NCBI RefSeq assembly: GCF_900128455.1
Contig: NZ_LT635783.1
Location: 3,276,546-3,340,545 of the forward strand
DNA length: 64,000 nt
Direction: 5' to 3'
DNA from: Bacteroides mediterraneensis
GTDB lineage: Bacteria > Bacteroidota > Bacteroidia > Bacteroidales > Bacteroidaceae
Notes under the pieces: model-generated
Seen by the model: only the letters and a program-made list of their open reading frames with translations
Databases searched by the model: none
What the model was told of the DNA's origin: nothing
Part shown: positions 1 to 64,000 of the stretch, piece after piece
Position numbering within the stretch: position 1 is the first letter of the stretch
How the letters are laid out: each line of letters opens with the position of its first letter
Position numbers and translations under genes: made by a program

Positions 1-588
1 CAAATAACGGTGAATTTTGGGCGAATAATAACGTTTTAACATGCTAAAAAAAGCGTTCAGCTCTTCCTTTGTATGAGCCACCTCAATAACAGCCCCATTC
101 TTCAGTCCGTGACTGATTTGCTTTTTACGGGAAGTACTCATCCATTTGTCCAAGGAATCATGGTGAAGAGAATTACGAACCCGTAGCCAGCGGACAGGGA
201 AATAACCGTTCCGACGAAAATAGCGATAGCCAAACAGAGGCTCTTCCAAATTACGAAACTCCAACACAAAAGCCCGATCAGCAAATTGAAGGGTAAAATA
301 CGAGAGCAATTCCCGAAAAATCTCTTCCCTTCGGTAAGAGGAAGGAAAATATTCACCCACTCCATACGCATATCCTTTCTCCACAAAACGACTCAGGCGC
401 GTACTCTTACGCAAAATACACAGTAACTTACCCACAGGGGTCACTCCTTCGTAAGCGACCAGTAAACGTGGACAGTATCCTTTCGTCTGTTCCAATACAT
501 GAAACAGTTCGGTAGAATGAAAGATGTTGGAACCCGGCAGTTCGGGTACATCCTTAGCGTGGTAATATGTAGCTAAACGGATGCTCAT
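1..588 (-). CDS. FemAB/GNAT-like acyltransferase, 3' end outside window
   Basis: An open frame of 196 codons runs leftward from an ATG at 588 to the window edge with no stop, so the C-terminus is missing. The N-terminal half has a GNAT-like look (LLVAYEGVTPVGKLLC, then FRNLEEPLFGYRYFRRNGYFPVRW). The second half (STSRKKQISHGLKNGAVIE, then AFFSMLKRYYSPKIHRYL) resembles the FemAB/peptidoglycan-bridge fold seen in Bacteroidales proteins of unknown substrate. A consensus -7 box lies only six bases before the ATG. It is divergent from the nitroreductase gene. The family assignment rests on pattern only; transfer of an amino acid or acetyl group is inference. Confidence 0.6.
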   Translation of the reverse strand, partial: MSIRLATYYHAKDVPELPGSNIFHSTELFHVLEQTKGYCPRLLVAYEGVTPVGKLLCILRKSTRLSRFVEKGYAYGVGEYFPSSYRREEIFRELLSYFTLQFADRAFVLEFRNLEEPLFGYRYFRRNGYFPVRWLRVRNSLHHDSLDKWMSTSRKKQISHGLKNGAVIEVAHTKEELNAFFSMLKRYYSPKIHRYL

Positions 589-594
589 GTCACG

Positions 595-602
595 CAAATT
601 TA
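595..602 (-). promoter_or_regulatory. -7 box for the FemAB-like gene
   Basis: The minus strand reads TAAATTTG, a match to the Bacteroidota -7 consensus TAnnTTTG. Only six bases separate it from the ATG at 588, so any transcript would start at or next to the start codon. Confidence 0.4.
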
Positions 603-635
603 CATTTTTTTATTGAGGATTTAACAGGGAAGCCT

Positions 636-643
636 TATATTTG
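636..643 (+). promoter_or_regulatory. -7 box for the nitroreductase operon
   Basis: TATATTTG matches TAnnTTTG exactly and lies 20 bases before the ATG at 664. It heads the five-gene rightward run ending with maf. Confidence 0.55.
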
Positions 644-663
644 TCCACGTAAACTTATTTTTT

Positions 664-1200
664 ATGGAAAACTTCAGTGATTTAATTAGAAACAGGCGAA
701 GTATGCGTAAATTCACAGGTGAGGAACTTACCCAAGACCAAGTGCTCACCTTACTGAAAGCAGCCTTGATGTCTCCCTCATCCAAACGCTCCAACTGCTG
801 GCAGTTTATTGTCATCGACGACAAAGACACATTGGAAAAGCTTTCTTTCTGCAAGGAATCGGGAGCTGCCTTTGTAAAAGATGCAGCGGTAGCCATTGTG
901 GTTACAGCCGACCCTCTTGCCAGTGATGTGTGGATTGAAGATGCTTCCATCGCCTCTATCATGATACAATTGCAAGCCGAAGATCTGGGATTGGGAAGTT
1001 GCTGGGTCCAAATCAGGGAACGTTTCACAGCCAACGGTCTGTCTGCCAACGAATATGTCCACGAATTGCTGGATCTTCCCTTACAATTACAAGTACTGTC
1101 TATCATCGCCATAGGACACAAAGGAATGGAGCGAAAGCCTTTCGACGAGTCACACCTGCAATGGGAAAAGGTACACATTAATAAATATGGAGGAAAATAA
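664..1200 (+). CDS. Nitroreductase family protein
   Basis: A 178-residue flavoprotein of the nitroreductase family, expected to bind FMN and reduce nitro or quinone-like substrates with NAD(P)H. The N-terminus has the typical FSDLIRNRRSMRKFT motif, where the paired arginines contact FMN phosphate. SPSSKRSNCWQFIVI follows, then a late LGLGSCWVQIRE glycine-rich segment. Length fits the small single-domain branch. The stop overlaps the next start by one base (TAATG), so translation is probably coupled. The substrate cannot be told from sequence. Confidence 0.88.
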   Translation: MENFSDLIRNRRSMRKFTGEELTQDQVLTLLKAALMSPSSKRSNCWQFIVIDDKDTLEKLSFCKESGAAFVKDAAVAIVVTADPLASDVWIEDASIASIMIQLQAEDLGLGSCWVQIRERFTANGLSANEYVHELLDLPLQLQVLSIIAIGHKGMERKPFDESHLQWEKVHINKYGGK

Positions 1201-1535
1201 TGGCTACAGCAATAGGTAAACACAAGGATACGTACCGGGCTACCGCCGTTTTCCTCGTACTGACGGGACTGCTCTATCTGATTGACAAATGGGTGGGATT
1301 CGGGAATCTGGGACTACCATGGGTAATGCAGAAAGATACCATGCTACTCTATGCAGCCGTAATTTACCTATGGTTTAAAAGTGACAAGTCGGTTGGCCTC
1401 ATTCTATTGGGTATCTGGCTGATACAAAACATCGGGCTGGTGATTTCCCTGCTGGGACAAATATCGACATTTCTGTTACCTGCAGTCCTGCTGGCCATTG
1501 GAGTTTTATTGTATTTCTTATCTTCACGCGGATGA
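1200..1535 (+). CDS. Small multi-pass membrane protein
   Basis: 111 residues with three or four hydrophobic segments (about 16-33, 48-60, 66-84 and 88-108) and charged connecting loops. No catalytic motif is visible. It overlaps its upstream neighbour by one base and the DUF2520 gene by four bases (ATGA), so it is translated within the same operon. Genes like this occur in the same place in other Bacteroidales as I recall, but I know of no function. Confidence 0.75.
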   Translation: MATAIGKHKDTYRATAVFLVLTGLLYLIDKWVGFGNLGLPWVMQKDTMLLYAAVIYLWFKSDKSVGLILLGIWLIQNIGLVISLLGQISTFLLPAVLLAIGVLLYFLSSRG

Positions 1536-2335
1536 TGAACACGAATAACAAATCGATTGTATGCATCGGGGCTGGCAACGTGGCCACTCATCTTTCAAAA
1601 GCCTTGCAACAAAAGGGCTTCCAGTTACAGCAGGTGTACAGCCGAACCGAAGAGTCTGCCCGTACGTTAGCAGACATACTGGGATGCGAATGGACTACCC
1701 AACTGACACAAATCCACGCAAAAGCTGACATATACATTGTTTCGGTAAAAGATGCCGTACTGGAAACGGTTATTTCACAATTGACTCACTGCAATCCCAA
1801 TGCGCTCTACCTGCATACGGCAGGAAGCATGCCCATGGAGGTGTGGAAAGGAAAACAAAAGAACTATGGCGTAGCATACCCCATGCAAACTTTCAGCAGG
1901 CAGCGGGAAGTACGGATAGAAGAAATTCCGTTCTTCATTGAAGCCAATACGGCAGAAAACCTTTTACAGCTCCGAAAGATTGCCGAAGTCTTGAGTCCCA
2001 AGGTATATGAAGTCACTTCTGCACAACGGAAATACCTGCACATCGCAGCCGTATTTGCCTGCAACTTCAGCAACCACATGTATGCCATCTGCGAGCATTT
2101 GCTCACGGCACATCAGCTGCCTTTTGAAACCATGCTGCCCCTGATTGACGAAACTGCCCGGAAAGTACACGAACTGCCGCCCGTCGAAGCGCAGACAGGC
2201 CCTGCCCGAAGGTATGACGAGAATGTCATCCACCGGCATCTGAACATGCTGAAAGAAGAAGAACCACAACTGGCCGAAATCTACCGGATACTGAGCCTGC
2301 ATATCCACCAATATGAAACTGAACATCAGAAATAA
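1532..2335 (+). CDS. Rossmann-fold DUF2520 oxidoreductase-like protein
   Basis: 267 residues. The N-terminus is a nucleotide-binding Rossmann fold ([18 protein letters not shown], a GxGxxA motif near residues 13-18). The C-terminal half is the all-helical DUF2520 dimerisation domain with [12 protein letters not shown] and [19 protein letters not shown]. The family resembles F420- or NADP-dependent reductases and ketopantoate reductase-like proteins, but its reaction is not established. It overlaps the upstream membrane protein by four bases and is ten bases from kdsC. Confidence 0.82.
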
Positions 2336-2345
2336 AAATCCAAAT

Positions 2346-2864
2346 ATGATTAATTACGATTTGACGAAAATAAAAGCTCTGTTCTTCGACGTGGACGGAG
2401 TATTGAGTGCGGAAACCATTTTCCTGCACCCGGATGGAGAGCCGATGCGCTCTGTCGATATCAAAGACGGATATGCTCTTCAGTTAGCCGTGAAATGTGG
2501 CCTTCATGTAGCCATTATCACAGGAGGAAAAACAGAAGCCGTACGCAAACGCTACGAGGGATTGGGTATCAAGGATGTCTGCCTGGGAGCCGCCATCAAG
2601 ACCCGTGAATATCAGGAATTGCTGACTAAATACAACCTACAACCGGAAGAAGTACTTTACATGGGAGACGATATTCCGGACTATGAAGTGATGCAACTGG
2701 TAGGATTGCCCTGCTGTCCGGCGGATGCAGCTCCGGAAATCAAAGCCATCAGCAAATACATTTCTCATTGCAAAGGTGGATATGGTTGCGGAAGAGATGT
2801 GATTGAACAGGTACTGAAAGCACAAGGAAAATGGATGGCCGGACAGGCCGCTTTTGGCTGGTAA
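2346..2864 (+). CDS. kdsC: KdsC-type HAD phosphatase (KDO 8-phosphate phosphatase)
   Basis: 172 residues from the ATG at 2346. An in-frame ATG at 2313 would overlap the previous gene and add an unrelated lysine- and asparagine-rich leader. HAD motif I is FFDVDGVLS, with the nucleophile and acid/base aspartates at 15 and 17. Motif II is the threonine of IITGGK. Motif IV is [11 protein letters not shown]. The C-terminal GGYGCGRD is typical of KdsC, which removes phosphate from KDO-8-phosphate during lipid A-core synthesis. The cap domain is absent, as in tetrameric KdsC. Confidence 0.87.
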
Positions 2865-2886
2865 ACCATTGAAGATTTATAAAGAC

Positions 2887-3474
2887 ATGAAACCACTGGA
2901 GAATATTCAACATTATAAAATTGTATTGGCTTCCAATTCCCCGCGTCGCCAGGAATTGTTGAGCGGACTGAACCTAGGCTACACAATAAGAGTGTTACCG
3001 GGAATTGACGAAAGTTATCCGGATTACCTGAAAGGAGAAGAGATACCGATGTACATCTCACGTAAAAAAGCAGATGCCTATCGTAATACCATGGGAGAAG
3101 ATGAACTGATTATCACGGCAGATACGGTAGTATACATCCACGGAAAAGTGTTAGGGAAACCCAAGTCGTTGGAAGAAGCCAAAGAGATGCTGCGGGAGCT
3201 TTCTGGTGATACCCACCAAGTGATTACCGGTGTTTGCCTGACCACCCGAGAAATACAACGCACGTTCTCGGCAATGACACAGGTAACCTTCGACACGCTG
3301 ACCGAAGACGAAATAGAATTTTATGTAAAAACATATCAACCCTTGGATAAAGCCGGAGCCTACGGAGTGCAGGAATGGATTGGCTTCGTAGGTGTATCGA
3401 AATTGGAAGGTTCGTATTTCAATGTCATGGGACTCCCGGTGCAACGCCTGTACCAAGAGCTCAAGAAACTTTAA
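2887..3474 (+). CDS. maf: Maf family nucleotide pyrophosphatase
   Basis: 195 residues from the ATG at 2887; a TTG at 2854 overlaps kdsC and is less likely. Family motifs are present in order: VLASNSPRRQELLSGL near the N-terminus (phosphate-binding), the KADAY motif, ITADTVVYIHGKVLGKP (catalytic aspartate), and DKAGAYGVQEW. Maf proteins hydrolyse dTTP, UTP or modified nucleotides and were first described as septum inhibitors. It is last in the rightward operon. Its stop overlaps that of the convergent glycosyltransferase by three bases. Confidence 0.9.
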   Translation: MKPLENIQHYKIVLASNSPRRQELLSGLNLGYTIRVLPGIDESYPDYLKGEEIPMYISRKKADAYRNTMGEDELIITADTVVYIHGKVLGKPKSLEEAKEMLRELSGDTHQVITGVCLTTREIQRTFSAMTQVTFDTLTEDEIEFYVKTYQPLDKAGAYGVQEWIGFVGVSKLEGSYFNVMGLPVQRLYQELKKL

Positions 3475-4502
3475 TGCAAAACTCTAGAAAGGGCTGAATA
3501 GGTGTTTCGGCCCTTTATTTTTGCCTGCCAAATCAAACTGAAACCCCACCGCTCAGGAATTGTTTTCAATACGGTATTCGCCAAGTTGTGCCGACGGTCG
3601 GCTGCGAACTGTGGGCGGAGACGGTGAAATTCCTTCCGTGCCTCACACACGGCTTTCACATTGGCCCAATCACCTTTCAACAGCCAGACAAGGGCAGCAC
3701 AATAATCCAGAATAGTACGCACACGCATCACCGGAGCAAGCTCTTCTTCCGGCAAATTCTTATAGAGCATCAGCAGATTATTGCGGAAATTCAAAAAGGT
3801 TTTCCGTGGATTTTCTTTCTTCAACGTAGCTCCTCCCACGTGATACACCTTACTTGAAGGGACACAGACCAATTGAAATCCTCGGCTGCGCAAACGCCAG
3901 CACAAATCGATTTCTTCCATGTGAGCAAAAAAGCGGGCATCCAGTCCCCCGATTTTCCGATAGACCTCCAGGCGAATCAGCAAAGCAGCTCCTGTAGCCC
4001 AGAATACCGGGATAATCTCCTCATATTGACCTTTATCCTCTTCCACCGTATCCATCACACGTCCACGACAAAACGGATAACCATAACGGTCCATAAAACC
4101 TCCACTGGCACCTGCATATTCAAACATGTTTCGATGACGATAAGAAAGAATTTTAGGCTGGCAGGCAACTGTATCGGGATGGACATCCATATAAGCCACC
4201 ATATCCCGAAGCCAACCTTCGGTCACCTCTACATCACTATTCAACAATACCACATATTCAGCCTCGACCTGTTGTAAAGCTCGGTTATATCCCTCGGCAA
4301 AACCGTAGTTTCTGTCCAGACGTATTAATTGTACAGAAGGAAATTCTTTTTCTACCACCGCACACGAATCATCGGTAGACGCATTGTCTGCGACATATAC
4401 CACTGTCCCTTCTTCACAAGAACCGGAAACCACCGAAGGAAGGAACTGACGAAGCATTGCCTCGCCGTTCCAATTCAAGATGACCACTGCTGTCTTTATC
4501 AT
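3471..4502 (-). CDS. Family 2 glycosyltransferase (rhamnosyltransferase-like)
   Basis: 343 residues. The GT-A start is VVILNWNGEAMLRQFLPSV, followed by VADNASTDDS, then LLNSDVEVTEGWL with the DxD-like metal site, and FAHMEEIDLCWRLRSRG, the ED motif of dTDP-rhamnosyl- or GlcNAc-type GT2 enzymes. The C-terminal part has short hydrophobic helices (LDYCAALVWLLKG). The protein is probably cytoplasmic or membrane-associated and adds a sugar to a surface glycan; donor and acceptor are unknown. The start overlaps the mtaB stop by four bases, so the two are probably cotranslated. Confidence 0.86.
   Translation of the reverse strand: MIKTAVVILNWNGEAMLRQFLPSVVSGSCEEGTVVYVADNASTDDSCAVVEKEFPSVQLIRLDRNYGFAEGYNRALQQVEAEYVVLLNSDVEVTEGWLRDMVAYMDVHPDTVACQPKILSYRHRNMFEYAGASGGFMDRYGYPFCRGRVMDTVEEDKGQYEEIIPVFWATGAALLIRLEVYRKIGGLDARFFAHMEEIDLCWRLRSRGFQLVCVPSSKVYHVGGATLKKENPRKTFLNFRNNLLMLYKNLPEEELAPVMRVRTILDYCAALVWLLKGDWANVKAVCEARKEFHRLRPQFAADRRHNLANTVLKTIPERWGFSLIWQAKIKGRNTYSALSRVLH
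3488..3516 (+). terminator. Terminator for the maf operon, inside the glycosyltransferase 3' end
   Basis: AAAGGGC (3488-3494) pairs with GCCCTTT (3510-3516), followed by ATTTTTG. It begins 14 bases after the maf stop but lies within the last codons of the convergent glycosyltransferase gene. Confidence 0.5.
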
Positions 4503-5815
4503 AAAATTGTACCTTTAAGCGACGTTTCGTCTTCGTTGAAATCTCCCAGACGGACTTTCACCAGATGATTGTCCAGTTTCTCATCATGAGCCAACTCCAC
4601 CCGGATATAGTTCTTCGTAAAACCGTGCATAGGGGCACCTGACTTGGATTTTTCCATCAGTACTTCCGCTTCCAGCCCTATATGACTGGCATAGAAGGCC
4701 TTCGTCTTCTCATCCGATAATTCAAGCAGCCGCTGACTTCTGGCGTGTTTTTCAGGCGCAGGAACTACATAATCTATTTTTAAGGCCTGTGTCCCGGGAC
4801 GCTCAGAATAGCTGAACACGTGCAGCTGTGTTACATCCAAACTTTTAATAAACTCATACGCACGCTCAAAATATTCAGGGGTCTCTCCTCTCGTCCCCAC
4901 AATCACATCCACACCTATAAAAGCATCAGGCATCAAGGACTTTATCTTAGCCACTTTCTCCGCAAACAAGGCGGTATCATAACGGCGACGCATCAACTTC
5001 AACACTTCATCGCAGCCAGACTGCAAGGGAATATGGAAATGAGGCATGAAACGACGGGAACGGGCTACATACTCAATAATATCATCCGTCAACAGATTTG
5101 GCTCAATGGAAGAGATACGGTAACGTTCAATGCCTTCCACCTCGTCCAGCGCCTTGACCAAATCAAAAAAGGTTTCTCCGGTAGTTTTCCCAAAATCTCC
5201 GATATTCACCCCGGTCAACACAATTTCTTTTCCACCTTCAGCTGCCGCCTGACGAGCTTGTGCCACCAAATCTTCAATCTTTCCATTTCGGCTTCGCCCA
5301 CGGGCAAAAGGAATAGTACAATAAGAACAGAAATAATCGCAACCGTCTTGCACTTTCAAGAAATAACGGGTACGGTCACCGCGTGAACAAGAAGGCGAAA
5401 AAGTGCGGATATCTTTCGTAGCCGTCACTACCGCCTCACCATGAGCATGCTTTTCCAAATTACCCAAATATTTCATAAGTTCACCTTTCTGCTCTGCCCC
5501 TAAGACCAAGTCTACTCCTTCTATATCAGCCACCTGTCCTGGTTTTAACTGTGCATAACATCCAGTCACCACAATAAAGGCCCCCGGATGCTGGCGGGAA
5601 AGACGATGAATCGCCTGACGGCATTTCTTGTCGGCCATCTCCGTCACCGAACAGGTATTAATCACACAAATGTCTGCCTTCTCACCTTTCCGAGCCGTAC
5701 GAACTCCCGCCTCTTTTAAAGTCTTACCAATAGAAGAAGTCTCTGCAAAGTTTAACTTGCAGCCCAGCGTATAATAAACAGCTACTTTATCCTGAAAAAT
5801 AGTTGTATCAATCAT
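4499..5815 (-). CDS. mtaB: MtaB, tRNA t6A37 methylthiotransferase
   Basis: 438 residues of radical-SAM methylthiotransferase. The N-terminal MTTase domain supplies three cysteines for a second 4Fe-4S cluster (TLGCKLN, INTCSVT, VTGCYAQ). The radical SAM motif is CDYFCSYC near residue 160, followed by PFARGRSRNG. Then come GVNIGDFG, SSIEPNLL and PLQSGCDEVLKLMRR, and a C-terminal TRAM-like segment. The enzyme adds a methylthio group to N6-threonylcarbamoyladenosine 37 of tRNA. GCKLN and the overall length point to MtaB rather than MiaB or RimO. It heads a two-gene operon. Confidence 0.92.
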   Translation of the reverse strand: MIDTTIFQDKVAVYYTLGCKLNFAETSSIGKTLKEAGVRTARKGEKADICVINTCSVTEMADKKCRQAIHRLSRQHPGAFIVVTGCYAQLKPGQVADIEGVDLVLGAEQKGELMKYLGNLEKHAHGEAVVTATKDIRTFSPSCSRGDRTRYFLKVQDGCDYFCSYCTIPFARGRSRNGKIEDLVAQARQAAAEGGKEIVLTGVNIGDFGKTTGETFFDLVKALDEVEGIERYRISSIEPNLLTDDIIEYVARSRRFMPHFHIPLQSGCDEVLKLMRRRYDTALFAEKVAKIKSLMPDAFIGVDVIVGTRGETPEYFERAYEFIKSLDVTQLHVFSYSERPGTQALKIDYVVPAPEKHARSQRLLELSDEKTKAFYASHIGLEAEVLMEKSKSGAPMHGFTKNYIRVELAHDEKLDNHLVKVRLGDFNEDETSLKGTIL

Positions 5816-5840
5816 ATCTCTTTATCATTTTAGAAGTCTG

Positions 5841-5848
5841 CAAAGGTA
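5841..5848 (-). promoter_or_regulatory. -7 box for mtaB
   Basis: The minus strand reads TACCTTTG, a full match to TAnnTTTG, 25 bases before the ATG at 5815. No clear -33 TTTG is seen. Confidence 0.5.
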
Positions 5849-6060
5849 CACATAATTCACGACTCATGAAACGAGTTCGCATAGATTGAAGTCTCCATTA
5901 GGAGTTTTTGAGGGCTTTTCATTCTTCTTCTAAAAAAATATCAAATTAAAAAACAAAAAAATATGTTTTGCAACACGTTATAATTCAAGCAGATAAGTTT
6001 TAAAACATATTTTTTTGAAAAAAAATCGCTCAAAAGTGAACAACGTATTAGAAAAGTCTA

Positions 6061-6068
6061 TATCTTTG
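6061..6068 (+). promoter_or_regulatory. -7 box for the small lipoprotein gene
   Basis: TATCTTTG matches the consensus exactly and lies 51 bases upstream of the ATG at 6120, leaving an A-rich leader. Confidence 0.55.
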
Positions 6069-6119
6069 CAACGTTTTAAGAAAACAACATAAGTATTACA
6101 GATTTAAAAAGCAAAGAAA

Positions 6120-6320
6120 ATGAAAAAATTAGTATTTTTGTTCGTAGCATTTGCTGCAGTTTCTTTCGCTTCTTGCGGAAACAAAGCAGCTAACAGTGAA
6201 GCAGCATCTGATTCAGATTCAGTAGCAGTAGTTGAAGAAGCAGCTCCGGTTGTTGATTCAGCAGCAGTAGTTTGCGACTCAGCTGCAGTATCTGCTGACT
6301 CTGCAGTAGTAGCTGAATAA
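6120..6320 (+). CDS. Small low-complexity lipoprotein
   Basis: 66 residues. A lipoprotein signal peptide (MKKLVFLFVAFAAVSFASC) puts the lipidated cysteine at position 19. The mature chain is almost entirely Ala, Val, Ser, Asp and Glu, with three degenerate repeats of the type VVxDSAAV. It is strongly acidic with no predicted fold. A consensus promoter lies before it and a strong terminator after it, so it is a free-standing gene. Its role is unknown; an abundant outer-membrane or periplasmic lipoprotein is a guess. Confidence 0.8.
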   Translation: MKKLVFLFVAFAAVSFASCGNKAANSEAASDSDSVAVVEEAAPVVDSAAVVCDSAAVSADSAVVAE

Positions 6321-6343
6321 TCTCGAACACTAGAGAGAATTGA

Positions 6344-6376
6344 AAGTCTGTAAGCTCAGCCTACAGACTTTTTTTT
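6344..6376 (+). terminator. Terminator of the small lipoprotein gene
   Basis: AAGTCTGTA (6344-6352) pairs perfectly with TACAGACTT (6362-6370), with a nine-base loop and a run of eight T at 6369-6376. Confidence 0.85.
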
Positions 6377-6565
6377 ATGCCTTTTTTGCTGTAATATACG
6401 ATTTCCACACACTTCTATTTCTTCCCAACCTTTTTCATCTAGAGGCAATCCATTACAACACCCTCTCTCCTATCCCTCCCTACTCACCCTCATCCCGAAC
6501 AACCACTAACAAAATCTACAACCACCCAGCCCTATTACCGCCTCCTTACTCATCAGACAAAAATT

Positions 6566-6598
6566 AAAAACCCCGAACAGACAAACGTCCATTCGGGG
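6566..6598 (-). terminator. Terminator of the rpsF-rpsR-rplI operon
   Basis: CCCCGAA (6571-6577) and TTCGGGG (6592-6598) form the stem. On the minus strand it is followed by five T (6570-6566). It lies 27 bases past the rplI stop. Confidence 0.8.
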
Positions 6599-6625
6599 GA
6601 TTTATCAAGTATTTACAGATACGAA

Positions 6626-7075
6626 TTAAGCTTCTTCTGCGACAACTTCGAAAGGAATTTCTACAGAAACTTCCTTGTGAAGTTTAACGATAGCTTTGTA
6701 GTGTCCAACTTCCTTTACATTGTCTTTTACAACGATAATCTTACGATCGATGTTGTGACCCAACTTAGCCAATTCATCAGCAATCTGAATGCTGCCTACT
6801 GAACCATAGATTGAACCAGTTGCACTAACCTTAGTAGCAATAGTCAATGAAACGCCCTTCAGTGTTTCTGCTACAGCTTCAGCATCTTTCTTAATCTTCT
6901 CCAATTTATGAGCACGCTGCTTCAATTCTTCAGCCAACATTTTCTTTGCAGCCGGAGAAGCAATCACTGCTTTACCAGTCGGAATAAGATAGTTACGACC
7001 ATAACCAGACTTAACGGTTACAATATCATTCTTGTAGCCCAAGTTAACTACGTCTTCTTTCAAAATCAGTTCCAT
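6626..7075 (-). CDS. rplI: 50S ribosomal protein L9
   Basis: 149 residues, the usual L9 length. The N-terminal domain has MELILKEDVVNLGYKNDIV and VKSGYGRNYLIPTGKA, the conserved 23S rRNA-binding loop. A long connecting helix (about 45-75, KKMLAEELKQRAHKLEKIK) leads to the C-terminal domain (KVSATGSIYGSVGSIQIADEL). Third gene of the rpsF-rpsR-rplI operon, 18 bases after rpsR. Confidence 0.96.
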   Translation of the reverse strand: MELILKEDVVNLGYKNDIVTVKSGYGRNYLIPTGKAVIASPAAKKMLAEELKQRAHKLEKIKKDAEAVAETLKGVSLTIATKVSATGSIYGSVGSIQIADELAKLGHNIDRKIIVVKDNVKEVGHYKAIVKLHKEVSVEIPFEVVAEEA

Positions 7076-7093
7076 ATTCTTATTCCTCCTTTA

Positions 7094-7363
7094 TTATTTC
7101 ATCATATCAGTTACGAAAGGCAGCAAAGCCAAGTGACGAGCTCTCTTAACAGCCTGCGCAATACGACGCTGGAACTTCAATGAAGTACCTGTAATACGGC
7201 GCGGAAGGATCTTTCCCTGTTCGTTCAAAAATTTCTTCAAGAATTCAGGATCTTTGTAGTCGATATACTTAATACCGCTCTTTTTGAAACGACAGTATTT
7301 TTTCTTCTTCACGTCTACTGAAGGCGGAGTTAAATATCTGATTTCTGATTGTTGCTGTGCCAT
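7094..7363 (-). CDS. rpsR: 30S ribosomal protein S18
   Basis: 89 residues. The family core [24 protein letters not shown] and the C-terminal [29 protein letters not shown] signature are complete. The cysteine of the zinc-binding form is reduced to the single C in KKYCRF. S18 pairs with S6 on the 30S platform, which fits its place two bases after rpsF. Confidence 0.96.
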
Positions 7364-7365
7364 GA

Positions 7366-7713
7366 TTAGTTTTCCTCCTTTTTAGTTGATTTTACATTTC
7401 TTCTCTTAGCAGCGTATTCTGCAGCATACTTATCCATCTTGAAAGTCAAGAAACGGATTACACGTTCGTCACGACGGTAGTTTACTTCCAGCTTCTCGAT
7501 TACAGACGGTTCTGCTTTGAATTCAATCAGCTGATAGAATCCTGTAGATTTTTTCTGAATTGGGTAAGCCAATTTCTTCAATCCCCAGTTTTCTTCATTG
7601 ATGATCTCCGCACCTTCCTGAGTCAGGATAGCTTTGAACTTCTCTACCGCTTCCTTCATCTGAACATCAGACAAAACGGGAGTTAAAATGAAAACGGTTT
7701 CGTATTGATTCAT
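7366..7713 (-). CDS. rpsF: 30S ribosomal protein S6
   Basis: 115 residues. [16 protein letters not shown] opens the ferredoxin-like fold; [25 protein letters not shown] and [14 protein letters not shown] are conserved S6 segments. The tail is short and lysine-rich, and no glutamate extension is present. First gene of the operon, with a well-formed promoter 46 bases upstream. Confidence 0.96.
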
Positions 7714-7759
7714 ACTATTCGTTGATTAAATTATTAATAATGATTTTTTATTTGCGCGG

Positions 7760-7791
7760 CAAAGGTACGACTTTTCAATCAAGAAACCAAA
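7760..7791 (-). promoter_or_regulatory. Promoter of rpsF-rpsR-rplI
   Basis: On the minus strand, TTTG at 7791-7788 (-33) and TACCTTTG at 7767-7760 (-7) are 20 bases apart. This is the standard Bacteroidota sigma-ABfr arrangement. Confidence 0.75.
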
Positions 7792-7884
7792 GTTTCTCAA
7801 TGATTTATACAATAAAGATTCTTAAAAAAAGATGAATTACCCAAGAAGAAGCCTTTTCCTTATTTTAATCTACATGAAATATCG

Positions 7885-7892
7885 TATATTTG
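7885..7892 (+). promoter_or_regulatory. -7 box for the MarR gene
   Basis: TATATTTG, an exact consensus match, 24 bases before the ATG at 7917. It makes the longer frame that opens at 7890 unlikely, because that start would lie inside the promoter. Confidence 0.55.
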
Positions 7893-7916
7893 CAAAGTTG
7901 CTTAAACAATAATTAC

Positions 7917-8363
7917 ATGATAGAACAGTTCAATTTTGACATTCAACTAATATTTGCCATCCTGAATGGGAAAGTATCTGCCGCCATCAACCGTAAGTTA
8001 ATCCGCAACTTCCGTTTGAACGACATGGAAATTACGCCTGAACAATGGACCGTACTACTCTACCTATGGGAAAAAGACGGAGTAACCCAACAAGAATTGT
8101 GCAACGCCACTTTCAAGGATAAGCCCAGTATGACCCGCCTAATTGACAACATGGAAAAGCAGCACTTAGTGATACGTGTACCGGACAAGAAAGACCGCCG
8201 TACCAATAAAATCCATCTGACCGAAAACGGCAAGAAATTGGAAGAGAAAGCACGGTTCATTGCCAACAAGACATTAAAAGAAGCCTTGCACGGACTTACC
8301 TTGGAAGAACTGAGAGTAAGCCAGGAAGTGCTTCGCAAAATATTCACCAACACCAAGGATTAG
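7917..8363 (+). CDS. MarR family transcriptional regulator
   Basis: 148 residues from the ATG at 7917. The central winged helix-turn-helix is clear: ITPEQWTVLLYLWEKDGVTQQELCNAT, then DKPSMTRLIDNMEKQHLVIRVPDKKDRRTNKIHLTENGK. The recognition helix is S-x-T-R-L-I-D, followed by the wing RxPDxxDRR. Flanking helices form the dimer interface. It probably represses a stress or efflux gene, but no obvious target adjoins it. The next gene downstream on the same strand is a small membrane protein 185 bases away. Confidence 0.9.
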   Translation: MIEQFNFDIQLIFAILNGKVSAAINRKLIRNFRLNDMEITPEQWTVLLYLWEKDGVTQQELCNATFKDKPSMTRLIDNMEKQHLVIRVPDKKDRRTNKIHLTENGKKLEEKARFIANKTLKEALHGLTLEELRVSQEVLRKIFTNTKD

Positions 8364-8548
8364 ACACGTATTTCCACACAGCCAATGCTTACAAGAAAGC
8401 TAAAAATCATTACATTTGTCAAGCTTTTATAAAAGGCAGTATATATATGCTTGAATTTCCGTTTTTTTTCACGAAATAATTTTTTGAATAGAAGAATTAT
8501 GCTTTAATTTGTAACCATGAATAAATAAACCATAAAAAGAAGACACAC

Positions 8549-8725
8549 ATGAAAAGCTTATTACAGAATTTAGGAGTGATATTAGTCATCATTGGTGCTG
8601 TGATTCTCATTGCAAGCTATGCAGTGGGTAATGTGAACAACAACGCCGTATTAGGAGGTTCCTTGGCACTTGTGGTAATAGGACTAATTGCTTACATCAT
8701 CCTGAACAAAAGAATTACAGACTGA
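8549..8725 (+). CDS. Small two-pass membrane protein
   Basis: 58 residues (MKSLLQNLGVILVIIGAVIL, then about 38 more). Two hydrophobic helices (about 8-25 and 36-52) are separated by a polar GNVNNNAV turn. The ATG at 8549 is preceded by AAGAAGACACAC. A perfect-stem terminator starts 19 bases after the stop, which supports a real short gene. I do not recognise a function; similar short double-helix proteins are common in Bacteroidales. Confidence 0.7.
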   Translation: MKSLLQNLGVILVIIGAVILIASYAVGNVNNNAVLGGSLALVVIGLIAYIILNKRITD

Positions 8726-8744
8726 ATTTTCTCAGCCAAAAAAC

Positions 8745-8790
8745 AGCAATAAAAAAGCCTGAATTTTTCAATTCAGGCTTTTTTATTGCT
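8745..8790. terminator. Bidirectional terminator with perfect 21-bp arms
   Basis: Arms 8745-8765 and 8770-8790 are perfectly complementary around a TTTC loop. The GCCTGAATT core is flanked by six A on the left and six T on the right, so it can end transcription from the small membrane protein gene (+) and from rprY (-). Confidence 0.9.
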
Positions 8791-8807
8791 CACTCGGAAA
8801 CTGAGTC

Positions 8808-9506
8808 TTATTCACCTTCCGGAGTAATCAATTTATATCCCTTTCCATGGATATTGATGATTTCAATTGAATCATCTTCCTTCAAATGCTTACGCAACTT
8901 AGTGATATACACATCCATACTTCTTGCATTGAAATAGTTGTCATCAATCCAGATAGTCTTTAATGCAAAATCACGCTGCAAAATTTCATTGGCATGCGCA
9001 CAAAGCAAACCTAACAATTCAGATTCTTTCGTAGTCAATTTCGTCTGCTTGTCACCGATAGACAAAATCTGCTTCTGGGTATCAAACGTAAAGCGGCCAA
9101 TTTTATACACCGTACTTTCACGATTACGTTTGCCACGTACACGGCGCAGAATAGCCTCAATACGGAAAGTCAATTCTTCCATACTGAAGGGTTTCGTGAT
9201 ATAATCGTCCGCACCAATCTTAAAGCCTTCCAATATATCTTCCTTCAAAGTCTTTGCCGTCAAGAAAATAATAGGCACTTCCGCATTTGCCTGACGAATT
9301 TCCTGTGCCAAGGTAAAACCATCTTTTCTCGGCATCATCACATCGGTCACAACCAAATCATATTTACTCTTCAGGAAAGCCTTAAAACCAACTTCTCCAT
9401 CTGGGAAAAGATCGGCGTTATAACCTTTCGCCTGTAAATATTCTCTCAAAAGCATGCCAAGATTCTCGTCATCTTCGCATAACAAAATACGCAATTTGTC
9501 GTCCAT
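8808..9506 (-). CDS. rprY: Response regulator RprY
   Basis: 232 residues of the OmpR/PhoB class. The receiver domain has the acidic pair in LLCEDDENLG, phospho-acceptor D55 in LVVTDVMMPRKDG, the threonine in IIFLTAK, and the lysine in YITKPFSMEEL. The C-terminal winged helix covers about 135-228 (KLTTKESELLGLLCAHAN, then NYFNARSMDVYITKLRKHLK). The N-terminus and pairing with the kinase match RprY of Bacteroides. It lies three bases after rprX. Confidence 0.93.
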   Translation of the reverse strand: MDDKLRILLCEDDENLGMLLREYLQAKGYNADLFPDGEVGFKAFLKSKYDLVVTDVMMPRKDGFTLAQEIRQANAEVPIIFLTAKTLKEDILEGFKIGADDYITKPFSMEELTFRIEAILRRVRGKRNRESTVYKIGRFTFDTQKQILSIGDKQTKLTTKESELLGLLCAHANEILQRDFALKTIWIDDNYFNARSMDVYITKLRKHLKEDDSIEIINIHGKGYKLITPEGE

Positions 9507-9509
9507 ATC

Positions 9510-11060
9510 TTATTCTTCTTTAAATAGTGGTATCGTTATTATAAATTTCGTTCCTACGTTCAATTCACTCTCGGCACGGATAGCCCCCTTATGGTCTGTA
9601 ATTATTTTCTTCACATAAGCCAATCCGAGGCCAAAGCCTTTCACGTCATGCAAGTTCCCAGTATGTACCCGGTAGAACTTATCAAATATCTTTTTTAAAT
9701 TCTCCTTCTTAATACCAATTCCATTATCCTCTATGGATATGCACAGCTTACCGGTTTCGTTCCAAGTACGAATCTTCAAAGCAATATCCCGATCCGGACT
9801 CTTATATTTCACCGCATTATCCAGCAAATTGAATATCACATTCGTAAAGTGCATCTCATCCACAAAAATAACAGGATCCTGTGCATTCAATTCCGCATCC
9901 AGCGTACCGTTATTCTTTTCGACCTTCAAACGGAAGGTATTCACCACTCCGTTAATCAGTTCATGGGCATCGATTTCCTTCTTTTTCAGCGTCACACTCT
10001 GTCTTTCAAACATAGACATCTGCAACACCTTTTCCACCTGGAACCTCAAACGCTTCGTCTCATCGTTAATAACGCCGGAGATATGCTTGAACATGACAGG
10101 CGACTTACCTACCGCCGGGTCATTCAACATCTGTGCGGCCAGAGATATGGTAGAAATCGGAGTTTTAAACTCATGCGTCATATTATTGATGAAATCATTC
10201 TTTATCTCTGTCAGGCGTTTCTGACGGAAAATAATGTAAATCGTAAAAATAAAGGTAATCAGCAATACCACCGTAAAAATAATGGAAGGTATCATGAATT
10301 TCACCGAACTAAAAATATAGTTATCCAATGTGGGGAAAAAGATATTCACAAATCCCATTTTGGCCGGAGGATCTTTCTCAAAAATCAATCTGGAATAAAC
10401 CTTCTCGTCATCATGCACATAATCCGAACAACGGTACACCTCTTTTCCATCCCGGTCTGTCACTGAAAAGTGATAGGGTATATCTATCCCGTTATTGAAC
10501 AGTTCCGTTTTCAGGAAATGATCCAGCTGCTTAAAGTTGATTCTTTCCTTCAGCGGTTTGTCACTTGCCGTATAGAGGATGTTATAAACCACCTCGTCAA
10601 GCAACGCCCGTTGGTACACATAACGCTCCTTCAACACCTCCTGCAAGGCACGTGAGGTTTGTGGGATAGTCCTCCCCGTAGAAATCACGACTTTCGGCAC
10701 ATTGGAAGGCCGATTCATGATAGTCTTTAATTCAAACGTGGAGTAAGTAGAACCGTCGGGAGCCGTAATCGTGTATTGATGATGCTCTACCACATTCTCT
10801 CCCGCGTCATTTCCCTCCTGGTATCTTTTCGATAAAAGTGCCGCCCGTTCTTGCGCCGCGACATCTTTTTCAAGATATCTTTTCGTTTCTACCAGTTCCA
10901 GATTATGCACAGCCTTACCCAGACTGCGGTTCACATTCTCTTCAAACTGACTGCGCCGCATTTTGACCATCTCTTCAATGTAGCTCACCTGCAGATAAAG
11001 CAAGCTTAAAAAGGACAGTCCCATTACAACTCCTAATATCCAAATAGTAGACTTTTTCAT
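9510..11060 (-). CDS. rprX: Sensor histidine kinase RprX
   Basis: 516 residues. Membrane helices at about 5-25 and 255-278 enclose a periplasmic sensor of roughly 230 residues. The HisKA domain has NNMTHEFKTPISTISL with phospho-acceptor H296. The HATPase domain has N-box FNLLDNAVKY, G1 IEDNGIGI, F-box and VKGFGLGLAYVKKI. Forms the RprXY two-component system; the signal is not known from sequence. Its downstream partner rprY follows directly. Confidence 0.93.
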   Translation of the reverse strand: MKKSTIWILGVVMGLSFLSLLYLQVSYIEEMVKMRRSQFEENVNRSLGKAVHNLELVETKRYLEKDVAAQERAALLSKRYQEGNDAGENVVEHHQYTITAPDGSTYSTFELKTIMNRPSNVPKVVISTGRTIPQTSRALQEVLKERYVYQRALLDEVVYNILYTASDKPLKERINFKQLDHFLKTELFNNGIDIPYHFSVTDRDGKEVYRCSDYVHDDEKVYSRLIFEKDPPAKMGFVNIFFPTLDNYIFSSVKFMIPSIIFTVVLLITFIFTIYIIFRQKRLTEIKNDFINNMTHEFKTPISTISLAAQMLNDPAVGKSPVMFKHISGVINDETKRLRFQVEKVLQMSMFERQSVTLKKKEIDAHELINGVVNTFRLKVEKNNGTLDAELNAQDPVIFVDEMHFTNVIFNLLDNAVKYKSPDRDIALKIRTWNETGKLCISIEDNGIGIKKENLKKIFDKFYRVHTGNLHDVKGFGLGLAYVKKIITDHKGAIRAESELNVGTKFIITIPLFKEE

Positions 11061-11065
11061 ACGGG

Positions 11066-11073
11066 CAAATTTA
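11066..11073 (-). promoter_or_regulatory. -7-like box just before rprX
   Basis: The minus strand reads TAAATTTG, five bases before the ATG at 11060. If used, the transcript would be leaderless; it may instead be chance in A/T-rich DNA. Confidence 0.3.
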
Positions 11074-11265
11074 ACAACCTCACAAATACCACACTAGCTA
11101 CTTAACAAGCTTTAAACCGGCGTTTGTCGTATATTAACCAAAATCCGAATTTTACCTGATAAAACATTCATCATCGTCACTTTTTCACCCACACACATCG
11201 CAAAAATAATAAAATATTAGATTAATAACAAATAAACAAGCCGATTTGTTTAAGCAAAGTTAAAC

Positions 11266-11302
11266 AAAAAAGGCCGCGTTTTTTAAGAAACGCAGCCTTT
11301 TT
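11266..11302 (-). terminator. Terminator of the EF-G paralogue gene
   Basis: An imperfect stem of AAAAAGGCcGCGTTT with AAACGCaGCCTTTTT (one C-A mismatch), A-rich on the left and T-rich on the right. It lies 25 bases past the stop at 11327. Confidence 0.75.
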
Positions 11303-11326
11303 ATCTATAAAAATCACAACTAGCAC

Positions 11327-13486
11327 TTATGCTTCGTCCTTTTCTTGCTCTTCAAATTCTTTCATCAACTTGGTCTGTACATCCGTCGGAACCAGTTCAT
11401 AGCTGGCAAACTTCATGATAAACGAAGCGCGCCCTCCAGTCAATGAGCTCAAAGCAGTAGAATAGTTCGACATTTCCTTCAGAGGAACCTTGGCACTCAG
11501 CTTCTCGTAACCTTTTTCACTGGTCATGCCCATAATCATACCGCGACGTCCCTGCATATCGCTCATCACGTCACCCAATTTATCGCTTGGCACGAACACT
11601 TCTACATCATAAATCGGTTCCAGAATCTTCGGACCGGCATTCTTGAAGGCTTCACTGAATGCATGACGTCCAGCCAACATAAAGGAAATTTCATTGGAAT
11701 CTACCGGATGCATCTTTCCATCATACACAATGACACGTACGTCACGTGCATAAGAACCTGTCAACGGACCTTGCTCCATACGGCTCATGATACCTTTCAA
11801 AATAGCCGGCATGAAACGTGCATCGATGGCTCCACCTACCACACTGTTCACGAATACCAGTTTTCCACCCCATTCCAGGTCGATAACTTCCGTACCTTTC
11901 ACGTTCATCTTATATTCCTGTCCGTTGAACTTGTAGGTCTCCGGAGCTGGCATACCTTCATAATATGGCTCTACAATCAAGTGTACTTCACCAAACTGAC
12001 CGGCGCCTCCCGACTGCTTTTTATGACGATAGTCGGCACGTGCAGCCTTTGTGATGGTTTCACGATAAGGAATCTTCGGTTCATAGAACTGAATCGGCAA
12101 TTTCTCATTGTTTTCCAGACGCCATTTCAACGTACGCAAATGGAACTCACCTTGTCCGTGTACCAGAATCTGACGCAGTTCTTTGGATTGCTCTACGACC
12201 CATGTCGGATCTTCCTCACGCATACGATTCAATACCGCCATCATCTTTTCTGTATCCGCTTCATTGACCGGTTTGATGGCTCTTGTATATTTCGGATTCG
12301 GATACTTGATAAAGTTGAAACGGTTTTCACAATCCTTGCCGTTCAACGTATTTCCAGTCTTTACGTCTTTCAGTTTCACCGTACAACCGATATCTCCCGC
12401 ACGAAGTTCATCCACTTTTTCACGAGTGGCACCTGCACACACATAAAGCTGTGCCATACGTTCCTTCGAGCCACGATCGGCATTGCTCAAGTCGTCTCCT
12501 TCGTGAACCACTCCACTCATCACCTTGAAATACTGTACATCACCGATATGAGGTTCTACAGCCGTTTTAAAGAAATAAAGTGAAGTCGGACCATTCGGAT
12601 CAGGAGGAACAGGTACACCGCGTGTGTTATGCACCACCGGCATTTCATCTACAAACGGAACCACGTTGCCCAGGAATTCCATCAAACGGCGAACACCCAT
12701 GTCTTTTCCGGCACACACACAGAATACAGGGAACATCCCTCTGGCTGCCAATCCCTTTCGGATACCTTCACGCATTTCGTCTTCCGTCAGTGATTCAGCC
12801 TCAAAGAATTTCTCCATCAGACTTTCATCATGTTCCGCAGCGGCTTCCACCAAAGTCTTATGCCATTCCTGCGCTTTTTCCATCTCTTCCGCCGGAATAT
12901 CTTCGATGGTAGGTGCTCCACCGTCAGGTCCCCAAGAATATTTCTTCATTAAAAGTACATCAATCAACGAATTGAAGTCGGGTCCTGTAGCCAACGGATA
13001 CTGAACCGGAACAACCTTAGAGCCATAATTCTCTTTCAACTGTTCAAGCACATGGTCGAAATCACATTTTTCACTATCCAGCTGGTTCACCAGGAAAATC
13101 ACCGGTTTACCCAGTTTTTCAGTATAACGGAAGTGATTCTGCGTACCCACTTCCGGACCATATTGCCCGTTCAGCAACAAGATGGCAGTATCAGTCACAT
13201 TCAACGCGGTAATGGCAGCCCCTACGAAGTCATCACTTCCCGGGCAGTCTATGATATTGAGTTTCTTCCCGTTCCATTCCACATGATATACAGTAGAAAA
13301 TACTGAATACCCATATTCCTGCTCCACCGGGAAATAATCACTCACCGTATTCTTGGCAGTAATTCTTCCGCGACGTTTTATAATACCACTCTCATAGAGC
13401 AAGGCTTCTGTGAGAGTGGTTTTACCTGAGCCGTCATTACCGAGAAGGGCAATGTTCTTGATTTCGTTTGTCTGATATACTTTCAT
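11327..13486 (-). CDS. fusA2: EF-G paralogue (EF-G2 type) with altered GTPase site
   Basis: 719 residues with all five EF-G domains. The G domain starts IKNIALLGNDGSGKTT (P-loop 16-24). Two catalytic features differ from a working EF-G. The switch II motif is DCPGSDDF (80-87) instead of DTPGHVDF, so serine 84 stands where the activating histidine should be. The base-recognition motif is NQLD (134-137) instead of NKxD. Domain IV keeps YRHKKQSGGAGQFGEV. Bacteroides thetaiotaomicron is known to have an EF-G2 that lacks GTPase activity and supports translation during carbon starvation under the regulator Cur. The altered residues fit that class; identity with it is inference. It stands alone, not in an str operon. 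Confidence 0.88.
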   Translation of the reverse strand: MKVYQTNEIKNIALLGNDGSGKTTLTEALLYESGIIKRRGRITAKNTVSDYFPVEQEYGYSVFSTVYHVEWNGKKLNIIDCPGSDDFVGAAITALNVTDTAILLLNGQYGPEVGTQNHFRYTEKLGKPVIFLVNQLDSEKCDFDHVLEQLKENYGSKVVPVQYPLATGPDFNSLIDVLLMKKYSWGPDGGAPTIEDIPAEEMEKAQEWHKTLVEAAAEHDESLMEKFFEAESLTEDEMREGIRKGLAARGMFPVFCVCAGKDMGVRRLMEFLGNVVPFVDEMPVVHNTRGVPVPPDPNGPTSLYFFKTAVEPHIGDVQYFKVMSGVVHEGDDLSNADRGSKERMAQLYVCAGATREKVDELRAGDIGCTVKLKDVKTGNTLNGKDCENRFNFIKYPNPKYTRAIKPVNEADTEKMMAVLNRMREEDPTWVVEQSKELRQILVHGQGEFHLRTLKWRLENNEKLPIQFYEPKIPYRETITKAARADYRHKKQSGGAGQFGEVHLIVEPYYEGMPAPETYKFNGQEYKMNVKGTEVIDLEWGGKLVFVNSVVGGAIDARFMPAILKGIMSRMEQGPLTGSYARDVRVIVYDGKMHPVDSNEISFMLAGRHAFSEAFKNAGPKILEPIYDVEVFVPSDKLGDVMSDMQGRRGMIMGMTSEKGYEKLSAKVPLKEMSNYSTALSSLTGGRASFIMKFASYELVPTDVQTKLMKEFEEQEKDEA

Positions 13487-13517
13487 GGTATTTCAAGATT
13501 TAGTTTAGTAACGAAAG

Positions 13518-13625
13518 GATATGCTTTTCATATCTCTTATTTTTTAACGAAGCGCAAATTAGAGATTATAATTCAGAAAAACAATAAAAAGTTTCGTGTT
13601 ACTAAACTATGTTTTCAGACATAGT
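13518..13625. promoter_or_regulatory. Two inverted repeats between the EF-G paralogue and hemW
   Basis: In the 217-bp divergent gap, GATATG-N5-CATATC (13518-13534) lies in the probable leader of the EF-G paralogue. ACTATGT-N6-ACATAGT (13606-13625) lies further up, between the two genes. The second has the symmetry of a dimer operator. No match to a site known to me. Confidence 0.35.
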
Positions 13626-13703
13626 AATCCGAAATTTCTTCCGTCCTCCCCAAATTATCCGTATATTTACACCCGCAAAACCAATTCTTACAGTTAATTG
13701 TTT

Positions 13704-14837
13704 ATGGCTGGAATCTATCTTCATATCCCCTTCTGCAAACGACGTTGCATTTACTGTGACTTCTTTTCCACTACTGAAAATGAAAAGAAAGAGGCCTATA
13801 TTCAAGCCCTCGTCAAAGAACTGGAACTCCGGAAAGACTACCTAAGTGGAGAAGCCATAGATACCATTTACTTTGGAGGGGGTACCCCTTCCCAACTGGA
13901 AGAAAAAGATTTTGCCCAGCTGTTCGACCATATATATAAGGTATATACTGTAAACCCTGAAGCTGAAATCACACTCGAAGCCAATCCAGACGATTTGACA
14001 CCAGCATACGTGAAGATGCTCCGCAAACTTCCTTTCAACCGACTGAGCATGGGCATACAGACTTTCAAGGAAGACACCCTCCGCCTGTTGCATCGCCGGC
14101 ATACAGCCGCCCAGGCTCAACAAGCATACCAGTGCTGTCGAGAAGCCGGATTTCAGAACATCAGCATCGACTTGATGTACGGACTACCCGGTGAAACACT
14201 GGAAGACTGGCAGAAAGACCTGCAAACAGCCATCGATATGCACCCGGAGCATATTTCTGCCTATCACCTGATTTATGAAGAAGGTACCCCCCTGTGGAAA
14301 CTGAAAGAAGCGCACAAAGTGGAAGAAACCGACGAGGACTTGAGCGTATCCTTGTTCAAGGAACTGATTCATACCTTAAAAGCCCATGGATACGAACATT
14401 ATGAGATATCCAACTTCTGCCAACCTGGGTATTATTCACGCCACAATTCAAGTTACTGGACGGGCAAAAAATACTTAGGATGCGGGCCTTCCGCCCATTC
14501 ATACAACGGCATCTCCCGCCAATGGAATGTGGCCTCCCTTTCCCAATATATACAAGGTATCCAACAGGGAACACCCTGCCAGGAGAAAGAAGAGCTTGAT
14601 CTCTATACCCGCTACAACGACTTTGTCATCACCCGCCTGCGTACAGCTTATGGAATCCCTACCGAGCTATTGAAAAATGTATTTGGTGAAACTTTATACA
14701 ACTACTGTATGCGTATGGCCTCGTCTTATCTGAAACAAGGCCTGCTGACTTGGGACCATCATATCCTGAAACTGACCGAAAAGGGGATATTTATCTCCGA
14801 TGGAATTATGAGCGACCTGCTTTGGGTGGAAGATTAG
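13704..14837 (+). CDS. hemW: HemW, radical SAM heme chaperone family
   Basis: 377 residues from the ATG at 13704; a TTG two codons earlier is less likely because the family starts MAGIYLHIPFC. The cluster motif is CKRRCIYCDF (CxxxCxxC near residue 12), then YFGGGTPSQL. Next come ITLEANPDDLT, NRLSMGIQTF, SIDLMYGLPGET, and the late YWTGKKYLGCGPSAHSY. HemW-type proteins bind heme; older annotation calls them oxygen-independent coproporphyrinogen oxidase, but the extra cysteine of HemN (CxxxCxxCxC) is missing here. Confidence 0.9.
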   Translation: MAGIYLHIPFCKRRCIYCDFFSTTENEKKEAYIQALVKELELRKDYLSGEAIDTIYFGGGTPSQLEEKDFAQLFDHIYKVYTVNPEAEITLEANPDDLTPAYVKMLRKLPFNRLSMGIQTFKEDTLRLLHRRHTAAQAQQAYQCCREAGFQNISIDLMYGLPGETLEDWQKDLQTAIDMHPEHISAYHLIYEEGTPLWKLKEAHKVEETDEDLSVSLFKELIHTLKAHGYEHYEISNFCQPGYYSRHNSSYWTGKKYLGCGPSAHSYNGISRQWNVASLSQYIQGIQQGTPCQEKEELDLYTRYNDFVITRLRTAYGIPTELLKNVFGETLYNYCMRMASSYLKQGLLTWDHHILKLTEKGIFISDGIMSDLLWVED

Positions 14838-14912
14838 ATTTTTTAACACTCTTTCTGTAGGGGATTTACCACACTTCTGCGTTTTCATAACAAACCCCTA
14901 AAAACAAATGTC

Positions 14913-15071
14913 ATGGAAACTCAAAAAGTAATTCTGCCTTTCTTTTACGCGTTGTTCCTTCCGGACTTTCCTCAGGAAAACAAATCTGATTCCCATCCGA
15001 TGGAAAACAATGAAAAGTCACACTCCCAACCCACCCATTCTACACCTCAAATCACGTTGGAAAAGAAATAA
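14913..15071 (+). CDS. Possible short protein, unknown
   Basis: A 52-codon frame from ATG at 14913 (METQKVILPFFYALFLPDFP start). A short hydrophobic stretch is followed by a hydrophilic tail rich in His, Ser, Asn and Pro. It follows hemW by 75 bases and ends before the glmM terminator. No homologue recognised; the frame could be chance. Confidence 0.35.
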   Translation: METQKVILPFFYALFLPDFPQENKSDSHPMENNEKSHSQPTHSTPQITLEKK

Positions 15072-15108
15072 ATCACACAAAACAACTTCTTATTCATTCA
15101 AACTTACA

Positions 15109-15159
15109 AAAAAATCCCGGAAGAAGACGGAAGTACCACTTCCACCTCGTTCCGGGATT
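15109..15159 (-). terminator. Terminator of the lipoprotein-glmM operon
   Basis: AATCCCGGAA (15113-15122) pairs with TTCCGGGATT (15150-15159), with a smaller nested GGAAGT/ACTTCC stem. On the minus strand the stem is followed by a T run (complement of 15114-15107). Confidence 0.75.
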
Positions 15160-15192
15160 CCTCTTATTGCTTAATAAACGTATAAAGCCCCC

Positions 15193-16581
15193 TTATTTGG
15201 CCAGACTGTACACGATATCCATAATCTGCTTGCCCAATTCCTCTGCCGCTTCCATGGTAGAAGCTTCCGAATACACACGGATAATCGGTTCCGTATTACT
15301 CTTGCGGAGGTGCACCCACTTGTCCGGGAAATCAATCTTCACTCCGTCAATATCATTGATTTCTTCGTTCTTGTACAATTCCTTCACCTTCGCCAGAATT
15401 GCATCGACATCCGTTTCCGGAGTCAAATCAATGCGGTTCTTGGCAATGAAATAGTTCGGATAAGTAGCACGCAGTTCGCTCACCTTCTTTCCTTCATGTG
15501 CCAGATGGCTCAGGAACAGAGCGATACCGACCAAGGCATCCCGTCCGTAATGAGATTCCGGATAAATGACTCCACCGTTTCCTTCTCCACCAATCACGGC
15601 ATGAGTCGCTTTCATCTTGGCAACCACATTGACTTCGCCTACCGCAGAAGCATTGTATTCCATGCCATACTTACGAGTCACATCACGCAACGCACGGGTA
15701 GAACTCAAGTTGGATACCGTATTACCCGGAGTGTGTTTCAACACATAGTCCGCTACAGTGACCAACGTATATTCTTCTCCGTACATCGCCCCATTCTCAC
15801 AGATAATGGCCAAGCGGTCTACATCCGGGTCTACTACGAAAGCCACGTCACAAGTACCCTTTTTCATCAATCCCATGATGTCGCCCAAGTTCTTTTCCAA
15901 CGGTTCGGGATTGTGCTGGAAATCACCCGTCGGTTCACAATACAGTTTTTCCACATGCTGCACACCCAATTGTTCCAGCAATTGGGGAAGTACGATACCT
16001 CCTACTGAGTTCACGCAGTCGATAGCTACACGGAAATTAGCCTTACGGATAGCTTCCACGTCCACCAGCTTCAACGCAAGCACACTGTCGATATGCTTCT
16101 GGTTGTATGTATTGTCCTCACGATATTTACCGATATGGTCTACATCTGCAAATTCAAATTCTTCGGCAGCAGCAATGCGCAACACTTCGTTTCCTTCGGC
16201 TGCATTCAGAAATTCGCCATGTTCATTCAACAGCTTCAGGGCATTCCATTGTCTTGGATTATGACTTGCAGTCAGAATAATTCCACCGCAAGCTCCTTCC
16301 ATTGTCACCGCCAGTTCTGTGGTAGGAGTAGAAGCCAGTCCGATGTTCACCACATCGAAACCCATTCCCATCAATGTACCACAAACCACATTTTTCACCA
16401 TCTCACCTGAGATACGTGCGTCACGTCCTACTACAATCTTATTGGTTTTGAGGGTAGTCGTCTTCCGAATCAGGGTCGCATAGGCAGAAGTGAATTTCAC
16501 GATGTCCAAAGGATTCAATCCTTCACCGGCATGGCCGCCTATCGTACCACGAATACCGGAAATAGATTTAATAAGTGTCAT
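15193..16581 (-). CDS. glmM: Phosphoglucosamine mutase (alpha-D-phosphohexomutase family)
   Basis: 462 residues. The catalytic phosphoserine motif is TASHNPRQWNAL near residue 105. Metal loop DPDVDRLAI is at about 245. The sugar-binding loop GGEGNGGVIYPE and the phosphate-binding RKSNTEPIIRVYSEA complete the four-domain pattern. It converts glucosamine-6-phosphate to glucosamine-1-phosphate for UDP-GlcNAc. Phosphomannomutase activity cannot be ruled out because the family is closely related. It lies 24 bases after the lipoprotein gene. Confidence 0.85.
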   Translation of the reverse strand: MTLIKSISGIRGTIGGHAGEGLNPLDIVKFTSAYATLIRKTTTLKTNKIVVGRDARISGEMVKNVVCGTLMGMGFDVVNIGLASTPTTELAVTMEGACGGIILTASHNPRQWNALKLLNEHGEFLNAAEGNEVLRIAAAEEFEFADVDHIGKYREDNTYNQKHIDSVLALKLVDVEAIRKANFRVAIDCVNSVGGIVLPQLLEQLGVQHVEKLYCEPTGDFQHNPEPLEKNLGDIMGLMKKGTCDVAFVVDPDVDRLAIICENGAMYGEEYTLVTVADYVLKHTPGNTVSNLSSTRALRDVTRKYGMEYNASAVGEVNVVAKMKATHAVIGGEGNGGVIYPESHYGRDALVGIALFLSHLAHEGKKVSELRATYPNYFIAKNRIDLTPETDVDAILAKVKELYKNEEINDIDGVKIDFPDKWVHLRKSNTEPIIRVYSEASTMEAAEELGKQIMDIVYSLAK

Positions 16582-16605
16582 AAATAAAGGTTTTAGTTAT
16601 TTAGG

Positions 16606-17274
16606 TTATCTTGTCATGTTATAGGTCAGTTCATAAAAGCAAGGGTATACTGACTGGGTAGCAGAAGAAGTTCCCTCACTGTGCGGCACAATCAGTTTCA
16701 CACGTGCAATCTTCTCTGAGTCATTTGTCCGTCCCGGCTTCAAATAACGCAAAGGAATCAGCCACCCTGAAGGTACAGCTACCGTGCCATACGTCCCATA
16801 CATACTATAGTCATCACTGCGAGTAAATGAAGCGGAATAAGATTCGCCACTAATGGTCAATTTAAAATCCTCTCCATTAATCGTATAAGAAGGATTGGCC
16901 ACGTGCATGTTAGCCAGCAGGGTGTCTCCGGCCGTCATACCCAAATCGCTTCTTGTCTGTAGAGCCACTTCCACAAAACGGGCCACCATGTCATAGGTTC
17001 CGTCGCCCAGCACTTCCTTACCCGGTCCACGGTTATCCACGTGCATGTAAACCCCGCTTTCATCCAGCAGCACATATTCATTCTCTTTGGTAGTAGAGTC
17101 CTGCGCTGCAAAATCCGCTTCCGAAATCACCTTGATGTCGTTCTCCAAAATATACTTATTGATGGCATCGGCCTCTTCTTCCTTCATTTCAGCGTACGTC
17201 TTTCCATTGTTACAGCTTTGCAAGGCAAACATCATCAGGCCCACTACAGCCAAGAGCAAATTGTTCTTTTTCAT
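16606..17274 (-). CDS. DUF4827-type lipoprotein
   Basis: 222 residues from the ATG at 17274; a start at 17325 would put 17 residues before the signal peptide and lies upstream of the -7 box. The signal is MKKNNLLLAVVGLMMFALQSC with the lipid cysteine at 21. Mature protein: an acidic helical start (YAEMKEEEADAINKYI), then beta-rich sequence with AVPSGWLIPLRYLKPG. This resembles DUF4827 lipoproteins found next to glmM in Bacteroides, some of which look like FKBP-fold proteins. Function unknown. Likely cotranscribed with glmM. Confidence 0.7.
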   Translation of the reverse strand: MKKNNLLLAVVGLMMFALQSCNNGKTYAEMKEEEADAINKYILENDIKVISEADFAAQDSTTKENEYVLLDESGVYMHVDNRGPGKEVLGDGTYDMVARFVEVALQTRSDLGMTAGDTLLANMHVANPSYTINGEDFKLTISGESYSASFTRSDDYSMYGTYGTVAVPSGWLIPLRYLKPGRTNDSEKIARVKLIVPHSEGTSSATQSVYPCFYELTYNMTR

Positions 17275-17302
17275 ATTACCTGTATATATCTTTTTACAAA
17301 GG

Positions 17303-17310
17303 CAAATGTA
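17303..17310 (-). promoter_or_regulatory. -7 box for the lipoprotein-glmM operon
   Basis: The minus strand reads TACATTTG, 28 bases before the ATG at 17274, which supports the shorter start. Confidence 0.5.
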
Positions 17311-17383
17311 GTAAAATGTCCCCAAACATTCCCTCTAATTTACCCAATTATGTCTAATATTGTTCAAGAATAAAATTTTCACA

Positions 17384-18421
17384 TCAATTTTTCAATAACA
17401 GGCTTTCATATTTCACCAGTGCCTGTTTAAACAATTCAATGGCTTCGTCCATGCTGCCATAGAACTCTCCACCCGACGCGTTCAGATGGCCACCTCCATT
17501 AAAGAATTCTGCAGCCACTTTGTTACAAGGGAATGCTCCTACCGAACGAAGCGACACTTTAATCATATTTTTATCCGTATCCTCCCGCAGGAACACGGAA
17601 AAACAGATACCTTTCATTTGAAGCGGCATGTTTACAAATCCCTCTGTATCACCCTTCACATACTGGAACTTGCTCTGTTCGTTTTTCGAAAGGCAAATCA
17701 GTGCCGAACGGAATTGCGGATAAACCTGCATTTTCTCATACAACACATACCCCATCAGGCGGAGACGGCCTTCAGAATAGGTATTGAACACTTTCCGATA
17801 AATTTCATCTTTGTCTATTCCCTTTGACAGCAACTCACCGATAATAAAATAAATCTCCCGGTTATTGGAATTATAAGTGAAACCTCCCGTATCGGTCATC
17901 ATTCCGGTATAGATACATTCCGCTCCCTCCAGCGTGATGTCATCAAAACATCCCAACCGGCAAATCAAGCGGAAAATCAATTCGGAAGTCGATGAAATTT
18001 CCGGATGGGAAATGGTTACCCGACAAAACGGTTCCGGATTCAAATGATGGTCAATCATCACCTTCCGGCCTGGCGCCTCCCTTACCGCATCCGCCATCTG
18101 GTCAATGCGGGACAAGGCATTAAAATCCAAGCAGCAGATTACGTCAGCCTCTGCTATCAGTTTATCGGCAAACTCTGCATATTTGTCATAACGGATAATG
18201 TCTTTTGCACCCGACATCCAGCGCAAAAAATCAGGAAATGCGTTCGGCACAATCACATTGACTGTCTTTTCATGTACCGACAAGAAATGATACAATCCCA
18301 GTGAAGAGCCCAATGCATCACCGTCGGGAGAGACATGCGTGACAATCACTATTTTATCAGCCCGATCGAAATAGGTTTCCACCTTATCAATGTTGGCCTG
18401 AAGAATCACTTTTGACAACAT
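17384..18421 (-). CDS. nrnA: DHH-family phosphoesterase, NrnA-type
   Basis: 345 residues with the DHH/DHHA1 pattern: IVTHVSPDGDALGSSLGL near 25-45, CLDFNALSRID, MIDHHLNPE (the DHH motif), TDTGGFTYNSNN, and the C-terminal substrate loop GGGHLNASGGEF. NrnA proteins degrade short oligoribonucleotides and dephosphorylate pAp. Cytoplasmic, Mn-dependent. It has its own -7 box and lies 60 bases after comEC in the same direction. Confidence 0.9.
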   Translation of the reverse strand: MLSKVILQANIDKVETYFDRADKIVIVTHVSPDGDALGSSLGLYHFLSVHEKTVNVIVPNAFPDFLRWMSGAKDIIRYDKYAEFADKLIAEADVICCLDFNALSRIDQMADAVREAPGRKVMIDHHLNPEPFCRVTISHPEISSTSELIFRLICRLGCFDDITLEGAECIYTGMMTDTGGFTYNSNNREIYFIIGELLSKGIDKDEIYRKVFNTYSEGRLRLMGYVLYEKMQVYPQFRSALICLSKNEQSKFQYVKGDTEGFVNMPLQMKGICFSVFLREDTDKNMIKVSLRSVGAFPCNKVAAEFFNGGGHLNASGGEFYGSMDEAIELFKQALVKYESLLLKN

Positions 18422-18455
18422 ATTCTTTTTCTTAAACTATTCTTTTTTGAAGGAG

Positions 18456-18463
18456 CAAAAGTA
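18456..18463 (-). promoter_or_regulatory. -7 box for nrnA
   Basis: The minus strand reads TACTTTTG, 34 bases before the ATG at 18421. Confidence 0.45.
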
Positions 18464-18481
18464 CAAATTTATTTTCAGAAA

Positions 18482-20452
18482 CTAGAGCTCTATGGAATAA
18501 GAACCTCGCACAGACAGGTCGGAATAAGATATTTTAAGTAATTGACATTCTTTTATCAACATTTCCCGGTAACCTTCACCCAAAGAAGCATCCAGAATCA
18601 CCATCTTCAACTCAAACAGGTCGTTCAAATGAGACAGGTCCCCTTTAAACCCTCTACAAATATAGGCGTAATCCAGCGGTAAACGCCAAGATGTCTTGCA
18701 GGTCTTCCAGCGTCCGTCATTGAGCAGCCCTACACGCAATGCACCAATGCGTATCAAGCCCGAATCCGATGTATGAGTGGAAACACAATGTCCTTTACGG
18801 GTATATATTTCCGCCCGTGAAAAATACAATCGTTCCGGCTTTGCCTGAAAATACATTCCAACACTCAAGGCTACAAATACATTACAGGCCATTAACAAGC
18901 AAATCCAGTGTCGGGCTTTACGGTGTAAACCAGCCGACCAACAAAGATACAAACAAATGAAAATCCCAGCCAACAGACAAGCCTGCCCAGCCGACAGATA
19001 CACCGAAGTAAGCTGAGAACCAGAAAAATGTGTCACCATCCGCATGGTTTCATTGAGAAAGGAGGTCGCCCCATCCAGTAAGCCTACAAGTCCACTTCCA
19101 ACCCATGGCACAGCAGAAAATCCTAAGGCCAGCAACGCCACAATCAAGATACAGGCAGCCAACGGAGAAACAACCAAGTTAGCCAGTAGAAAATACGTCG
19201 GAAAGGTACCAAAATACAACAGAACGAAAGGCAAAGTACCCACCTGAGCCGACACGGACAAACAAAGCAAATTAAATAAATAGCGAAACAAACGGTTTTG
19301 TATCACAACCCCTCGCGTACACAACGGATAAAACGCCAAAATGGAAGCTACAGCAGCAAACGACAACTGGAAACTAAGGTCGAACAAAAAGAAAGGATTG
19401 TACAACAACATCAGAAACGCGGCAAGCACCAGCGAATGGATTCCCGAAAAACGTTCCTCGGAACAACAGGAAGCAAAGGCATACAAACTGAACATCACCA
19501 CAGCCCGCATCACCGATGAACTCAGTCCCGAAATGAACGCAAATCCCCACAATAAAGTCACCACCAATAACATCCTCACCATGCGTCCATATCGTTTCCA
19601 ATAAGTCAACGGATAAAAAACGAGGAAAAGAAACCCTGAAAGGATTCCCACATGCAAGCCGGATAATGCCAACACATGACTGGCTCCTGCCGCACTATAG
19701 ACATTTTTTAAGTCTGTACTTAAATCACTTTTATCCCCGATGGTCAGTGCTGCAATCACGGCCTGCACTTCCTCATCCAGTCCCCAGCTCCGATATACCT
19801 CCACCACTTTTTGCTGACAAACCCGTGCCCGTTGTGAGAAAGTCAACCATCGGGACTTCCCCACACGATACCAATTGCCCGCATATACCAGGCCCGTGCC
19901 ACTGATACCCTTCCGTAACAAATAATCGCCATAATCGAACCCGGTCAGTTCCTTTTCTGAAAAAGGACGTGAGATTTTCGCATAGAAACAAAGAGTGTCC
20001 CCGCACGCCAACGGTTCAGCCACAGAATCCGGCATCCATGACAAAAGCACACGCCGGTCCACCTTCTGCCATTTCCTTCCGTCCAAGCGTTTACCTGCCA
20101 CATAGATTTCCGCACGCCATGTCTTTCCCCTGATTTCCGGTACAGTCTCCACAATCCCCTTGTAAACTTGTGGAGCATCCTCCCACACATACTCCACCTT
20201 TTCTCTCTGATGTACGACTGAACATCCTCCCCACAAGAAAAAAGCCAGTCCGGTCACCCCGCCGAAAAGCCAGCGCCATCGCCAGGCGGACACACGAAGC
20301 AATCCTACGCAAAGTAAAATACAGCATATTCCACCCCACAAAGGCCACGAAACACCTTCCGGCAAAAAACTGTCGAATAAAAAAATTCCGGTTGCCAGAC
20401 ATATCGTCAACCGGAACAAAGGGTAAGTAATCCAAGAAGGTGAAGTTTCCAA
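18482..20452 (-). CDS. comEC: ComEC/Rec2 family competence membrane protein
   Basis: 656 residues. Three N-terminal membrane helices (about 10-75) precede a DUF4131-type soluble domain with an OB-like fold (VYKGIVETVPEIRGKTW). The ComEC core follows: AALTIGDKSDLS, SAAGASHVLALSGLHVGILSG, and FISGLSSSVMRA, with about eight helices. ComEC forms the inner-membrane channel for incoming DNA. The C-terminal region (about 545-656) is short, and I see no HxHxDH metallo-beta-lactamase motif. It starts three bases after rpe. Confidence 0.88.
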   Translation of the reverse strand: METSPSWITYPLFRLTICLATGIFLFDSFLPEGVSWPLWGGICCILLCVGLLRVSAWRWRWLFGGVTGLAFFLWGGCSVVHQREKVEYVWEDAPQVYKGIVETVPEIRGKTWRAEIYVAGKRLDGRKWQKVDRRVLLSWMPDSVAEPLACGDTLCFYAKISRPFSEKELTGFDYGDYLLRKGISGTGLVYAGNWYRVGKSRWLTFSQRARVCQQKVVEVYRSWGLDEEVQAVIAALTIGDKSDLSTDLKNVYSAAGASHVLALSGLHVGILSGFLFLVFYPLTYWKRYGRMVRMLLVVTLLWGFAFISGLSSSVMRAVVMFSLYAFASCCSEERFSGIHSLVLAAFLMLLYNPFFLFDLSFQLSFAAVASILAFYPLCTRGVVIQNRLFRYLFNLLCLSVSAQVGTLPFVLLYFGTFPTYFLLANLVVSPLAACILIVALLALGFSAVPWVGSGLVGLLDGATSFLNETMRMVTHFSGSQLTSVYLSAGQACLLAGIFICLYLCWSAGLHRKARHWICLLMACNVFVALSVGMYFQAKPERLYFSRAEIYTRKGHCVSTHTSDSGLIRIGALRVGLLNDGRWKTCKTSWRLPLDYAYICRGFKGDLSHLNDLFELKMVILDASLGEGYREMLIKECQLLKISYSDLSVRGSYSIEL

Positions 20453-20455
20453 TCC

Positions 20456-21112
20456 TTATTTCACATTTTTCAGCTGATGGATGGCCTCCAGCATATCTGG
20501 TGCTTTAAAAACGGCATTGCCAGCCACCAGCACATCGGCACCAGCCTGTTTCAACAAAGGAGCATTCGACACATTGACCCCTCCATCCACTTCAATCAAA
20601 GTCGATGCATCGTAACGGGCAATCAGCTCACGCAGCTGCGTAATTTTCTTGAATGTATTCGGAATAAATTTCTGTCCTCCAAATCCGGGATTGACACTCA
20701 TCAACAACACCATATCCACCTCCGTGATGATATCCTCCAACATGGCGACGGGTGTAGACGGATTCAACGTCACTCCAGCCTTCATCCCTGCCTCCTTTAT
20801 CTGCTGTACCACACGATGCAAATGCGGGCAAGCCTCGTAGTGTACATTCATCATCATCGCTCCCAATGCCTTCACTTCAGGTATGAATTTTTCGGGTTGC
20901 ACAATCATCAAATGCACATCCAAGGGTTTCTGACTAAGCTCAGCCACATATTTCAATACTGGAAAACCAAACGAAATGTTAGGCACGAACACACCGTCCA
21001 TAATATCCAGGTGCAACCAGTCTGCCTCACTTTGATTGATTTTTTCCAAGTCACTCTTCAAATCCGCAAAATTTGCAGAAAGCAAAGAGGGAGCTACTTT
21101 CATGTCTTTCAT
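20456..21112 (-). CDS. rpe: Ribulose-phosphate 3-epimerase
   Basis: 218 residues, a complete TIM barrel. Signatures: VAPSLLSANFADLKSDLEKI, WLHLDIMDGVFVPNISFG (metal-binding His/Asp), PLDVHLMI, MSVNPGFGGQKFI, and IEVDGGVNVSNAPLL. It interconverts ribulose-5- and xylulose-5-phosphate in the pentose phosphate pathway. Two starts three codons apart are possible (21112 or 21103). comEC follows three bases after the stop. Confidence 0.95.
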   Translation of the reverse strand: MKDMKVAPSLLSANFADLKSDLEKINQSEADWLHLDIMDGVFVPNISFGFPVLKYVAELSQKPLDVHLMIVQPEKFIPEVKALGAMMMNVHYEACPHLHRVVQQIKEAGMKAGVTLNPSTPVAMLEDIITEVDMVLLMSVNPGFGGQKFIPNTFKKITQLRELIARYDASTLIEVDGGVNVSNAPLLKQAGADVLVAGNAVFKAPDMLEAIHQLKNVK

Positions 21113-21149
21113 TGTTATTTTTTACTAGCCTGATTGATTTATCCTTCAA

Positions 21150-21157
21150 CAAAGGTA
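21150..21157 (-). promoter_or_regulatory. -7 box for rpe-comEC
   Basis: The minus strand reads TACCTTTG, 37 bases before the ATG at 21112. Confidence 0.5.
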
Positions 21158-21181
21158 AGTATATTTTTCAATAAATCCATA

Positions 21182-22486
21182 TTATTTGCTCACATTCACA
21201 CGCAAGCCCAGCTGCAAGTTAAAATTCAACGGATGTTCCTTACGTATGGTCTCTACCTTGCTATGGTCGTCAAAGTAATAGGCGATGCCCGGTTCTACAT
21301 ACAGTCCCAACCGGGAAGTAAAATTGACTTGCGCCCCGGCAGCCGCAACTACCGACCATTGCAACGGATTAATATCCAATGACGTCTGTTCAGAAAAGCG
21401 GTTTCCTCCATTGGTCACCGTCACTGTTTCCAGTCTGCCAGACACACATTTTTCTACCTCGCCTCCTGCCGACGCATAAATGGAAAGCCAGCTGTTCTTC
21501 CATATAGAACGATGCAATTTTACGGGGATACCCACATAATGCAATTTCTGACTTTCTTCGACATACGACTTGGATCCAGAATGAATATCGGAAGAGAGCA
21601 ACGTATAGTTCAGCCCCGTTTCCAGCGCCCAATCCTTATGAAAGTGCCAGGCCACCGAAAATCCGACAGTCACCGGCATGTGATGCTTCACACGGGTCTG
21701 GGGAGTCTGAACGGCATTTTCCAATAAGACCTGACTATAGGCCAATCCGCCGTTATCGGTAGGAGACATGGGGGCATCGGAAACCGTATAATAGGCAGAA
21801 CGTGACACAAAGCTGCCCATTCCGTCAAATGTATTCAACGAACTATAGGGTGTATTTCCAGCTCCCACTCCGAGTGAAAAGCCCGATGACTTATCCGCTT
21901 TCTTCTTTACCGCCACAGCATTCTGCTCCATCCGTTTCCGGTCTGCTACCCGTTGCGCCTGTAATTGTCGGGTATGTTCCTGCTCTGCCCGCACCTTCTC
22001 TTCAGCCTGCTCCCGTTTTTCTGCCGGCTCATTTATCTGCCGATTCTCCTCAGAGGAAACTGCCTCCAACGGCAAATCGGCTATCCCTTCATGCAGCGTA
22101 TCCGGAAGCACCTCCAACAAACGTACAGAGGAAGAAAGGGCTGAAGGCTGTGAACGATGGATTTCCGGTCTCTCGGCATCTGCAATCTGCTCTTCCATGG
22201 CGCTGGGGACATGTTCCGGCAAAGGAGTATCTTCTACTTCCGCAGCCAGTTCCTGATTCTGGAAATCAGCTTTGGGCGAAGACCAGAACCAATACGTCAA
22301 TGAAGAGGCCAACAAAACCAGTACCGCAGCAGCTGCTTGCCAGCGTCTCCATATAGGAATCACCTTAGGAGCTTTCCGTACCTCCAGTTCTTTGGACAAG
22401 GTATCCCATAGTCCTTCTGGAAGAGGTTCCGAATATCCCTCCATCCGGTTCCGTAAATGATCAATCCACTCTTTTTCGTCCTTCAT
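21182..22486 (-). CDS. Sigma-linked membrane protein with outer-membrane barrel domain
   Basis: 434 residues. The N-terminus (EKEWIDHLRNRMEGYSEPLPEGLWDTLSKEL) resembles anti-sigma-type cytoplasmic segments. One membrane helix lies at about 48-66 (AAAAVLVLLASSLTYWFW). A low-complexity Glu/Gln/Lys stretch spans about 150-200. The last 230 residues look like a PorT-type beta-barrel: FSLGVGAGNTPYS, VGFSVAWHFHKDWALETGLNYTLL, GLYVEPGIAYYF, LQLGLRVNVSK. It starts three bases after the ECF sigma gene. A role in sensing at the envelope is inference; a protein spanning both membranes would be unusual. Confidence 0.75.
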   Translation of the reverse strand: MKDEKEWIDHLRNRMEGYSEPLPEGLWDTLSKELEVRKAPKVIPIWRRWQAAAAVLVLLASSLTYWFWSSPKADFQNQELAAEVEDTPLPEHVPSAMEEQIADAERPEIHRSQPSALSSSVRLLEVLPDTLHEGIADLPLEAVSSEENRQINEPAEKREQAEEKVRAEQEHTRQLQAQRVADRKRMEQNAVAVKKKADKSSGFSLGVGAGNTPYSSLNTFDGMGSFVSRSAYYTVSDAPMSPTDNGGLAYSQVLLENAVQTPQTRVKHHMPVTVGFSVAWHFHKDWALETGLNYTLLSSDIHSGSKSYVEESQKLHYVGIPVKLHRSIWKNSWLSIYASAGGEVEKCVSGRLETVTVTNGGNRFSEQTSLDINPLQWSVVAAAGAQVNFTSRLGLYVEPGIAYYFDDHSKVETIRKEHPLNFNLQLGLRVNVSK

Positions 22487-22489
22487 TGC

Positions 22490-23032
22490 CTATAATTTCT
22501 TTCTATATTCATTTATTTTCTTTGCCAGCAAGGTCTTTGCCCGATAGAACTGGGAAGAAGACGTATGCTCAGTAATTCCTAGCATCTGTGCAATTTCCTT
22601 ATGACTTTTTTCCTCAAACACATATAAGTTGAACACCGTGCGATATCCGTCCGGAAGTTCCGCAATCATTTTCATCAATACCGACTGTGGAATCTCGTCC
22701 ATACCATCGTCCGTTTCTTCCGTATCGGGCAGCTGTTCCACCAATACCTCTTGCTGGGCCAGCTGGTTCTGCTTCCGCAAATACCCTAACGCCTCATTCA
22801 CCATCACCCGCGAAAGCCATGCTTTCAAAGACCCGTTTCCCTGATAAGTAAACTGACCGATTGATTGAAAAATCCGTATAAACCCATCATGCAACACGTC
22901 CTCTGCCGCTTCCCGGTCACCAATATAACGGAGACAAATAGCCATCAACGAGCCTCCATACAGCTCGTACAACTCCTTGCGAGCCTGGTTGTCTGCCAGC
23001 TTGCATTTCGATGCCAATTCTTCTTCCGTCAT
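22490..23032 (-). CDS. ECF RNA polymerase sigma factor
   Basis: 180 residues. Region 2 includes YGGSLMAICLRYIGDREAAEDVLHDGFIRIFQSIGQF, then KAWLSRVMVNEALGYLRK. A short acidic linker (LPDTEETDDGMDEIP) leads to region 4: LPDGYRTVFNLYVFEEKSHKEIAQMLGITEHTSSSQFYRAKTLL, with a clear helix-turn-helix. Typical of Bacteroidetes ECF factors paired with a membrane regulator; the partner gene follows after three bases. Confidence 0.93.
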   Translation of the reverse strand: MTEEELASKCKLADNQARKELYELYGGSLMAICLRYIGDREAAEDVLHDGFIRIFQSIGQFTYQGNGSLKAWLSRVMVNEALGYLRKQNQLAQQEVLVEQLPDTEETDDGMDEIPQSVLMKMIAELPDGYRTVFNLYVFEEKSHKEIAQMLGITEHTSSSQFYRAKTLLAKKINEYRKKL

Positions 23033-23072
23033 ATCCAGCTTATCGTGCTTTGGTTAATAAATGATGAATGCA

Positions 23073-23080
23073 CAAAAGTA
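23073..23080 (-). promoter_or_regulatory. -7 box for the ECF sigma gene
   Basis: The minus strand reads TACTTTTG, 40 bases before the ATG at 23032. Whether the factor also drives itself cannot be told. Confidence 0.45.
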
Positions 23081-23156
23081 CTGCACCTTTTCCGAATAAA
23101 ATCCTTGTTAAAAAGTTTTTAACTAAAAGAAAAAGATGCATCGTGCAAAAACAAAA

Positions 23157-23189
23157 AAAGGTAGCAGAATGTAAGCGACTGCCACCTTT
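23157..23189 (-). terminator. Terminator of the tsaC-clc-fmt operon
   Basis: AAAGGTaGCAG (23157-23167) pairs with CTGCcACCTTT (23179-23189), with one A-C mismatch. On the minus strand it runs into a T tract. It lies 19 bases after the fmt stop. Confidence 0.7.
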
Positions 23190-23208
23190 ATATTATATCG
23201 GGATTCTC

Positions 23209-24180
23209 TTATTCCACGAAGGAGTCTTCCACATGGCGATAGCCGCGAAGGAAATCGGCCACATCCATCCGTTTCTTTCCGGCCAGCTGCAACGACAACA
23301 CACGCAGGAAGCCATCGGTTGAAGCGATGTGAAAATAAGTTTTCTTATCCGTCACTACCGTTCCCGGTTTCAAGGAATGAGGAGTAAACACCTTTTCCGT
23401 TTCAAAAATCTTCAACGACATGGGAGCCGCTTCTCCCTGATGCAATTCCGTCCACGCGGCTGGATAAGGAGAAAGCCCACGCACAAAATCATACACTTTC
23501 TTCACCCCTGCATTCCAGTCAATACGGCAGGTCTCCTTGAAAATTTTGGGAGCCGGACGCAATTCCGTAGCCGTAGCCAGCTGCTCTTGCGGAATGGTCT
23601 TGACATTTCCCTCCAGAATGGCATCCACTGTCTTCACCACGAGGTCGCCCCCCAGTTTCATCAGCTTGTCGTACACCACTTCCACATTGTCCGTGTCGGC
23701 AATGGGTACCCGCACCTGATCGATAATCTCTCCGGTATCAATTTCATGCTTCAGGAAAAAAGTCGTAATTCCGGTCTCAGTCTCTCCGTTGATGACAGCC
23801 CAGTTGATAGGAGCTGCCCCACGATATTGCGGCAACAAAGAGGCGTGCAGGTTGAACGTACCCAGACGAGGCATGTTCCACACCACTTCCGGCAACATGC
23901 GGAAAGCCACGACAATCTGCAAATCCGCCTTCAGGGCCCTCAGTTCTTCCAGAAATTCTTCGTTTTTCAATTTTTCCGGCTGGAGTACCCTCAACCCCTG
24001 CGATACGGCATACTGTTTCACCGGGCTAGGCTGGAGAACACTTCCATGCCGCCCCATGGGCTTATCGGGCATCGTAATGACTCCTACCACCTGATAGCCC
24101 CCTTCCACCAGGCGCTTCAAGCTTTCCACGGCAAATTCAGGGGTACCCATATATACGATTCGTAAGTCTTTCTTTTCCAT
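23209..24180 (-). CDS. fmt: Methionyl-tRNA formyltransferase
   Basis: 323 residues. The N-terminal formyltransferase domain has IVYMGTPEFAVESLKRL, FNLHASLLPQYRGAAPINWAVI (catalytic Asn/His) and GETETGITTFFLKHEIDTGEII (catalytic Asp). The C-terminal tRNA-binding domain starts near 205 and includes VRGLSPYPAAWTEL. It formylates initiator Met-tRNA. Last gene of the tsaC-clc-fmt run, 16 bases after the channel gene. Confidence 0.96.
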   Translation of the reverse strand: MEKKDLRIVYMGTPEFAVESLKRLVEGGYQVVGVITMPDKPMGRHGSVLQPSPVKQYAVSQGLRVLQPEKLKNEEFLEELRALKADLQIVVAFRMLPEVVWNMPRLGTFNLHASLLPQYRGAAPINWAVINGETETGITTFFLKHEIDTGEIIDQVRVPIADTDNVEVVYDKLMKLGGDLVVKTVDAILEGNVKTIPQEQLATATELRPAPKIFKETCRIDWNAGVKKVYDFVRGLSPYPAAWTELHQGEAAPMSLKIFETEKVFTPHSLKPGTVVTDKKTYFHIASTDGFLRVLSLQLAGKKRMDVADFLRGYRHVEDSFVE

Positions 24181-24196
24181 ATTTCTTGTTTGTTGT

Positions 24197-25996
24197 TTAT
24201 TCTGCTGAAAAATCCACCATCACCTGACGGTACGTCGACAGGATACGCGACTTGGACACGAAGCCGATGTACTTGTTGTCTTCATCCACCACCGGGAGAT
24301 TCCAGGAGCCAGTCTTGTCAAACTTGTCCATCACGTCCTCCATGGAGTCTGTGGTAATGATACGTGCCTTGGGAGCCACCATAAAATTCTCCACATGGTA
24401 CTTGTGATACAGTTCCTGACGGAAAATAATGTTACGGATATCGTTCAGAATCACGACCCCAAGCAACTCATTGTGCACATCGACCACCGGGAACAGATTG
24501 CGAGCGGATTTGGAAATCGCCTTCACCATCTCTCCCAAATCCATGTCCGGACGAACCACCTGGAAATCAGTTTCAATCACGCTCTCCATGCTCATCATGG
24601 TCAGCGCAGCCTTGTCTTTATGGTGGGTAATCAGCTCGCCACTCTTAGCCAGACGCATAGAGTAGATACTGTGCGGTTCGAATACGATAATGGTCAGGTA
24701 GGCGCATACAGACACAATCATCAGCGGCAGGAACAGGTCATATCCTCCGGTCAGCTCCGCAATCAGGAAGATACCGGTGAGCGGCGCATGCATGACACCC
24801 GACATCAGCCCGGCCATTCCCATCAGGGCGAAGTTTTTCTCCGGAATGTAGGTTCCTCCCAAATGGAACTCATTGCAGACGTAGGAAAACACAAAACCGG
24901 CAATGCAGCCCAGAAACAGACTCGGTGCAAAGATACCACCACAACCGCCACCTCCATTCGTCGCACTGGAAGCAAATACCTTAAACAGAATTATCAGTAT
25001 CAGATACAGTACCAGCAAATGGGAGTTGCCATAAAACAAAGAATTGTTCATCACCGTATCCCAGTCGGCCGAAGAGGTTCCGTTGAGCAACAACGAAATG
25101 GTGTCGTATCCTTCACCGTAAAGCGGCGGGAACAAGAAAATCAGAATACTCAACATCGCTCCTCCAATGACAAACTTCACATAAGGGCTGTTGTAACGGC
25201 GGAAAATATTCTCAATCCAGTTCATGGAACGGGTGAAATACCATGCCACCAAACCGCAAAAGATACCCAATGCAATGGCATAGGGAATACGTTCCAGCGA
25301 GAACGGATAATCCAGGTGAAACTGGAACATGGCTTCCGTACCCGTCAGCAGATACGACACAGAAGCTGCCGTCACACTGGTAATCAGCAAAGGCAGCAAC
25401 GAAGCCATGGTCAAATCAATCATCAGCACTTCCAGCGTAAACACCACACCCGCAATCGGGGCCTTGAAAATGCCCGAAACGGCTCCGGCGGCTCCACAGC
25501 CCACCAGCAACATCAACGTCTTGTGGTCCATGCGGAAAATACTGCCCAGATTCGACCCGATGGCAGAACCTGTCAGCACAATCGGAGCTTCGGCTCCTAC
25601 AGACCCACCACAACCGATGGTGATGGCAGAGGCAAAAATAGAAGACCACACATTATGCCGCTTGATACGGCTCTGCTTACGCGATATGGCATACAGGATT
25701 TTGGTCACACCGTGGCTGATGTCATCGCGCACCACTTTGCGGATGAACAGTCCGGTCAGGAAGATACCCACTACCGGATAGACCAAATACAGCCAGTTTA
25801 CACCTGTGGAATCGAAGTTCTCTGTCAGGAACTCCTTGATGTATTCCACGAGAAATTTCAGCAAAAAAGCGGCCAAGGCCGTAAAGATTCCTACCAGGAA
25901 ACTTAAAATCAAGACGAACTGCTTGTCTTTTATGTGTTTCTCCCTCCAATGAAGAAACCCCTGCAGCAGTCCGTTTTTCTCATCTACCACTTTCAT
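24197..25996 (-). CDS. ClC family chloride channel/transporter with CBS domains
   Basis: 599 residues. About ten membrane helices with ClC selectivity-filter motifs: GCGGSVGAEAPIVLTGSAIGS, with a glutamate at the gating position, then GGGGCGGIFAPSLFLG, and MAGLMSGVMHAPLTGIFLI. Two C-terminal CBS domains (about 455-590, LFPVVDVHNELLGVVILNDI and NLPVVDEDNKYIGFVSKSRI) probably bind nucleotides. The gating glutamate suggests H+/Cl- exchange, but this is inference. It sits between tsaC and fmt with gaps of 12 and 16 bases. Confidence 0.93.
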   Translation of the reverse strand: MKVVDEKNGLLQGFLHWREKHIKDKQFVLILSFLVGIFTALAAFLLKFLVEYIKEFLTENFDSTGVNWLYLVYPVVGIFLTGLFIRKVVRDDISHGVTKILYAISRKQSRIKRHNVWSSIFASAITIGCGGSVGAEAPIVLTGSAIGSNLGSIFRMDHKTLMLLVGCGAAGAVSGIFKAPIAGVVFTLEVLMIDLTMASLLPLLITSVTAASVSYLLTGTEAMFQFHLDYPFSLERIPYAIALGIFCGLVAWYFTRSMNWIENIFRRYNSPYVKFVIGGAMLSILIFLFPPLYGEGYDTISLLLNGTSSADWDTVMNNSLFYGNSHLLVLYLILIILFKVFASSATNGGGGCGGIFAPSLFLGCIAGFVFSYVCNEFHLGGTYIPEKNFALMGMAGLMSGVMHAPLTGIFLIAELTGGYDLFLPLMIVSVCAYLTIIVFEPHSIYSMRLAKSGELITHHKDKAALTMMSMESVIETDFQVVRPDMDLGEMVKAISKSARNLFPVVDVHNELLGVVILNDIRNIIFRQELYHKYHVENFMVAPKARIITTDSMEDVMDKFDKTGSWNLPVVDEDNKYIGFVSKSRILSTYRQVMVDFSAE

Positions 25997-26008
25997 GAAA
26001 GGAACTAT

Positions 26009-26575
26009 TTATTCTCTAATAATCTTTACTACGCCCCCTTTGCCCAGCTTGATGATGCTGGAAGGTTTCGGGTGTCCGGTTTCTTCCCGGCGATAATCGA
26101 CCACATAATCCACAGCCTGCTTGATTTCCTCGCTGATTTCACTGAATACAGCCGGAGCCGGCTGTCCGCTGATATTGGCCGAAGTAGACACAATGGCCTT
26201 GCGGAAACGGAAACACAGCTGTTTGGAGAACTCCTCCGAAGTGACACGGATGCCTACACTGCCATCGGCAGCAATCAGATTCGAAGCCAAGTTGCGTGCC
26301 CCGTCGTAAATGATAGTCAGCGGCTTGGTCGTCATTTCAATCAAATCCCATGCCACCGAAGGCACATCCTGTACGTAAAAATCCACTTTCACCGGACTGT
26401 CCACCAACACCAGCATGGCTTTGCTGTCGGCACGCTGCTTGATTTCAAACACGCGCTTCACCGCCTCCTCGTTCGTGGCATCGCATCCTATCCCCCACAC
26501 GGTATCCGTAGGATAGAGAATCACTCCTCCCTTCTGCATCACCTCGCAGGCTTTCTTAATTTCATCTTTCATCAT
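26009..26575 (-). CDS. tsaC: Threonylcarbamoyl-AMP synthase (TsaC/Sua5/YrdC)
   Basis: 188 residues of a single YrdC domain: GGVILYPTDTVWGIGCDATN, then VFEIKQRADSKAMLVLV (KRP-like motif), VGIRVTSEEFSKQL, and IVSTSANISGQPAP. Lacks the C-terminal Sua5 domain, so it is TsaC-like. It makes threonylcarbamoyl-AMP from threonine, bicarbonate and ATP for the universal t6A37 modification. First gene of the operon with clc and fmt. Confidence 0.92.
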   Translation of the reverse strand: MMKDEIKKACEVMQKGGVILYPTDTVWGIGCDATNEEAVKRVFEIKQRADSKAMLVLVDSPVKVDFYVQDVPSVAWDLIEMTTKPLTIIYDGARNLASNLIAADGSVGIRVTSEEFSKQLCFRFRKAIVSTSANISGQPAPAVFSEISEEIKQAVDYVVDYRREETGHPKPSSIIKLGKGGVVKIIRE

Positions 26576-26629
26576 AATATCTTTAGTTTTTTGTGGTCAA
26601 AAAGTCATCAAAAGCGATTTTACAAACAG

Positions 26630-26637
26630 CAAAATTA
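26630..26637 (-). promoter_or_regulatory. -7 box for the tsaC operon
   Basis: The minus strand reads TAATTTTG, 54 bases before the ATG at 26575. Confidence 0.4.
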
Positions 26638-26701
26638 CAAATGATTTTTAGGATATCCCAAGAATGTTTTGTTTTTTTGCAGAAAAGCTATCAGCCCTCC
26701 C

Positions 26702-27802
26702 ATGAATACCGAACGGAAAATCATTCACATAGACATGGACGCCTTCTATGCGTCGGTCGAACAACGCGACCATCCTGAGCTGAAAGGAAAACCCATCGCG
26801 GTGGGGCATGCGGAAAAAAGGGGCGTAGTGGCCGCCGCCAGCTACGAGGCCCGCAAATTCGGGGTACGTTCGGCCATGTCGTCTCAAAAGGCCAAGAAAC
26901 TGTGCCCGCAGCTGATTTTCGTGGAGGGCCGGATGGAGGTGTACAAAAGTGTGTCGGCACAGATTCACGAAATTTTCCACGAATATACCGACCTCATCGA
27001 ACCCATTTCGCTGGATGAAGCCTTTCTGGACGTCACCCACAACAAGAAAGGGATTCCCTTGGCCGTAGACATTGCCCGGGAAATCAAACAGCGCATCCGC
27101 CAGGACCTTCATCTGATAGCCTCAGCCGGGGTGTCCTACAACAAGTTTCTGGCAAAGATAGCCTCCGACTACCGGAAGCCCGACGGACTCTGCACCATTC
27201 ATCCCGACCAGGCCGAAGAGTTTATCCGGCATCTGCCCATCGAAGCTTTCTGGGGAGTGGGGCCCATCACGGCCAAAAAGATGCACACGCTGGGCATCTA
27301 CAACGGGGATACCCTCCGCCAATGTTCATTGGAAATGCTGCAACGGCAGTTTGGAAAGAACGGTCTCATTTATTTCAATTTCGCCCGCGGCATCGACGAC
27401 CGCCCCGTGGAAGCAGTCCGCATCCGCAAGTCCATCGGCTGCGAACACACGCTGGAGAAAGACCTCTCAGCCGAAATGGCCCTCATTATCGAGCTGTATC
27501 ACGTGGCGCGTGAACTCATCGAGCGGCTGAAAACCAAAGATTTCAAGGGAAACACCCTCACCTTGAAGGTGAAATTCGACGATTTTTCCCAAATCACCCG
27601 CAGTGTCAGTGTCAAGCACCCCCTGCAACGTCTGGAAGAGATTCTTCCTTTGGCCAAACGGCTGTTGAAAGGAGTAGACCACAGTCAGCATGCCATCCGC
27701 CTGCTAGGGCTGTCTGTGTCCAATCCTCCGGAAGAAAAGGAAAGAGATACAGCCCACACTTCCGGCCCCATCCAGCTGGAGCTGGAGTTTAAAGAGGAAT
27801 GA
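26702..27802 (+). CDS. dinB: DNA polymerase IV (Y-family)
   Basis: 366 residues from ATG at 26702; a TTG at 26669 has no family support. Palm motif I is IIHIDMDAFYASVEQRD. The second catalytic motif is ISLDEAFLDVT. VVAAASYEARKFGVRSAMSS is the fingers region. ASAGVSYNKFLAKIASDYRKPDG and the helix-hairpin-helix WGVGPITAKKMHTLGI form the thumb. The little-finger domain spans about 235-345. The C-terminus (GPIQLELEF) ends in a likely beta-clamp motif. Performs translesion synthesis. Convergent with hsdR. Confidence 0.94.
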   Translation: MNTERKIIHIDMDAFYASVEQRDHPELKGKPIAVGHAEKRGVVAAASYEARKFGVRSAMSSQKAKKLCPQLIFVEGRMEVYKSVSAQIHEIFHEYTDLIEPISLDEAFLDVTHNKKGIPLAVDIAREIKQRIRQDLHLIASAGVSYNKFLAKIASDYRKPDGLCTIHPDQAEEFIRHLPIEAFWGVGPITAKKMHTLGIYNGDTLRQCSLEMLQRQFGKNGLIYFNFARGIDDRPVEAVRIRKSIGCEHTLEKDLSAEMALIIELYHVARELIERLKTKDFKGNTLTLKVKFDDFSQITRSVSVKHPLQRLEEILPLAKRLLKGVDHSQHAIRLLGLSVSNPPEEKERDTAHTSGPIQLELEFKEE

Positions 27803-27824
27803 CCAAATCGTAACTTAAAAAACA

Positions 27825-30800
27825 CTACTTTTTATGATATTCTACGTCTTCTTCTGCTGCCATTGAATGATCAACTCCACCAAAGTAATACACTTTCGGT
27901 TCATTTATAGTGGAGTCATTATCCGTCCACTGCTCGCATTGGCGTATCACCGTTTCAAGAGCATTAGCGGCTTCTTCAGGAGGATAGTGGTATTTTTTCA
28001 ACAACCGCTTCACCATTTTACGCATACCCGCACGGGCCGACTCCTTCTTCTGCCAGTCTATCGTACGGTTTTGGCGAAGAATTTCCGTCAATTCTTTGGT
28101 CATGGCCACCAGTTGCTCGTTGGTATAGACATCCTGCACAGCCTGTGGCTTGGTCAAGGCATCGTAAAAAGATTTCTCCTCCCTCGTAAGTCCCAAATCA
28201 TTCCCTGCCGATTCGGACGAGGAAATTTCCTTTGCCAGTGTCAAGAGCTCCTGTATCACTTCTTCGTTGGTTAGCAACCCTTTCAGATAGTTCGATAAAG
28301 AACGATTCAGCAGGTCTGAGAATTTTTCTGCTTGCACGATATTTGTCTTCTGATATAAGGAAACCCGTTCGGCCAAGAGCCTTTTCAATAATTCGACTGC
28401 AATATTCTTCTCTTTCATCTTGGAAACCTCCTCCAAAAATGTGGTATCGAACAATGAAAATTCCGCTTTGACATCCGAGAAAAGATTGATTACGCCATCA
28501 CTCTTGACACTTTGCTTGAGCAACTCACCAATACGCGCATTGATTTCACGTTTAGACACTTTTCCTTTTCCTGTCATCCGTGAAAGTAAGGTACGGACGG
28601 TTTCAAAAAATGCAGCTTCATAGCGTTGCGGTTCATCCAGCAAACTACGGCACAATGTAATAGAGTTGTGCAACAACATCGCTTCTTTCAAGAATAACTG
28701 TTGCTGCTCCTGCTTTTCAGCCGATAGGATAAAATTTACACCCCCTTTTATGATTTGGGCACACTCTGCATCTGATGCTGTACGGAAACGGCTGTAATCG
28801 TAGCCATGAAACAAATCCTGACATATTTCCAACTTCTCCTTAAACTTGAGCAAAGCCGTTTCTTTAATGTCAGGATTACCAAAGTTTTTACGGTCACGCC
28901 GGGTGTAATCATGCATAGCTTCCTTTAAAGCCTTGGCTATGCCGATATAATCCACAACCAATCCACCCGCCTTACCGTTGAATACCCGGTTCACACGTGC
29001 TATAGCCTGCATCAAGTTGTGCCCACTCATGGGCTTGTACACATACATGGTAGCCAGCGACGGCACATCAAATCCTGTCAGCCACATATCCACCACAATG
29101 GCAATCTTCATCGGGTCCTCATTATCCTTGAAGCGCTTGGCCAGTTCTTTTTTGTATTGTTTGTTACCTATGATGGCATGCCATTCTTCAGGATCTTTGT
29201 TGCTGGCCGTCATCACCACCTTCACTTTTTCTCCCCAATCGGGACGCAGTTCTAGCAATTTATTATAAATGCGCATGGCTATCGTGCGCGAATAAGCCAC
29301 AATCATAGCTTTACCCGTCAGCTCATATTGCCGGTTTTCTTCGTAATGTTTCAATATATCACGGCACAAAGAATCAATAGTAGCAGGGGCACCTAAAATT
29401 TCTTCCAGATGCGACATCTCCTTTTTGCTCTTCTCTATCTGTTCCTCCGTAGCCCCTTCGTCGGCCAACAGTTCATATTCATCATCAATGGCTTTCAGGG
29501 TCGCTTCATCCAGGTTCAGATTAATCACACGCGATTCGTAATAGACAGGACATGTAGCTCCATCGGCCACTGCCTGTGTCATGTCGTAGACATCAATATA
29601 GTTGCCGAACACTTCTACCGTATCCCTGTCTTTTGTAGAAATAGGCGTACCTGTAAAGCCGATGTACGAGGCATTGGGCAAACAATCGTGAATAATCCGG
29701 GCGGTACCTATAACCCGTTTGGCCACTTCTTCCCCTTTCTTGTTTCTCGTCATCCGGATCTTTTCTTCAAAACCGTATTGCCCACGATGCGCCTCATCGG
29801 TCATCACCACAATGTTTTTTCGGAGAGAAAGCGGTTCGGGCGACTCTTCAAACTTCTGCATGGTGGTGAAAATGATACCGTTAGCTTCACGCCCTGCCAA
29901 CAGCGATTTCAAGTCTTCACGACTTTTGGCTTGTACAGGTTCCTGACGCAAAAAATCTTTGCATTTGGCAAACTGTGTATAAAGCTGGTCGTCAAGGTCA
30001 TTACGGTCAGTAATCACCACGATGGTAGGTTGCGACAATTCGTTTTGCAACAGATGAGCATAAAACACCATCGACAAGGATTTTCCACTACCTTGGGTGT
30101 GCCAGAAAACTCCAATCTTACCGTCATTCTGTACCGCAATTTTGGTTCGTTCGATGGCTTTCTTCACGGCAAAATACTGATGATAGGCCGCCAGTATTTT
30201 AGCTGCCCCTGCTTCATCTTTTGAAAAGCAGACAAGATTCCGGATGATGTCCAGCAGCTGTTCACGTTGGAAAATCCCTTCAACAAACGTATCATAGTCC
30301 GCAAAATCCGTACTTTCATAATCTCCGTCCTTGGTTTTCCATTCCATGTAACGATCTTCCTTGCTGGTAATGGTTCCAGCTTTCGAGCAGGCCATGTCAC
30401 TCATCACACAGAACACATTGTAGACGAACAGCGAAGGAATCTCCTGCATGTAGTTGCGCAGTTGCCGATAAGCCTCCGAAGCATCCGTTTCCTCCCTCGA
30501 AGGTGATTTCAGTTCCATCACTACCAGAGGCAGTCCGTTGACAAACACAATGAGGTCTGCCCGTTTCTCCGAATGTTCCACAAATGTCCATTGATTGACA
30601 ATCTGAAAATCATTTCGTTCTGTATGGTCATAGTCTATCAGATACACCAAGTCGTTGCGCTGCTCCTTTCCATCGAAGTACGACACCTCAACGCCGTGTT
30701 GCAAATAGTCCATGAACAGTTCGTTCTTCTGGTTCAGGCTCCCTGTATCTATATCCTTCAGTTTGGCTATCGCTTCCTGTATGGCAGCCCGCGGCTTTCC

Positions 30801-30953
30801 TCTGTTCAGATTGCCGAGACTTGTCAACAGCTGCTCTTCATAAAATGGTACATAGTAATCTCGCTCAATATCAGGCCCATACAAATGCTGGTAACCCATC
30901 TGTTCGAAAAGGGCTATCAACGCTTTTTCGTAATTATCTTCCGTGAATGACAT
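27825..30953 (-). CDS. hsdR: Type I restriction enzyme R subunit
   Basis: 1042 residues. The N-terminal PD-(D/E)xK nuclease is complete: RADLIVFVNGLPLVVMELKS gives D133, E147 and K149. The translocase has Walker A WHTQGSGKSLSM, DEAH box VMTDEAHRGQYG, motif III GFTGTPIS, and late helicase motifs WLTGFDVPSL and QAIARVNRVF. A C-terminal helical domain follows, for contact with the methylase core. It cuts DNA far from the target after translocation, together with HsdM and HsdS. It is 31 bases after the AAA gene and intact, although hsdS looks broken. Confidence 0.95.
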   Translation of the reverse strand: MSFTEDNYEKALIALFEQMGYQHLYGPDIERDYYVPFYEEQLLTSLGNLNRGKPRAAIQEAIAKLKDIDTGSLNQKNELFMDYLQHGVEVSYFDGKEQRNDLVYLIDYDHTERNDFQIVNQWTFVEHSEKRADLIVFVNGLPLVVMELKSPSREETDASEAYRQLRNYMQEIPSLFVYNVFCVMSDMACSKAGTITSKEDRYMEWKTKDGDYESTDFADYDTFVEGIFQREQLLDIIRNLVCFSKDEAGAAKILAAYHQYFAVKKAIERTKIAVQNDGKIGVFWHTQGSGKSLSMVFYAHLLQNELSQPTIVVITDRNDLDDQLYTQFAKCKDFLRQEPVQAKSREDLKSLLAGREANGIIFTTMQKFEESPEPLSLRKNIVVMTDEAHRGQYGFEEKIRMTRNKKGEEVAKRVIGTARIIHDCLPNASYIGFTGTPISTKDRDTVEVFGNYIDVYDMTQAVADGATCPVYYESRVINLNLDEATLKAIDDEYELLADEGATEEQIEKSKKEMSHLEEILGAPATIDSLCRDILKHYEENRQYELTGKAMIVAYSRTIAMRIYNKLLELRPDWGEKVKVVMTASNKDPEEWHAIIGNKQYKKELAKRFKDNEDPMKIAIVVDMWLTGFDVPSLATMYVYKPMSGHNLMQAIARVNRVFNGKAGGLVVDYIGIAKALKEAMHDYTRRDRKNFGNPDIKETALLKFKEKLEICQDLFHGYDYSRFRTASDAECAQIIKGGVNFILSAEKQEQQQLFLKEAMLLHNSITLCRSLLDEPQRYEAAFFETVRTLLSRMTGKGKVSKREINARIGELLKQSVKSDGVINLFSDVKAEFSLFDTTFLEEVSKMKEKNIAVELLKRLLAERVSLYQKTNIVQAEKFSDLLNRSLSNYLKGLLTNEEVIQELLTLAKEISSSESAGNDLGLTREEKSFYDALTKPQAVQDVYTNEQLVAMTKELTEILRQNRTIDWQKKESARAGMRKMVKRLLKKYHYPPEEAANALETVIRQCEQWTDNDSTINEPKVYYFGGVDHSMAAEEDVEYHKK

Positions 30954-30984
30954 GACGCATCCGTTTTAACAAGTTTCCAACCGT

Positions 30985-32019
30985 TCAATCCATTCGTTGA
31001 ACAGAATACATTTCTTTCTGATAGTCTCCAGTCCTATTTCTAAAGCCAAGATCTAGCCTTTCCATCACTGACACACCTTCAACCTGATTGACAGTAATCA
31101 CATTTTCGGCATCGAAATTGGTAATCAGGTCCGCACTTTGAGTTGCAACAATGACTTGCGTCCCTCTGGCCGCAACCGATTTTATCAGTCCGGCTAATTT
31201 CTGAATAGCCAAGGGATGCAGTCCCAGTTCAGGCTCGTCAATGATAATAACCTTGGGTGGAACAGGTTGCAAGAACAGCGTTGTCAACGCAATGAAGCGC
31301 ACTGTGCCATCGGAGAGGTCCGTCGGCCCGTAAATGGTCGAGCTGAATTTATCTGTCCACTGCAGACGAACCGTATCGGCTGCGCTTACGTTGAAATAGA
31401 AATCGCTGAAATAAGGAGCAATGCTCTGAATGACACGTACAATCCGTTTGTAGGTAATAGGAGAATTCTCTCGGATACCATACAGAAAAGCCGCCAGATT
31501 TTCCCCTTTCTCATACAGATAATACACATCGTTCACAATGTGACTTTCTTTGGTGAACGGGGAGCTTTTGCCCGTGTCATGGAAATGATACTTCTTTATC
31601 TCAGACAGGTATTTCTTGATGTATTCACCTCTTGACAGTCCGTTATACGACTTGATATTGGCTTCATTCCCAAAACTGGCTATATCAAAAGACGAATTGT
31701 GATACCCCAGCTTTTCTTTAGAGAAAACAAATCTATTGTCTCCTTCTTTCAGTTCAAATGAATAGAAATTATCTTTGAAATAAATTGTGGCGCAAATCGT
31801 ATCCGTAACCTTGCTGCCCTGAAAGAAGTATTTGTCTATGCCTCCTCCCAGTGCCACATATTCCGTGAGCTTTTGTTCATATAGTCGATTCAGAAACTCG
31901 AAGAAGGACAGGAAGTTACTTTTTCCTGATCCGTTTGAACCTATCAATATATTGATGGGAAGCAAGTCAAGTGTCAGATTCCGGAAAGACTTATATCCTT
32001 TTATTTCTATTTTGTCCAT
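30985..32019 (-). CDS. AAA family ATPase (RloA/AAA15-like)
   Basis: 344 residues. Walker A is NILIGSNGSGKSNFLSFFEF near 25-45; the Q-loop region is poorly defined. The signature segment is GPTDLSDGTVRFIALTTLF. Walker B plus D-loop reads VIIIDEPELGLHPLAIQ, and the H-loop area QVIVATQSADLITNF. This is the SMC/ABC-type ATPase fold of RloA, OLD and AAA15 proteins, often in defence loci with a nuclease partner. None follows it directly: hsdR begins 31 bases on. The last 25 residues do not look like the family ending. Confidence 0.85.
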   Translation of the reverse strand: MDKIEIKGYKSFRNLTLDLLPINILIGSNGSGKSNFLSFFEFLNRLYEQKLTEYVALGGGIDKYFFQGSKVTDTICATIYFKDNFYSFELKEGDNRFVFSKEKLGYHNSSFDIASFGNEANIKSYNGLSRGEYIKKYLSEIKKYHFHDTGKSSPFTKESHIVNDVYYLYEKGENLAAFLYGIRENSPITYKRIVRVIQSIAPYFSDFYFNVSAADTVRLQWTDKFSSTIYGPTDLSDGTVRFIALTTLFLQPVPPKVIIIDEPELGLHPLAIQKLAGLIKSVAARGTQVIVATQSADLITNFDAENVITVNQVEGVSVMERLDLGFRNRTGDYQKEMYSVQRMD

Positions 32020-32041
32020 AATTTGATGTTATTGGGGAGTG

Positions 32042-32098
32042 ACTATCGCAAAGATAGTAATTTTTCTCCGCTAAACTATCTGAAGTTTTCGGATAGTT
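32042..32098 (-). promoter_or_regulatory. Promoter and possible operator of the AAA-hsdR pair
   Basis: The minus strand carries TATCTTTG at 32056-32049, a full -7 consensus match, 29 bases before the AAA start. It is framed by ACTATC-N5-GATAGT (32042-32058). A second repeat, AACTATC-N11-GATAGTT, lies at 32074-32098, around the -33 area. Four copies of one six-base half-site surround the promoter, which suggests binding of a dimeric regulator. Inference only. Confidence 0.45.
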
Positions 32099-32461
32099 GA
32101 CTTTTGCAATATCTCTTCCAAGTATATTCTCAAGAGATGATTAATAACGGCTAGTCAATATATTAATTATCAATATTTTTTGTTCCATTTAGGAAGTTTG
32201 GAATGCTTTGAATAATAATCTTGAATTAAGGCAGCTTCATAATATGCTGGAAGAAAAAGTTTCTCATCTATAATAAACCATTCTATATATAAAACTTTTA
32301 ATCGTTTGTCTTCGTTTATTTTCTTGATGAAAAAATCTTCTCTGCGCATATTTTCTTGTTTGTTCTTTATGCGCCTCTTTAATTGTTGTTCCGTAAAATT
32401 ACCATCTGTATAGGCAGTTCCTCCTTTTCCAATATAAAGTAATTCACCTTCACTGGAGTTT

Positions 32462-32471
32462 GCATATATTC
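32462..32471. repeat. Left copy of the target site duplication
   Basis: GCATATATTC, identical to 35292-35301 on the far side of the IS. The next base also matches the inferred original site, so the duplication could be read as 11 bp. Confidence 0.8.
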
Positions 32472-32555
32472 TGCCGAAAACGGAGCATCCCCACCCACTC
32501 TGAACGGCTTAATCCATCCAGTTTTACCGCTAAATTGGCCTTGAAAAGTGCCTGA

Positions 32556-32807
32556 AAAACGGAGTATATCCGTTCATTTCAGCTAAAAACGCCACAAAAC
32601 GCCATAAAAAACGGAGCATATCCGTTCAGTGGTTTGGATATTACGATAGAATCTCCGTTTTCTCTACAGAAATCGGAGTATATCCGTTCACTAATGAGAA
32701 TGTAATAATACTATAATCAGTTGTCTACATACGGAAAACGGAGTATATCCGTTCACCTTCTCACAGAAACGACAATGCCTGCATAAAAAACGGAGCATGT
32801 CCGTTCA
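32556..32807 (+). repeat. Left-end transposase-binding repeats of the IS
   Basis: Five 21-bp repeats with core CGGAGTATATCCGTTCA and small variants, at 32556, 32608, 32670, 32735 and 32787. Unit starts are 52 to 65 bases apart. A degenerate sixth sits at the very end (32476). Multiple terminal repeats that bind the transposase are a known trait of IS21. Confidence 0.8.
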
Positions 32808-32864
32808 CTTGCTACTCTTTTCCCGTATCTTGTATGCAGAAAACAATCTTCATACGATACGACT

Positions 32865-34427
32865 ATGGCAGGAAAAAGTAAGAATATGAGCCAGATCAAA
32901 CAACTTCTTCTACTAAAGAAGAGCGGAATCTCCAACCGCAAGGCTGCTGATATAATCGGCATGAACAAGGAGACAGTGAACAACTACATGAATAAGGTCA
33001 ACGCTGACAGTCTGAGCCTTGATGAACTTATCAGGTTGGATGATCCCATTCTTGAGCACCGTCTCAAGGGCGGCAATCCTGCATATAGCGACAAGCGTTT
33101 TGAAACATTCAAAGCCCTTCTTCCATATCTTCAGGAGGAGATGAAGCGCAAGCATGTCACGCTGAAGCTGCTTTGGGAAGAATACCGTAATGAGCATCCG
33201 GATGACCACTACAGCCTGACACAGTTCCGTTTTCATTACAATCAGAACACAGAGGCCAGGAAGGAGTCGCCATCCACCATACTTGCCGACATGCGTACGG
33301 GCGGCGAAAAGCTTTTCCTCGATTTTGCCGGTGATACTATGGGATACGTTGACATGGAAACCGGTGAGGTCGTCCAGTGTCAGGCTTTTGTAGCCACTCT
33401 GCCTGCAAGCGACTACGGTTATATCCTCTTCGTACGTTCACAGCGTACAGAAGACTTTGTATATGCCATAACGCAGTGCCTGAAACATCTTGGCGGCGTA
33501 CCAAAGATGCTTGTCCCTGACAACCTTAAAGCTGCTGTTGTCAAGACCGACAGATATGAGCCTTCACTTAACCGTGTAATGGAGGATATGGCCAATCATT
33601 ACGGTACGGTCATCATACCGGCACGTCCCGTACACCCTAAAGATAAAAGCAACGTGGAAGGGACCGTGAGGCTTGTCTATATGCGTGTGTTTGCCGAACT
33701 CCGCAATGAAACCTTCCATTCACTGGAAGAGCTTAACCGGGCAGCCTCACTCAAAATGAAAGCGCACAACCAGAAACGCATGCAAAAGCATCCTTACACG
33801 CGTGAGGAACGGTTCCTTGCCGTAGACAAGCCAAATCTTATGCCACTGCCTGACAGAGATTTTGAGATTGTGTCATATACCGATTTGAAGGTGTCAACCA
33901 ACTGCTGTATCTATCTTGGACGTGACCAGCACTATTATACAGTACCGTATCAGTATATATCCAAAACCGCACATGTCGCATATACACGCACACTGGTAAA
34001 AGTATATGTGGACGGTGAGCTTGTAGCCACTCACCTACGTGATTACAACAGGGGAAAGTATACTATCGTAAAGGAGCATCTTGCAAGCAATTCCCGGGAA
34101 TACAGAGGGATGAGTGCAAAATCATACATAGAGCGTGCCGAGCGTGCATCCGGCATACTGGGAGATGTAATCCGCCGCATATTTTATTCTTCCACAATGC
34201 CTCCGGAGACTCATTACAAGACCTGCGACGGGCTTCTAAACCTGCAAAGGAGCAGTGATCCGGTCGTTTTCCAAAAAGCCTGCGAGGCAGCCCTGAATGT
34301 AGACAGATGCAACTATCGCTTTATCCGTTTACTGGTAGAGAGCAAGTGTGCCGGTGTGGGGCAACCTTCATCTTCCTTTGCTCCTCCGCAGCACTGTAAT
34401 ATCCGTGGAAAAGCACAGTTCAAATGA
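32865..34427 (+). CDS. istA: IS21 transposase IstA
   Basis: 520 residues. The N-terminal helix-turn-helix (KQLLLLKKSGISNRKAADII, then MNKETVNNYM) binds the terminal repeats. The DDE integrase core has D153 in LFLDFAGDTMGYVD, D219 in MLVPDNLKAAV and E265 in KSNVEGTVRLVYM, at standard spacing. A C-terminal beta-barrel-like part is seen around 340-400 (YYTVPYQYISKTAHVAYT). The start is the ATG at 32865 just after the repeat region. Confidence 0.95.
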   Translation: MAGKSKNMSQIKQLLLLKKSGISNRKAADIIGMNKETVNNYMNKVNADSLSLDELIRLDDPILEHRLKGGNPAYSDKRFETFKALLPYLQEEMKRKHVTLKLLWEEYRNEHPDDHYSLTQFRFHYNQNTEARKESPSTILADMRTGGEKLFLDFAGDTMGYVDMETGEVVQCQAFVATLPASDYGYILFVRSQRTEDFVYAITQCLKHLGGVPKMLVPDNLKAAVVKTDRYEPSLNRVMEDMANHYGTVIIPARPVHPKDKSNVEGTVRLVYMRVFAELRNETFHSLEELNRAASLKMKAHNQKRMQKHPYTREERFLAVDKPNLMPLPDRDFEIVSYTDLKVSTNCCIYLGRDQHYYTVPYQYISKTAHVAYTRTLVKVYVDGELVATHLRDYNRGKYTIVKEHLASNSREYRGMSAKSYIERAERASGILGDVIRRIFYSSTMPPETHYKTCDGLLNLQRSSDPVVFQKACEAALNVDRCNYRFIRLLVESKCAGVGQPSSSFAPPQHCNIRGKAQFK

Positions 34428-34456
34428 CAGACTTCTAACACTCAAAACAAATAACG

Positions 34457-35212
34457 ATGGATGAAATTATCAATGCTCTAAGAAACCTTAAGATGCCTGG
34501 AATGGCCCATTACTGGGCTACCATGCAGGAGACGCGACAGGCAGAGTCGCTCTCCTTGAAAGACGGTCTGCAACTGCTTATACAGGCTGAACTGGATAAC
34601 CGGAATCAAAGCCGGAATGCCCGTCTGATAAAAAAAGCACACTTCCGTTATCAGGCTTCCATAAGTGAAGTTATCTATGACTGCAAGCGTGGCGTGGACA
34701 AGCAGAAAGTACTTAATCTTGCCACTTGTGACTATGTGAAAAACGGGGTATCCATACTTATTACGGGTGCTGCCGGTACCGGTAAAAGCTGGTTGGGTAC
34801 AGCGTTTGGTCATCAGGCCTGCATGAACGGATATAAGGTTGCTTATTATAACCTGTACAGGCTCTTCGAGGAAATAAGCCTTGCCCGTATATCCAGTACC
34901 CTGCATCGTTTCTTCGCCAAGCTGGCACAGACTGACCTGCTTATACTGGACGACTTCGGCATGAAAGTTCTTGACGGACAACAGTTACTTGACTTTATGG
35001 AGATTATAGAAGACCGCCATGGACAAAAAGCTACGATCATCATATCACAACTGCCGGTTGCCAACTGGTACGATGTGATGAAAGGCAACACGACTGCAGC
35101 TGATGCAATATTAGACAGGTTGGTACACACAAGTGTGCGCTTCGAGCTACAAGGCAGCAGTTTACGTCAAAAAAGACATCAAAACTGCAACGTTACAGAC
35201 GAAAATCAATAA
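34457..35212 (+). CDS. istB: IS21 helper ATPase IstB
   Basis: 251 residues of the DnaA/DnaC-like AAA+ family. The N-terminal helices (MDEIINALRNLKMPGMAHYW) are typical of IstB. Walker A is GAAGTGKS (104-111), Walker B LLILDDFGM (161-169), sensor I TIIISQLPVANWYDV, and arginine finger region ILDRLVHTSVRFEL. It assembles on target DNA and recruits IstA. It begins 29 bases after istA. Confidence 0.95.
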   Translation: MDEIINALRNLKMPGMAHYWATMQETRQAESLSLKDGLQLLIQAELDNRNQSRNARLIKKAHFRYQASISEVIYDCKRGVDKQKVLNLATCDYVKNGVSILITGAAGTGKSWLGTAFGHQACMNGYKVAYYNLYRLFEEISLARISSTLHRFFAKLAQTDLLILDDFGMKVLDGQQLLDFMEIIEDRHGQKATIIISQLPVANWYDVMKGNTTAADAILDRLVHTSVRFELQGSSLRQKRHQNCNVTDENQ

Positions 35213-35245
35213 ATTTGCATCGCCATAGGTAAAGAGTATGAAAAG

Positions 35246-35291
35246 TGAACGGATATCACCGTTTTGGGTGAACGGATATCAACCGTTTTCA
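35246..35291 (-). repeat. Right-end transposase-binding repeats of the IS
   Basis: Two inverted copies of the left-end repeat (35246-35265 and 35269-35290). Each contains TGAACGGATAT and ends in CCGTTTT, only three bases apart. Confidence 0.75.
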
Positions 35292-35301
35292 GCATATATT
35301 C
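35292..35301. repeat. Right copy of the target site duplication
   Basis: GCATATATTC, identical to 32462-32471. Confidence 0.8.
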
Positions 35302-35411
35302 TATAAACTCCATATCCATTGGGTATTTCTTTTGTTTTTTGTGATAAAGAGTCACCTATTTCAAAAGTGAAATATCCTTGTTTTATGAATTGAAAATTGT
35401 CCATTATAGTT

Positions 35412-36632
35412 TTAATTGTTAGAATCGTTTATCTTTAGTTCACCTGACATGAGTTTGGGGAGGAGGGTGTCGCGAAGATAAGCAAGCTCAAATGTTTGCT
35501 TTGATAATATTTCAATCTCTTTAAACAATGGCTCTACTATATGTGAGAATTTATCTAATACCTCATTATTAGGAATGATTATTCTAATTTTTCCAAACAA
35601 TGTAGTATTAATATTTAAAGTTGCAGTTCCACCTCTTCCCATATTTTCCAATTGTTTTTTCATCAGAGTTAAGTTTAAATATAGATAATATAAACTGTTC
35701 TTATTTTGTGGTACTATTGAATTAATCTGTTGATTAGTATGAGAAGTTCTTGTATTTATGGCAACCAAACCAACAGTTGCGATACAACTAACTAAAAGTG
35801 AATATGGAGGTAATAATTTAGTTTGTTGAGTTTGACTGCCTTCAACAGATAATGAATCTTCGGTATTTATAATAAATAATTGATTATGCATATCGGGAAT
35901 TTTTATAAACGGAATATCTCCACAAAAAAATTCTTTTATATTCTTTGAGGGTGTTTTTCCACATATAATTTTCCCGAAATCTAAAAGTTGGCCAACTTTC
36001 CAACCTTTTGGTATCATCCCAAGCTCCGAATCCACAAACTTGCCGTTCTTGAATGGTTCGAAATCTACAAACCAAGACTTGAATAATGTTTGTGCTTGCT
36101 GCTCTAAATTTTCATTTATGCGGCGGTTGAGTTCGATTTTATCATCAAGGGTAGACAGGAAAGATGATATACGTTTTTGTTCATCTAAATGAGGAATGCT
36201 ACATAATAGTTTTTCAAACGTGTCTCTAGTTATAGTATCGAATACACTACCATGAGAAGATTTCTTCAATTCTTCAACCTTAGTTTTTGTTATATAATAC
36301 AAAAAAATGATTATCTACCAATGAGTTAGCACGAATGCCAAAGCAAGATTGGTTAAATGCCATTGGAAAAGGTATCATTGCCATTTCACCGACCGTACCT
36401 CTAGCAGAAATTATAATATCATCTTTTTGTAGCAACTTTGTTGCACTATTATTAAGTCCCTTTTCGTGATTGTTTTTTCCGTTTTATAAACATACTTTCT
36501 ATCACCATTAAAATCTTTCACAGAAAGCCATGGAATATTACCATTCCAATATTCAGGAACAGAAGTTTTAGGTGTACCTCCTCCTAATATAAGACACAAA
36601 TCTGAATACTTATATGTTTTCCATTCTTCCAT
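35412..36632 (-). pseudogene. hsdS: Type I specificity subunit with two frameshifts
   Basis: From ATG at 36632 the frame gives the start of the first target-recognition domain (EEWKTYKYSDLCLILGGGTP, then NIPWLSVKDF) and hits a stop at 36411. The middle (LNNSATKLLQKDDIIISARG to ANSLVDNHF) is in another frame, and from 36302 the first frame resumes to the stop at 35412. Apparent losses and gains lie at CCC (36458-36460, one base short) and seven A (36301-36307, one base long). Corrected, the protein has about 406 residues. The central conserved region is EQKRISSFLSTLDDKIELNR, the second recognition domain follows GMIPKGWKV, and the distal conserved region is LRDTLLPKLMSGEL. Sequencing error is possible. 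Confidence 0.85.
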
Positions 36633-36637
36633 AATAT

Positions 36638-37738
36638 CTATCTATTTATTTGATTATCCAATTTGGCTTCTATTTCTTTAATAGATGGCATTGTACCTTC
36701 TATTTTCTCGGGATATAGCTTTTCAAGTTCATATTCGGATATTCCAAGAGGTTGACTGCTTGATTCGAGTGCATATTGAGCTAAAGTGTTGTTCTTTTGT
36801 TTACAGATAAGCAATCCGATTGTCGGATTATCACGCCCTTCTTTTCGAAGAAGATGATTGCATGCAACAACATAACCACCTAACTGACCTACATCAGCAA
36901 AATCAAACTCACCGATTTTTACCTCAATCACTACATAACAAGATAGTTGCAGATTATAAAAAAGCAAATCTATAAACTTTTCTTTCTCCGCTATCTGTAA
37001 ACGATATTCTTTACCTACATAAGCAAATCCGGTACCTAGTTCCAACAGAAAATTAGTAATGTTCGTTAGCAGAGTATCTTTCAATTTGCGTTCATTGTAT
37101 TTTCCTCGCAAATTAGTGAATGAGAAATCGTAGGGGTCACGTGTCAATTCTTGTGCTAAATCACTATCCATATCTGGAAGTGTATTCTTGAAATTGGTCA
37201 AAGCCTTACCCTTCCGTTCATAGAGATTTGTACTTAACATGTTGAGCAACATATCTCTACTCCAACCATTTGCTAGTGTTTGGCGAACATAAAACAATGC
37301 TTTTTCTGAATCATTTGAGCACTTATCTATAATATAGCGATGGTGCCCCCATGGAATTGAAAACAAATCGGAGTATAATCTTTCCACAAGTTGTGGAAAA
37401 TTTTCCTTATCAGATTCTTCCACAGCTTGTGGAAGAATCATAAACTGCTGGTTATAAAGAGAATAAAATCTTTTTGCATAACGAATTGAAGTTTCAGACA
37501 GACCTTCCACATCAGGCATCGCATGACGTAAATCACGACTTAATGTAGCGTAAAACTTACTGCCATACTTGTTGTCAGCTTGTTTTTCTTCAATATCTTT
37601 ACCAAGCTCCCAATAATAGCGAAGCAATTCTTTATTTACTTGTATTGCCGCTTTAATTTGACTACTACGATAGCGTTTTACAAGTTCTCTGACCCATAAA
37701 GAGTAGTCTTTATCTAATATACTAATAGATTTATCCAC
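36638..37738 (-). CDS. DUF1016 (YhcG-type) PD-(D/E)xK nuclease domain protein
   Basis: 366 residues. The N-terminal DUF1016_N part has VRELVKRYRSSQIKAAIQVNKELLRYYWELG and FYATLSRDLRHAMPDVEG. The C-terminal nuclease-like part has FIDLLFYNLQLSCYVVIEVKIGEF (D...ExK), followed by GQLGGYV. SIPWGHHRYIIDKC is a family hallmark. It lies between hsdM and hsdS, five bases before hsdS. Such genes often travel with type I systems; a direct role in restriction is not shown. Two palindromes inside it encode related peptides, ILPQAVEES and NFPQLVERL. Confidence 0.88.
   Translation of the reverse strand: MDKSISILDKDYSLWVRELVKRYRSSQIKAAIQVNKELLRYYWELGKDIEEKQADNKYGSKFYATLSRDLRHAMPDVEGLSETSIRYAKRFYSLYNQQFMILPQAVEESDKENFPQLVERLYSDLFSIPWGHHRYIIDKCSNDSEKALFYVRQTLANGWSRDMLLNMLSTNLYERKGKALTNFKNTLPDMDSDLAQELTRDPYDFSFTNLRGKYNERKLKDTLLTNITNFLLELGTGFAYVGKEYRLQIAEKEKFIDLLFYNLQLSCYVVIEVKIGEFDFADVGQLGGYVVACNHLLRKEGRDNPTIGLLICKQKNNTLAQYALESSSQPLGISEYELEKLYPEKIEGTMPSIKEIEAKLDNQINR
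37381..37439. repeat. Two palindromes inside the DUF1016 gene
   Basis: Palindrome one spans 37381-37399 (TTTCCACA and TGTGGAAA around AGT). Palindrome two spans 37413-37439 with perfect 12-bp arms around GCT. Both share the core TTCCACA/TGTGGAA and lie 13 bases apart, in frame. Confidence 0.75.
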
Positions 37739-37780
37739 AATATTACTTCTATTCTACTGATGAAAGTTTATTACATCTTA

Positions 37781-39289
37781 TTAAATCTTAAACCCAATAC
37801 TCCCCAACTGTTTCCGAATCTCTTCCTCCAACTGGTGCGACTTCTCAAACATCTCAGACAATTCCGAAGTGAGTCGCTCCATTTTTTCTTGGAACGGTTC
37901 GCCGTCGTCTTCCGCTTCAGCTATGCCCACATAGCGGCCAGGAGTAAGGATATAATCCTGCTTGGCCACGCCATCAAGCGTAGCCACGGCACAATATCCC
38001 TTTTCAGGTTCCAATGTGCCTGCCTCAAACGCTTCAAAAGTGCGGGCAATACGCTGAACGTCTTTTTCTTCGTCCAACTCGCGCAGCTTGCGTGTCACCA
38101 TCGTTCCCATCTGGCGGGCATCGATGAAGAGAATTTTCCCCGGTTGCTTCTTAGCGCGGTTGAGGAACCACAGCGAAACGGGAATACCTGTGGTATAGAA
38201 CAACTGGGAAGGCATCGCCACAATACCTTCCACCAAATCGGCCTTGACGATGTTTTCACGAATCGTACCTTCACCGCCCGACTGGGAGGAAAGTGATCCG
38301 TTGGCCAATACCATACCGATACGTCCACGGGGAGAGAGATGATAAATCATGTGCTGAAGCCAGGCAAAGTTGGCATTACCGGCAGGAGGAATCCCATAAC
38401 GCCAACGCGGGTCTTCCTGCAATTTATCGGCTCCCCAATCGCTCAGATTGAAAGGTGGATTGGCCAGGATATAGTCGGCCTTCAACGTAGGATGCTGATC
38501 GTCAAAGAAGGTATCCGCAGCAAACCTGCCCAAATCGGCTTCAATGCCTCGGATAGCCAAGTTCATCTGTGCCATTTTCCACGTGGTGGGGTTGCTGTCC
38601 TGACCGAACACGGAAATGTTGTTAAGGCTACCCTGATGTTCGCTGATAAACCGGGCCGACTGCACAAACATACCACCCGACCCGCAGCAGGGATCGTACA
38701 CGCGACCGCTAAAGGGTTGCAACACCTCGACCAACGTACGGACAATACAGGCCGGCGTGTAGAACTCGCCGGCCAGCTTGCCTTCGGCTTCGGCAAACTT
38801 GGAAAGGCAGTACTCGTAAGTACGCCCCAGAATGTCTTTCGTGTCGCCATGCTCTTTCATCTGAATGTTGGTGAAAAGGTCCACCACATCCCCCAGTCTA
38901 CGCTTGTCCAACTCAGGGCGGGCAAAATTTTTGGGAAGTATACCCTTCAGGCGTGGATTCTCTTTTTCTATCAGACGCATGGCATTGTCAATCACCGTAC
39001 CAATCTCAGGGGTATGTGCTGCTTCTGCCACTACCGACCAACGGGCTTCCTGCGGCACGAAGAAGATATTTTCGGAAGTATATTCGTCTTTGTCTTCCTC
39101 AAAACCATCACCTTCTTCCACCAGTTCCTTGTATTTCGTTTCAAATCGATCGGAGATGTATTTCAGGAAAATAAGTCCCAGAACTACAGACTTATATTCT
39201 GAAGCATCAAGATTTCCTCGCAACAGGTCTGCCGCTTTCCAAATTTCTTTTTCAAAACCAATCTCTGCCGTATTGTTTTTCTTCGCCAT
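37781..39289 (-). CDS. hsdM: Type I DNA methyltransferase M subunit
   Basis: 502 residues. The helical N-terminal domain (EKEIWKAADLLRGNLDASEYKSVVLGLIFLKYISDRF) is typical. The SAM site is YDPCCGSGGMFVQSA near 200. The N6-adenine motif IV is ILANPPFNLSDWG near 280. GEFYTPACIVRTLVEVL precedes the SAM motif. A coiled C-terminal tail (EKMERLTSELSEMFEKSHQLEEEIRK) is expected to contact HsdS. It heads the leftward island and is intact, with its own promoter. Confidence 0.96.
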   Translation of the reverse strand: MAKKNNTAEIGFEKEIWKAADLLRGNLDASEYKSVVLGLIFLKYISDRFETKYKELVEEGDGFEEDKDEYTSENIFFVPQEARWSVVAEAAHTPEIGTVIDNAMRLIEKENPRLKGILPKNFARPELDKRRLGDVVDLFTNIQMKEHGDTKDILGRTYEYCLSKFAEAEGKLAGEFYTPACIVRTLVEVLQPFSGRVYDPCCGSGGMFVQSARFISEHQGSLNNISVFGQDSNPTTWKMAQMNLAIRGIEADLGRFAADTFFDDQHPTLKADYILANPPFNLSDWGADKLQEDPRWRYGIPPAGNANFAWLQHMIYHLSPRGRIGMVLANGSLSSQSGGEGTIRENIVKADLVEGIVAMPSQLFYTTGIPVSLWFLNRAKKQPGKILFIDARQMGTMVTRKLRELDEEKDVQRIARTFEAFEAGTLEPEKGYCAVATLDGVAKQDYILTPGRYVGIAEAEDDGEPFQEKMERLTSELSEMFEKSHQLEEEIRKQLGSIGFKI

Positions 39290-39352
39290 AGGAATATTTT
39301 ATTTTTCGTTTATTATAATTTTCAAGTGCGTGAATAGGTACACACAACCCTA

Positions 39353-39381
39353 CAAAGGTAGAAAGATTATGCTACATCAAA
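39353..39381 (-). promoter_or_regulatory. Promoter of hsdM
   Basis: The minus strand has TACCTTTG at 39360-39353, 63 bases before the ATG, and TTTG at 39381-39378, with a 17-base spacer (slightly short of the usual 19-21). Confidence 0.5.
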
Positions 39382-39457
39382 GAAAAATGGAATAAAGAAA
39401 TGAAATGACATCTTAAATAACCTTCGTCATTTTTCAGCGAACGACTTTCTGTTTTTT

Positions 39458-39534
39458 ATGTTTCACGAGTCCAAACCGTATGTTTCCCTCCCGTAAAACA
39501 TACGGTTTCCAAGGCGGAAACGAATGTTTCACGA
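39458..39534. repeat. Palindrome framed by short direct repeats
   Basis: AAACCGTATGTTT (39473-39485) and AAACATACGGTTT (39496-39508) form a perfect 13-bp hairpin with a ten-base loop. ATGTTTCACGA occurs on both sides (39458-39468 and 39524-39534). No T tract follows, so it does not look like a terminator. Confidence 0.55.
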
Positions 39535-39614
39535 ATGGAAAACATAAAACAATCAAATGCAAATTTTCATCTGCGCCTATGAGTTTTTGAATCCACGTAG
39601 AAGGGACACAATCA

Positions 39615-39650
39615 AAAAAGGCAGTGAGCCATTACACTCACTGCCTTTTT
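39615..39650 (-). terminator. Terminator of trmB-mrp
   Basis: AAAAAGGCAGTGAG (39615-39628) pairs perfectly with CTCACTGCCTTTTT (39637-39650). On the minus strand it ends in six T. It lies 20 bases after the mrp stop. Confidence 0.88.
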
Positions 39651-39670
39651 CGAAAATAACTTCCTGTATA

Positions 39671-40768
39671 TCAATGTGTATGCACAATCTCCGTAGGCGC
39701 CTGCTCAGCATTGCGCTTTTCGGTCTGTATCACGACGTTGCGTGCCAAATCCATAAAGGCCATGCCGGTGACTGAATTTTCATCGAGGGCAGCCGGCGTA
39801 CCTGCGTCGCCGCTTTCGCAAATGCTCTGTACGATAGGAATCTGTCCGAGCAGCGGCACATGCAGTTCTTCTGCCAAGCGTTTGGTACCTTCCTTGCCAA
39901 ACAGGTAGTACTTGTTGCCCGGAAGTTCGGCCGGAGTGAACCACGCCATGTTTTCCACCAGCCCGAGGATAGGCACGTTCACCTTGTCGTTGGTGTACAT
40001 GTTGATACCCTTACGTGCATCGGCCAATGCCACTTGTTGCGGAGTGCTGACAATCACGGCTCCTGTAATGGCCAGGGTCTGGAGCAAGGTCAGATGGATA
40101 TCGCTGGTGCCCGGAGGAGTATCCAGTACGAAATAATCCAGTTCGCCCCAGTTGGCATCGGCTACCAGCTGCTTCAGGGCATTGCTGGCCATACCGCCAC
40201 GCCACAGGGTAGCCTGGTCAGGGTCTACAAAGAAACCGATGGAAAGCAGTTTGATGCCGTATTTTTCAACCGGTACAATCAGATCGCGGCCGTTCACTTC
40301 TTCTGCATACGGACGGGCGTCTTCCACCTGGAACATCTTAGGTACCGAAGGACCGAAGATATCTGCATCCAGCAAACCTACCTTGTAACCCAGCTTGGCC
40401 AAAGCCACTGCCAGGTTGGCGGCTACCGTAGACTTACCGACTCCTCCTTTACCGGATGATACGGCAATCACGTTCTTCACCTGCGGCAGCATCTTGCCCG
40501 GTTCGGGACGGGCTGCCTGCTTGCTTTCGGTGGCAATCGTCACCTCCACGTCCTTCGACACATAGGTATGAATGGCGGTTTCAGCCGATTTGACTACCGA
40601 TTTCATGAAAGGGTCGGTCGGCTTCTCGAATATCAGCGAGAAACTTACCTTCATCCCGTCAATGCGAAGATTGTCGGCCACCATCTCCGCTTCCACAATA
40701 TTTTTTCCGTTGCCCGGATAACGCACCGTAGCCAGTGCGTCCATAATCAATTTCGGATAAAGTGTCAT
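39671..40768 (-). CDS. mrp: Mrp/NBP35-type Fe-S carrier ATPase
   Basis: 365 residues. The N-terminal MIP18-like domain (about 1-85, IMDALATVRYPGNGKNIVEA) is fused to a P-loop ATPase. Deviant Walker A is VSSGKGGVGKSTVAANLA near 105. Then LLDADIFGPSVPKMF, and Walker B-like DYFVLDTPPGTSDIHLTL. The CxxC motif of scaffold members is not obvious, and the tail (EQAPTEIVHTH) is short. It is thought to bind and transfer 4Fe-4S clusters to apoproteins. It lies 17 bases after trmB. Confidence 0.92.
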   Translation of the reverse strand: MTLYPKLIMDALATVRYPGNGKNIVEAEMVADNLRIDGMKVSFSLIFEKPTDPFMKSVVKSAETAIHTYVSKDVEVTIATESKQAARPEPGKMLPQVKNVIAVSSGKGGVGKSTVAANLAVALAKLGYKVGLLDADIFGPSVPKMFQVEDARPYAEEVNGRDLIVPVEKYGIKLLSIGFFVDPDQATLWRGGMASNALKQLVADANWGELDYFVLDTPPGTSDIHLTLLQTLAITGAVIVSTPQQVALADARKGINMYTNDKVNVPILGLVENMAWFTPAELPGNKYYLFGKEGTKRLAEELHVPLLGQIPIVQSICESGDAGTPAALDENSVTGMAFMDLARNVVIQTEKRNAEQAPTEIVHTH

Positions 40769-40785
40769 ATCTTTTCAGTTTTAAA

Positions 40786-41544
40786 TCATTTGCTTGTTTT
40801 CAGTCCGCTCCGCTTGCTCCGGTTGTAGCTCCGGTAATCGTCCAGTTCGATTTCCACGTCGGGTTCCTGAAGTTCTCCTTCCTGCGGCAGACGGAACTGG
40901 ATGTACTTGATGTTCAGTCCGCGGTCGAGCCATTGCTGTTCGTAATAGGTACGGATGCTCAGAATGTCATCGTCCATGCCGGAGTGATACAAATCGTCGG
41001 TGATGAATTCCACCGGGAAATGATTGGCCTCTACCATATATTTAGTATAGGTAAACATGAAATTACTGTCCGTCTTCAGGTGTACCAGTCCGTCCGGAAT
41101 CAGGAAACGACGGTAACGGTTCATGAAATAGGTAGAAGTCAGGCGCTTGGTAGCTTTCTTCATCTGAGGGTCCGAGAAAGTCAGCCAGATTTCGCTCACC
41201 TCACCCGGCGCAAAGAAGCGCTCAATGATTTCGATGTTGGTACGCAAAAAAGCCACATTCTTCAAACCTTCATTCAGTGCTTCGGTGGCTCCCGTCCACA
41301 TGCGGGCTCCCTTGATGTCCACCCCGATGAAGTTCTTGCCCGGATAGCGGCGTGCCAGTCCTACGGTGTATTCCCCACGTCCGCATCCCAGTTCCAGAAC
41401 AATCGGATTCTCGTTCTTGAAGAAATCCTGGTTCCAGCGTCCCTTCATCTCGAAAGGGACTTCATCCACCACCGAATACGGATATTCAAACACATGCGGA
41501 TATTCCGCCATATCTGCAAATTTCGCTAATTTTCCTTTTCCCAT
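40786..41544 (-). CDS. trmB: tRNA (guanine-46-N7)-methyltransferase
   Basis: 252 residues from ATG at 41544 ([12 protein letters not shown]). A start at 41601 would lie upstream of the -7 box. The SAM motif is [22 protein letters not shown], followed by [14 protein letters not shown]. The family signature [20 protein letters not shown] differs from the usual PDPWPKxxHxKRR, as in other Bacteroidetes copies. The C-terminal extension is basic ([16 protein letters not shown]). It makes m7G46 in tRNA. Confidence 0.92.
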
Positions 41545-41574
41545 ATTTTTCGTGAAACGTTTCCTTAATGCCCG

Positions 41575-41582
41575 CAAAGGTA
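41575..41582 (-). promoter_or_regulatory. -7 box for trmB-mrp
   Basis: The minus strand reads TACCTTTG, 30 bases before the ATG at 41544. Confidence 0.5.
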
Positions 41583-41680
41583 AAGTTTTTCGATGGAACA
41601 CACAACTTTACCCTCAATTACCCGAAAGAATCGGGAAACGAAAACATATATCTGCGTTTATATGAAAAAAACTCAAACGT

Positions 41681-43405
41681 ATGAACAGAAGAATATTTCT
41701 CCCCCTCCTCCTGATTGCCTTCGTGTCCGGCTGCACAGAGGAATCCACAGAAAAACAGCCTACACCTTCTTTTATTCAAGGAGCAGAAGTTGCCAGCTTT
41801 GCTTCTTCTTCCCGTAGCAACACGACGGAGAAGCTCATCCCCCTCGGGAGCAAACTTACCTTTTACAGCCAAGGAGGGATTCAAGCCGAAGAAAGGGAAC
41901 TTTCCTATAACGGAACAAGCTGGGAAGGCGACTTTCAGACAAAATGGGGGAACACACCTCAAAAAGCGACAGTGACCGCCTTCTGCCCTCCCCTTTACCG
42001 CGACCAACACAATTTCTACCAAGACGGACAGTTAAGGGACCAGCTCATGGCACAAGGTGAATATGCCTACAAGGAAAGCATCACCTTGTCTTTCAGACAC
42101 CTGTTCGCACAAATCTGCTTCACTGTATCCAACAAGCTGAACCCGCAAATCAGCCAAATCGAATTCACCCCTACCGTATCGGTGTCGGACATTTCCCCGG
42201 AAACAGGAGAAATCACCTACCAGCGTACGGCTCCTTCCCTCTACATGGAGCACAATGAGGAAGGGAAATACAGCTTTCTGATTCCTCCCACCAGCCAGTC
42301 CATCCATATACGTCTCCACACTACGACCGGAAGCATCCATGAAAGCACCTTGGAAACCTACCCGTTCCAAAGTGGCTACACCTACACCTGTCCGCTGAAG
42401 CTGTCCGGAGAACTCCAAGGTATTTCAACCGTAGAAGATTTCATTGCCTTCACTTACCTGATAAATGGAGAAAACTACGGAAACCGCAGTCTAGAAGAAT
42501 TCGGGAAAAAGACCGGAGAAAGGATGACTTACTACCTGAATGAGGACCTGACCTTCACTCCGGAAGAAGCTGCACGGGTCAAAATGATCGGGAACTACGG
42601 TATCGGCAGCACCACGCAAAAAGAGGCTTTCAACGATGTCTTCGACGGACAAGGACATAGCCTGAACAACCTGCGCTTCGAGCAACCGGTAAACGGCTCT
42701 TATTATGCCGGTCTATTCAGCGGCATATCCGCTACCGGCGTAGTGAGAAATCTGATTCTCAGCCAAGCCGTATACGACAAAGCGCAAGACACCAAGAAAG
42801 CGGCTTTTCTGGCAGGAATCAATCTGGGAGAAATCAACCACTGTATCCTGCGCGACTGTACCATCGAAAATCTAAGAGATGACGGAGAATTTGGCAATAT
42901 ATCATCCCGAAACGAAGGAATTATCGCCAACTGCCAGCTTCTTAACATCAGATTCAAGAACGAAGTCAAAGTCGGCAGCGGAATCACACGCTATCATTAC
43001 GGAAAAATCATCAACTGCGCCGTAAACAATTGCCAATTCAAGAAAACCTCTATGGGAGGTGGCCTTATTTGTAACCTCATCAAAAACGGAGAAATACAAA
43101 ACTGTTATGTATCGGGCAATATCAGCCAATGCTACGCTATCTGCCAGCAAGTACAGGAAAGCAATGTTATCCGGTGTTGTTTTTATCCCCAAAGTTATAC
43201 CAAAGCTCCCATCGGGAACGATTACCCCAATACCCCCTCCGATTCACTACTGAAATACGGCAACCAGCAGGCTGTCACTGAAAAAAAACTGCCCCAAGTA
43301 CTCAACCAGTGGGTGTCCGGCAACGGGAAACGGCTTTTTCCCACTCTGTCGCTCAGCACGTGGGAACAAGGAGAAACTCTGCCGGCCGTACTGGTATCCC
43401 CATAA
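41681..43405 (+). CDS. Fimbrillin-like surface lipoprotein
   Basis: 574 residues. The lipoprotein signal is MNRRIFLPLLLIAFVSGC, lipid cysteine at 18. The first 260 residues are fimbrillin-like: LIPLGSKLTFYSQGG, KATVTAFCPP, SITLSFRHLFAQICFTVSNK (the conserved AKI/VxFTV strand) and YPFQSGYTYTCPLKLSG. The rest has GLUG-like beta-helix repeats: DVFDGQGHSLNNLRFE, GLFSGISATGVVRNLIL, INLGEINHCILRDCTIENL. Several cysteines in the last third. Probably on the cell surface as an adhesin or minor pilus tip; this is inference. Single gene, divergent from trmB. Confidence 0.75.
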   Translation: MNRRIFLPLLLIAFVSGCTEESTEKQPTPSFIQGAEVASFASSSRSNTTEKLIPLGSKLTFYSQGGIQAEERELSYNGTSWEGDFQTKWGNTPQKATVTAFCPPLYRDQHNFYQDGQLRDQLMAQGEYAYKESITLSFRHLFAQICFTVSNKLNPQISQIEFTPTVSVSDISPETGEITYQRTAPSLYMEHNEEGKYSFLIPPTSQSIHIRLHTTTGSIHESTLETYPFQSGYTYTCPLKLSGELQGISTVEDFIAFTYLINGENYGNRSLEEFGKKTGERMTYYLNEDLTFTPEEAARVKMIGNYGIGSTTQKEAFNDVFDGQGHSLNNLRFEQPVNGSYYAGLFSGISATGVVRNLILSQAVYDKAQDTKKAAFLAGINLGEINHCILRDCTIENLRDDGEFGNISSRNEGIIANCQLLNIRFKNEVKVGSGITRYHYGKIINCAVNNCQFKKTSMGGGLICNLIKNGEIQNCYVSGNISQCYAICQQVQESNVIRCCFYPQSYTKAPIGNDYPNTPSDSLLKYGNQQAVTEKKLPQVLNQWVSGNGKRLFPTLSLSTWEQGETLPAVLVSP

Positions 43406-43443
43406 TTTTTCTAAAAAATAAAAAATGGTATCCATAAATATTG

Positions 43444-43451
43444 TATTTTTG
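43444..43451 (+). promoter_or_regulatory. -7 box for the coiled-coil protein gene
   Basis: TATTTTTG, consensus match, 23 bases before the ATG at 43475. Confidence 0.5.
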
Positions 43452-43474
43452 CGGCGAACGAAAAATTCGGAATC

Positions 43475-44344
43475 ATGAACAATAAAAAATTAATTATCGC
43501 GATCATTATATTGGCTGTAATTGCAGCCATTGTATCGTTTTTTGCCGTTAATGAAGCACGCAAGAACAAAGAAATGAGTCAGCTCTTCGCGGTAGAAAAA
43601 CAAGAAATGGAAAACGAATACAGCACGTTTGCCACACAATATGACGAACTGCAGGTTCAGATAAACAACGACTCTCTTCGCGAAAAACTGGAAAGTGAGA
43701 AATTGAAGACACAACGCCTGCTCGAAGAGCTCCGCCAGGTGAAAACAAGCGATGCAGCCGAAATCATGCGACTGAAAAAGGAACTGAAAACCGTACGTGC
43801 CGTCTTGCGGAGTTACGTCATGCAAATCGATTCCTTGAACAAAATCAATGCGGCGCTGATGCAGGAAAATCAGGAAGTGAAGACCAAATATTCTGCCGCG
43901 ACCGCACAAATCACAAACTTGTCACAAGAGAAAAAGAGCCTGAACGAAAAAGTGACATTGGCCGCACAGCTGGATGCCACCAACATCCGGGTACAGACCT
44001 TGAACAAACGGGGACGCCAGACCGAGCGGGTGAAGAACATCAAGAAAATTGCCATTTCATTCACTATCGTCAAGAATATCACTGCCCAGACAGGAAACAA
44101 AACCCTCTACGTGCGCATTGCCAAACCAGACAATGAGATTCTGACCAAGAGTGCCGGCAACCAGTTCAAGTATGAAGACAGAAACATCGCTTACTCCATC
44201 AAGAAATACATTGAATATACGGGTGAGGAACAAACCGTCACGGTATATTGGGACGTGGAGGAATTCCTGTCAGCCGGTACCTATCAGGTATATATCTTTG
44301 CAGACGGCAATATGATTGGACAAGGCTCATTCCGAATGAAATAA
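43475..44344 (+). CDS. Membrane-anchored coiled-coil protein, unknown function
   Basis: 289 residues. One N-terminal membrane helix (KKLIIAIIILAVIAAIVSFF, about 4-24). A long coiled coil covers about 30-180 (EKLESEKLKTQRLLEELRQ, then LNKINAALMQENQEVKTKY). The C-terminal domain (about 190-289) is beta-rich, with ISFTIVKNITAQTGNKTLYVRI and VTVYWDVEEFLSAGTYQVYIF. Topology suggests an inner-membrane anchor with a periplasmic rod and a head domain. I do not recognise a named family. The S41 protease gene follows ten bases later, so they are probably one operon. Confidence 0.8.
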   Translation: MNNKKLIIAIIILAVIAAIVSFFAVNEARKNKEMSQLFAVEKQEMENEYSTFATQYDELQVQINNDSLREKLESEKLKTQRLLEELRQVKTSDAAEIMRLKKELKTVRAVLRSYVMQIDSLNKINAALMQENQEVKTKYSAATAQITNLSQEKKSLNEKVTLAAQLDATNIRVQTLNKRGRQTERVKNIKKIAISFTIVKNITAQTGNKTLYVRIAKPDNEILTKSAGNQFKYEDRNIAYSIKKYIEYTGEEQTVTVYWDVEEFLSAGTYQVYIFADGNMIGQGSFRMK

Positions 44345-44354
44345 TTTTAGAAAC

Positions 44355-45764
44355 ATGAGAAAGCATATCAGCTGTCTGATTTATGGTTGCCTGGCATTAA
44401 TGGGCTTACTGTCTTCCTGCGGTGAAGACCGTTCGGGAGAATATTATGCCTTGATTGCCACGAAAACCTGGATTTACGAGGTAATGCAGGAAAATTATCT
44501 TTTTTATGAAGATATTCCGGCAGAAGAAAAACTGGACTTTTTCAAAAAACCTGCGGAATTCCTGTCTTCTGCCGTTTCTTCCAAAGACCAGAAAAACGGC
44601 TATGTGTTCTCTCATGTAGATTCAGTATTGTCACGTGCCACCAGCACCTATCCTTGCTTCGGGCTAGAAGCCACTTTGGTACGTACGGAAAATGGGACGA
44701 ACGCCCTCAGAGTGTTGTACACCCAGCCAGACTCTCCTGCGGAAGAGGCCGGATTAAAACGAGGTGACTGGATTATTGCCATAGACAACAAAAAAGTATC
44801 TACCAGCGATTATGCCACTTATATCACTCGTCCTACCAAAGCCTACAGCTTCACATTAGGGAAATACAATCCTTATCCCGAAGAAGTGGATGATCCGGAA
44901 TTTAACTACATTGAATTTGACACGCTGGGCGTTGTACAAATGCCGGCACCTCGCTACGTAGAGGAAAAAGACGTGCTTAAAACAGGCATTGTATCTGCCG
45001 GAAGCCGTAAAGCCTTCTACATTTTATATAATGAATTCGATGAAAACACGGACCTGCTTAAAGAAGTGCTCACACAAATGAGCGGACAACAGTTTGACGA
45101 CATCATTCTCGATTTGCGATATAATCCGGGAGGCTATGTAAACACCTCACAACTGCTAAGTACGGCATTGGCTCCTTCCACGGCCATGGGACAACCGTTC
45201 CTGTACATGATTTACAACGATAAGCTCAACAAGACCGAAACTTTGAACTTTGATGCGAGCTTGTTGCCGGGCGGAAGCAGCCTGTCTTATCAGAACCTCT
45301 ATGTCATTACTTCTGAAAATACGGCCTCGGCTTCTGAAATCGTCATCAACTGTCTGAAACCTTACATGGAAGGACGCCTGTTCCAAGTAGGAACATCGAC
45401 CTATGGGAAAAATGTAGCCCAACAGCTGTTTACCAGTGCTGATTCTCCGGGAATTGAATTATGGCTTACCACAAGCTATCTAAGCAATTCCCAAGGATAT
45501 TATGAATACTTTCAGAACGGACTCTCGCCGGACTTTGAAATTGAGGAGAACTACGAAGAGGAACTCGGTGAGCTTGGCTCCACACAAGATCAGCTTTTGC
45601 AACCCGTACTTTATAAAATGGAAAATGGAAGCTTTCCGACCACCACGGAAGGGAATGACGAAACTACGACTTTACGTCAGAGCCGCACATACGGGAAAAT
45701 GCAGGTATTGGTTGACCCCATTGCCCAAAAGCCACACTACAACCGGATAAAACCCGCCAAGTAA
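44355..45764 (+). CDS. S41 family C-terminal processing peptidase, lipoprotein
   Basis: 469 residues. Lipoprotein signal (RKHISCLIYGCLALMGLLSSC), lipid cysteine near 22. An N-terminal helical domain includes WIYEVMQENYLFYEDIP. The PDZ domain is LRVLYTQPDSPAEEAGLKRGDWIIAIDNKKV. The peptidase core has DDIILDLRYNPGGYVNTSQLL, catalytic serine in ITSENTASASEIVINCL, and lysine in GTSTYGKNVAQQ. It is a periplasmic or surface Ser/Lys protease. The partner coiled-coil gene is ten bases upstream. Confidence 0.9.
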   Translation: MRKHISCLIYGCLALMGLLSSCGEDRSGEYYALIATKTWIYEVMQENYLFYEDIPAEEKLDFFKKPAEFLSSAVSSKDQKNGYVFSHVDSVLSRATSTYPCFGLEATLVRTENGTNALRVLYTQPDSPAEEAGLKRGDWIIAIDNKKVSTSDYATYITRPTKAYSFTLGKYNPYPEEVDDPEFNYIEFDTLGVVQMPAPRYVEEKDVLKTGIVSAGSRKAFYILYNEFDENTDLLKEVLTQMSGQQFDDIILDLRYNPGGYVNTSQLLSTALAPSTAMGQPFLYMIYNDKLNKTETLNFDASLLPGGSSLSYQNLYVITSENTASASEIVINCLKPYMEGRLFQVGTSTYGKNVAQQLFTSADSPGIELWLTTSYLSNSQGYYEYFQNGLSPDFEIEENYEEELGELGSTQDQLLQPVLYKMENGSFPTTTEGNDETTTLRQSRTYGKMQVLVDPIAQKPHYNRIKPAK

Positions 45765-45823
45765 CCCCTATGATACATTCCTGAAAAATAAAGCTAATTT
45801 ACCATTTCTTTTCAACAAAATGC

Positions 45824-45854
45824 TTTGACGATTTGTTGTAATGTCATACATTTG
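45824..45854 (+). promoter_or_regulatory. Promoter of the TolC-HlyD-ABC2 operon
   Basis: TTTG (45824-45827) and TACATTTG (45847-45854) are 19 bases apart, the standard Bacteroidota spacing. It supports the start at 45896 over an ATG at 45857, which would fall at the edge of transcription. Confidence 0.75.
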
Positions 45855-45895
45855 CAATGTTGCATAAGCAACCAAATATAAAGTCAGCATCAGCA

Positions 45896-47389
45896 ATGAA
45901 AAGGATTACAAGTTTACTCTTACTGCTCAGTACAATCCTCAGCAGTCACGCCCAGCAGATACTCACCCTGGACAGCTGCCGGGCACTTGCCCTGGCCAAT
46001 AACAAAGAGTTACGGATTTCGCAAGAAAAAGTGAATGCCGCCCACTATGAGAAAAAAGCCGCATTCACAAACTACCTGCCCAAAATTGACCTTACGGGAG
46101 GATACATGCGTACCCAAAAAGAAATCTCCCTGTTAAGTGACGCACAGAAACAAACCATCGGGAATTTGGGTACCAACGTGGGAGGACAGCTCCAACAAGG
46201 CATGCAATCGGCCGAATTCCAGGCAGCCATGCAACAGTTGGCCGCAGCCAATCCCGGTCTGGCGGCCGGACTGCAGGGACTCCTTCCGGGGGCTGTAGCC
46301 GGACTGACGGAAGGGCTGAACAGCATCGGTCAAAGTCTGGTAGATGCTTTCCATACGGATACCCGTAACCTGACCGTAGGAGCTGCTACGCTTACCCAGC
46401 CGATTTTCATGGGAGGCAAAATTATCGCCTACAACAAAATCACCAAATATGCCGAACGCCTGGCCGAATCGCAGCATGCCACGGGCATGCAGGATTTAAT
46501 CCTGCAAACAGATCAGGCTTACTGGCAAATCATTTCGCTTGTCAACAAGAAAAAACTGGCTGAGAACTTCCTGGAACTGGTACAGAAACTGGATTCGGAC
46601 GTAGATAAAATGATTGCGGAAGGAGTAGCAACCAAAGCCGACGGACTTAGCGTGAAAGTGAAGGTCAACGAAGCCGAGATGATGCTGACACAAGTGGACA
46701 ACGGACTGAGCTTATCGAAGATGCTGCTGTGCCAGCTTTGCGGTCTTCCGCTGGATACGGAATTCCAACTGGCTGACGAAAGCATGAAAGACCTGCCGCT
46801 TCCCAACACCTACACCGAAGCAAACGTCAGCACGGCTCTAAGCAACCGGGAAGAGCTGAAAAGTCTGGAACTGGCCTCGGAAATCTACCGCCAGAAAGTA
46901 AACATCGCCCGCTCCGAGTTCCTTCCATCGGTGGCCCTGACCGCCAATTATCTGGTAACCAACCCGTCGCTGGTAAACGGATTCGAAAACAAATTCCGCG
47001 GAATGTGGGCCGCAGGAGTCATCGTGAAAATCCCCATATTCCACTGGGGAGAAGGTATCTATAAGGTAAAGGCAGCCAAGGCAGAAGCCAATATCGCACG
47101 CTACAAGCTGGAAGACACCAAAGAAAAAGTAGAGCTGCAAGTCACACAAAACTCCTATAAAGTCAACGAATCGACCAAGAAACTGGCCATGGCCGAAAAG
47201 AATATGGAGAAAGCGGAAGAGAACCTACGCTATGCCAACCTGGGATTTAAGGAAGGGGTAATCCCTACCAGCAACGTACTGGAAGCACAGACGGCCTGGT
47301 TCTCTGCGCAAGCTGGAAAAATCGACGCACAGATAGACGTCAAAATGAGTGAACTTTATTTGAACAAATCAATGGGAATTTTAAAATAA
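45896..47389 (+). CDS. TolC-family outer membrane efflux protein
   Basis: 497 residues from ATG at 45896. The signal peptide is MKRITSLLLLLSTILSSHAQ. Two OEP repeats: the first begins LTLDSCRALALANNKELRISQEKV; the second begins NREELKSLELASEIYRQKVNIARSEFLPSVALTANYL. A Gly/Ala/Gln-rich insertion (about 85-145, with PGLAAGLQGLLPGAVAGL) sits in the first repeat, where other TolC proteins have short loops. It forms the outer-membrane channel of the exporter encoded by the next three genes. Confidence 0.9.
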   Translation: MKRITSLLLLLSTILSSHAQQILTLDSCRALALANNKELRISQEKVNAAHYEKKAAFTNYLPKIDLTGGYMRTQKEISLLSDAQKQTIGNLGTNVGGQLQQGMQSAEFQAAMQQLAAANPGLAAGLQGLLPGAVAGLTEGLNSIGQSLVDAFHTDTRNLTVGAATLTQPIFMGGKIIAYNKITKYAERLAESQHATGMQDLILQTDQAYWQIISLVNKKKLAENFLELVQKLDSDVDKMIAEGVATKADGLSVKVKVNEAEMMLTQVDNGLSLSKMLLCQLCGLPLDTEFQLADESMKDLPLPNTYTEANVSTALSNREELKSLELASEIYRQKVNIARSEFLPSVALTANYLVTNPSLVNGFENKFRGMWAAGVIVKIPIFHWGEGIYKVKAAKAEANIARYKLEDTKEKVELQVTQNSYKVNESTKKLAMAEKNMEKAEENLRYANLGFKEGVIPTSNVLEAQTAWFSAQAGKIDAQIDVKMSELYLNKSMGILK

Positions 47390-47398
47390 CACAACAAT

Positions 47399-48382
47399 AT
47401 GGAAAAGACGCAACGCAACAATATCATGCTGGCTTTCTTCACACTGTTAGCCGTGATTGTCATCGTGAGTATCATCGGATTCTTTACGCTAGGAAAAGGC
47501 CCTGAAATCATTCAGGGACAGGCGGAAGCGACGGAATACAGGGTATCCAGCAAGGTGCCGGGACGTGTTTTGAAATTCTTTGTCAGCGAAGGCGACAAAG
47601 TAAAGGCGGGAGATACGCTTGCCATTCTGGAAGCTCCCGATGTCATGGCCAAACTGTCGCAGGCTCAGGCAGCCGAACAAGCAGCTCAGGCACTGAACGA
47701 GAAAGCATTACGCGGTACCCGCAGCGAACAGCTGCAGGCTGCATACGAAATGTGGCAGAAAGCCAAAGCCGGACTCGAAATCGCCGAAAAATCCTACAAC
47801 CGTGTCAACCGCCTGTATGAAGAGGGAGTGATGACGGCACAGAAAAGAGATGAAGCCAAAGCGCAATATGAAGCGATGAAAGCTACCGAACGTGCGGCCA
47901 ACGCTCAATATACCATGGCCAAAAACGGAGCCCAGCGGGAAGACAAAGCCATGGCAGCCGCCCAAGTGGAACGTGCGAAAGGTGCCGTGGCCGAGGTTTC
48001 TTCTTACGTATCCGAGACCTTTCTGACAGCTTCTGCCGACGGAGAAATCTCAGAAATCTTCCCGAAAGTAGGAGAACTGGTAGGTACGGGTGCTCCCATC
48101 ATGAATGTGGCCCAGCTGGACGACATGTGGGTAACCTTCAACGTACGGGAAGACTTCCTGAAGGACTTCAGCGTAGGCAACAAGATAAAAGCCTACATTC
48201 CTGCCCTGGAAAAGGATGTGGAGTTCCAGGTGACCGTCATGAAGGATTTGGGAACCTATGCCGCTTGGAAGGCGACCAAAACTACGGGTCAGTTCGACCT
48301 GAAAACGTTTGAAGTAAAGGCAAAGCCCGTGCAGACCGTAGAAAACCTGCGTCCGGGAATGTCCGCCATCATTGAAAAGTAA
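47399..48382 (+). CDS. HlyD/EmrA-type membrane fusion protein
   Basis: 327 residues. One N-terminal membrane helix (NNIMLAFFTLLAVIVIVSIIGFFTL). The biotinyl-lipoyl-like half (VSSKVPGRVLKFFVSEGDKVKAGDTLAIL) is followed by a coiled-coil hairpin (about 75-180, AEQAAQALNEKALRGTRSEQ). The second half of the lipoyl fold is LTASADGEISEIFPKVGELVGTGAPIM. Links the inner-membrane permeases to the TolC protein. It lies nine bases after the TolC gene. Confidence 0.92.
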   Translation: MEKTQRNNIMLAFFTLLAVIVIVSIIGFFTLGKGPEIIQGQAEATEYRVSSKVPGRVLKFFVSEGDKVKAGDTLAILEAPDVMAKLSQAQAAEQAAQALNEKALRGTRSEQLQAAYEMWQKAKAGLEIAEKSYNRVNRLYEEGVMTAQKRDEAKAQYEAMKATERAANAQYTMAKNGAQREDKAMAAAQVERAKGAVAEVSSYVSETFLTASADGEISEIFPKVGELVGTGAPIMNVAQLDDMWVTFNVREDFLKDFSVGNKIKAYIPALEKDVEFQVTVMKDLGTYAAWKATKTTGQFDLKTFEVKAKPVQTVENLRPGMSAIIEK

Positions 48383-48390
48383 AAGTAACC

Positions 48391-49566
48391 ATGTCGAAAA
48401 CCACCTGTCAATGTTTTCTCAAGGTTGTACAGCGGGAGATTTTCCGCATAGCAACCAAGCCCATGTACCTGTTCTGCATGGTCATTGCCCCGTTGTTCTG
48501 TTTCCTGTTTTTCACGACACTGATGGGAAACGGACTGCCGACCAATCTGCCTGCAGGTGTGGTGGACCTCGACAACACTGCCACGACACGCAACATCATC
48601 CGCAATCTGGATGCTTTTCAGCAGACCCGGATTGTGGCACACTACCCAAGTGTGACGGAAGCACGGCAAGCGATACAACGAGGAGAAATTTACTCATTCT
48701 ATTACATTCCGGAAGGGACTACGGAAGCTGCACTTGCTCAAAGGCAGCCTAAAGTATCCTTCTATATCAACTATTCCTACCTGATAGCGGGTTCCTTGCT
48801 CTACAAGGACCAGCGGACCATGTCGGAACTGGCCTCGGCCGCCATCGGACAAGCCACGTTACTGGCCAAAGGTGCCACGGAAGACCAGGCATTGGCTTTC
48901 CTGCAACCGGTAGTAATTTCCACGCATGCCCTGAACAACCCTTGGTTGAACTACTCTGTGTACCTCTGTAACACACTGTTCCCGGGCATTCTGATGCTGC
49001 TGATTTTCCTGACAACGGTCTATACCATCGGCACGGAAATCAAAGAAAATACCTCCAAGGAACTGATGCAGCTGGCAGATAATTCCATTGTGACGGCACT
49101 GACGGGAAAACTGTTTCCGCAGACCCTCATTTTCTTCATCATGGCTACTTTCTACAATGTATACCTGTACGGCTTCCTGCATTATCCCTGCCACAGCGGA
49201 ATCATTCCGATGCTGCTGGCCGGACTGTTGCTGGTGCTTGCTTCGCAAGCCTTCGGGGTCTTCCTGTTCGGACTGTTCGGGTCATTGCGTCTGGCCTTGA
49301 GTGCAGCTTCCCTATGGGGAGTCATCTCCTTCTCCATCTCCGGATTCACCTTTCCGGTAATGGCCATGCACCCTACCTTGCAAGCTTTGTCCGTATTGTT
49401 CCCTTTACGGCACTATTTCCTGATATACGTCAATCTGGCATTGAACGGCTATCCGGTTATTTATGCCTGGCATGCGGTGATAGCCTTGCTGCTGTTCATG
49501 CTGCTACCTTTCTTTATTCTAAAGAAACTACGTACAGCCATGCTCCATTACGTCTACCTACCTTAA
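48391..49566 (+). CDS. ABC-2 type permease, YhhJ/YbhS-like (first of pair)
   Basis: 391 residues. One N-terminal membrane helix (PMYLFCMVIAPLFCFLFFTTL). A periplasmic domain covers about 45-190. Five C-terminal helices include LFPGILMLLIFLTTVYTIGTE and GVISFSISGFTFPVMAM, the ABC2_membrane_3 pattern. No ATP-binding gene is found next to it. Eight bases after the fusion protein gene. Confidence 0.88.
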   Translation: MSKTTCQCFLKVVQREIFRIATKPMYLFCMVIAPLFCFLFFTTLMGNGLPTNLPAGVVDLDNTATTRNIIRNLDAFQQTRIVAHYPSVTEARQAIQRGEIYSFYYIPEGTTEAALAQRQPKVSFYINYSYLIAGSLLYKDQRTMSELASAAIGQATLLAKGATEDQALAFLQPVVISTHALNNPWLNYSVYLCNTLFPGILMLLIFLTTVYTIGTEIKENTSKELMQLADNSIVTALTGKLFPQTLIFFIMATFYNVYLYGFLHYPCHSGIIPMLLAGLLLVLASQAFGVFLFGLFGSLRLALSAASLWGVISFSISGFTFPVMAMHPTLQALSVLFPLRHYFLIYVNLALNGYPVIYAWHAVIALLLFMLLPFFILKKLRTAMLHYVYLP

Positions 49567-49578
49567 CACATTGCATTC

Positions 49579-50841
49579 ATGAAAAAAGAATCATTGAAAC
49601 AAACCATACGACAAGGCTTTGCTGGACTCTTCCATATTTGCGCGCAAGAGCTGAAAGCGGTCTTCAAGGATCAAGGGGTACTGATTTTCTTCCTGCTTGT
49701 TCCTTTGGCTTATCCATTGGTATATGCTTTTATCTATACGAATGAAGTGGTCCGTGAAGTACCGACTGCTGTAATTGACAACAGCAATACAGCCCTCAGC
49801 CGGGAGTTCATCCGTTCGGTTGACGCAAGTGCCGATGTGCACATCCAGTCCCATTGTGCGGATATGGAGGAAGGAAAGGCACTCTTGAAAGAAACAAAAG
49901 TATATGGTATCATCTACATTCCGGAAAGCTTCAGCAAAGACATCTCCTCCGGAAAGCAAACCACCGTGAGTGTGTATTGTGACATGAGTGGAATGTTATA
50001 TTATAAAGCTTTGGTATTGGCCAGTACCAATGCCTCACTGGCACTCAACAAACAGATTCAGATAAAACGTCTGGGAAACACCACCGAACGGCAGGATGAA
50101 ATCAGCACGGCTCCCATTGAATACGAAGACATCTCCTTATTCAACCCGCAAGATGGATTTGCCAGCTTCCTGATTCCAGCCGTACTGATACTTATCATAC
50201 AACAGACCCTTTTGCTTGGCATCGGACTTTCTGCCGGAACCGCCCGTGAGAGCAACCGTTTTCGGGATTTGGTCCCAATCAGCCGGCAATATCAGGGGAC
50301 ACTGCGCATTGTCGGCGGAAAATCACTGGCGTATTTTCTTATATACGTCCTGATCACCGCCTACGTGCTATGCTTGGTTCCCAAGATGTTCTCTTTGGTT
50401 CAAATCGCCCAGCCAGCCACCCTATTGGCTTTTGCCGTCCCCTACATTCTGGCCTGTATCTTCTTCGCGATGACCTGTTCCATTTTCATCCATCACAGAG
50501 AATCGTGCATGATGATTTATGTGTTTACCTCCGTGCCTTTGCTGTTCATCTCAGGTATTTCCTGGCCGGGAGCTGCTGTTCCGACATTCTGGAAGATTTT
50601 CTCTTATCTGTTCCCTTCCACATTCGGCATCAACGGATTTGTACGCATCAACAACATGGGGGCAACTCTCCCTGAAGTCCTCTTTGAATACAAAGCGCTC
50701 TGGATACAGACCCTCGTCTACTTCTTTACCACCTGCATGGTCTATCGCCGGCAAATCATCCTAAGCCGCCGGCATGCCATGGAACGCTTGCGTATGTTTA
50801 AACTTCGTAAGCTTGCAAAAAAGAGTTCACACGAACTTTAA
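49579..50841 (+). CDS. ABC-2 type permease (second of pair)
   Basis: 420 residues with the same layout: N-terminal helix (DQGVLIFFLLVPLAYPLVYAF), a periplasmic domain with VREVPTAVIDNSNTALSREFIR, and five C-terminal helices ending with VPLLFISGISWPGAAVP and a basic tail (RLRMFKLRKLAKKSS). Paralogue of the upstream permease; the two probably form a heterodimer. Last gene of the operon, followed by a hairpin. Confidence 0.88.
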   Translation: MKKESLKQTIRQGFAGLFHICAQELKAVFKDQGVLIFFLLVPLAYPLVYAFIYTNEVVREVPTAVIDNSNTALSREFIRSVDASADVHIQSHCADMEEGKALLKETKVYGIIYIPESFSKDISSGKQTTVSVYCDMSGMLYYKALVLASTNASLALNKQIQIKRLGNTTERQDEISTAPIEYEDISLFNPQDGFASFLIPAVLILIIQQTLLLGIGLSAGTARESNRFRDLVPISRQYQGTLRIVGGKSLAYFLIYVLITAYVLCLVPKMFSLVQIAQPATLLAFAVPYILACIFFAMTCSIFIHHRESCMMIYVFTSVPLLFISGISWPGAAVPTFWKIFSYLFPSTFGINGFVRINNMGATLPEVLFEYKALWIQTLVYFFTTCMVYRRQIILSRRHAMERLRMFKLRKLAKKSSHEL

Positions 50842-50859
50842 ATAAATAATCCAAAGACT

Positions 50860-50908
50860 ATTATCCGGTTCTGTATTTCATACAAAGCCGGATAATTTAT
50901 CTTTATTA
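50860..50908 (+). terminator. Terminator of the exporter operon
   Basis: ATTATCCGG (50860-50868) pairs with CCGGATAAT (50888-50896), with a nested TGTAT/ATACA stem. It is followed by TTATCTTTATT, a weak T tract. Confidence 0.6.
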
Positions 50909-50943
50909 ACGTCTGAACACAGGTGAATACCCTAGAATACTTG

Positions 50944-50951
50944 TAGCTTTG
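50944..50951 (+). promoter_or_regulatory. -7 box for the TonB-like gene
   Basis: TAGCTTTG, consensus match, 21 bases before the ATG at 50973. A TTG start at 50949 would lie inside the box. Confidence 0.5.
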
Positions 50952-50972
50952 CGGATATTTATAAACGAAGTT

Positions 50973-52316
50973 ATGAAGCACCTCATTTATATACTTATTG
51001 GATTCACTTTCTTTCAAACCACAGCCCTCTCCCTGAAGGCTTCTTCTCTAGAAGAAAAGAAACAACTTTTCCGCATCACCGTACTCAATACAGGAGGGGA
51101 TCCGCAGCAGGGCATCATCCTGAGAGTTGTAGGATACAGCAATGAATACGTCAGCGATGAGCAAGGGTTGATTGAGTTTGAACAATCCGCCGATAAAAAT
51201 TATGCCCGTACGGCCAATTTTTATCTTCCAACGGACAAAAACAAGTCGCTTAAATCCTTACGGCTGGATGAAGCGGCACAAGACACGATTATCCGCATAG
51301 ACCGCCCGGAGGATTTGGTGAAATTCAAACAAAGTGGAAGGACGTTTCAGGCAAAAGGGATACTGAAAGAAGGAGGGAGACCTGTTCCACATGCAGAAAT
51401 CAGTGTGCAAGGCACAGGCAGACATTCTTTTTCTGATAAAAATGGGGAGTTTACCATTGAAGCAGACTACAGTCATCTGATCATGGTCAGAGCGGAAAGT
51501 ATGGAAAACAAATACCTGGACAGCGAAGCTTTCCTGCAGCAGCCTGACCGCCCACTGGAAATACGTATGGTAAAAAAAGGGGCCGACCGGGTTTATCATG
51601 TGGTGGAAAAGATGCCGGAGTATCCCGGAGGGATGAAAGCCTTTTTCAACTATATCAAACGAAAGGCCCATACTTCCGAACTGGCAGAAAAGACCCAAAA
51701 GGAAGGGGCTGTCATGATACAGTTTGTCGTGGAAAAGGACGGAAGCATTACTTCTCCCAGCATCGTGAGAGGCTTGGACGCCCGACTGGATACGGCAGCA
51801 TTGGATGCAATCATGGTCATGCCTGATTGGATTCCGGCACAAGACCACGGCATTTCGGTACGCTGTAAGTATTCCGTACCGGTACCCTTCAAGCGTCCTC
51901 AACCTGTGAAGCCTGCTCCGGTTGCCCCCAAAGCACCTCAGCAATCCACATCCGTAAAAGACAGCATGCTGGTTCAGCCGATTCCGACAGATTCACTCAA
52001 GCAGGATACAATGCTTCTGGCAACGCCGAAGACACCAGTGGATTCCTTATTGACAGACTCACTGAAAAAGGATACCACCCTGGTAGTTCCGGCAGACAGC
52101 CTCCTGCTCAAGCAGGCTACTCCCTCGAAAACTCCTTCGGAAGCTGTAGAAGTGAAGCCAAAGAAGCGCAACTTCCTGGTACGGTTTTTCCGCTGGCTAT
52201 TCGGAATAAAGGATAAAGAAACTACAGAAAAGGAGGAAAAGGAGCCAAAGGAAGCGCAGGAAGTACAGGAGACCTTGGAGCCGGAACCCGCTCCTCCGAT
52301 TACAGAAGAAAAATAA
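50973..52316 (+). CDS. TonB C-terminal domain protein with carboxypeptidase-like repeats
   Basis: 447 residues from ATG at 50973. Signal peptide MKHLIYILIGFTFFQTTALS. Two beta-sandwich-like segments: about 30-90, and about 120-190 with GRTFQAKGILKEGGRPVPHAEI (CarboxypepD_reg-like). The TonB_C domain follows: YHVVEKMPEYPGGMKAFFNYI, then GAVMIQFVVEKDGSI and GLDARLDTAALDAIMVMPDWIPA. The last 120 residues are Pro/Ser/Thr-rich with three DSL-type repeats and end in an acidic, Glu-rich tail. Unlike a true TonB it has a signal peptide instead of an anchor and carries the TonB domain in the middle. Confidence 0.78.
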   Translation: MKHLIYILIGFTFFQTTALSLKASSLEEKKQLFRITVLNTGGDPQQGIILRVVGYSNEYVSDEQGLIEFEQSADKNYARTANFYLPTDKNKSLKSLRLDEAAQDTIIRIDRPEDLVKFKQSGRTFQAKGILKEGGRPVPHAEISVQGTGRHSFSDKNGEFTIEADYSHLIMVRAESMENKYLDSEAFLQQPDRPLEIRMVKKGADRVYHVVEKMPEYPGGMKAFFNYIKRKAHTSELAEKTQKEGAVMIQFVVEKDGSITSPSIVRGLDARLDTAALDAIMVMPDWIPAQDHGISVRCKYSVPVPFKRPQPVKPAPVAPKAPQQSTSVKDSMLVQPIPTDSLKQDTMLLATPKTPVDSLLTDSLKKDTTLVVPADSLLLKQATPSKTPSEAVEVKPKKRNFLVRFFRWLFGIKDKETTEKEEKEPKEAQEVQETLEPEPAPPITEEK

Positions 52317-52340
52317 ATGTAAAACAAAAATAAGACAGTC

Positions 52341-54539
52341 ATGAAAAAACTTTTCGTACTTTTTTATGCGCTGCTGTGCCTGGTAAGTGTACAGGCACAA
52401 AAGGTAACCTTGCAAGATGTAGCCAACGGTACCTATCGCGCACAAAATATACAAGGATTAAAACCGACGCTGGATGGTGAACATTACACACAAATCAGCA
52501 AGGACCACAAACGAATCGTCAAATATTCTTTCAAAACAGGCAAGGAAGTGGCTACCATCTTCGATGTAACTACTGCCAGAAACCATACGCTCAAAAGTTT
52601 CGATGATTACATCATGTCGCCCGACGAAAGTCTGATATTGATACAAACAGAAACAAAACCGATTTACAGACGTTCCTTCACAGCCGTATATTACATTTAC
52701 AACGTGAGAAACCGTACGCTTGAACCGCTTTCAAACAACGGTCCGCAACAGGTGCCTCTCTTCTCACCCGACAGCCATCAGATTGCGTTTGTGCGTAACA
52801 ACAACATCTATCTGGTCAAACTACTTTTTGGCAACAGTGAATCGCAGGTAACCAAAGACGGAGAATACAACAAGGTGCTGAATGGTATTCCCGACTGGGT
52901 GTATGAAGAAGAATTCGGATTCAACCGTGCGTTTGATTTCAGTGCCGACAGCCGTATGATTGCCTATATTCGCTTCGACGAAAGCCAAGTACCCATGTTT
53001 TCTTTCCCTTGGTACAAAGGTATGGCACCCGAAAAGACAGAATATGCCACTTATCCTGGAAGCTATAACTACAAATATCCTAAAGCAGGAGTATCCAACT
53101 CCAAAGTCAGCGTCCATACATTTGACATCAAGAGTCATGTCACCCGCAAAATGGAACTGCCGGTAGACTCCGACGGCTATGTACCTCGTATCAAGTTTAC
53201 AGACGACCCCGAAAAACTGGCTATCATGACACTAAACCGTCATCAAAGCCGTTTCGACCTCTACATGGCCAACCCGCGGAGTGCCATCTGCAAAGTAGCC
53301 ATCCGCGATGAGGCCGAACAATACATCAAGGAACAGGCTTACTCTGACATCGCGTTTTATCCGGAACACATTATCCTGATGAGTGAACGAGACGGATACA
53401 ATCATCTTTACCTTTACACCATTGGCGGAAACCTGGTGAAACAAATCACCAAAGGGAATTTTGAGGTGAAGGAATTTTTAGGCTGGGACCAAAAGGCCAA
53501 TGTATTCTATTATACCAGCAACGAGGGCAGCCCATTGCGTACAGCCGTTTACAAGATTGACGGAAAAGGAAAGAAAACCAAACTGTCTACACGCACCGGA
53601 ACCAACAGTGCCCTGTTCAGCAAAAACCTGAACTATTACATTAATACATATTCCAGCGCACAGACTCCTACGCTTATCACCCTGAACAATAACAAGGGAC
53701 AGGAAATGAGCACCCTACTCGACAACAAGGAGCTGAAAGCAAAAATAGCCCAGCTGAACATGCCTGTAAAAGAATTCTTCACTTTCAAAACCAGTGAAGG
53801 AGTAGAATTGAACGGCTGGATGATGAAACCGGCTAATTTCAATCCTTCCAAGAAATATCCGGTAATCATGCATCAGTATAGCGGCCCGGGGGCACAGCAG
53901 GTACTCGACAAATGGGGTATCGGAAGCTTCAGCGACGGAGGCATGTTTGAAGCGGTGATGTGCGATAAAGGCTATATCATGGTATGCGTGGACGGACGGG
54001 GTACCGGAGGAAGAGGAGCAGCCTTCGAAAAGTGTACTTATCTTTCTATCGGTGTAAAAGAAGCCATCGACCAAGCCCAGGCAGCCAAATATCTTTCTAC
54101 GCTACCGTATATTGACGGAAGCCGCATCGGTATCTGGGGATGGAGCTATGGAGGATATAACACCCTGATGTCCATGAGTGAAGGCTCCGGAGCCTTCAAA
54201 GCCGGAGTAGCCATTGCTGCCCCGACCGATTGGCGATTCTATGATACGGTTTACACGGAACGCTTCATGCGTACTCCAAAAGAAAACGGAGATGGCTACC
54301 GCAGCTCTTCCGCCATCAACCGTGTGCACCAGCTGAAAGGCAAACTGCTGCTCGTTCATGGCAGTGCGGACGACAATGTACATTTCCAGAATTTCATGGA
54401 ATACAATGAAGCACTGATACAAGCGAACATTCAGTTTGAGACACAGATATACACCAACCGTAACCACAGCATTTTCGGAGGGAATACCCGCAATCACCTG
54501 ATGAACAGAGTGGCAAATTTCTTCCTGCAAAACTTATAA
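52341..54539 (+). CDS. Dipeptidyl peptidase IV (S9 family)
   Basis: 732 residues. Signal peptide MKKLFVLFYALLCLVSVQAQ. The beta-propeller domain covers about 50-470. It contains DWVYEEEFGFNRAFDFSADS, where the DWVYEEE motif with paired glutamates anchors the substrate N-terminus, as in DPP IV. Hydrolase domain: GWSYGGYNTLMSM (serine), VHGSADDNVHFQN (aspartate) and NHSIFGGNTRNHL (histidine). Removes X-Pro or X-Ala dipeptides in the periplasm. Follows the TonB-like gene by 24 bases; probably cotranscribed. Confidence 0.94.
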   Translation: MKKLFVLFYALLCLVSVQAQKVTLQDVANGTYRAQNIQGLKPTLDGEHYTQISKDHKRIVKYSFKTGKEVATIFDVTTARNHTLKSFDDYIMSPDESLILIQTETKPIYRRSFTAVYYIYNVRNRTLEPLSNNGPQQVPLFSPDSHQIAFVRNNNIYLVKLLFGNSESQVTKDGEYNKVLNGIPDWVYEEEFGFNRAFDFSADSRMIAYIRFDESQVPMFSFPWYKGMAPEKTEYATYPGSYNYKYPKAGVSNSKVSVHTFDIKSHVTRKMELPVDSDGYVPRIKFTDDPEKLAIMTLNRHQSRFDLYMANPRSAICKVAIRDEAEQYIKEQAYSDIAFYPEHIILMSERDGYNHLYLYTIGGNLVKQITKGNFEVKEFLGWDQKANVFYYTSNEGSPLRTAVYKIDGKGKKTKLSTRTGTNSALFSKNLNYYINTYSSAQTPTLITLNNNKGQEMSTLLDNKELKAKIAQLNMPVKEFFTFKTSEGVELNGWMMKPANFNPSKKYPVIMHQYSGPGAQQVLDKWGIGSFSDGGMFEAVMCDKGYIMVCVDGRGTGGRGAAFEKCTYLSIGVKEAIDQAQAAKYLSTLPYIDGSRIGIWGWSYGGYNTLMSMSEGSGAFKAGVAIAAPTDWRFYDTVYTERFMRTPKENGDGYRSSSAINRVHQLKGKLLLVHGSADDNVHFQNFMEYNEALIQANIQFETQIYTNRNHSIFGGNTRNHLMNRVANFFLQNL

Positions 54540-54551
54540 TGAACTCATCAT

Positions 54552-54600
54552 ACGGATGACACTGGAGAAAAGCCTTCCAGCGTCATCCGTTTTCTCTTTG
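54552..54600 (+). terminator. Terminator after the DPP IV gene
   Basis: ACGGATGACaCTGGA (54552-54566) pairs with TCCAGcGTCATCCGT (54576-54590), with one A-C mismatch. It is followed by TTTCTCTTTG. Confidence 0.75.
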
Positions 54601-54618
54601 TAATCTATCTTAACCACT

Positions 54619-55470
54619 ATGACACACATCAAAAAGCCCAAATGGCTGAAAATACAAATAGGCACCAATGCCCGTTACACAGAGACCAAACGTATCGTCG
54701 ATACCCATAAACTCCATACGATATGCAGCAGCGGGCGCTGTCCGAACTTAGGTGAATGTTGGGGAAAAGGTACCGCCACCTTCATGATTGGAGGAGCTAT
54801 CTGTACCCGCGCCTGCAAATTCTGTAATACCCTCACCGGAAAGCCTCTTCCGCTGGATCCGGACGAACCTAAACGGGTGGCGCAGTCCATCCAGCTCATG
54901 AAGCTCAACCATGCAGTCATCACTTCCGTAGACCGGGATGACCTGAAAGATTTGGGTGCCGCACACTGGGCTGCCACCCTCAAAGCGATTCGAGAGCTAT
55001 GCCCCACAACTACTATCGAAGCCCTGATTCCCGACTTCCAAGGACATGCAGACTTATTACAGCTGGTCATCGATACACGTCCGGATATATTGTCGCACAA
55101 CCTGGAAACAGTGAGACGCATCAGTCCGCTGGTACGCAGCGTTGCCAACTATGACACCAGCCTGAAGGTGATTCACCAGATTTCCGAAAACGGACTCAAA
55201 GCGAAATCTGGTATTATGGTCGGACTCGGAGAAACCCCGGAAGAGGTAGAAGAAACCATGGACGATTTACTGCAAAACGGCTGTCGTATCCTGACCATCG
55301 GACAATACCTGCAACCTTCGGCCAGACATTATCCCGTGGCTGAATACATTCACCCTAATCAATTTCAAAAGTATAAGGAAATCGGTGAAGCGAAAGGATT
55401 TGAGATAGTGGAAAGCGGACCATTGGTACGGTCTTCCTATCATGCTGAAAAACATCTGCGGAAAGAATGA
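54619..55470 (+). CDS. lipA: Lipoyl synthase
   Basis: 283 residues. Auxiliary cluster motif CSSGRCPNLGEC (CxxxxCxxxxxC), then GGAICTRACKFCNT with the radical SAM CxxxCxxC. VITSVDRDDLKDLGAAHWA and LSHNLETVRRI are family signatures, and the C-terminal serine of VRSSYHAEKH is kept. It inserts two sulfurs into protein-bound octanoate. Full length for bacterial LipA. Confidence 0.96.
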   Translation: MTHIKKPKWLKIQIGTNARYTETKRIVDTHKLHTICSSGRCPNLGECWGKGTATFMIGGAICTRACKFCNTLTGKPLPLDPDEPKRVAQSIQLMKLNHAVITSVDRDDLKDLGAAHWAATLKAIRELCPTTTIEALIPDFQGHADLLQLVIDTRPDILSHNLETVRRISPLVRSVANYDTSLKVIHQISENGLKAKSGIMVGLGETPEEVEETMDDLLQNGCRILTIGQYLQPSARHYPVAEYIHPNQFQKYKEIGEAKGFEIVESGPLVRSSYHAEKHLRKE

Positions 55471-55521
55471 ACAATTTACTTTTTTCGATTGTTCAAAATT
55501 TACAACAGGTGCTCTTCTATT

Positions 55522-56511
55522 ATGAATCTATTGCTTAAATACAAAGACAAAATCGTATCATTCGGACTACTTCCTATCATCATCACGTTGATAGGTATTC
55601 ATCTTTTCCCTACCACAACCATGCTGGGTATTGGGCTTGGCATCAGCATTATCGGGGTATTATATGATGTGTTACGACTGAAAGGACTCAATTTCTTCCT
55701 TCTGCAAGGTACAATTGGTATCGGCATCTGTTTCCTCTTAAGGCTGTTTACGGGATATGAATACATTCCTCACAACAGCCTGACTCCTACGCTTGAATTC
55801 ATGCTGTTGGTATGTGCATTCATTCATATCACCGCCCCAGAGTTATACCGGAACTTCCTGAAGAAGTTTCATCTTAATTTCACTTCTTCCTACTTACTGG
55901 AGGCCAAACTAATCGTCATACTCTCCAGTATCCATTTGATTATCTTGTTTGTACTGCGCAACAAACTGACTCCTTTTTCACCAGAAAATAATTTTGGGGC
56001 TATTTACCTGATTCCGACGCTCATTTATCTACTTTGCCTAATCATCAACATTGTAGGCATACAAATCGCAGCCAAGCAATCTCCACAAGAACAACATATT
56101 ATACGCATCATTCCCATCTGCAACGGGAAAATCTATCTCACTCCGCATGCAAAAGATACAACAACCTGGGATGCTCCCATCAAATCGTTGTTTGAAGGAC
56201 CTCTACGAAAAAGCCAGCAACATGCAAAGCACATCGTGCTAAGGAATCAGATTTCAACAAAGAAAATATCTTTTTCCCTAAAGAAGATTCACCCCCGACT
56301 GATTCTCAGCTATCGGTTGCAAGGCCTCCTTCCTGCATTTGTACAATTATACATACTCCCTGTAAGCCAGGAAAATGAACTGTCACTTCCTGGAGGACAG
56401 TTCTTTGCATGTGAAGACATCAAAAAGAATCCGGACAGATTCAGCCACGAACTGATGATTGAATGTGAACGCCTGCAGCTAGTGGCACAGGTATGGAAAG
56501 AATTCAAATAA
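55522..56511 (+). CDS. Multi-pass membrane protein of unknown function
   Basis: 329 residues from ATG at 55522; a TTG at 55489 is less likely. About six membrane helices in the first 190 residues (VSFGLLPIIITLIGIHLF, FLLQGTIGIGICFLLRLF, IYLIPTLIYLLCLIINIVG, among others). The C-terminal soluble part (about 205-329) has TPHAKDTTTWDAPIKS, QHAKHIVLRNQI and LPGGQFFACEDI, which contains an LPGGxxxxxE-like start as in Nudix-type tails. No known family recognised. It follows lipA by 51 bases and converges with the RsmI-like gene. Confidence 0.72.
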   Translation: MNLLLKYKDKIVSFGLLPIIITLIGIHLFPTTTMLGIGLGISIIGVLYDVLRLKGLNFFLLQGTIGIGICFLLRLFTGYEYIPHNSLTPTLEFMLLVCAFIHITAPELYRNFLKKFHLNFTSSYLLEAKLIVILSSIHLIILFVLRNKLTPFSPENNFGAIYLIPTLIYLLCLIINIVGIQIAAKQSPQEQHIIRIIPICNGKIYLTPHAKDTTTWDAPIKSLFEGPLRKSQQHAKHIVLRNQISTKKISFSLKKIHPRLILSYRLQGLLPAFVQLYILPVSQENELSLPGGQFFACEDIKKNPDRFSHELMIECERLQLVAQVWKEFK

Positions 56512-56521
56512 AAAGAAGAGC

Positions 56522-57226
56522 CTACTTATAAATTAAAAAGATACAAGGTATTTTACTTAAATCCGGTAAATGCCCTTTCCATTCCTTTACCGTTTTAGTC
56601 TTGATAAACTCTCCTTCACATGTGATATTGGCCGCAATGCACAATTTCGTCTGCGGACGACAGGTTTTCAGAATCTCTTCCAACATTTTATGGTTGCGGT
56701 AAGGCGTCTCAATAAACAGCTGGGTCTGGTTCTCGGAATACACTCGGGTCTCCAGCTCCTTCAACCTGCGGGTACGGTCGGCCGGCTCAATGGGTAAATA
56801 ACCATGAAAAGCAAAACTCTGCCCATTGAATCCAGACCCCATGACAGAGAGAATGATGGAAGAAGGTCCTACCAAAGGTACCACCTTCAGGTTCCGGCGC
56901 TGGGCGATAGCAACCACATCTGCTCCCGGATCGGCCACTGCCGGGCATCCGGCTTCAGATATTACTCCCATCGAATTCCCATTCATCAACGGAGACAGAT
57001 AACCGGCAATATCCTCCGGAGAAGTATGCTTGTTCAAGGGATAAAAAGTAAGTTCATCAATATTAATGGCACCGTCCACTTTTTTCAAGAAACGACGTGC
57101 CGAACGAACATCCTCTACAATAAAATGCTTGATTCCTACAATAATCTCCCGGTTATAAGAGGGCAGCACTTTTTCTATAGCCGTATCCCCCAAAGTGACA
57201 GGCAACAAATACAACGCAACTTCCAT
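56522..57226 (-). CDS. RsmI-like SAM-dependent methyltransferase
   Basis: 234 residues of the tetrapyrrole methylase fold. LYLLPVTLGDT opens it, in place of the LYVVATPIGN of RsmI. NKHTSPEDIAGYL and GVISEAGCPAVADPGADVVAIAQ are strong family motifs; VPLVGPSSIILSVMGSGFNGQSFAFHGYLP follows. The substrate of RsmI is 2'-O of C1402 in 16S rRNA, but this shorter variant is a Bacteroidetes paralogue and may act elsewhere. Third gene of the fabI-gldB run. Confidence 0.82.
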   Translation of the reverse strand: MEVALYLLPVTLGDTAIEKVLPSYNREIIVGIKHFIVEDVRSARRFLKKVDGAINIDELTFYPLNKHTSPEDIAGYLSPLMNGNSMGVISEAGCPAVADPGADVVAIAQRRNLKVVPLVGPSSIILSVMGSGFNGQSFAFHGYLPIEPADRTRRLKELETRVYSENQTQLFIETPYRNHKMLEEILKTCRPQTKLCIAANITCEGEFIKTKTVKEWKGHLPDLSKIPCIFLIYK

Positions 57227-57245
57227 AAGGAACTTTTCAAATCAA

Positions 57246-58238
57246 TTAGTTGAATTCTTTCATGATACTGGAACAATCCGTAGATTCCAGCAAATTTTTT
57301 ATACCAATTTCCGGACGACGCTTCATATATTTCTCGACCATTTGCATACCCAGCCATATCCCCAAGAACGGAGGAGTTTTCTCTCCTTTGAACAGCAGAC
57401 GGCTATCAGAAGATATATAAGACCGAATTACCATGGGATCGGTAGCGGCAGCATAGTGATTCCGCTCAATTTCCTTCCACAGTTCATTTTCATGCTCTTC
57501 ACACCAGTCCACCTCTTCCGAAGAATATCCCAAGGCTATCCTGCCATCTCCGTCTCCGTCCAAGATGGTCTCCACAATCCATGCAATCTTTCCTCGATAT
57601 AACAATATGTCCATCAACGAACGATGCCCTTCCATCCAAGGAAAAGGATACTGCCCCAGCAGATAAAAGGTAAAGCAATCGGGTACAATGTATTCTGGCG
57701 ACATCGAACGGCGCTGATTGGCATAATAATATCTTTTATAAAGCGGAAACTCTGCACCCATATATTTATCAAGACTGATTCCCAGTACGCTGTCACCCAC
57801 CACTACCGACTGGTTTAACGCGGAAATCTGTGTATAAATCCTCGGTACGGGCAAGTCCGGAATTTCCCGTTTCAAATGCTTGAACCCTAGAGCCAGTTTC
57901 TTTTCAAACCGATCCATGTTCTTAAAGTTCGCCTCCACATCTTCCATCAAATGTACCAAAATGGTATCAGAGAAATACGCACAGAGACGCTCATTAATAT
58001 CAGGCATATTCACCGCTCCCAAATCCAATACATCTTCCACCAGCAGACGGGTTTCCTGGGCGAATTCCGTATTCATCCGCTGCAAAGAGAAAAAACTGTT
58101 CTGCACAGTAGCCTCATACTGAAGCCGGTCATATCGGGCTATTTTTATTCCTGTAAACGAAAAATCGTCTCTCCGCTCATCGGAATGACAAGCAGAAAAG
58201 ACGATTATACTCAGTAATATAAAAATAAACCGATACAT
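57246..58238 (-). CDS. gldB: GldB-type lipoprotein
   Basis: 330 residues. Lipoprotein signal MYRFIFILLSIIVFSAC, lipid cysteine at 17. It shares with GldB the FTGIKIARYDRLQYEAT start, SVVVGDSVLGISLDKYMGAEFPLYK, and the metalloprotease-like region YRGKIAWIVETILDGDGD. GldB was found as a gliding motility protein, but it is conserved in non-gliding Bacteroides, where its role is unknown. Six bases after fabI; probably one operon. Confidence 0.82.
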   Translation of the reverse strand: MYRFIFILLSIIVFSACHSDERRDDFSFTGIKIARYDRLQYEATVQNSFFSLQRMNTEFAQETRLLVEDVLDLGAVNMPDINERLCAYFSDTILVHLMEDVEANFKNMDRFEKKLALGFKHLKREIPDLPVPRIYTQISALNQSVVVGDSVLGISLDKYMGAEFPLYKRYYYANQRRSMSPEYIVPDCFTFYLLGQYPFPWMEGHRSLMDILLYRGKIAWIVETILDGDGDGRIALGYSSEEVDWCEEHENELWKEIERNHYAAATDPMVIRSYISSDSRLLFKGEKTPPFLGIWLGMQMVEKYMKRRPEIGIKNLLESTDCSSIMKEFN

Positions 58239-58244
58239 TAACGA

Positions 58245-59102
58245 TTATCCGTAAATGATATGACCATTGGCATCTTTATATTCATCCAATCCTTTTTCGT
58301 AAGTAGCCATGGCTCTCAAGCTCATTCCGACACTAGAGAAACCTCCGTCGTGGAACAGATTCTGCATCGTTACCTTACGAGTCAGATCAGAGAACATCAC
58401 AATACAGTAATCCGCACATTCATCAGCCGAAGCATTACCCAGCGGAGACATACGGTTGGCAAAGTCAAACAGCTTGTCCATACCTTTCACACCCGAACCG
58501 GCAGTAGTCATAGTCGGTGACTGAGAAATCGTATTGATACGCACATGGTGTTCACGACCGTAAATATAACCAAAGCTACGTGCAATGGATTCCAACAAAG
58601 CCTTGGCATCCGCCATGTCATTGTAGCCATAGAATGTACGCTGTGCAGCTACATAACTCAGGGCCAAAATAGAACCATATTCATTGATGGCATCCAGCTT
58701 CTTGGCCGACTGAATCATTTTATGGAATGATACGGCAGATATATCCAATGTTTTTGCCAGCATGTCATAGTCCAAGTCATCGTATGTACGTTTCTTGCGA
58801 ACATTTGGAGACATACCTATTGAATGAAGCACAAAGTCAATCTTGCCGCCCAATACTTCCATTGAACGCTTGAATACATTTTCCAAATCTTCTACGCAGG
58901 TGGCATCAGCGGGAATCACTTCACAGTTCAACTTTTCCGCCAAGGCAGATACCTGCCCCATACGTACTGCTACAGGGGTATTAGACAACGTGATGATAGC
59001 ACCTTCTTCTACAGCCTTTTCTGCCACTTTCCATGCGATGGACTGCTCATTCAGGGCACCAAAAATAATACCTCGTTTTCCTTTCAGCAAATTATAACTC
59101 AT
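58245..59102 (-). CDS. fabI: Enoyl-ACP reductase
   Basis: 285 residues from ATG at 59102 (MSYNLLKGKRG). A start at 59138 would lie upstream of the -7 box. Short-chain dehydrogenase fold of the FabI type: KRGIIFGALNEQSIAWKVAEKAVEEG, then FVLHSIGMSPN. The catalytic pair is in YGYNDMADAKA (YxxxxxxK type). ISQSPTMTTAGSGVKGM covers the substrate loop. It reduces enoyl-ACP in the last step of each fatty acid elongation round, using NADH or NADPH. Confidence 0.94.
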   Translation of the reverse strand: MSYNLLKGKRGIIFGALNEQSIAWKVAEKAVEEGAIITLSNTPVAVRMGQVSALAEKLNCEVIPADATCVEDLENVFKRSMEVLGGKIDFVLHSIGMSPNVRKKRTYDDLDYDMLAKTLDISAVSFHKMIQSAKKLDAINEYGSILALSYVAAQRTFYGYNDMADAKALLESIARSFGYIYGREHHVRINTISQSPTMTTAGSGVKGMDKLFDFANRMSPLGNASADECADYCIVMFSDLTRKVTMQNLFHDGGFSSVGMSLRAMATYEKGLDEYKDANGHIIYG

Positions 59103-59127
59103 ATTGTTTTCAATTATAAATTCGGGG

Positions 59128-59135
59128 CAAAGATA
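59128..59135 (-). promoter_or_regulatory. -7 box for fabI-gldB-rsmI-like operon
   Basis: The minus strand reads TATCTTTG, 25 bases before the ATG at 59102. Confidence 0.55.
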
Positions 59136-59368
59136 CAAACTTTATTTACATTATTTACATTTATCTCTTCAAATTATCAAATCAGACACTGATATGCCCC
59201 ATTTTTTCACGGATAAAATCAAAAAAATGCAAGCCTATATTCCACAGAATGATTATTTTTGCATCTTGAATAAAAAAGGTTTTTCATAATATTATTTAGG
59301 TTAGAATTAGGTTTATTATTCTCCGGCATGCCCTCTGCGAAGACCGCATGTTCAGGAGGATAATAGAA

Positions 59369-59411
59369 AAAAACAGCCTTGGCAAGTAGAATTCCCGCCA
59401 AGGCTGTTTTT
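59369..59411. terminator. Bidirectional terminator after the ROK kinase gene
   Basis: AAAAACAGCCTTGGC (59369-59383) pairs perfectly with GCCAAGGCTGTTTTT (59397-59411). It lies 19 bases beyond the kinase stop (- strand). Confidence 0.88.
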
Positions 59412-59430
59412 CTAAATTTATAATTACGGA

Positions 59431-60405
59431 TTAATTATCCTTTACTTCCCATCCCAATGCACTCGCGCCTAATACAGCCGCATCCGCATCTTTCAATTGA
59501 GAAAGCAACAACTTAGTCTTTCCCGCATAAATCTTCAATACATTTTCATCAATTGCCTTCTGAATCGGTTTCATGATGTAATCGCCCGATTTAGCCAAGC
59601 CACCGAACAGGATAATGGCTTCCGGACTGGAGAATGCGATAAAGTTAGCCAACGCCTCTCCCAAGATACGTCCCGTATATTCAAAGATATCCTGTGCCAG
59701 CTTGTCGCCTTTCACTGCAGCATCATATACATCCTTCGACTGGATTTCATCCGCAGGCACATTGCGCAACAAACTCGGTTCCGTACGCTGTACCAGGAAT
59801 TCGCGGGCTGTACGGGCTACTCCGGTAGCTGAACAATATGTTTCCAGACAACCTTTACGTCCGCAACCGCACGGACGACCGTTACGGTCTACAATCACGT
59901 GTCCAAGTTCACCGGCAAAGCCATCATGGCCATAAACCAGCTGTCCGTTGACTACGATACCACTTCCTACGCCGGTACCCAAGGTAATCATGATAAAATC
60001 TTTCATACCGCGAGCTGCACCATACGTCATTTCCCCGATAGCAGCCGCATTGGCATCGTTTGTCAACGCAGTGGGGATACCCAGCTGTTCCTCAAACATG
60101 GAAGCCAACGGAATAATGCCTTTCCACGGCAGGTTCGGAGCAAATTCAATGGTTCCACTGTAATAGTTACCATTCGGCGCACCGACTCCCATACCTTTTA
60201 TCTTTTCAGCTCCACCAAACTGAGAAAGCAACGGAAGGAGCTTTTTACATACTGCATCGACGTAATCTTCGATATTTTCATATTGCTGAGTTTTGACAGA
60301 ATCAGATGCCAACACGTTACCACGCGAGTCTACCACACCAAAAACGGTGTTCGTTCCGCCAATATCCATACCTACCACATAAGGTTTTTCCATGTTTATT
60401 GCCAT
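59431..60405 (-). CDS. ROK family glucokinase-like sugar kinase
   Basis: 324 residues. Phosphate-1 motif VVGMDIGGTNTVFGVVD. TLGTGVGSGIVVNGQLVYG and ELGHVIVDRNGRPCGCGRKGCLETY carry the catalytic aspartate region, the zinc ligands (one His, three Cys) and the ROK signature; FIAFSSPEAIILFGG is the adenosine motif. It phosphorylates glucose or a similar hexose. MAINMEK gives two possible starts four codons apart. Single gene with its own promoter and terminator. Confidence 0.88.
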   Translation of the reverse strand: MAINMEKPYVVGMDIGGTNTVFGVVDSRGNVLASDSVKTQQYENIEDYVDAVCKKLLPLLSQFGGAEKIKGMGVGAPNGNYYSGTIEFAPNLPWKGIIPLASMFEEQLGIPTALTNDANAAAIGEMTYGAARGMKDFIMITLGTGVGSGIVVNGQLVYGHDGFAGELGHVIVDRNGRPCGCGRKGCLETYCSATGVARTAREFLVQRTEPSLLRNVPADEIQSKDVYDAAVKGDKLAQDIFEYTGRILGEALANFIAFSSPEAIILFGGLAKSGDYIMKPIQKAIDENVLKIYAGKTKLLLSQLKDADAAVLGASALGWEVKDN

Positions 60406-60439
60406 GACATTTCTCTATTTAGGGTTAATTATCTACGGA

Positions 60440-60447
60440 CAAAAGTA
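60440..60447 (-). promoter_or_regulatory. -7 box for the ROK kinase gene
   Basis: The minus strand reads TACTTTTG, 34 bases before the ATG at 60405. Confidence 0.5.
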
Positions 60448-60509
60448 AATAATCAGTAAAAACAGAACAAATTTTTCACCCACTATTTTTAGAAACGTAT
60501 CACTTTTTC

Positions 60510-60517
60510 TACTTTTG
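60510..60517 (+). promoter_or_regulatory. -7 box for the MacB-type exporter operon
   Basis: TACTTTTG, 35 bases before the ATG at 60553. Divergent from the ROK kinase promoter. Confidence 0.5.
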
Positions 60518-60552
60518 CGAAGTACGATTAAAAATCAATTAACACAAACCAA

Positions 60553-61272
60553 ATGATACTTTTAAAAAACATTCACAAAACCTACAACAACGGCACTCCC
60601 CTTCATGTACTCAAAGGTATCGACCTGCACATCGACAAAGGAGAATTCGTCTCCATCATGGGTGCCTCCGGTTCCGGAAAATCCACCTTGTTGAATATTC
60701 TCGGGATATTGGACAATTACGATTCTGGTGAATATTACCTGAACAATGTACTCATCAAAGACCTCAGTGAAACCAAGGCTGCTGAATACCGCAACCGGAT
60801 GATCGGCTTTATCTTCCAGTCGTTCAACCTTATTTCGTTCAAGGACGCCATGGAAAATGTAGCGCTTCCCCTCTTCTATCAAGGTGTCAGCCGGAAGAAG
60901 CGAAATCTACTGGCTATGGAATACTTGGACAAACTGGGACTGAAAGAATGGGCTCATCACCTCCCCAACGAAATGTCGGGAGGTCAAAAGCAACGAGTGG
61001 CCATCGCAAGGGCGCTGATATCAAAACCGGAAATCATTCTGGCCGATGAACCGACAGGAGCCTTGGACAGCAAGACTTCGGTAGAGGTAATGAACATCTT
61101 GAAGGAACTGCACGACCGGGACGGGCTGACCATCGTCGTAGTCACCCACGAAAGCGGAGTGGCCAATCAGACCAATAAAATCATCCATATCAAAGACGGA
61201 CTGATAGAACGCATAGAAGACAATATCGACCACCATGCCTCTCCGTTCGGACAAAACGGATTCATGAAATAA
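60553..61272 (+). CDS. ABC transporter ATPase, MacB/LolD type
   Basis: 239 residues. Walker A GASGSGKST near 40, Q-loop IFQSFNLISF, signature MSGGQKQRVAIARAL, Walker B IILADEPTGALD, H-loop VVVTHE. The sequence before Walker A (HVLKGIDLHIDKGEFVSIMG) is typical of the LolD/MacB/FtsE group. It powers the two FtsX-type permeases that follow after 12 and then two bases. Confidence 0.95.
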   Translation: MILLKNIHKTYNNGTPLHVLKGIDLHIDKGEFVSIMGASGSGKSTLLNILGILDNYDSGEYYLNNVLIKDLSETKAAEYRNRMIGFIFQSFNLISFKDAMENVALPLFYQGVSRKKRNLLAMEYLDKLGLKEWAHHLPNEMSGGQKQRVAIARALISKPEIILADEPTGALDSKTSVEVMNILKELHDRDGLTIVVVTHESGVANQTNKIIHIKDGLIERIEDNIDHHASPFGQNGFMK

Positions 61273-61284
61273 AATTCCACCGCC

Positions 61285-62535
61285 ATGACAGAACTGATAC
61301 AAGAAATCTACGGAACCATCATGCGCAACAAACTGCGCACTTTATTGACCGGCTTTTCCGTGGCATGGGGCATTTTCATGCTGATTGTACTCTTGGGAGC
61401 TGGCAACGGCCTCATCCATGCATTTGAGAATCAGTCGGAAGGGATGCTCATGAACTCCATGAAAATCTATCCGGGCATGACTTCAGAACCTTATAAAGGA
61501 ATGAAAGAAGGACGCAGCATCTACCTGAAAGAAAGCGACCGACAACTCACCTCCTCTTCCTTTCCCGACCATATTTTAGAGACAGGCGCCACCGTCAGCA
61601 AGAGTGATGTCACCCTGACCTACGGCAAGGAGGCTCTCAGCATCGAACTAAACGGCATACTTCCCAACTATCCTTCGCTCGAAGCCATCAAGATAAAGGA
61701 AGGACGTTTCATCAACAAACGTGACATAGAGGAAAAGCGAAAAGTCATTGTCCTCCACGAAAAAACAGTCAAAAATCTTTTCCCACATACTTCTCCCATC
61801 GGAAAATACCTCAACGCACAAGGGGTTTCCTATCAGGTGGTGGGTATCTACAAAGACCAAAACAGTTTCTCTCCTTCGGCACTGGTACCTTTCACCACCC
61901 TGCAAACCATCTATCAGAAAGGAGACAGCATTGATAACATCACTTTTACCACTAAGGGACTGGCCAATGAAGCCTTGAACGAACAATTCGAAGCCGACTA
62001 CCGCCGCACCTTAGGGCTGAAAAAACAATTCTCTCCTACCGATGACGGAGCCATCTGGATTTGGAACCGTTTCACCCAGTACCTACAGCAACAAAGCGCT
62101 ACGAAGATTCTGCATACTGCCATCTGGGTGATTGGCATCTTTACCTTGCTGAGTGGCATCGTGGGAGTGAGTAACATCATGCTCATCACCGTCCGCGAAC
62201 GGACCCACGAGTTCGGCATCCGCAAGGCACTGGGAGCCAAGCCGATGTCCATCCTCTGGCTGATTATCTCGGAAAGTGTGACCATCACGACTTTCTTCGG
62301 TTACATCGGTATGGTGGCAGGTATTGCCGTCACGGAATACATGAATCAGGTGGCTGGAAAACAGACCATGGACATGGGGGTCTTTTCCATGACGTTCTTC
62401 GAGAACCCCACGGTCGATCTTTCCATCGCCATCGAGGCCACCCTGACATTAGTTATCGCCGGTACGCTGGCCGGACTTTTCCCGGCAAGGAAAGCAGCCA
62501 GAATCCGACCCATTGAAGCACTTAGAGCAGATTAA
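61285..62535 (+). CDS. FtsX/MacB-type ABC permease (first of pair)
   Basis: 416 residues. N-terminal helix after LRTLLTGFSVAWGIFMLIVLLGAG, a MacB-PCD periplasmic domain (about 45-270), and three C-terminal helices. The first is IGIFTLLSGIVGVSNIMLI, followed by VRERTHEFGIRKALGAKP. The final ARIRPIEALRAD is a hallmark of this class. Moves a substrate or signal across the periplasm; target unknown. Confidence 0.92.
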   Translation: MTELIQEIYGTIMRNKLRTLLTGFSVAWGIFMLIVLLGAGNGLIHAFENQSEGMLMNSMKIYPGMTSEPYKGMKEGRSIYLKESDRQLTSSSFPDHILETGATVSKSDVTLTYGKEALSIELNGILPNYPSLEAIKIKEGRFINKRDIEEKRKVIVLHEKTVKNLFPHTSPIGKYLNAQGVSYQVVGIYKDQNSFSPSALVPFTTLQTIYQKGDSIDNITFTTKGLANEALNEQFEADYRRTLGLKKQFSPTDDGAIWIWNRFTQYLQQQSATKILHTAIWVIGIFTLLSGIVGVSNIMLITVRERTHEFGIRKALGAKPMSILWLIISESVTITTFFGYIGMVAGIAVTEYMNQVAGKQTMDMGVFSMTFFENPTVDLSIAIEATLTLVIAGTLAGLFPARKAARIRPIEALRAD

Positions 62536-62537
62536 TC

Positions 62538-63782
62538 ATGAGACGATTTGATTTAGATACATGGGAAGAAATTCTTCTCACCATCACCCGCAACAAAACC
62601 AGAAGTTTCCTGACGGCCTTCGGCATCTTCTGGGGAATATTCATGCTGATAGCCCTGATGGGAGGGGCCAAAGGCCTTCAACAGCTGCTGTCACGCCAAT
62701 TTGAAGGTTTTGCCACCAACTCCGGTTTTCTGGGTGCCAACAAAACCAGCAAGGCCTATAAAGGATTCCAACAGGGAAGATACTGGGATTTGGAAAACAA
62801 AGATGTGGAACGGGTCCGGAAACAGGTCAACGAGTTGGAAACCGTGACTGCCACCCTGGCCAAATGGGGCATCAATGCCATTTACAATGAGAATAAAATC
62901 TCAGGAACCCTGAAAGGCCTGTATCCCGAATACCAGAAGATTGAAGAACCAAACATCGTGTTCGGACGTTTCATCAACGACATCGACATCCGCGACCAAC
63001 GGAAAGTGTGTGTCATCGGAAAGCGTATCTACGAGAGCCTGTTCCCGGGAGGAGAAGACCCCTGCGGAAAGTTTATCGAGGTAAACGGCATCTACTACCG
63101 GATTATCGGGGTCAGCATGGCCGTAGGAAACATTTCCATACAAGGACAGTCGGAAACCTCGGTCGTCATCCCGTTCACCACCATGCAACAGAACTACAAC
63201 TTCGGCCAAAAAGTACAGCTGCTTTGCTATACAGCCCGTAAAGGCTATTCCATTGGAGAGGTAGAGAAGAAAGTGGAACAGGTGATTAAAAAAGCCCATC
63301 TGATTCACCCCGACGACGGACAGGCCGTGATTCTGGTCAATGCGGAAGCCATGTTCAGCATGGTAGACAACTTGTTTTCGGGCATCAAAATCCTAGGCTG
63401 GATGGTCGGCCTCGGCACATTGCTGGCAGGAGCCATTGGAGTGAGCAACATCATGATGGTCACCGTCAAGGAACGGACCACCGAAATCGGTATCCGGCGT
63501 GCCATCGGTGCCCGCCCCAACGATATCCTGTCACAGATTCTGTCGGAAAGCATGGTACTGACCATTCTGGCAGGCATGGCCGGCATTACCTTTGCCGTAT
63601 TCCTGCTGAACCTGACAGAAATGGGCACTTCCACCCCTACTGCGCCCACCGAGTTCCAGATTAGTTTCTGGGAAGCTATCGGTGCCTGCGCCCTCTTGCT
63701 CGTATTAGGACTGCTGGCCGGACTGGCTCCTGCCTACCGGGCCATGAGCATCAAACCCATTGAAGCCATACGCGACGAATAA
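62538..63782 (+). CDS. FtsX/MacB-type ABC permease (second of pair)
   Basis: 414 residues, a paralogue of its neighbour with the same order: RSFLTAFGIFWGIFMLIALMGG, periplasmic domain, then GTLLAGAIGVSNIMMVTVKERTTEIGIRRAIGARPNDIL, and the closing MSIKPIEAIRDE. It begins two bases after the first permease. The two probably form a heterodimer. Confidence 0.92.
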   Translation: MRRFDLDTWEEILLTITRNKTRSFLTAFGIFWGIFMLIALMGGAKGLQQLLSRQFEGFATNSGFLGANKTSKAYKGFQQGRYWDLENKDVERVRKQVNELETVTATLAKWGINAIYNENKISGTLKGLYPEYQKIEEPNIVFGRFINDIDIRDQRKVCVIGKRIYESLFPGGEDPCGKFIEVNGIYYRIIGVSMAVGNISIQGQSETSVVIPFTTMQQNYNFGQKVQLLCYTARKGYSIGEVEKKVEQVIKKAHLIHPDDGQAVILVNAEAMFSMVDNLFSGIKILGWMVGLGTLLAGAIGVSNIMMVTVKERTTEIGIRRAIGARPNDILSQILSESMVLTILAGMAGITFAVFLLNLTEMGTSTPTAPTEFQISFWEAIGACALLLVLGLLAGLAPAYRAMSIKPIEAIRDE

Positions 63783-63820
63783 ATAAAGCCACAAAACAAA
63801 CAAAAAAACCAACGTTCATT

Positions 63821-64000
63821 ATGAAAAAGTACATCAAAATCATCTCACTGGTGCTGATCGCACTGATTTTTATCGGGACCTTCGTGTTCCTGTATCAGAA
63901 ATCGCAGCCGAAAGACACGGCTTACGAAATTCTCCATTCACAGACCATGGATTTGGTGCAAACCACCGTAGCCACGGGAAAGATTGAACCGCGCGACGAA
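63821..64000 (+). CDS. MacA/HlyD-type periplasmic adaptor, 3' end outside window
   Basis: 60 codons are visible from ATG at 63821 to the window edge. MKKYIKIISLVLIALIFIG and the next few residues form one membrane helix. The visible end, TTVATGKIEPRDE, is the usual start of the lipoyl-like fold in MacA-type adaptors (VxATGxIxP). It lies 38 bases after the second permease and fits as the adaptor of the same exporter. Confidence 0.85.
   Translation, partial: MKKYIKIISLVLIALIFIGTFVFLYQKSQPKDTAYEILHSQTMDLVQTTVATGKIEPRDE

Follow-up and report, generated by a model that had tools for sequence, protein, structure and literature searches.

Identity of the gene product

What does the EF-G paralogue encoded at positions 11327-13486 of this 64,000-nucleotide stretch of Bacteroides mediterraneensis DNA (the window) do on the ribosome, and which of its departures from canonical EF-G accounts for it? 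A first-pass annotation had described a full-length paralogue with a retained domain IV, likened it to the Bacteroides EF-G2 reported to work without GTP hydrolysis, and stressed the loss of the catalytic histidine and a changed nucleotide preference. That reading of a known protein is correct, but it puts mistaken weight on the histidine and the nucleotide preference.

We identify the gene as fusA2 from a gut bacterium of the Phocaeicola/Bacteroides type (Table 1); its product, EF-G2, is already known. Pfam matched the EF-G G domain, domains II, III and IV and the C-terminal domain, and all 719 codons are intact, which bears out that the protein is full length. The NCBIfam model NF058620 (EFG2_Bacteroid) gave 1359.5 bits (cut-off 1000) with coverage 1-717 of 717, and the cut-off of the canonical EF-G model TIGR00484 was missed (504 vs 659 bits). 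The proposed comparison with B. thetaiotaomicron EF-G2 was made using the chain of PDB entries 7uvp and 8dmf, the latter titled as ribosome-bound Bacteroides thetaiotaomicron EF-G2: 605 of 717 residues were identical (84%), with 134/150 identical in domain IV (residues 471-620), and the chain carries both DCPGSDDF and NQLD, so the match to Bacteroides EF-G2 held. The molecule name of 7uvp is 'Tetracycline resistance protein TetQ', yet its sequence is the same as that of 8dmf, and this label could mislead annotation.

Among named loci, in a ranking from which the source genome's own records were possibly excluded, the best relative was Bacteroides mediterraneensis, with 99% protein identity, and Phocaeicola barnesiae and P. 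coprocola came next at 97%. A 16605-base record described as 'plasmid 56' of Phocaeicola massiliensis (OY726030.1) also carries fusA2, at 90% identity; our guess is that it is a circularised chromosomal piece and not a plasmid. The source genome contained 16 PF00009 matches, including a canonical EF-G (L002), which passes TIGR00484 at 1044 bits and has the motifs DTPGHVDF and NKMD, and a tet(Q)-like ribosomal protection gene (L005, 1486-3423; G000:C1 near 2187597) located outside the window. The product of L005 passed the general tet_protect model NF012153 (947 vs cut-off 775) and fell just under that of the Tet(Q) model (1384 vs 1425).

Table 1. Features at and around fusA2 (positions in the window; residue numbers refer to EF-G2)
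Feature	Position	Strand	Basis or remark
fusA2, EF-G2, 719 aa	11327..13486	-	intact ORF, ATG start, zero internal stops
P-loop GNDGSGKTT, residues 16-24	13415..13441	-	Lys22 and Thr23 kept; Asp of EF-G replaced by Gly19 (alignment)
Switch I EYGYS, residues 57-61	13304..13318	-	Ser61 replaces Mg-binding Thr
Switch II DCPGSDDF, residues 80-87	13226..13249	-	Ser84 replaces His
Base motif NQLD, residues 134-137	13076..13087	-	Gln135 replaces Lys; Asp137 kept
Domain IV tip loop GGAGQFG, residues 493-499	11990..12010	-	Gln497 kept
27-residue domain IV insertion, residues 514-540	11867..11947	-	alignment to E. coli EF-G
Domain IV tip loop HPVDSNE, residues 593-599	11690..11710	-	His593 kept
Intrinsic terminator-like hairpin after fusA2	11267..11302	-	15-pair stem
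Sensor histidine kinase beside RprY (RprX position)	9510..11060	-	Pfam HisKA, HATPase_c; synteny
Response regulator RprY	8808..9506	-	NF051850, 444 bits vs cut-off 370
hemW, divergent neighbour upstream of fusA2	13698..14837	+	TIGR00539, 296 bits vs cut-off 205
Cur (BT4338)-like palindrome, 122-137 bp upstream of fusA2 ATG	13608..13623		consensus match, 2 mismatches
MtaB-type tRNA methylthiotransferase gene	4499-5815	-

Motifs of the nucleotide site

The ORF translation and its alignment confirmed both motifs on which the first-pass annotation had relied, and the same motifs were found in relatives. With the initiator Met counted, Ser84 faces His92 of E. coli EF-G (L182; canonical motif DTPGHVDF) and Gln135 faces Lys143 (canonical motif NKMD). 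Two further changes had been missed, namely Gly19, aligned to D20 of the E. coli P-loop, and EYGYS where canonical switch I reads ERGIT. Position 84 was Ser in 80 of 86 Bacteroidales sequences (query included) and Ala in the other 6, and position 135 was Gln in all 86; shared as they are, these departures are not an error of a single genome. K22, T23, D80 and G83 were kept in 109/109 Bacteroidota EF-G2s.

The EFG II subfamily is characterized in a passage of PMC3150367 by Gly16, Leu25 and Ser61 (1WDT numbering) and a relaxed RGITI motif, with YGYSV in Bacteroidetes. The query has G16, L25, S61 and YGYSV, its numbering being equated with that of 1WDT because the match to 1wdt begins 9-to-9.

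The missing switch II histidine

For counts at position 84 we aligned 217 EFG II proteins, comprising the near Bacteroidales set of 86 (query included), 88 further EFG II, 28 more Bacteroidota EF-G2s and 15 more insert-less EFG II; the His-bearing tet(Q)-like L005 was excluded. None of the 217 had His at this position. The residue was Tyr (50), Thr (37), Leu (8), Phe (6), Ser (3), Ala (1) or Pro (1) in the 106 other carriers of the domain IV insertion described below, and Tyr (19), Leu (5) or Phe (1) in 25 insert-less EFG II. The label EFG I was assigned in our scripts by the presence of this His itself, but it is upheld because a 117-sequence tree built without column 84 placed the same 8 His-bearing rows together on a single starred branch (100), with the other 109 outside it.

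Thermus EF-G-2 reads DAPGYGDF, with Tyr where EF-G has His. Passages of PMC3832671 and PMC3150367 report ribosome-dependent GTPase activity for T. thermophilus EF-G-2 and describe M. smegmatis EF-G2 as being without it. Loss of the His alone therefore fails to explain an absent GTPase, since 0/217 have it and Thermus EF-G-2 is reported to hydrolyse GTP, and on these comparative grounds we rejected it as the sole cause that had been suggested. Its absence marks EFG II as sampled here and is, by itself, no predictor of a dead GTPase.

The NQLD motif and nucleotide preference

In NKxD motifs it is the Asp that reads the guanine base. Asp137 was kept in 86/86 near relatives, 108/109 Bacteroidota EF-G2s and 23/25 insert-less proteins, while position 135 was non-Lys in 49 of the 109 Bacteroidota EF-G2s (Gln 28, His 18, Ala 3). 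Changes of Lys135 required at least five events among 99 insert carriers on the tree and one among the 18 other rows. Given that the guanine-reading Asp is kept and the neighbouring Lys varies, having been replaced in several separate lineages, no new base preference is indicated, and the altered preference previously read from NQLD was rejected as unsupported. Replacement of Lys135 may nevertheless weaken nucleotide binding.

NKxD (the G4 motif) is stated to be conserved in EFG II (a passage of PMC3150367). The G4 Lys was present in 24/25 insert-less EFG II but fails in much of Bacteroidota, including the query with its NQLD, and as 49/109 Bacteroidota EF-G2s are likewise non-Lys we did not take NQLD to exclude EFG II membership. 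Relaxed constraint on the nucleotide pocket was looked for in insert carriers and was absent: over 27 motif columns, in pairs at 40-60% overall identity, mean identity was 0.657 with the insertion (4427 pairs) and 0.655 without it (201 pairs). Motif conservation being equal, the sequences give no sign that insert-bearing EF-G2s stopped using nucleotide; this argues for kept nucleotide use and shows no sign of a decaying GTPase site.

The domain IV insertion

Domain IV was kept, as the first-pass annotation had stated, with Gln497 and His593 present at its tip, but the 27-residue insertion at 514-540 had gone unnoticed. Compared with E. coli EF-G it is one large insertion between two domain IV strands, after tip loop I, a topology that should place it at the far end of domain IV from the tip. 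The flanking columns enclosed 32 residues in 86/86 near sequences and 23-25 in the 106 other carriers, against 3 in 25/25 insert-less EFG II and 3-16 in 8 EFG I. Where this stretch was exactly 23 residues long (104 proteins), an Arg and a Trp were invariant; the query has Lys for the Arg and keeps the Trp.

In a phylum search, 109 of 296 Bacteroidota genomes had a match of at least 540 bits among the matches listed, and all 109 of these matches carried the insertion in some length. This threshold is partly circular, because the match of an insert-less protein splits near residue 511 and scores lower; therefore 21 rows with a match ending near 511, among the matches listed, were also aligned, and 21/21 were without the insertion. 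In one genus of the same class (g7, family f5) a match of at least 540 bits was present in 1/17 genomes, among the matches listed, and most of this genus seems to lack EF-G2, though relatives have one. One EF-G2 relative (L123, G107:C102:70930-73032) has an in-frame TAA within its match, yet an open frame of 707 aa; the TAA is perhaps only the true stop at the match end.

The AlphaFold2 model of full-length EF-G2 was poor (pLDDT 45). A domain IV fragment model of modest confidence (pLDDT 58 overall, rising to about 72-82 in the blocks with the insertion) predicted strands at 517-520, 523-526 and 531-536, and the nine extra residues of the 32-residue form coincide with its predicted β-hairpin at 517-526. 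Foldseek with the fragment model returned 8dmf first, and because the superposition was poor (rmsd 12.3, TM 0.51) sequence is the main support for this hit.

The abstract of Han et al. 2023 reportedly describes a 26-residue region unique to EF-G2 as responsible for its absent GTPase, and this region is also said to be needed for protein synthesis and dissociation. Residues 514-540, the only insertion of that size in EF-G2, are probably that region. The insertion would then weigh more than the missing histidine in the loss of GTPase activity. Among the titles and abstract starts listed in a literature search, none concerned the Bacteroidetes EF-G2 insertion, which may already appear among the EFG II indels in the figures and supplement of PMC3150367.

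History of the EF-G2 clade

The insertion and columns 84 and 135 were left out of the quick tree of 117 sequences. Insert carriers formed one side of a single branch (SH-aLRT 94, not starred), the 32-residue form was one starred branch (100), and the states no-insert, 23 and 32 needed 2 changes. Its deep order is not firm, the tree having been made quickly and containing some long rows (L184, L168). Outside Bacteroidota, EFG II was represented by four records (Ilyobacter, Fusobacterium, Monoglobus, Paraburkholderia) and 1wdt. The simplest history would be loss of the His at the base of EFG II, followed by a single gain of the insertion in Bacteroidota. For gut Bacteroidales it would add nine residues to the insertion, together with Ser/Ala84 and Gln135. 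On the sampled sequences, the Bacteroidota branch is marked by the extra domain IV loop, and the missing histidine is an older feature of the wider subfamily.

Locus and regulation

Synteny was assessed over 83 near loci; for each side, taken in turn, 74 of them offered sufficient DNA. An RprX-like kinase follows fusA2 on the same strand in 66/74, and hemW is the divergent neighbour in 31/74 and lies elsewhere in the locus in 9 more. The kinase in the window presumably is RprX, a name given by position, no NCBIfam cut-off having been passed. Neither HemW nor RprXY was found beside the distant EF-G2 loci L092-L178, within flanks of only about 1.5-2.5 kb.

BT4338 (Cur) directly activates B. thetaiotaomicron fusA2 via a 22-bp site, for which a consensus is given (PMC6989115). 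From 85 near loci, 3 were excluded for short upstream DNA, and upstream matches to the consensus with at most 2 mismatches were present in 40 of the remaining 82, with 35/40 at 115-145 bp before the ATG. Such matches occurred in 0/82 of the first 300 ORF bases and 1/82 shuffled upstreams (one shuffle per locus, preserving base composition only). In 21/82 near loci nothing better than 4 mismatches was found upstream. Distant Bacteroidota EF-G2s gave no Cur-site excess (at most 3 mismatches in 2/78 vs 7/78 shuffled), nor was there a clear excess of matches with at most 3 mismatches over the whole window, where 6 were found, 3.4 were expected and 16/100 shuffles had as many.

A second Cur-like palindrome at 5994-6009 has 1 mismatch and precedes the MtaB-type tRNA methylthiotransferase gene by about 180 bp. 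No match came from Rfam (at gathering thresholds) or from a tRNA scan across the window. The window also contains a type I restriction-modification locus at 27825-39289, encoding HsdR, an AAA protein, HsdS, a YhcG-type nuclease and an HsdM-like protein that scores below its model's cut-off. An IS21-family element lies between the AAA gene and hsdS, with genes at 32865-35212, several similar repeats, and imperfect inverted ends at 32726-32757 and 35267-35298.

Mode of action

By analogy with its orthologue, we consider it highly probable (about 0.88) that EF-G2 is a starvation factor, activated by Cur on carbon limitation, which acts in the nucleotide-bound state as a slow translocase without GTP hydrolysis. 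On carbon limitation Cur would activate the fusA2 promoter and EF-G2 would be made. The protein would bind guanine nucleotide, as we infer because Lys22, Thr23, Ser61, Asp80 and Asp137 are kept, and with its intact domain IV tip it would enter the ribosomal A site. Nucleotide-bound EF-G2 would then move tRNA and mRNA slowly, by binding and with no GTP hydrolysis, and would leave the ribosome without hydrolysis. Passages of two papers, each citing Han et al. 2023, attribute to the Bacteroides EF-G paralogue translocation without GTP hydrolysis (PMC12775393) and GTP-independent translation (PMC10294740). Given the 84% identity and the insertion, the query EF-G2 most likely works like the B. thetaiotaomicron protein. 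The mechanism in the first-pass annotation thus stood as regards EF-G2 identity, hydrolysis-free action being reported for the orthologue, and did not stand as regards the histidine as its cause or the nucleotide preference.

EF-G2 might instead be a slow translocase that does hydrolyse GTP, like Thermus EF-G-2, with another residue or the ribosome replacing the role of the histidine. The 0/217 count, set beside the reported activity of Thermus EF-G-2, speaks for this, as do the four nucleotide-site residues kept throughout the 109 Bacteroidota proteins. We regard it as improbable, since Thermus EF-G-2 has Tyr and is apparently insert-less, whereas the query has Ser84 and the 27-residue insertion, and since the passages citing Han et al. 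describe an 84%-identical orthologue as hydrolysis-free. It would also be surprising if EF-G2 mainly parked, protected or recycled ribosomes in starvation and was not mainly a translocase: the orthologue is cited as a translocase (PMC12775393) and the query keeps the tip residues Gln497 and His593, although starvation induction in B. thetaiotaomicron (a passage of PMC6989115), the division of translocation and recycling between the Borrelia EF-G paralogues and the lack of ribosome-dependent GTPase reported for M. smegmatis EF-G2 (both from passages of PMC3832671 and PMC3150367) would fit such a role.

That EF-G2 could be a Tet(Q)-type ribosomal protection protein is barely conceivable. The molecule name of 7uvp is in its favour, but 8dmf gives this sequence the title EF-G2, the genome has its separate tet(Q)-like gene, and with NF012154 the protein scored 128.9 bits against a cut-off of 1425, by which assignment to the Tet(Q) family was refuted.

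Starting from the starvation translocase without GTP hydrolysis, one may ask how far across the phylum this mode of action extends. Hydrolysis-free translocation might be a property of a Bacteroidota-wide EF-G2 clade defined by one insertion, with the motif V-[RK]-x(6)-[LT]-x-W-G, the His loss being older and the nine extra residues, Ser/Ala84 and NQLD being later additions in gut Bacteroidales. We hold this to be possible but rather doubtful, and the equal conservation of the nucleotide motifs would count against it, or at least gives it no help. EF-G2 itself is already known, and the phylum-wide insertion is a testable extension. If the phylum-wide reading were true, much of Bacteroidota could translate without a GTP cost at translocation. 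Loss of the His (EFG II as sampled), the insertion (the Bacteroidota clade) and the Ser and Gln changes (gut Bacteroidales) separate on the tree, and this three-step separation allows the feature that abolishes GTP hydrolysis by EF-G to be tested for more cleanly.

Comparison with known systems

The closest known system is EF-G2 of B. thetaiotaomicron (BT2167, fusA2; 8dmf/7uvp), which has in common with the query both the insertion and a Cur-type upstream site. The two proteins differ in the P-loop, where the query reads GNDG and the B. thetaiotaomicron protein GSSG, and within residues 509-540, of which only 23/32 are identical. Thermus thermophilus EF-G-2 (1wdt) is like the query in belonging to the EFG II subfamily (according to a passage of PMC3150367) and in lacking the switch II histidine, but it has Tyr and TKLD where the query has Ser84 and NQLD, and from its alignment it would lack the domain IV insertion, which in the query is 27 residues long. 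The canonical EF-G of the same genome (L002) is identical to EF-G2 at 218 of 692 aligned residues and, unlike it, has DTPGHVDF, NKMD, ERGIT and the P-loop Asp, and no insertion.
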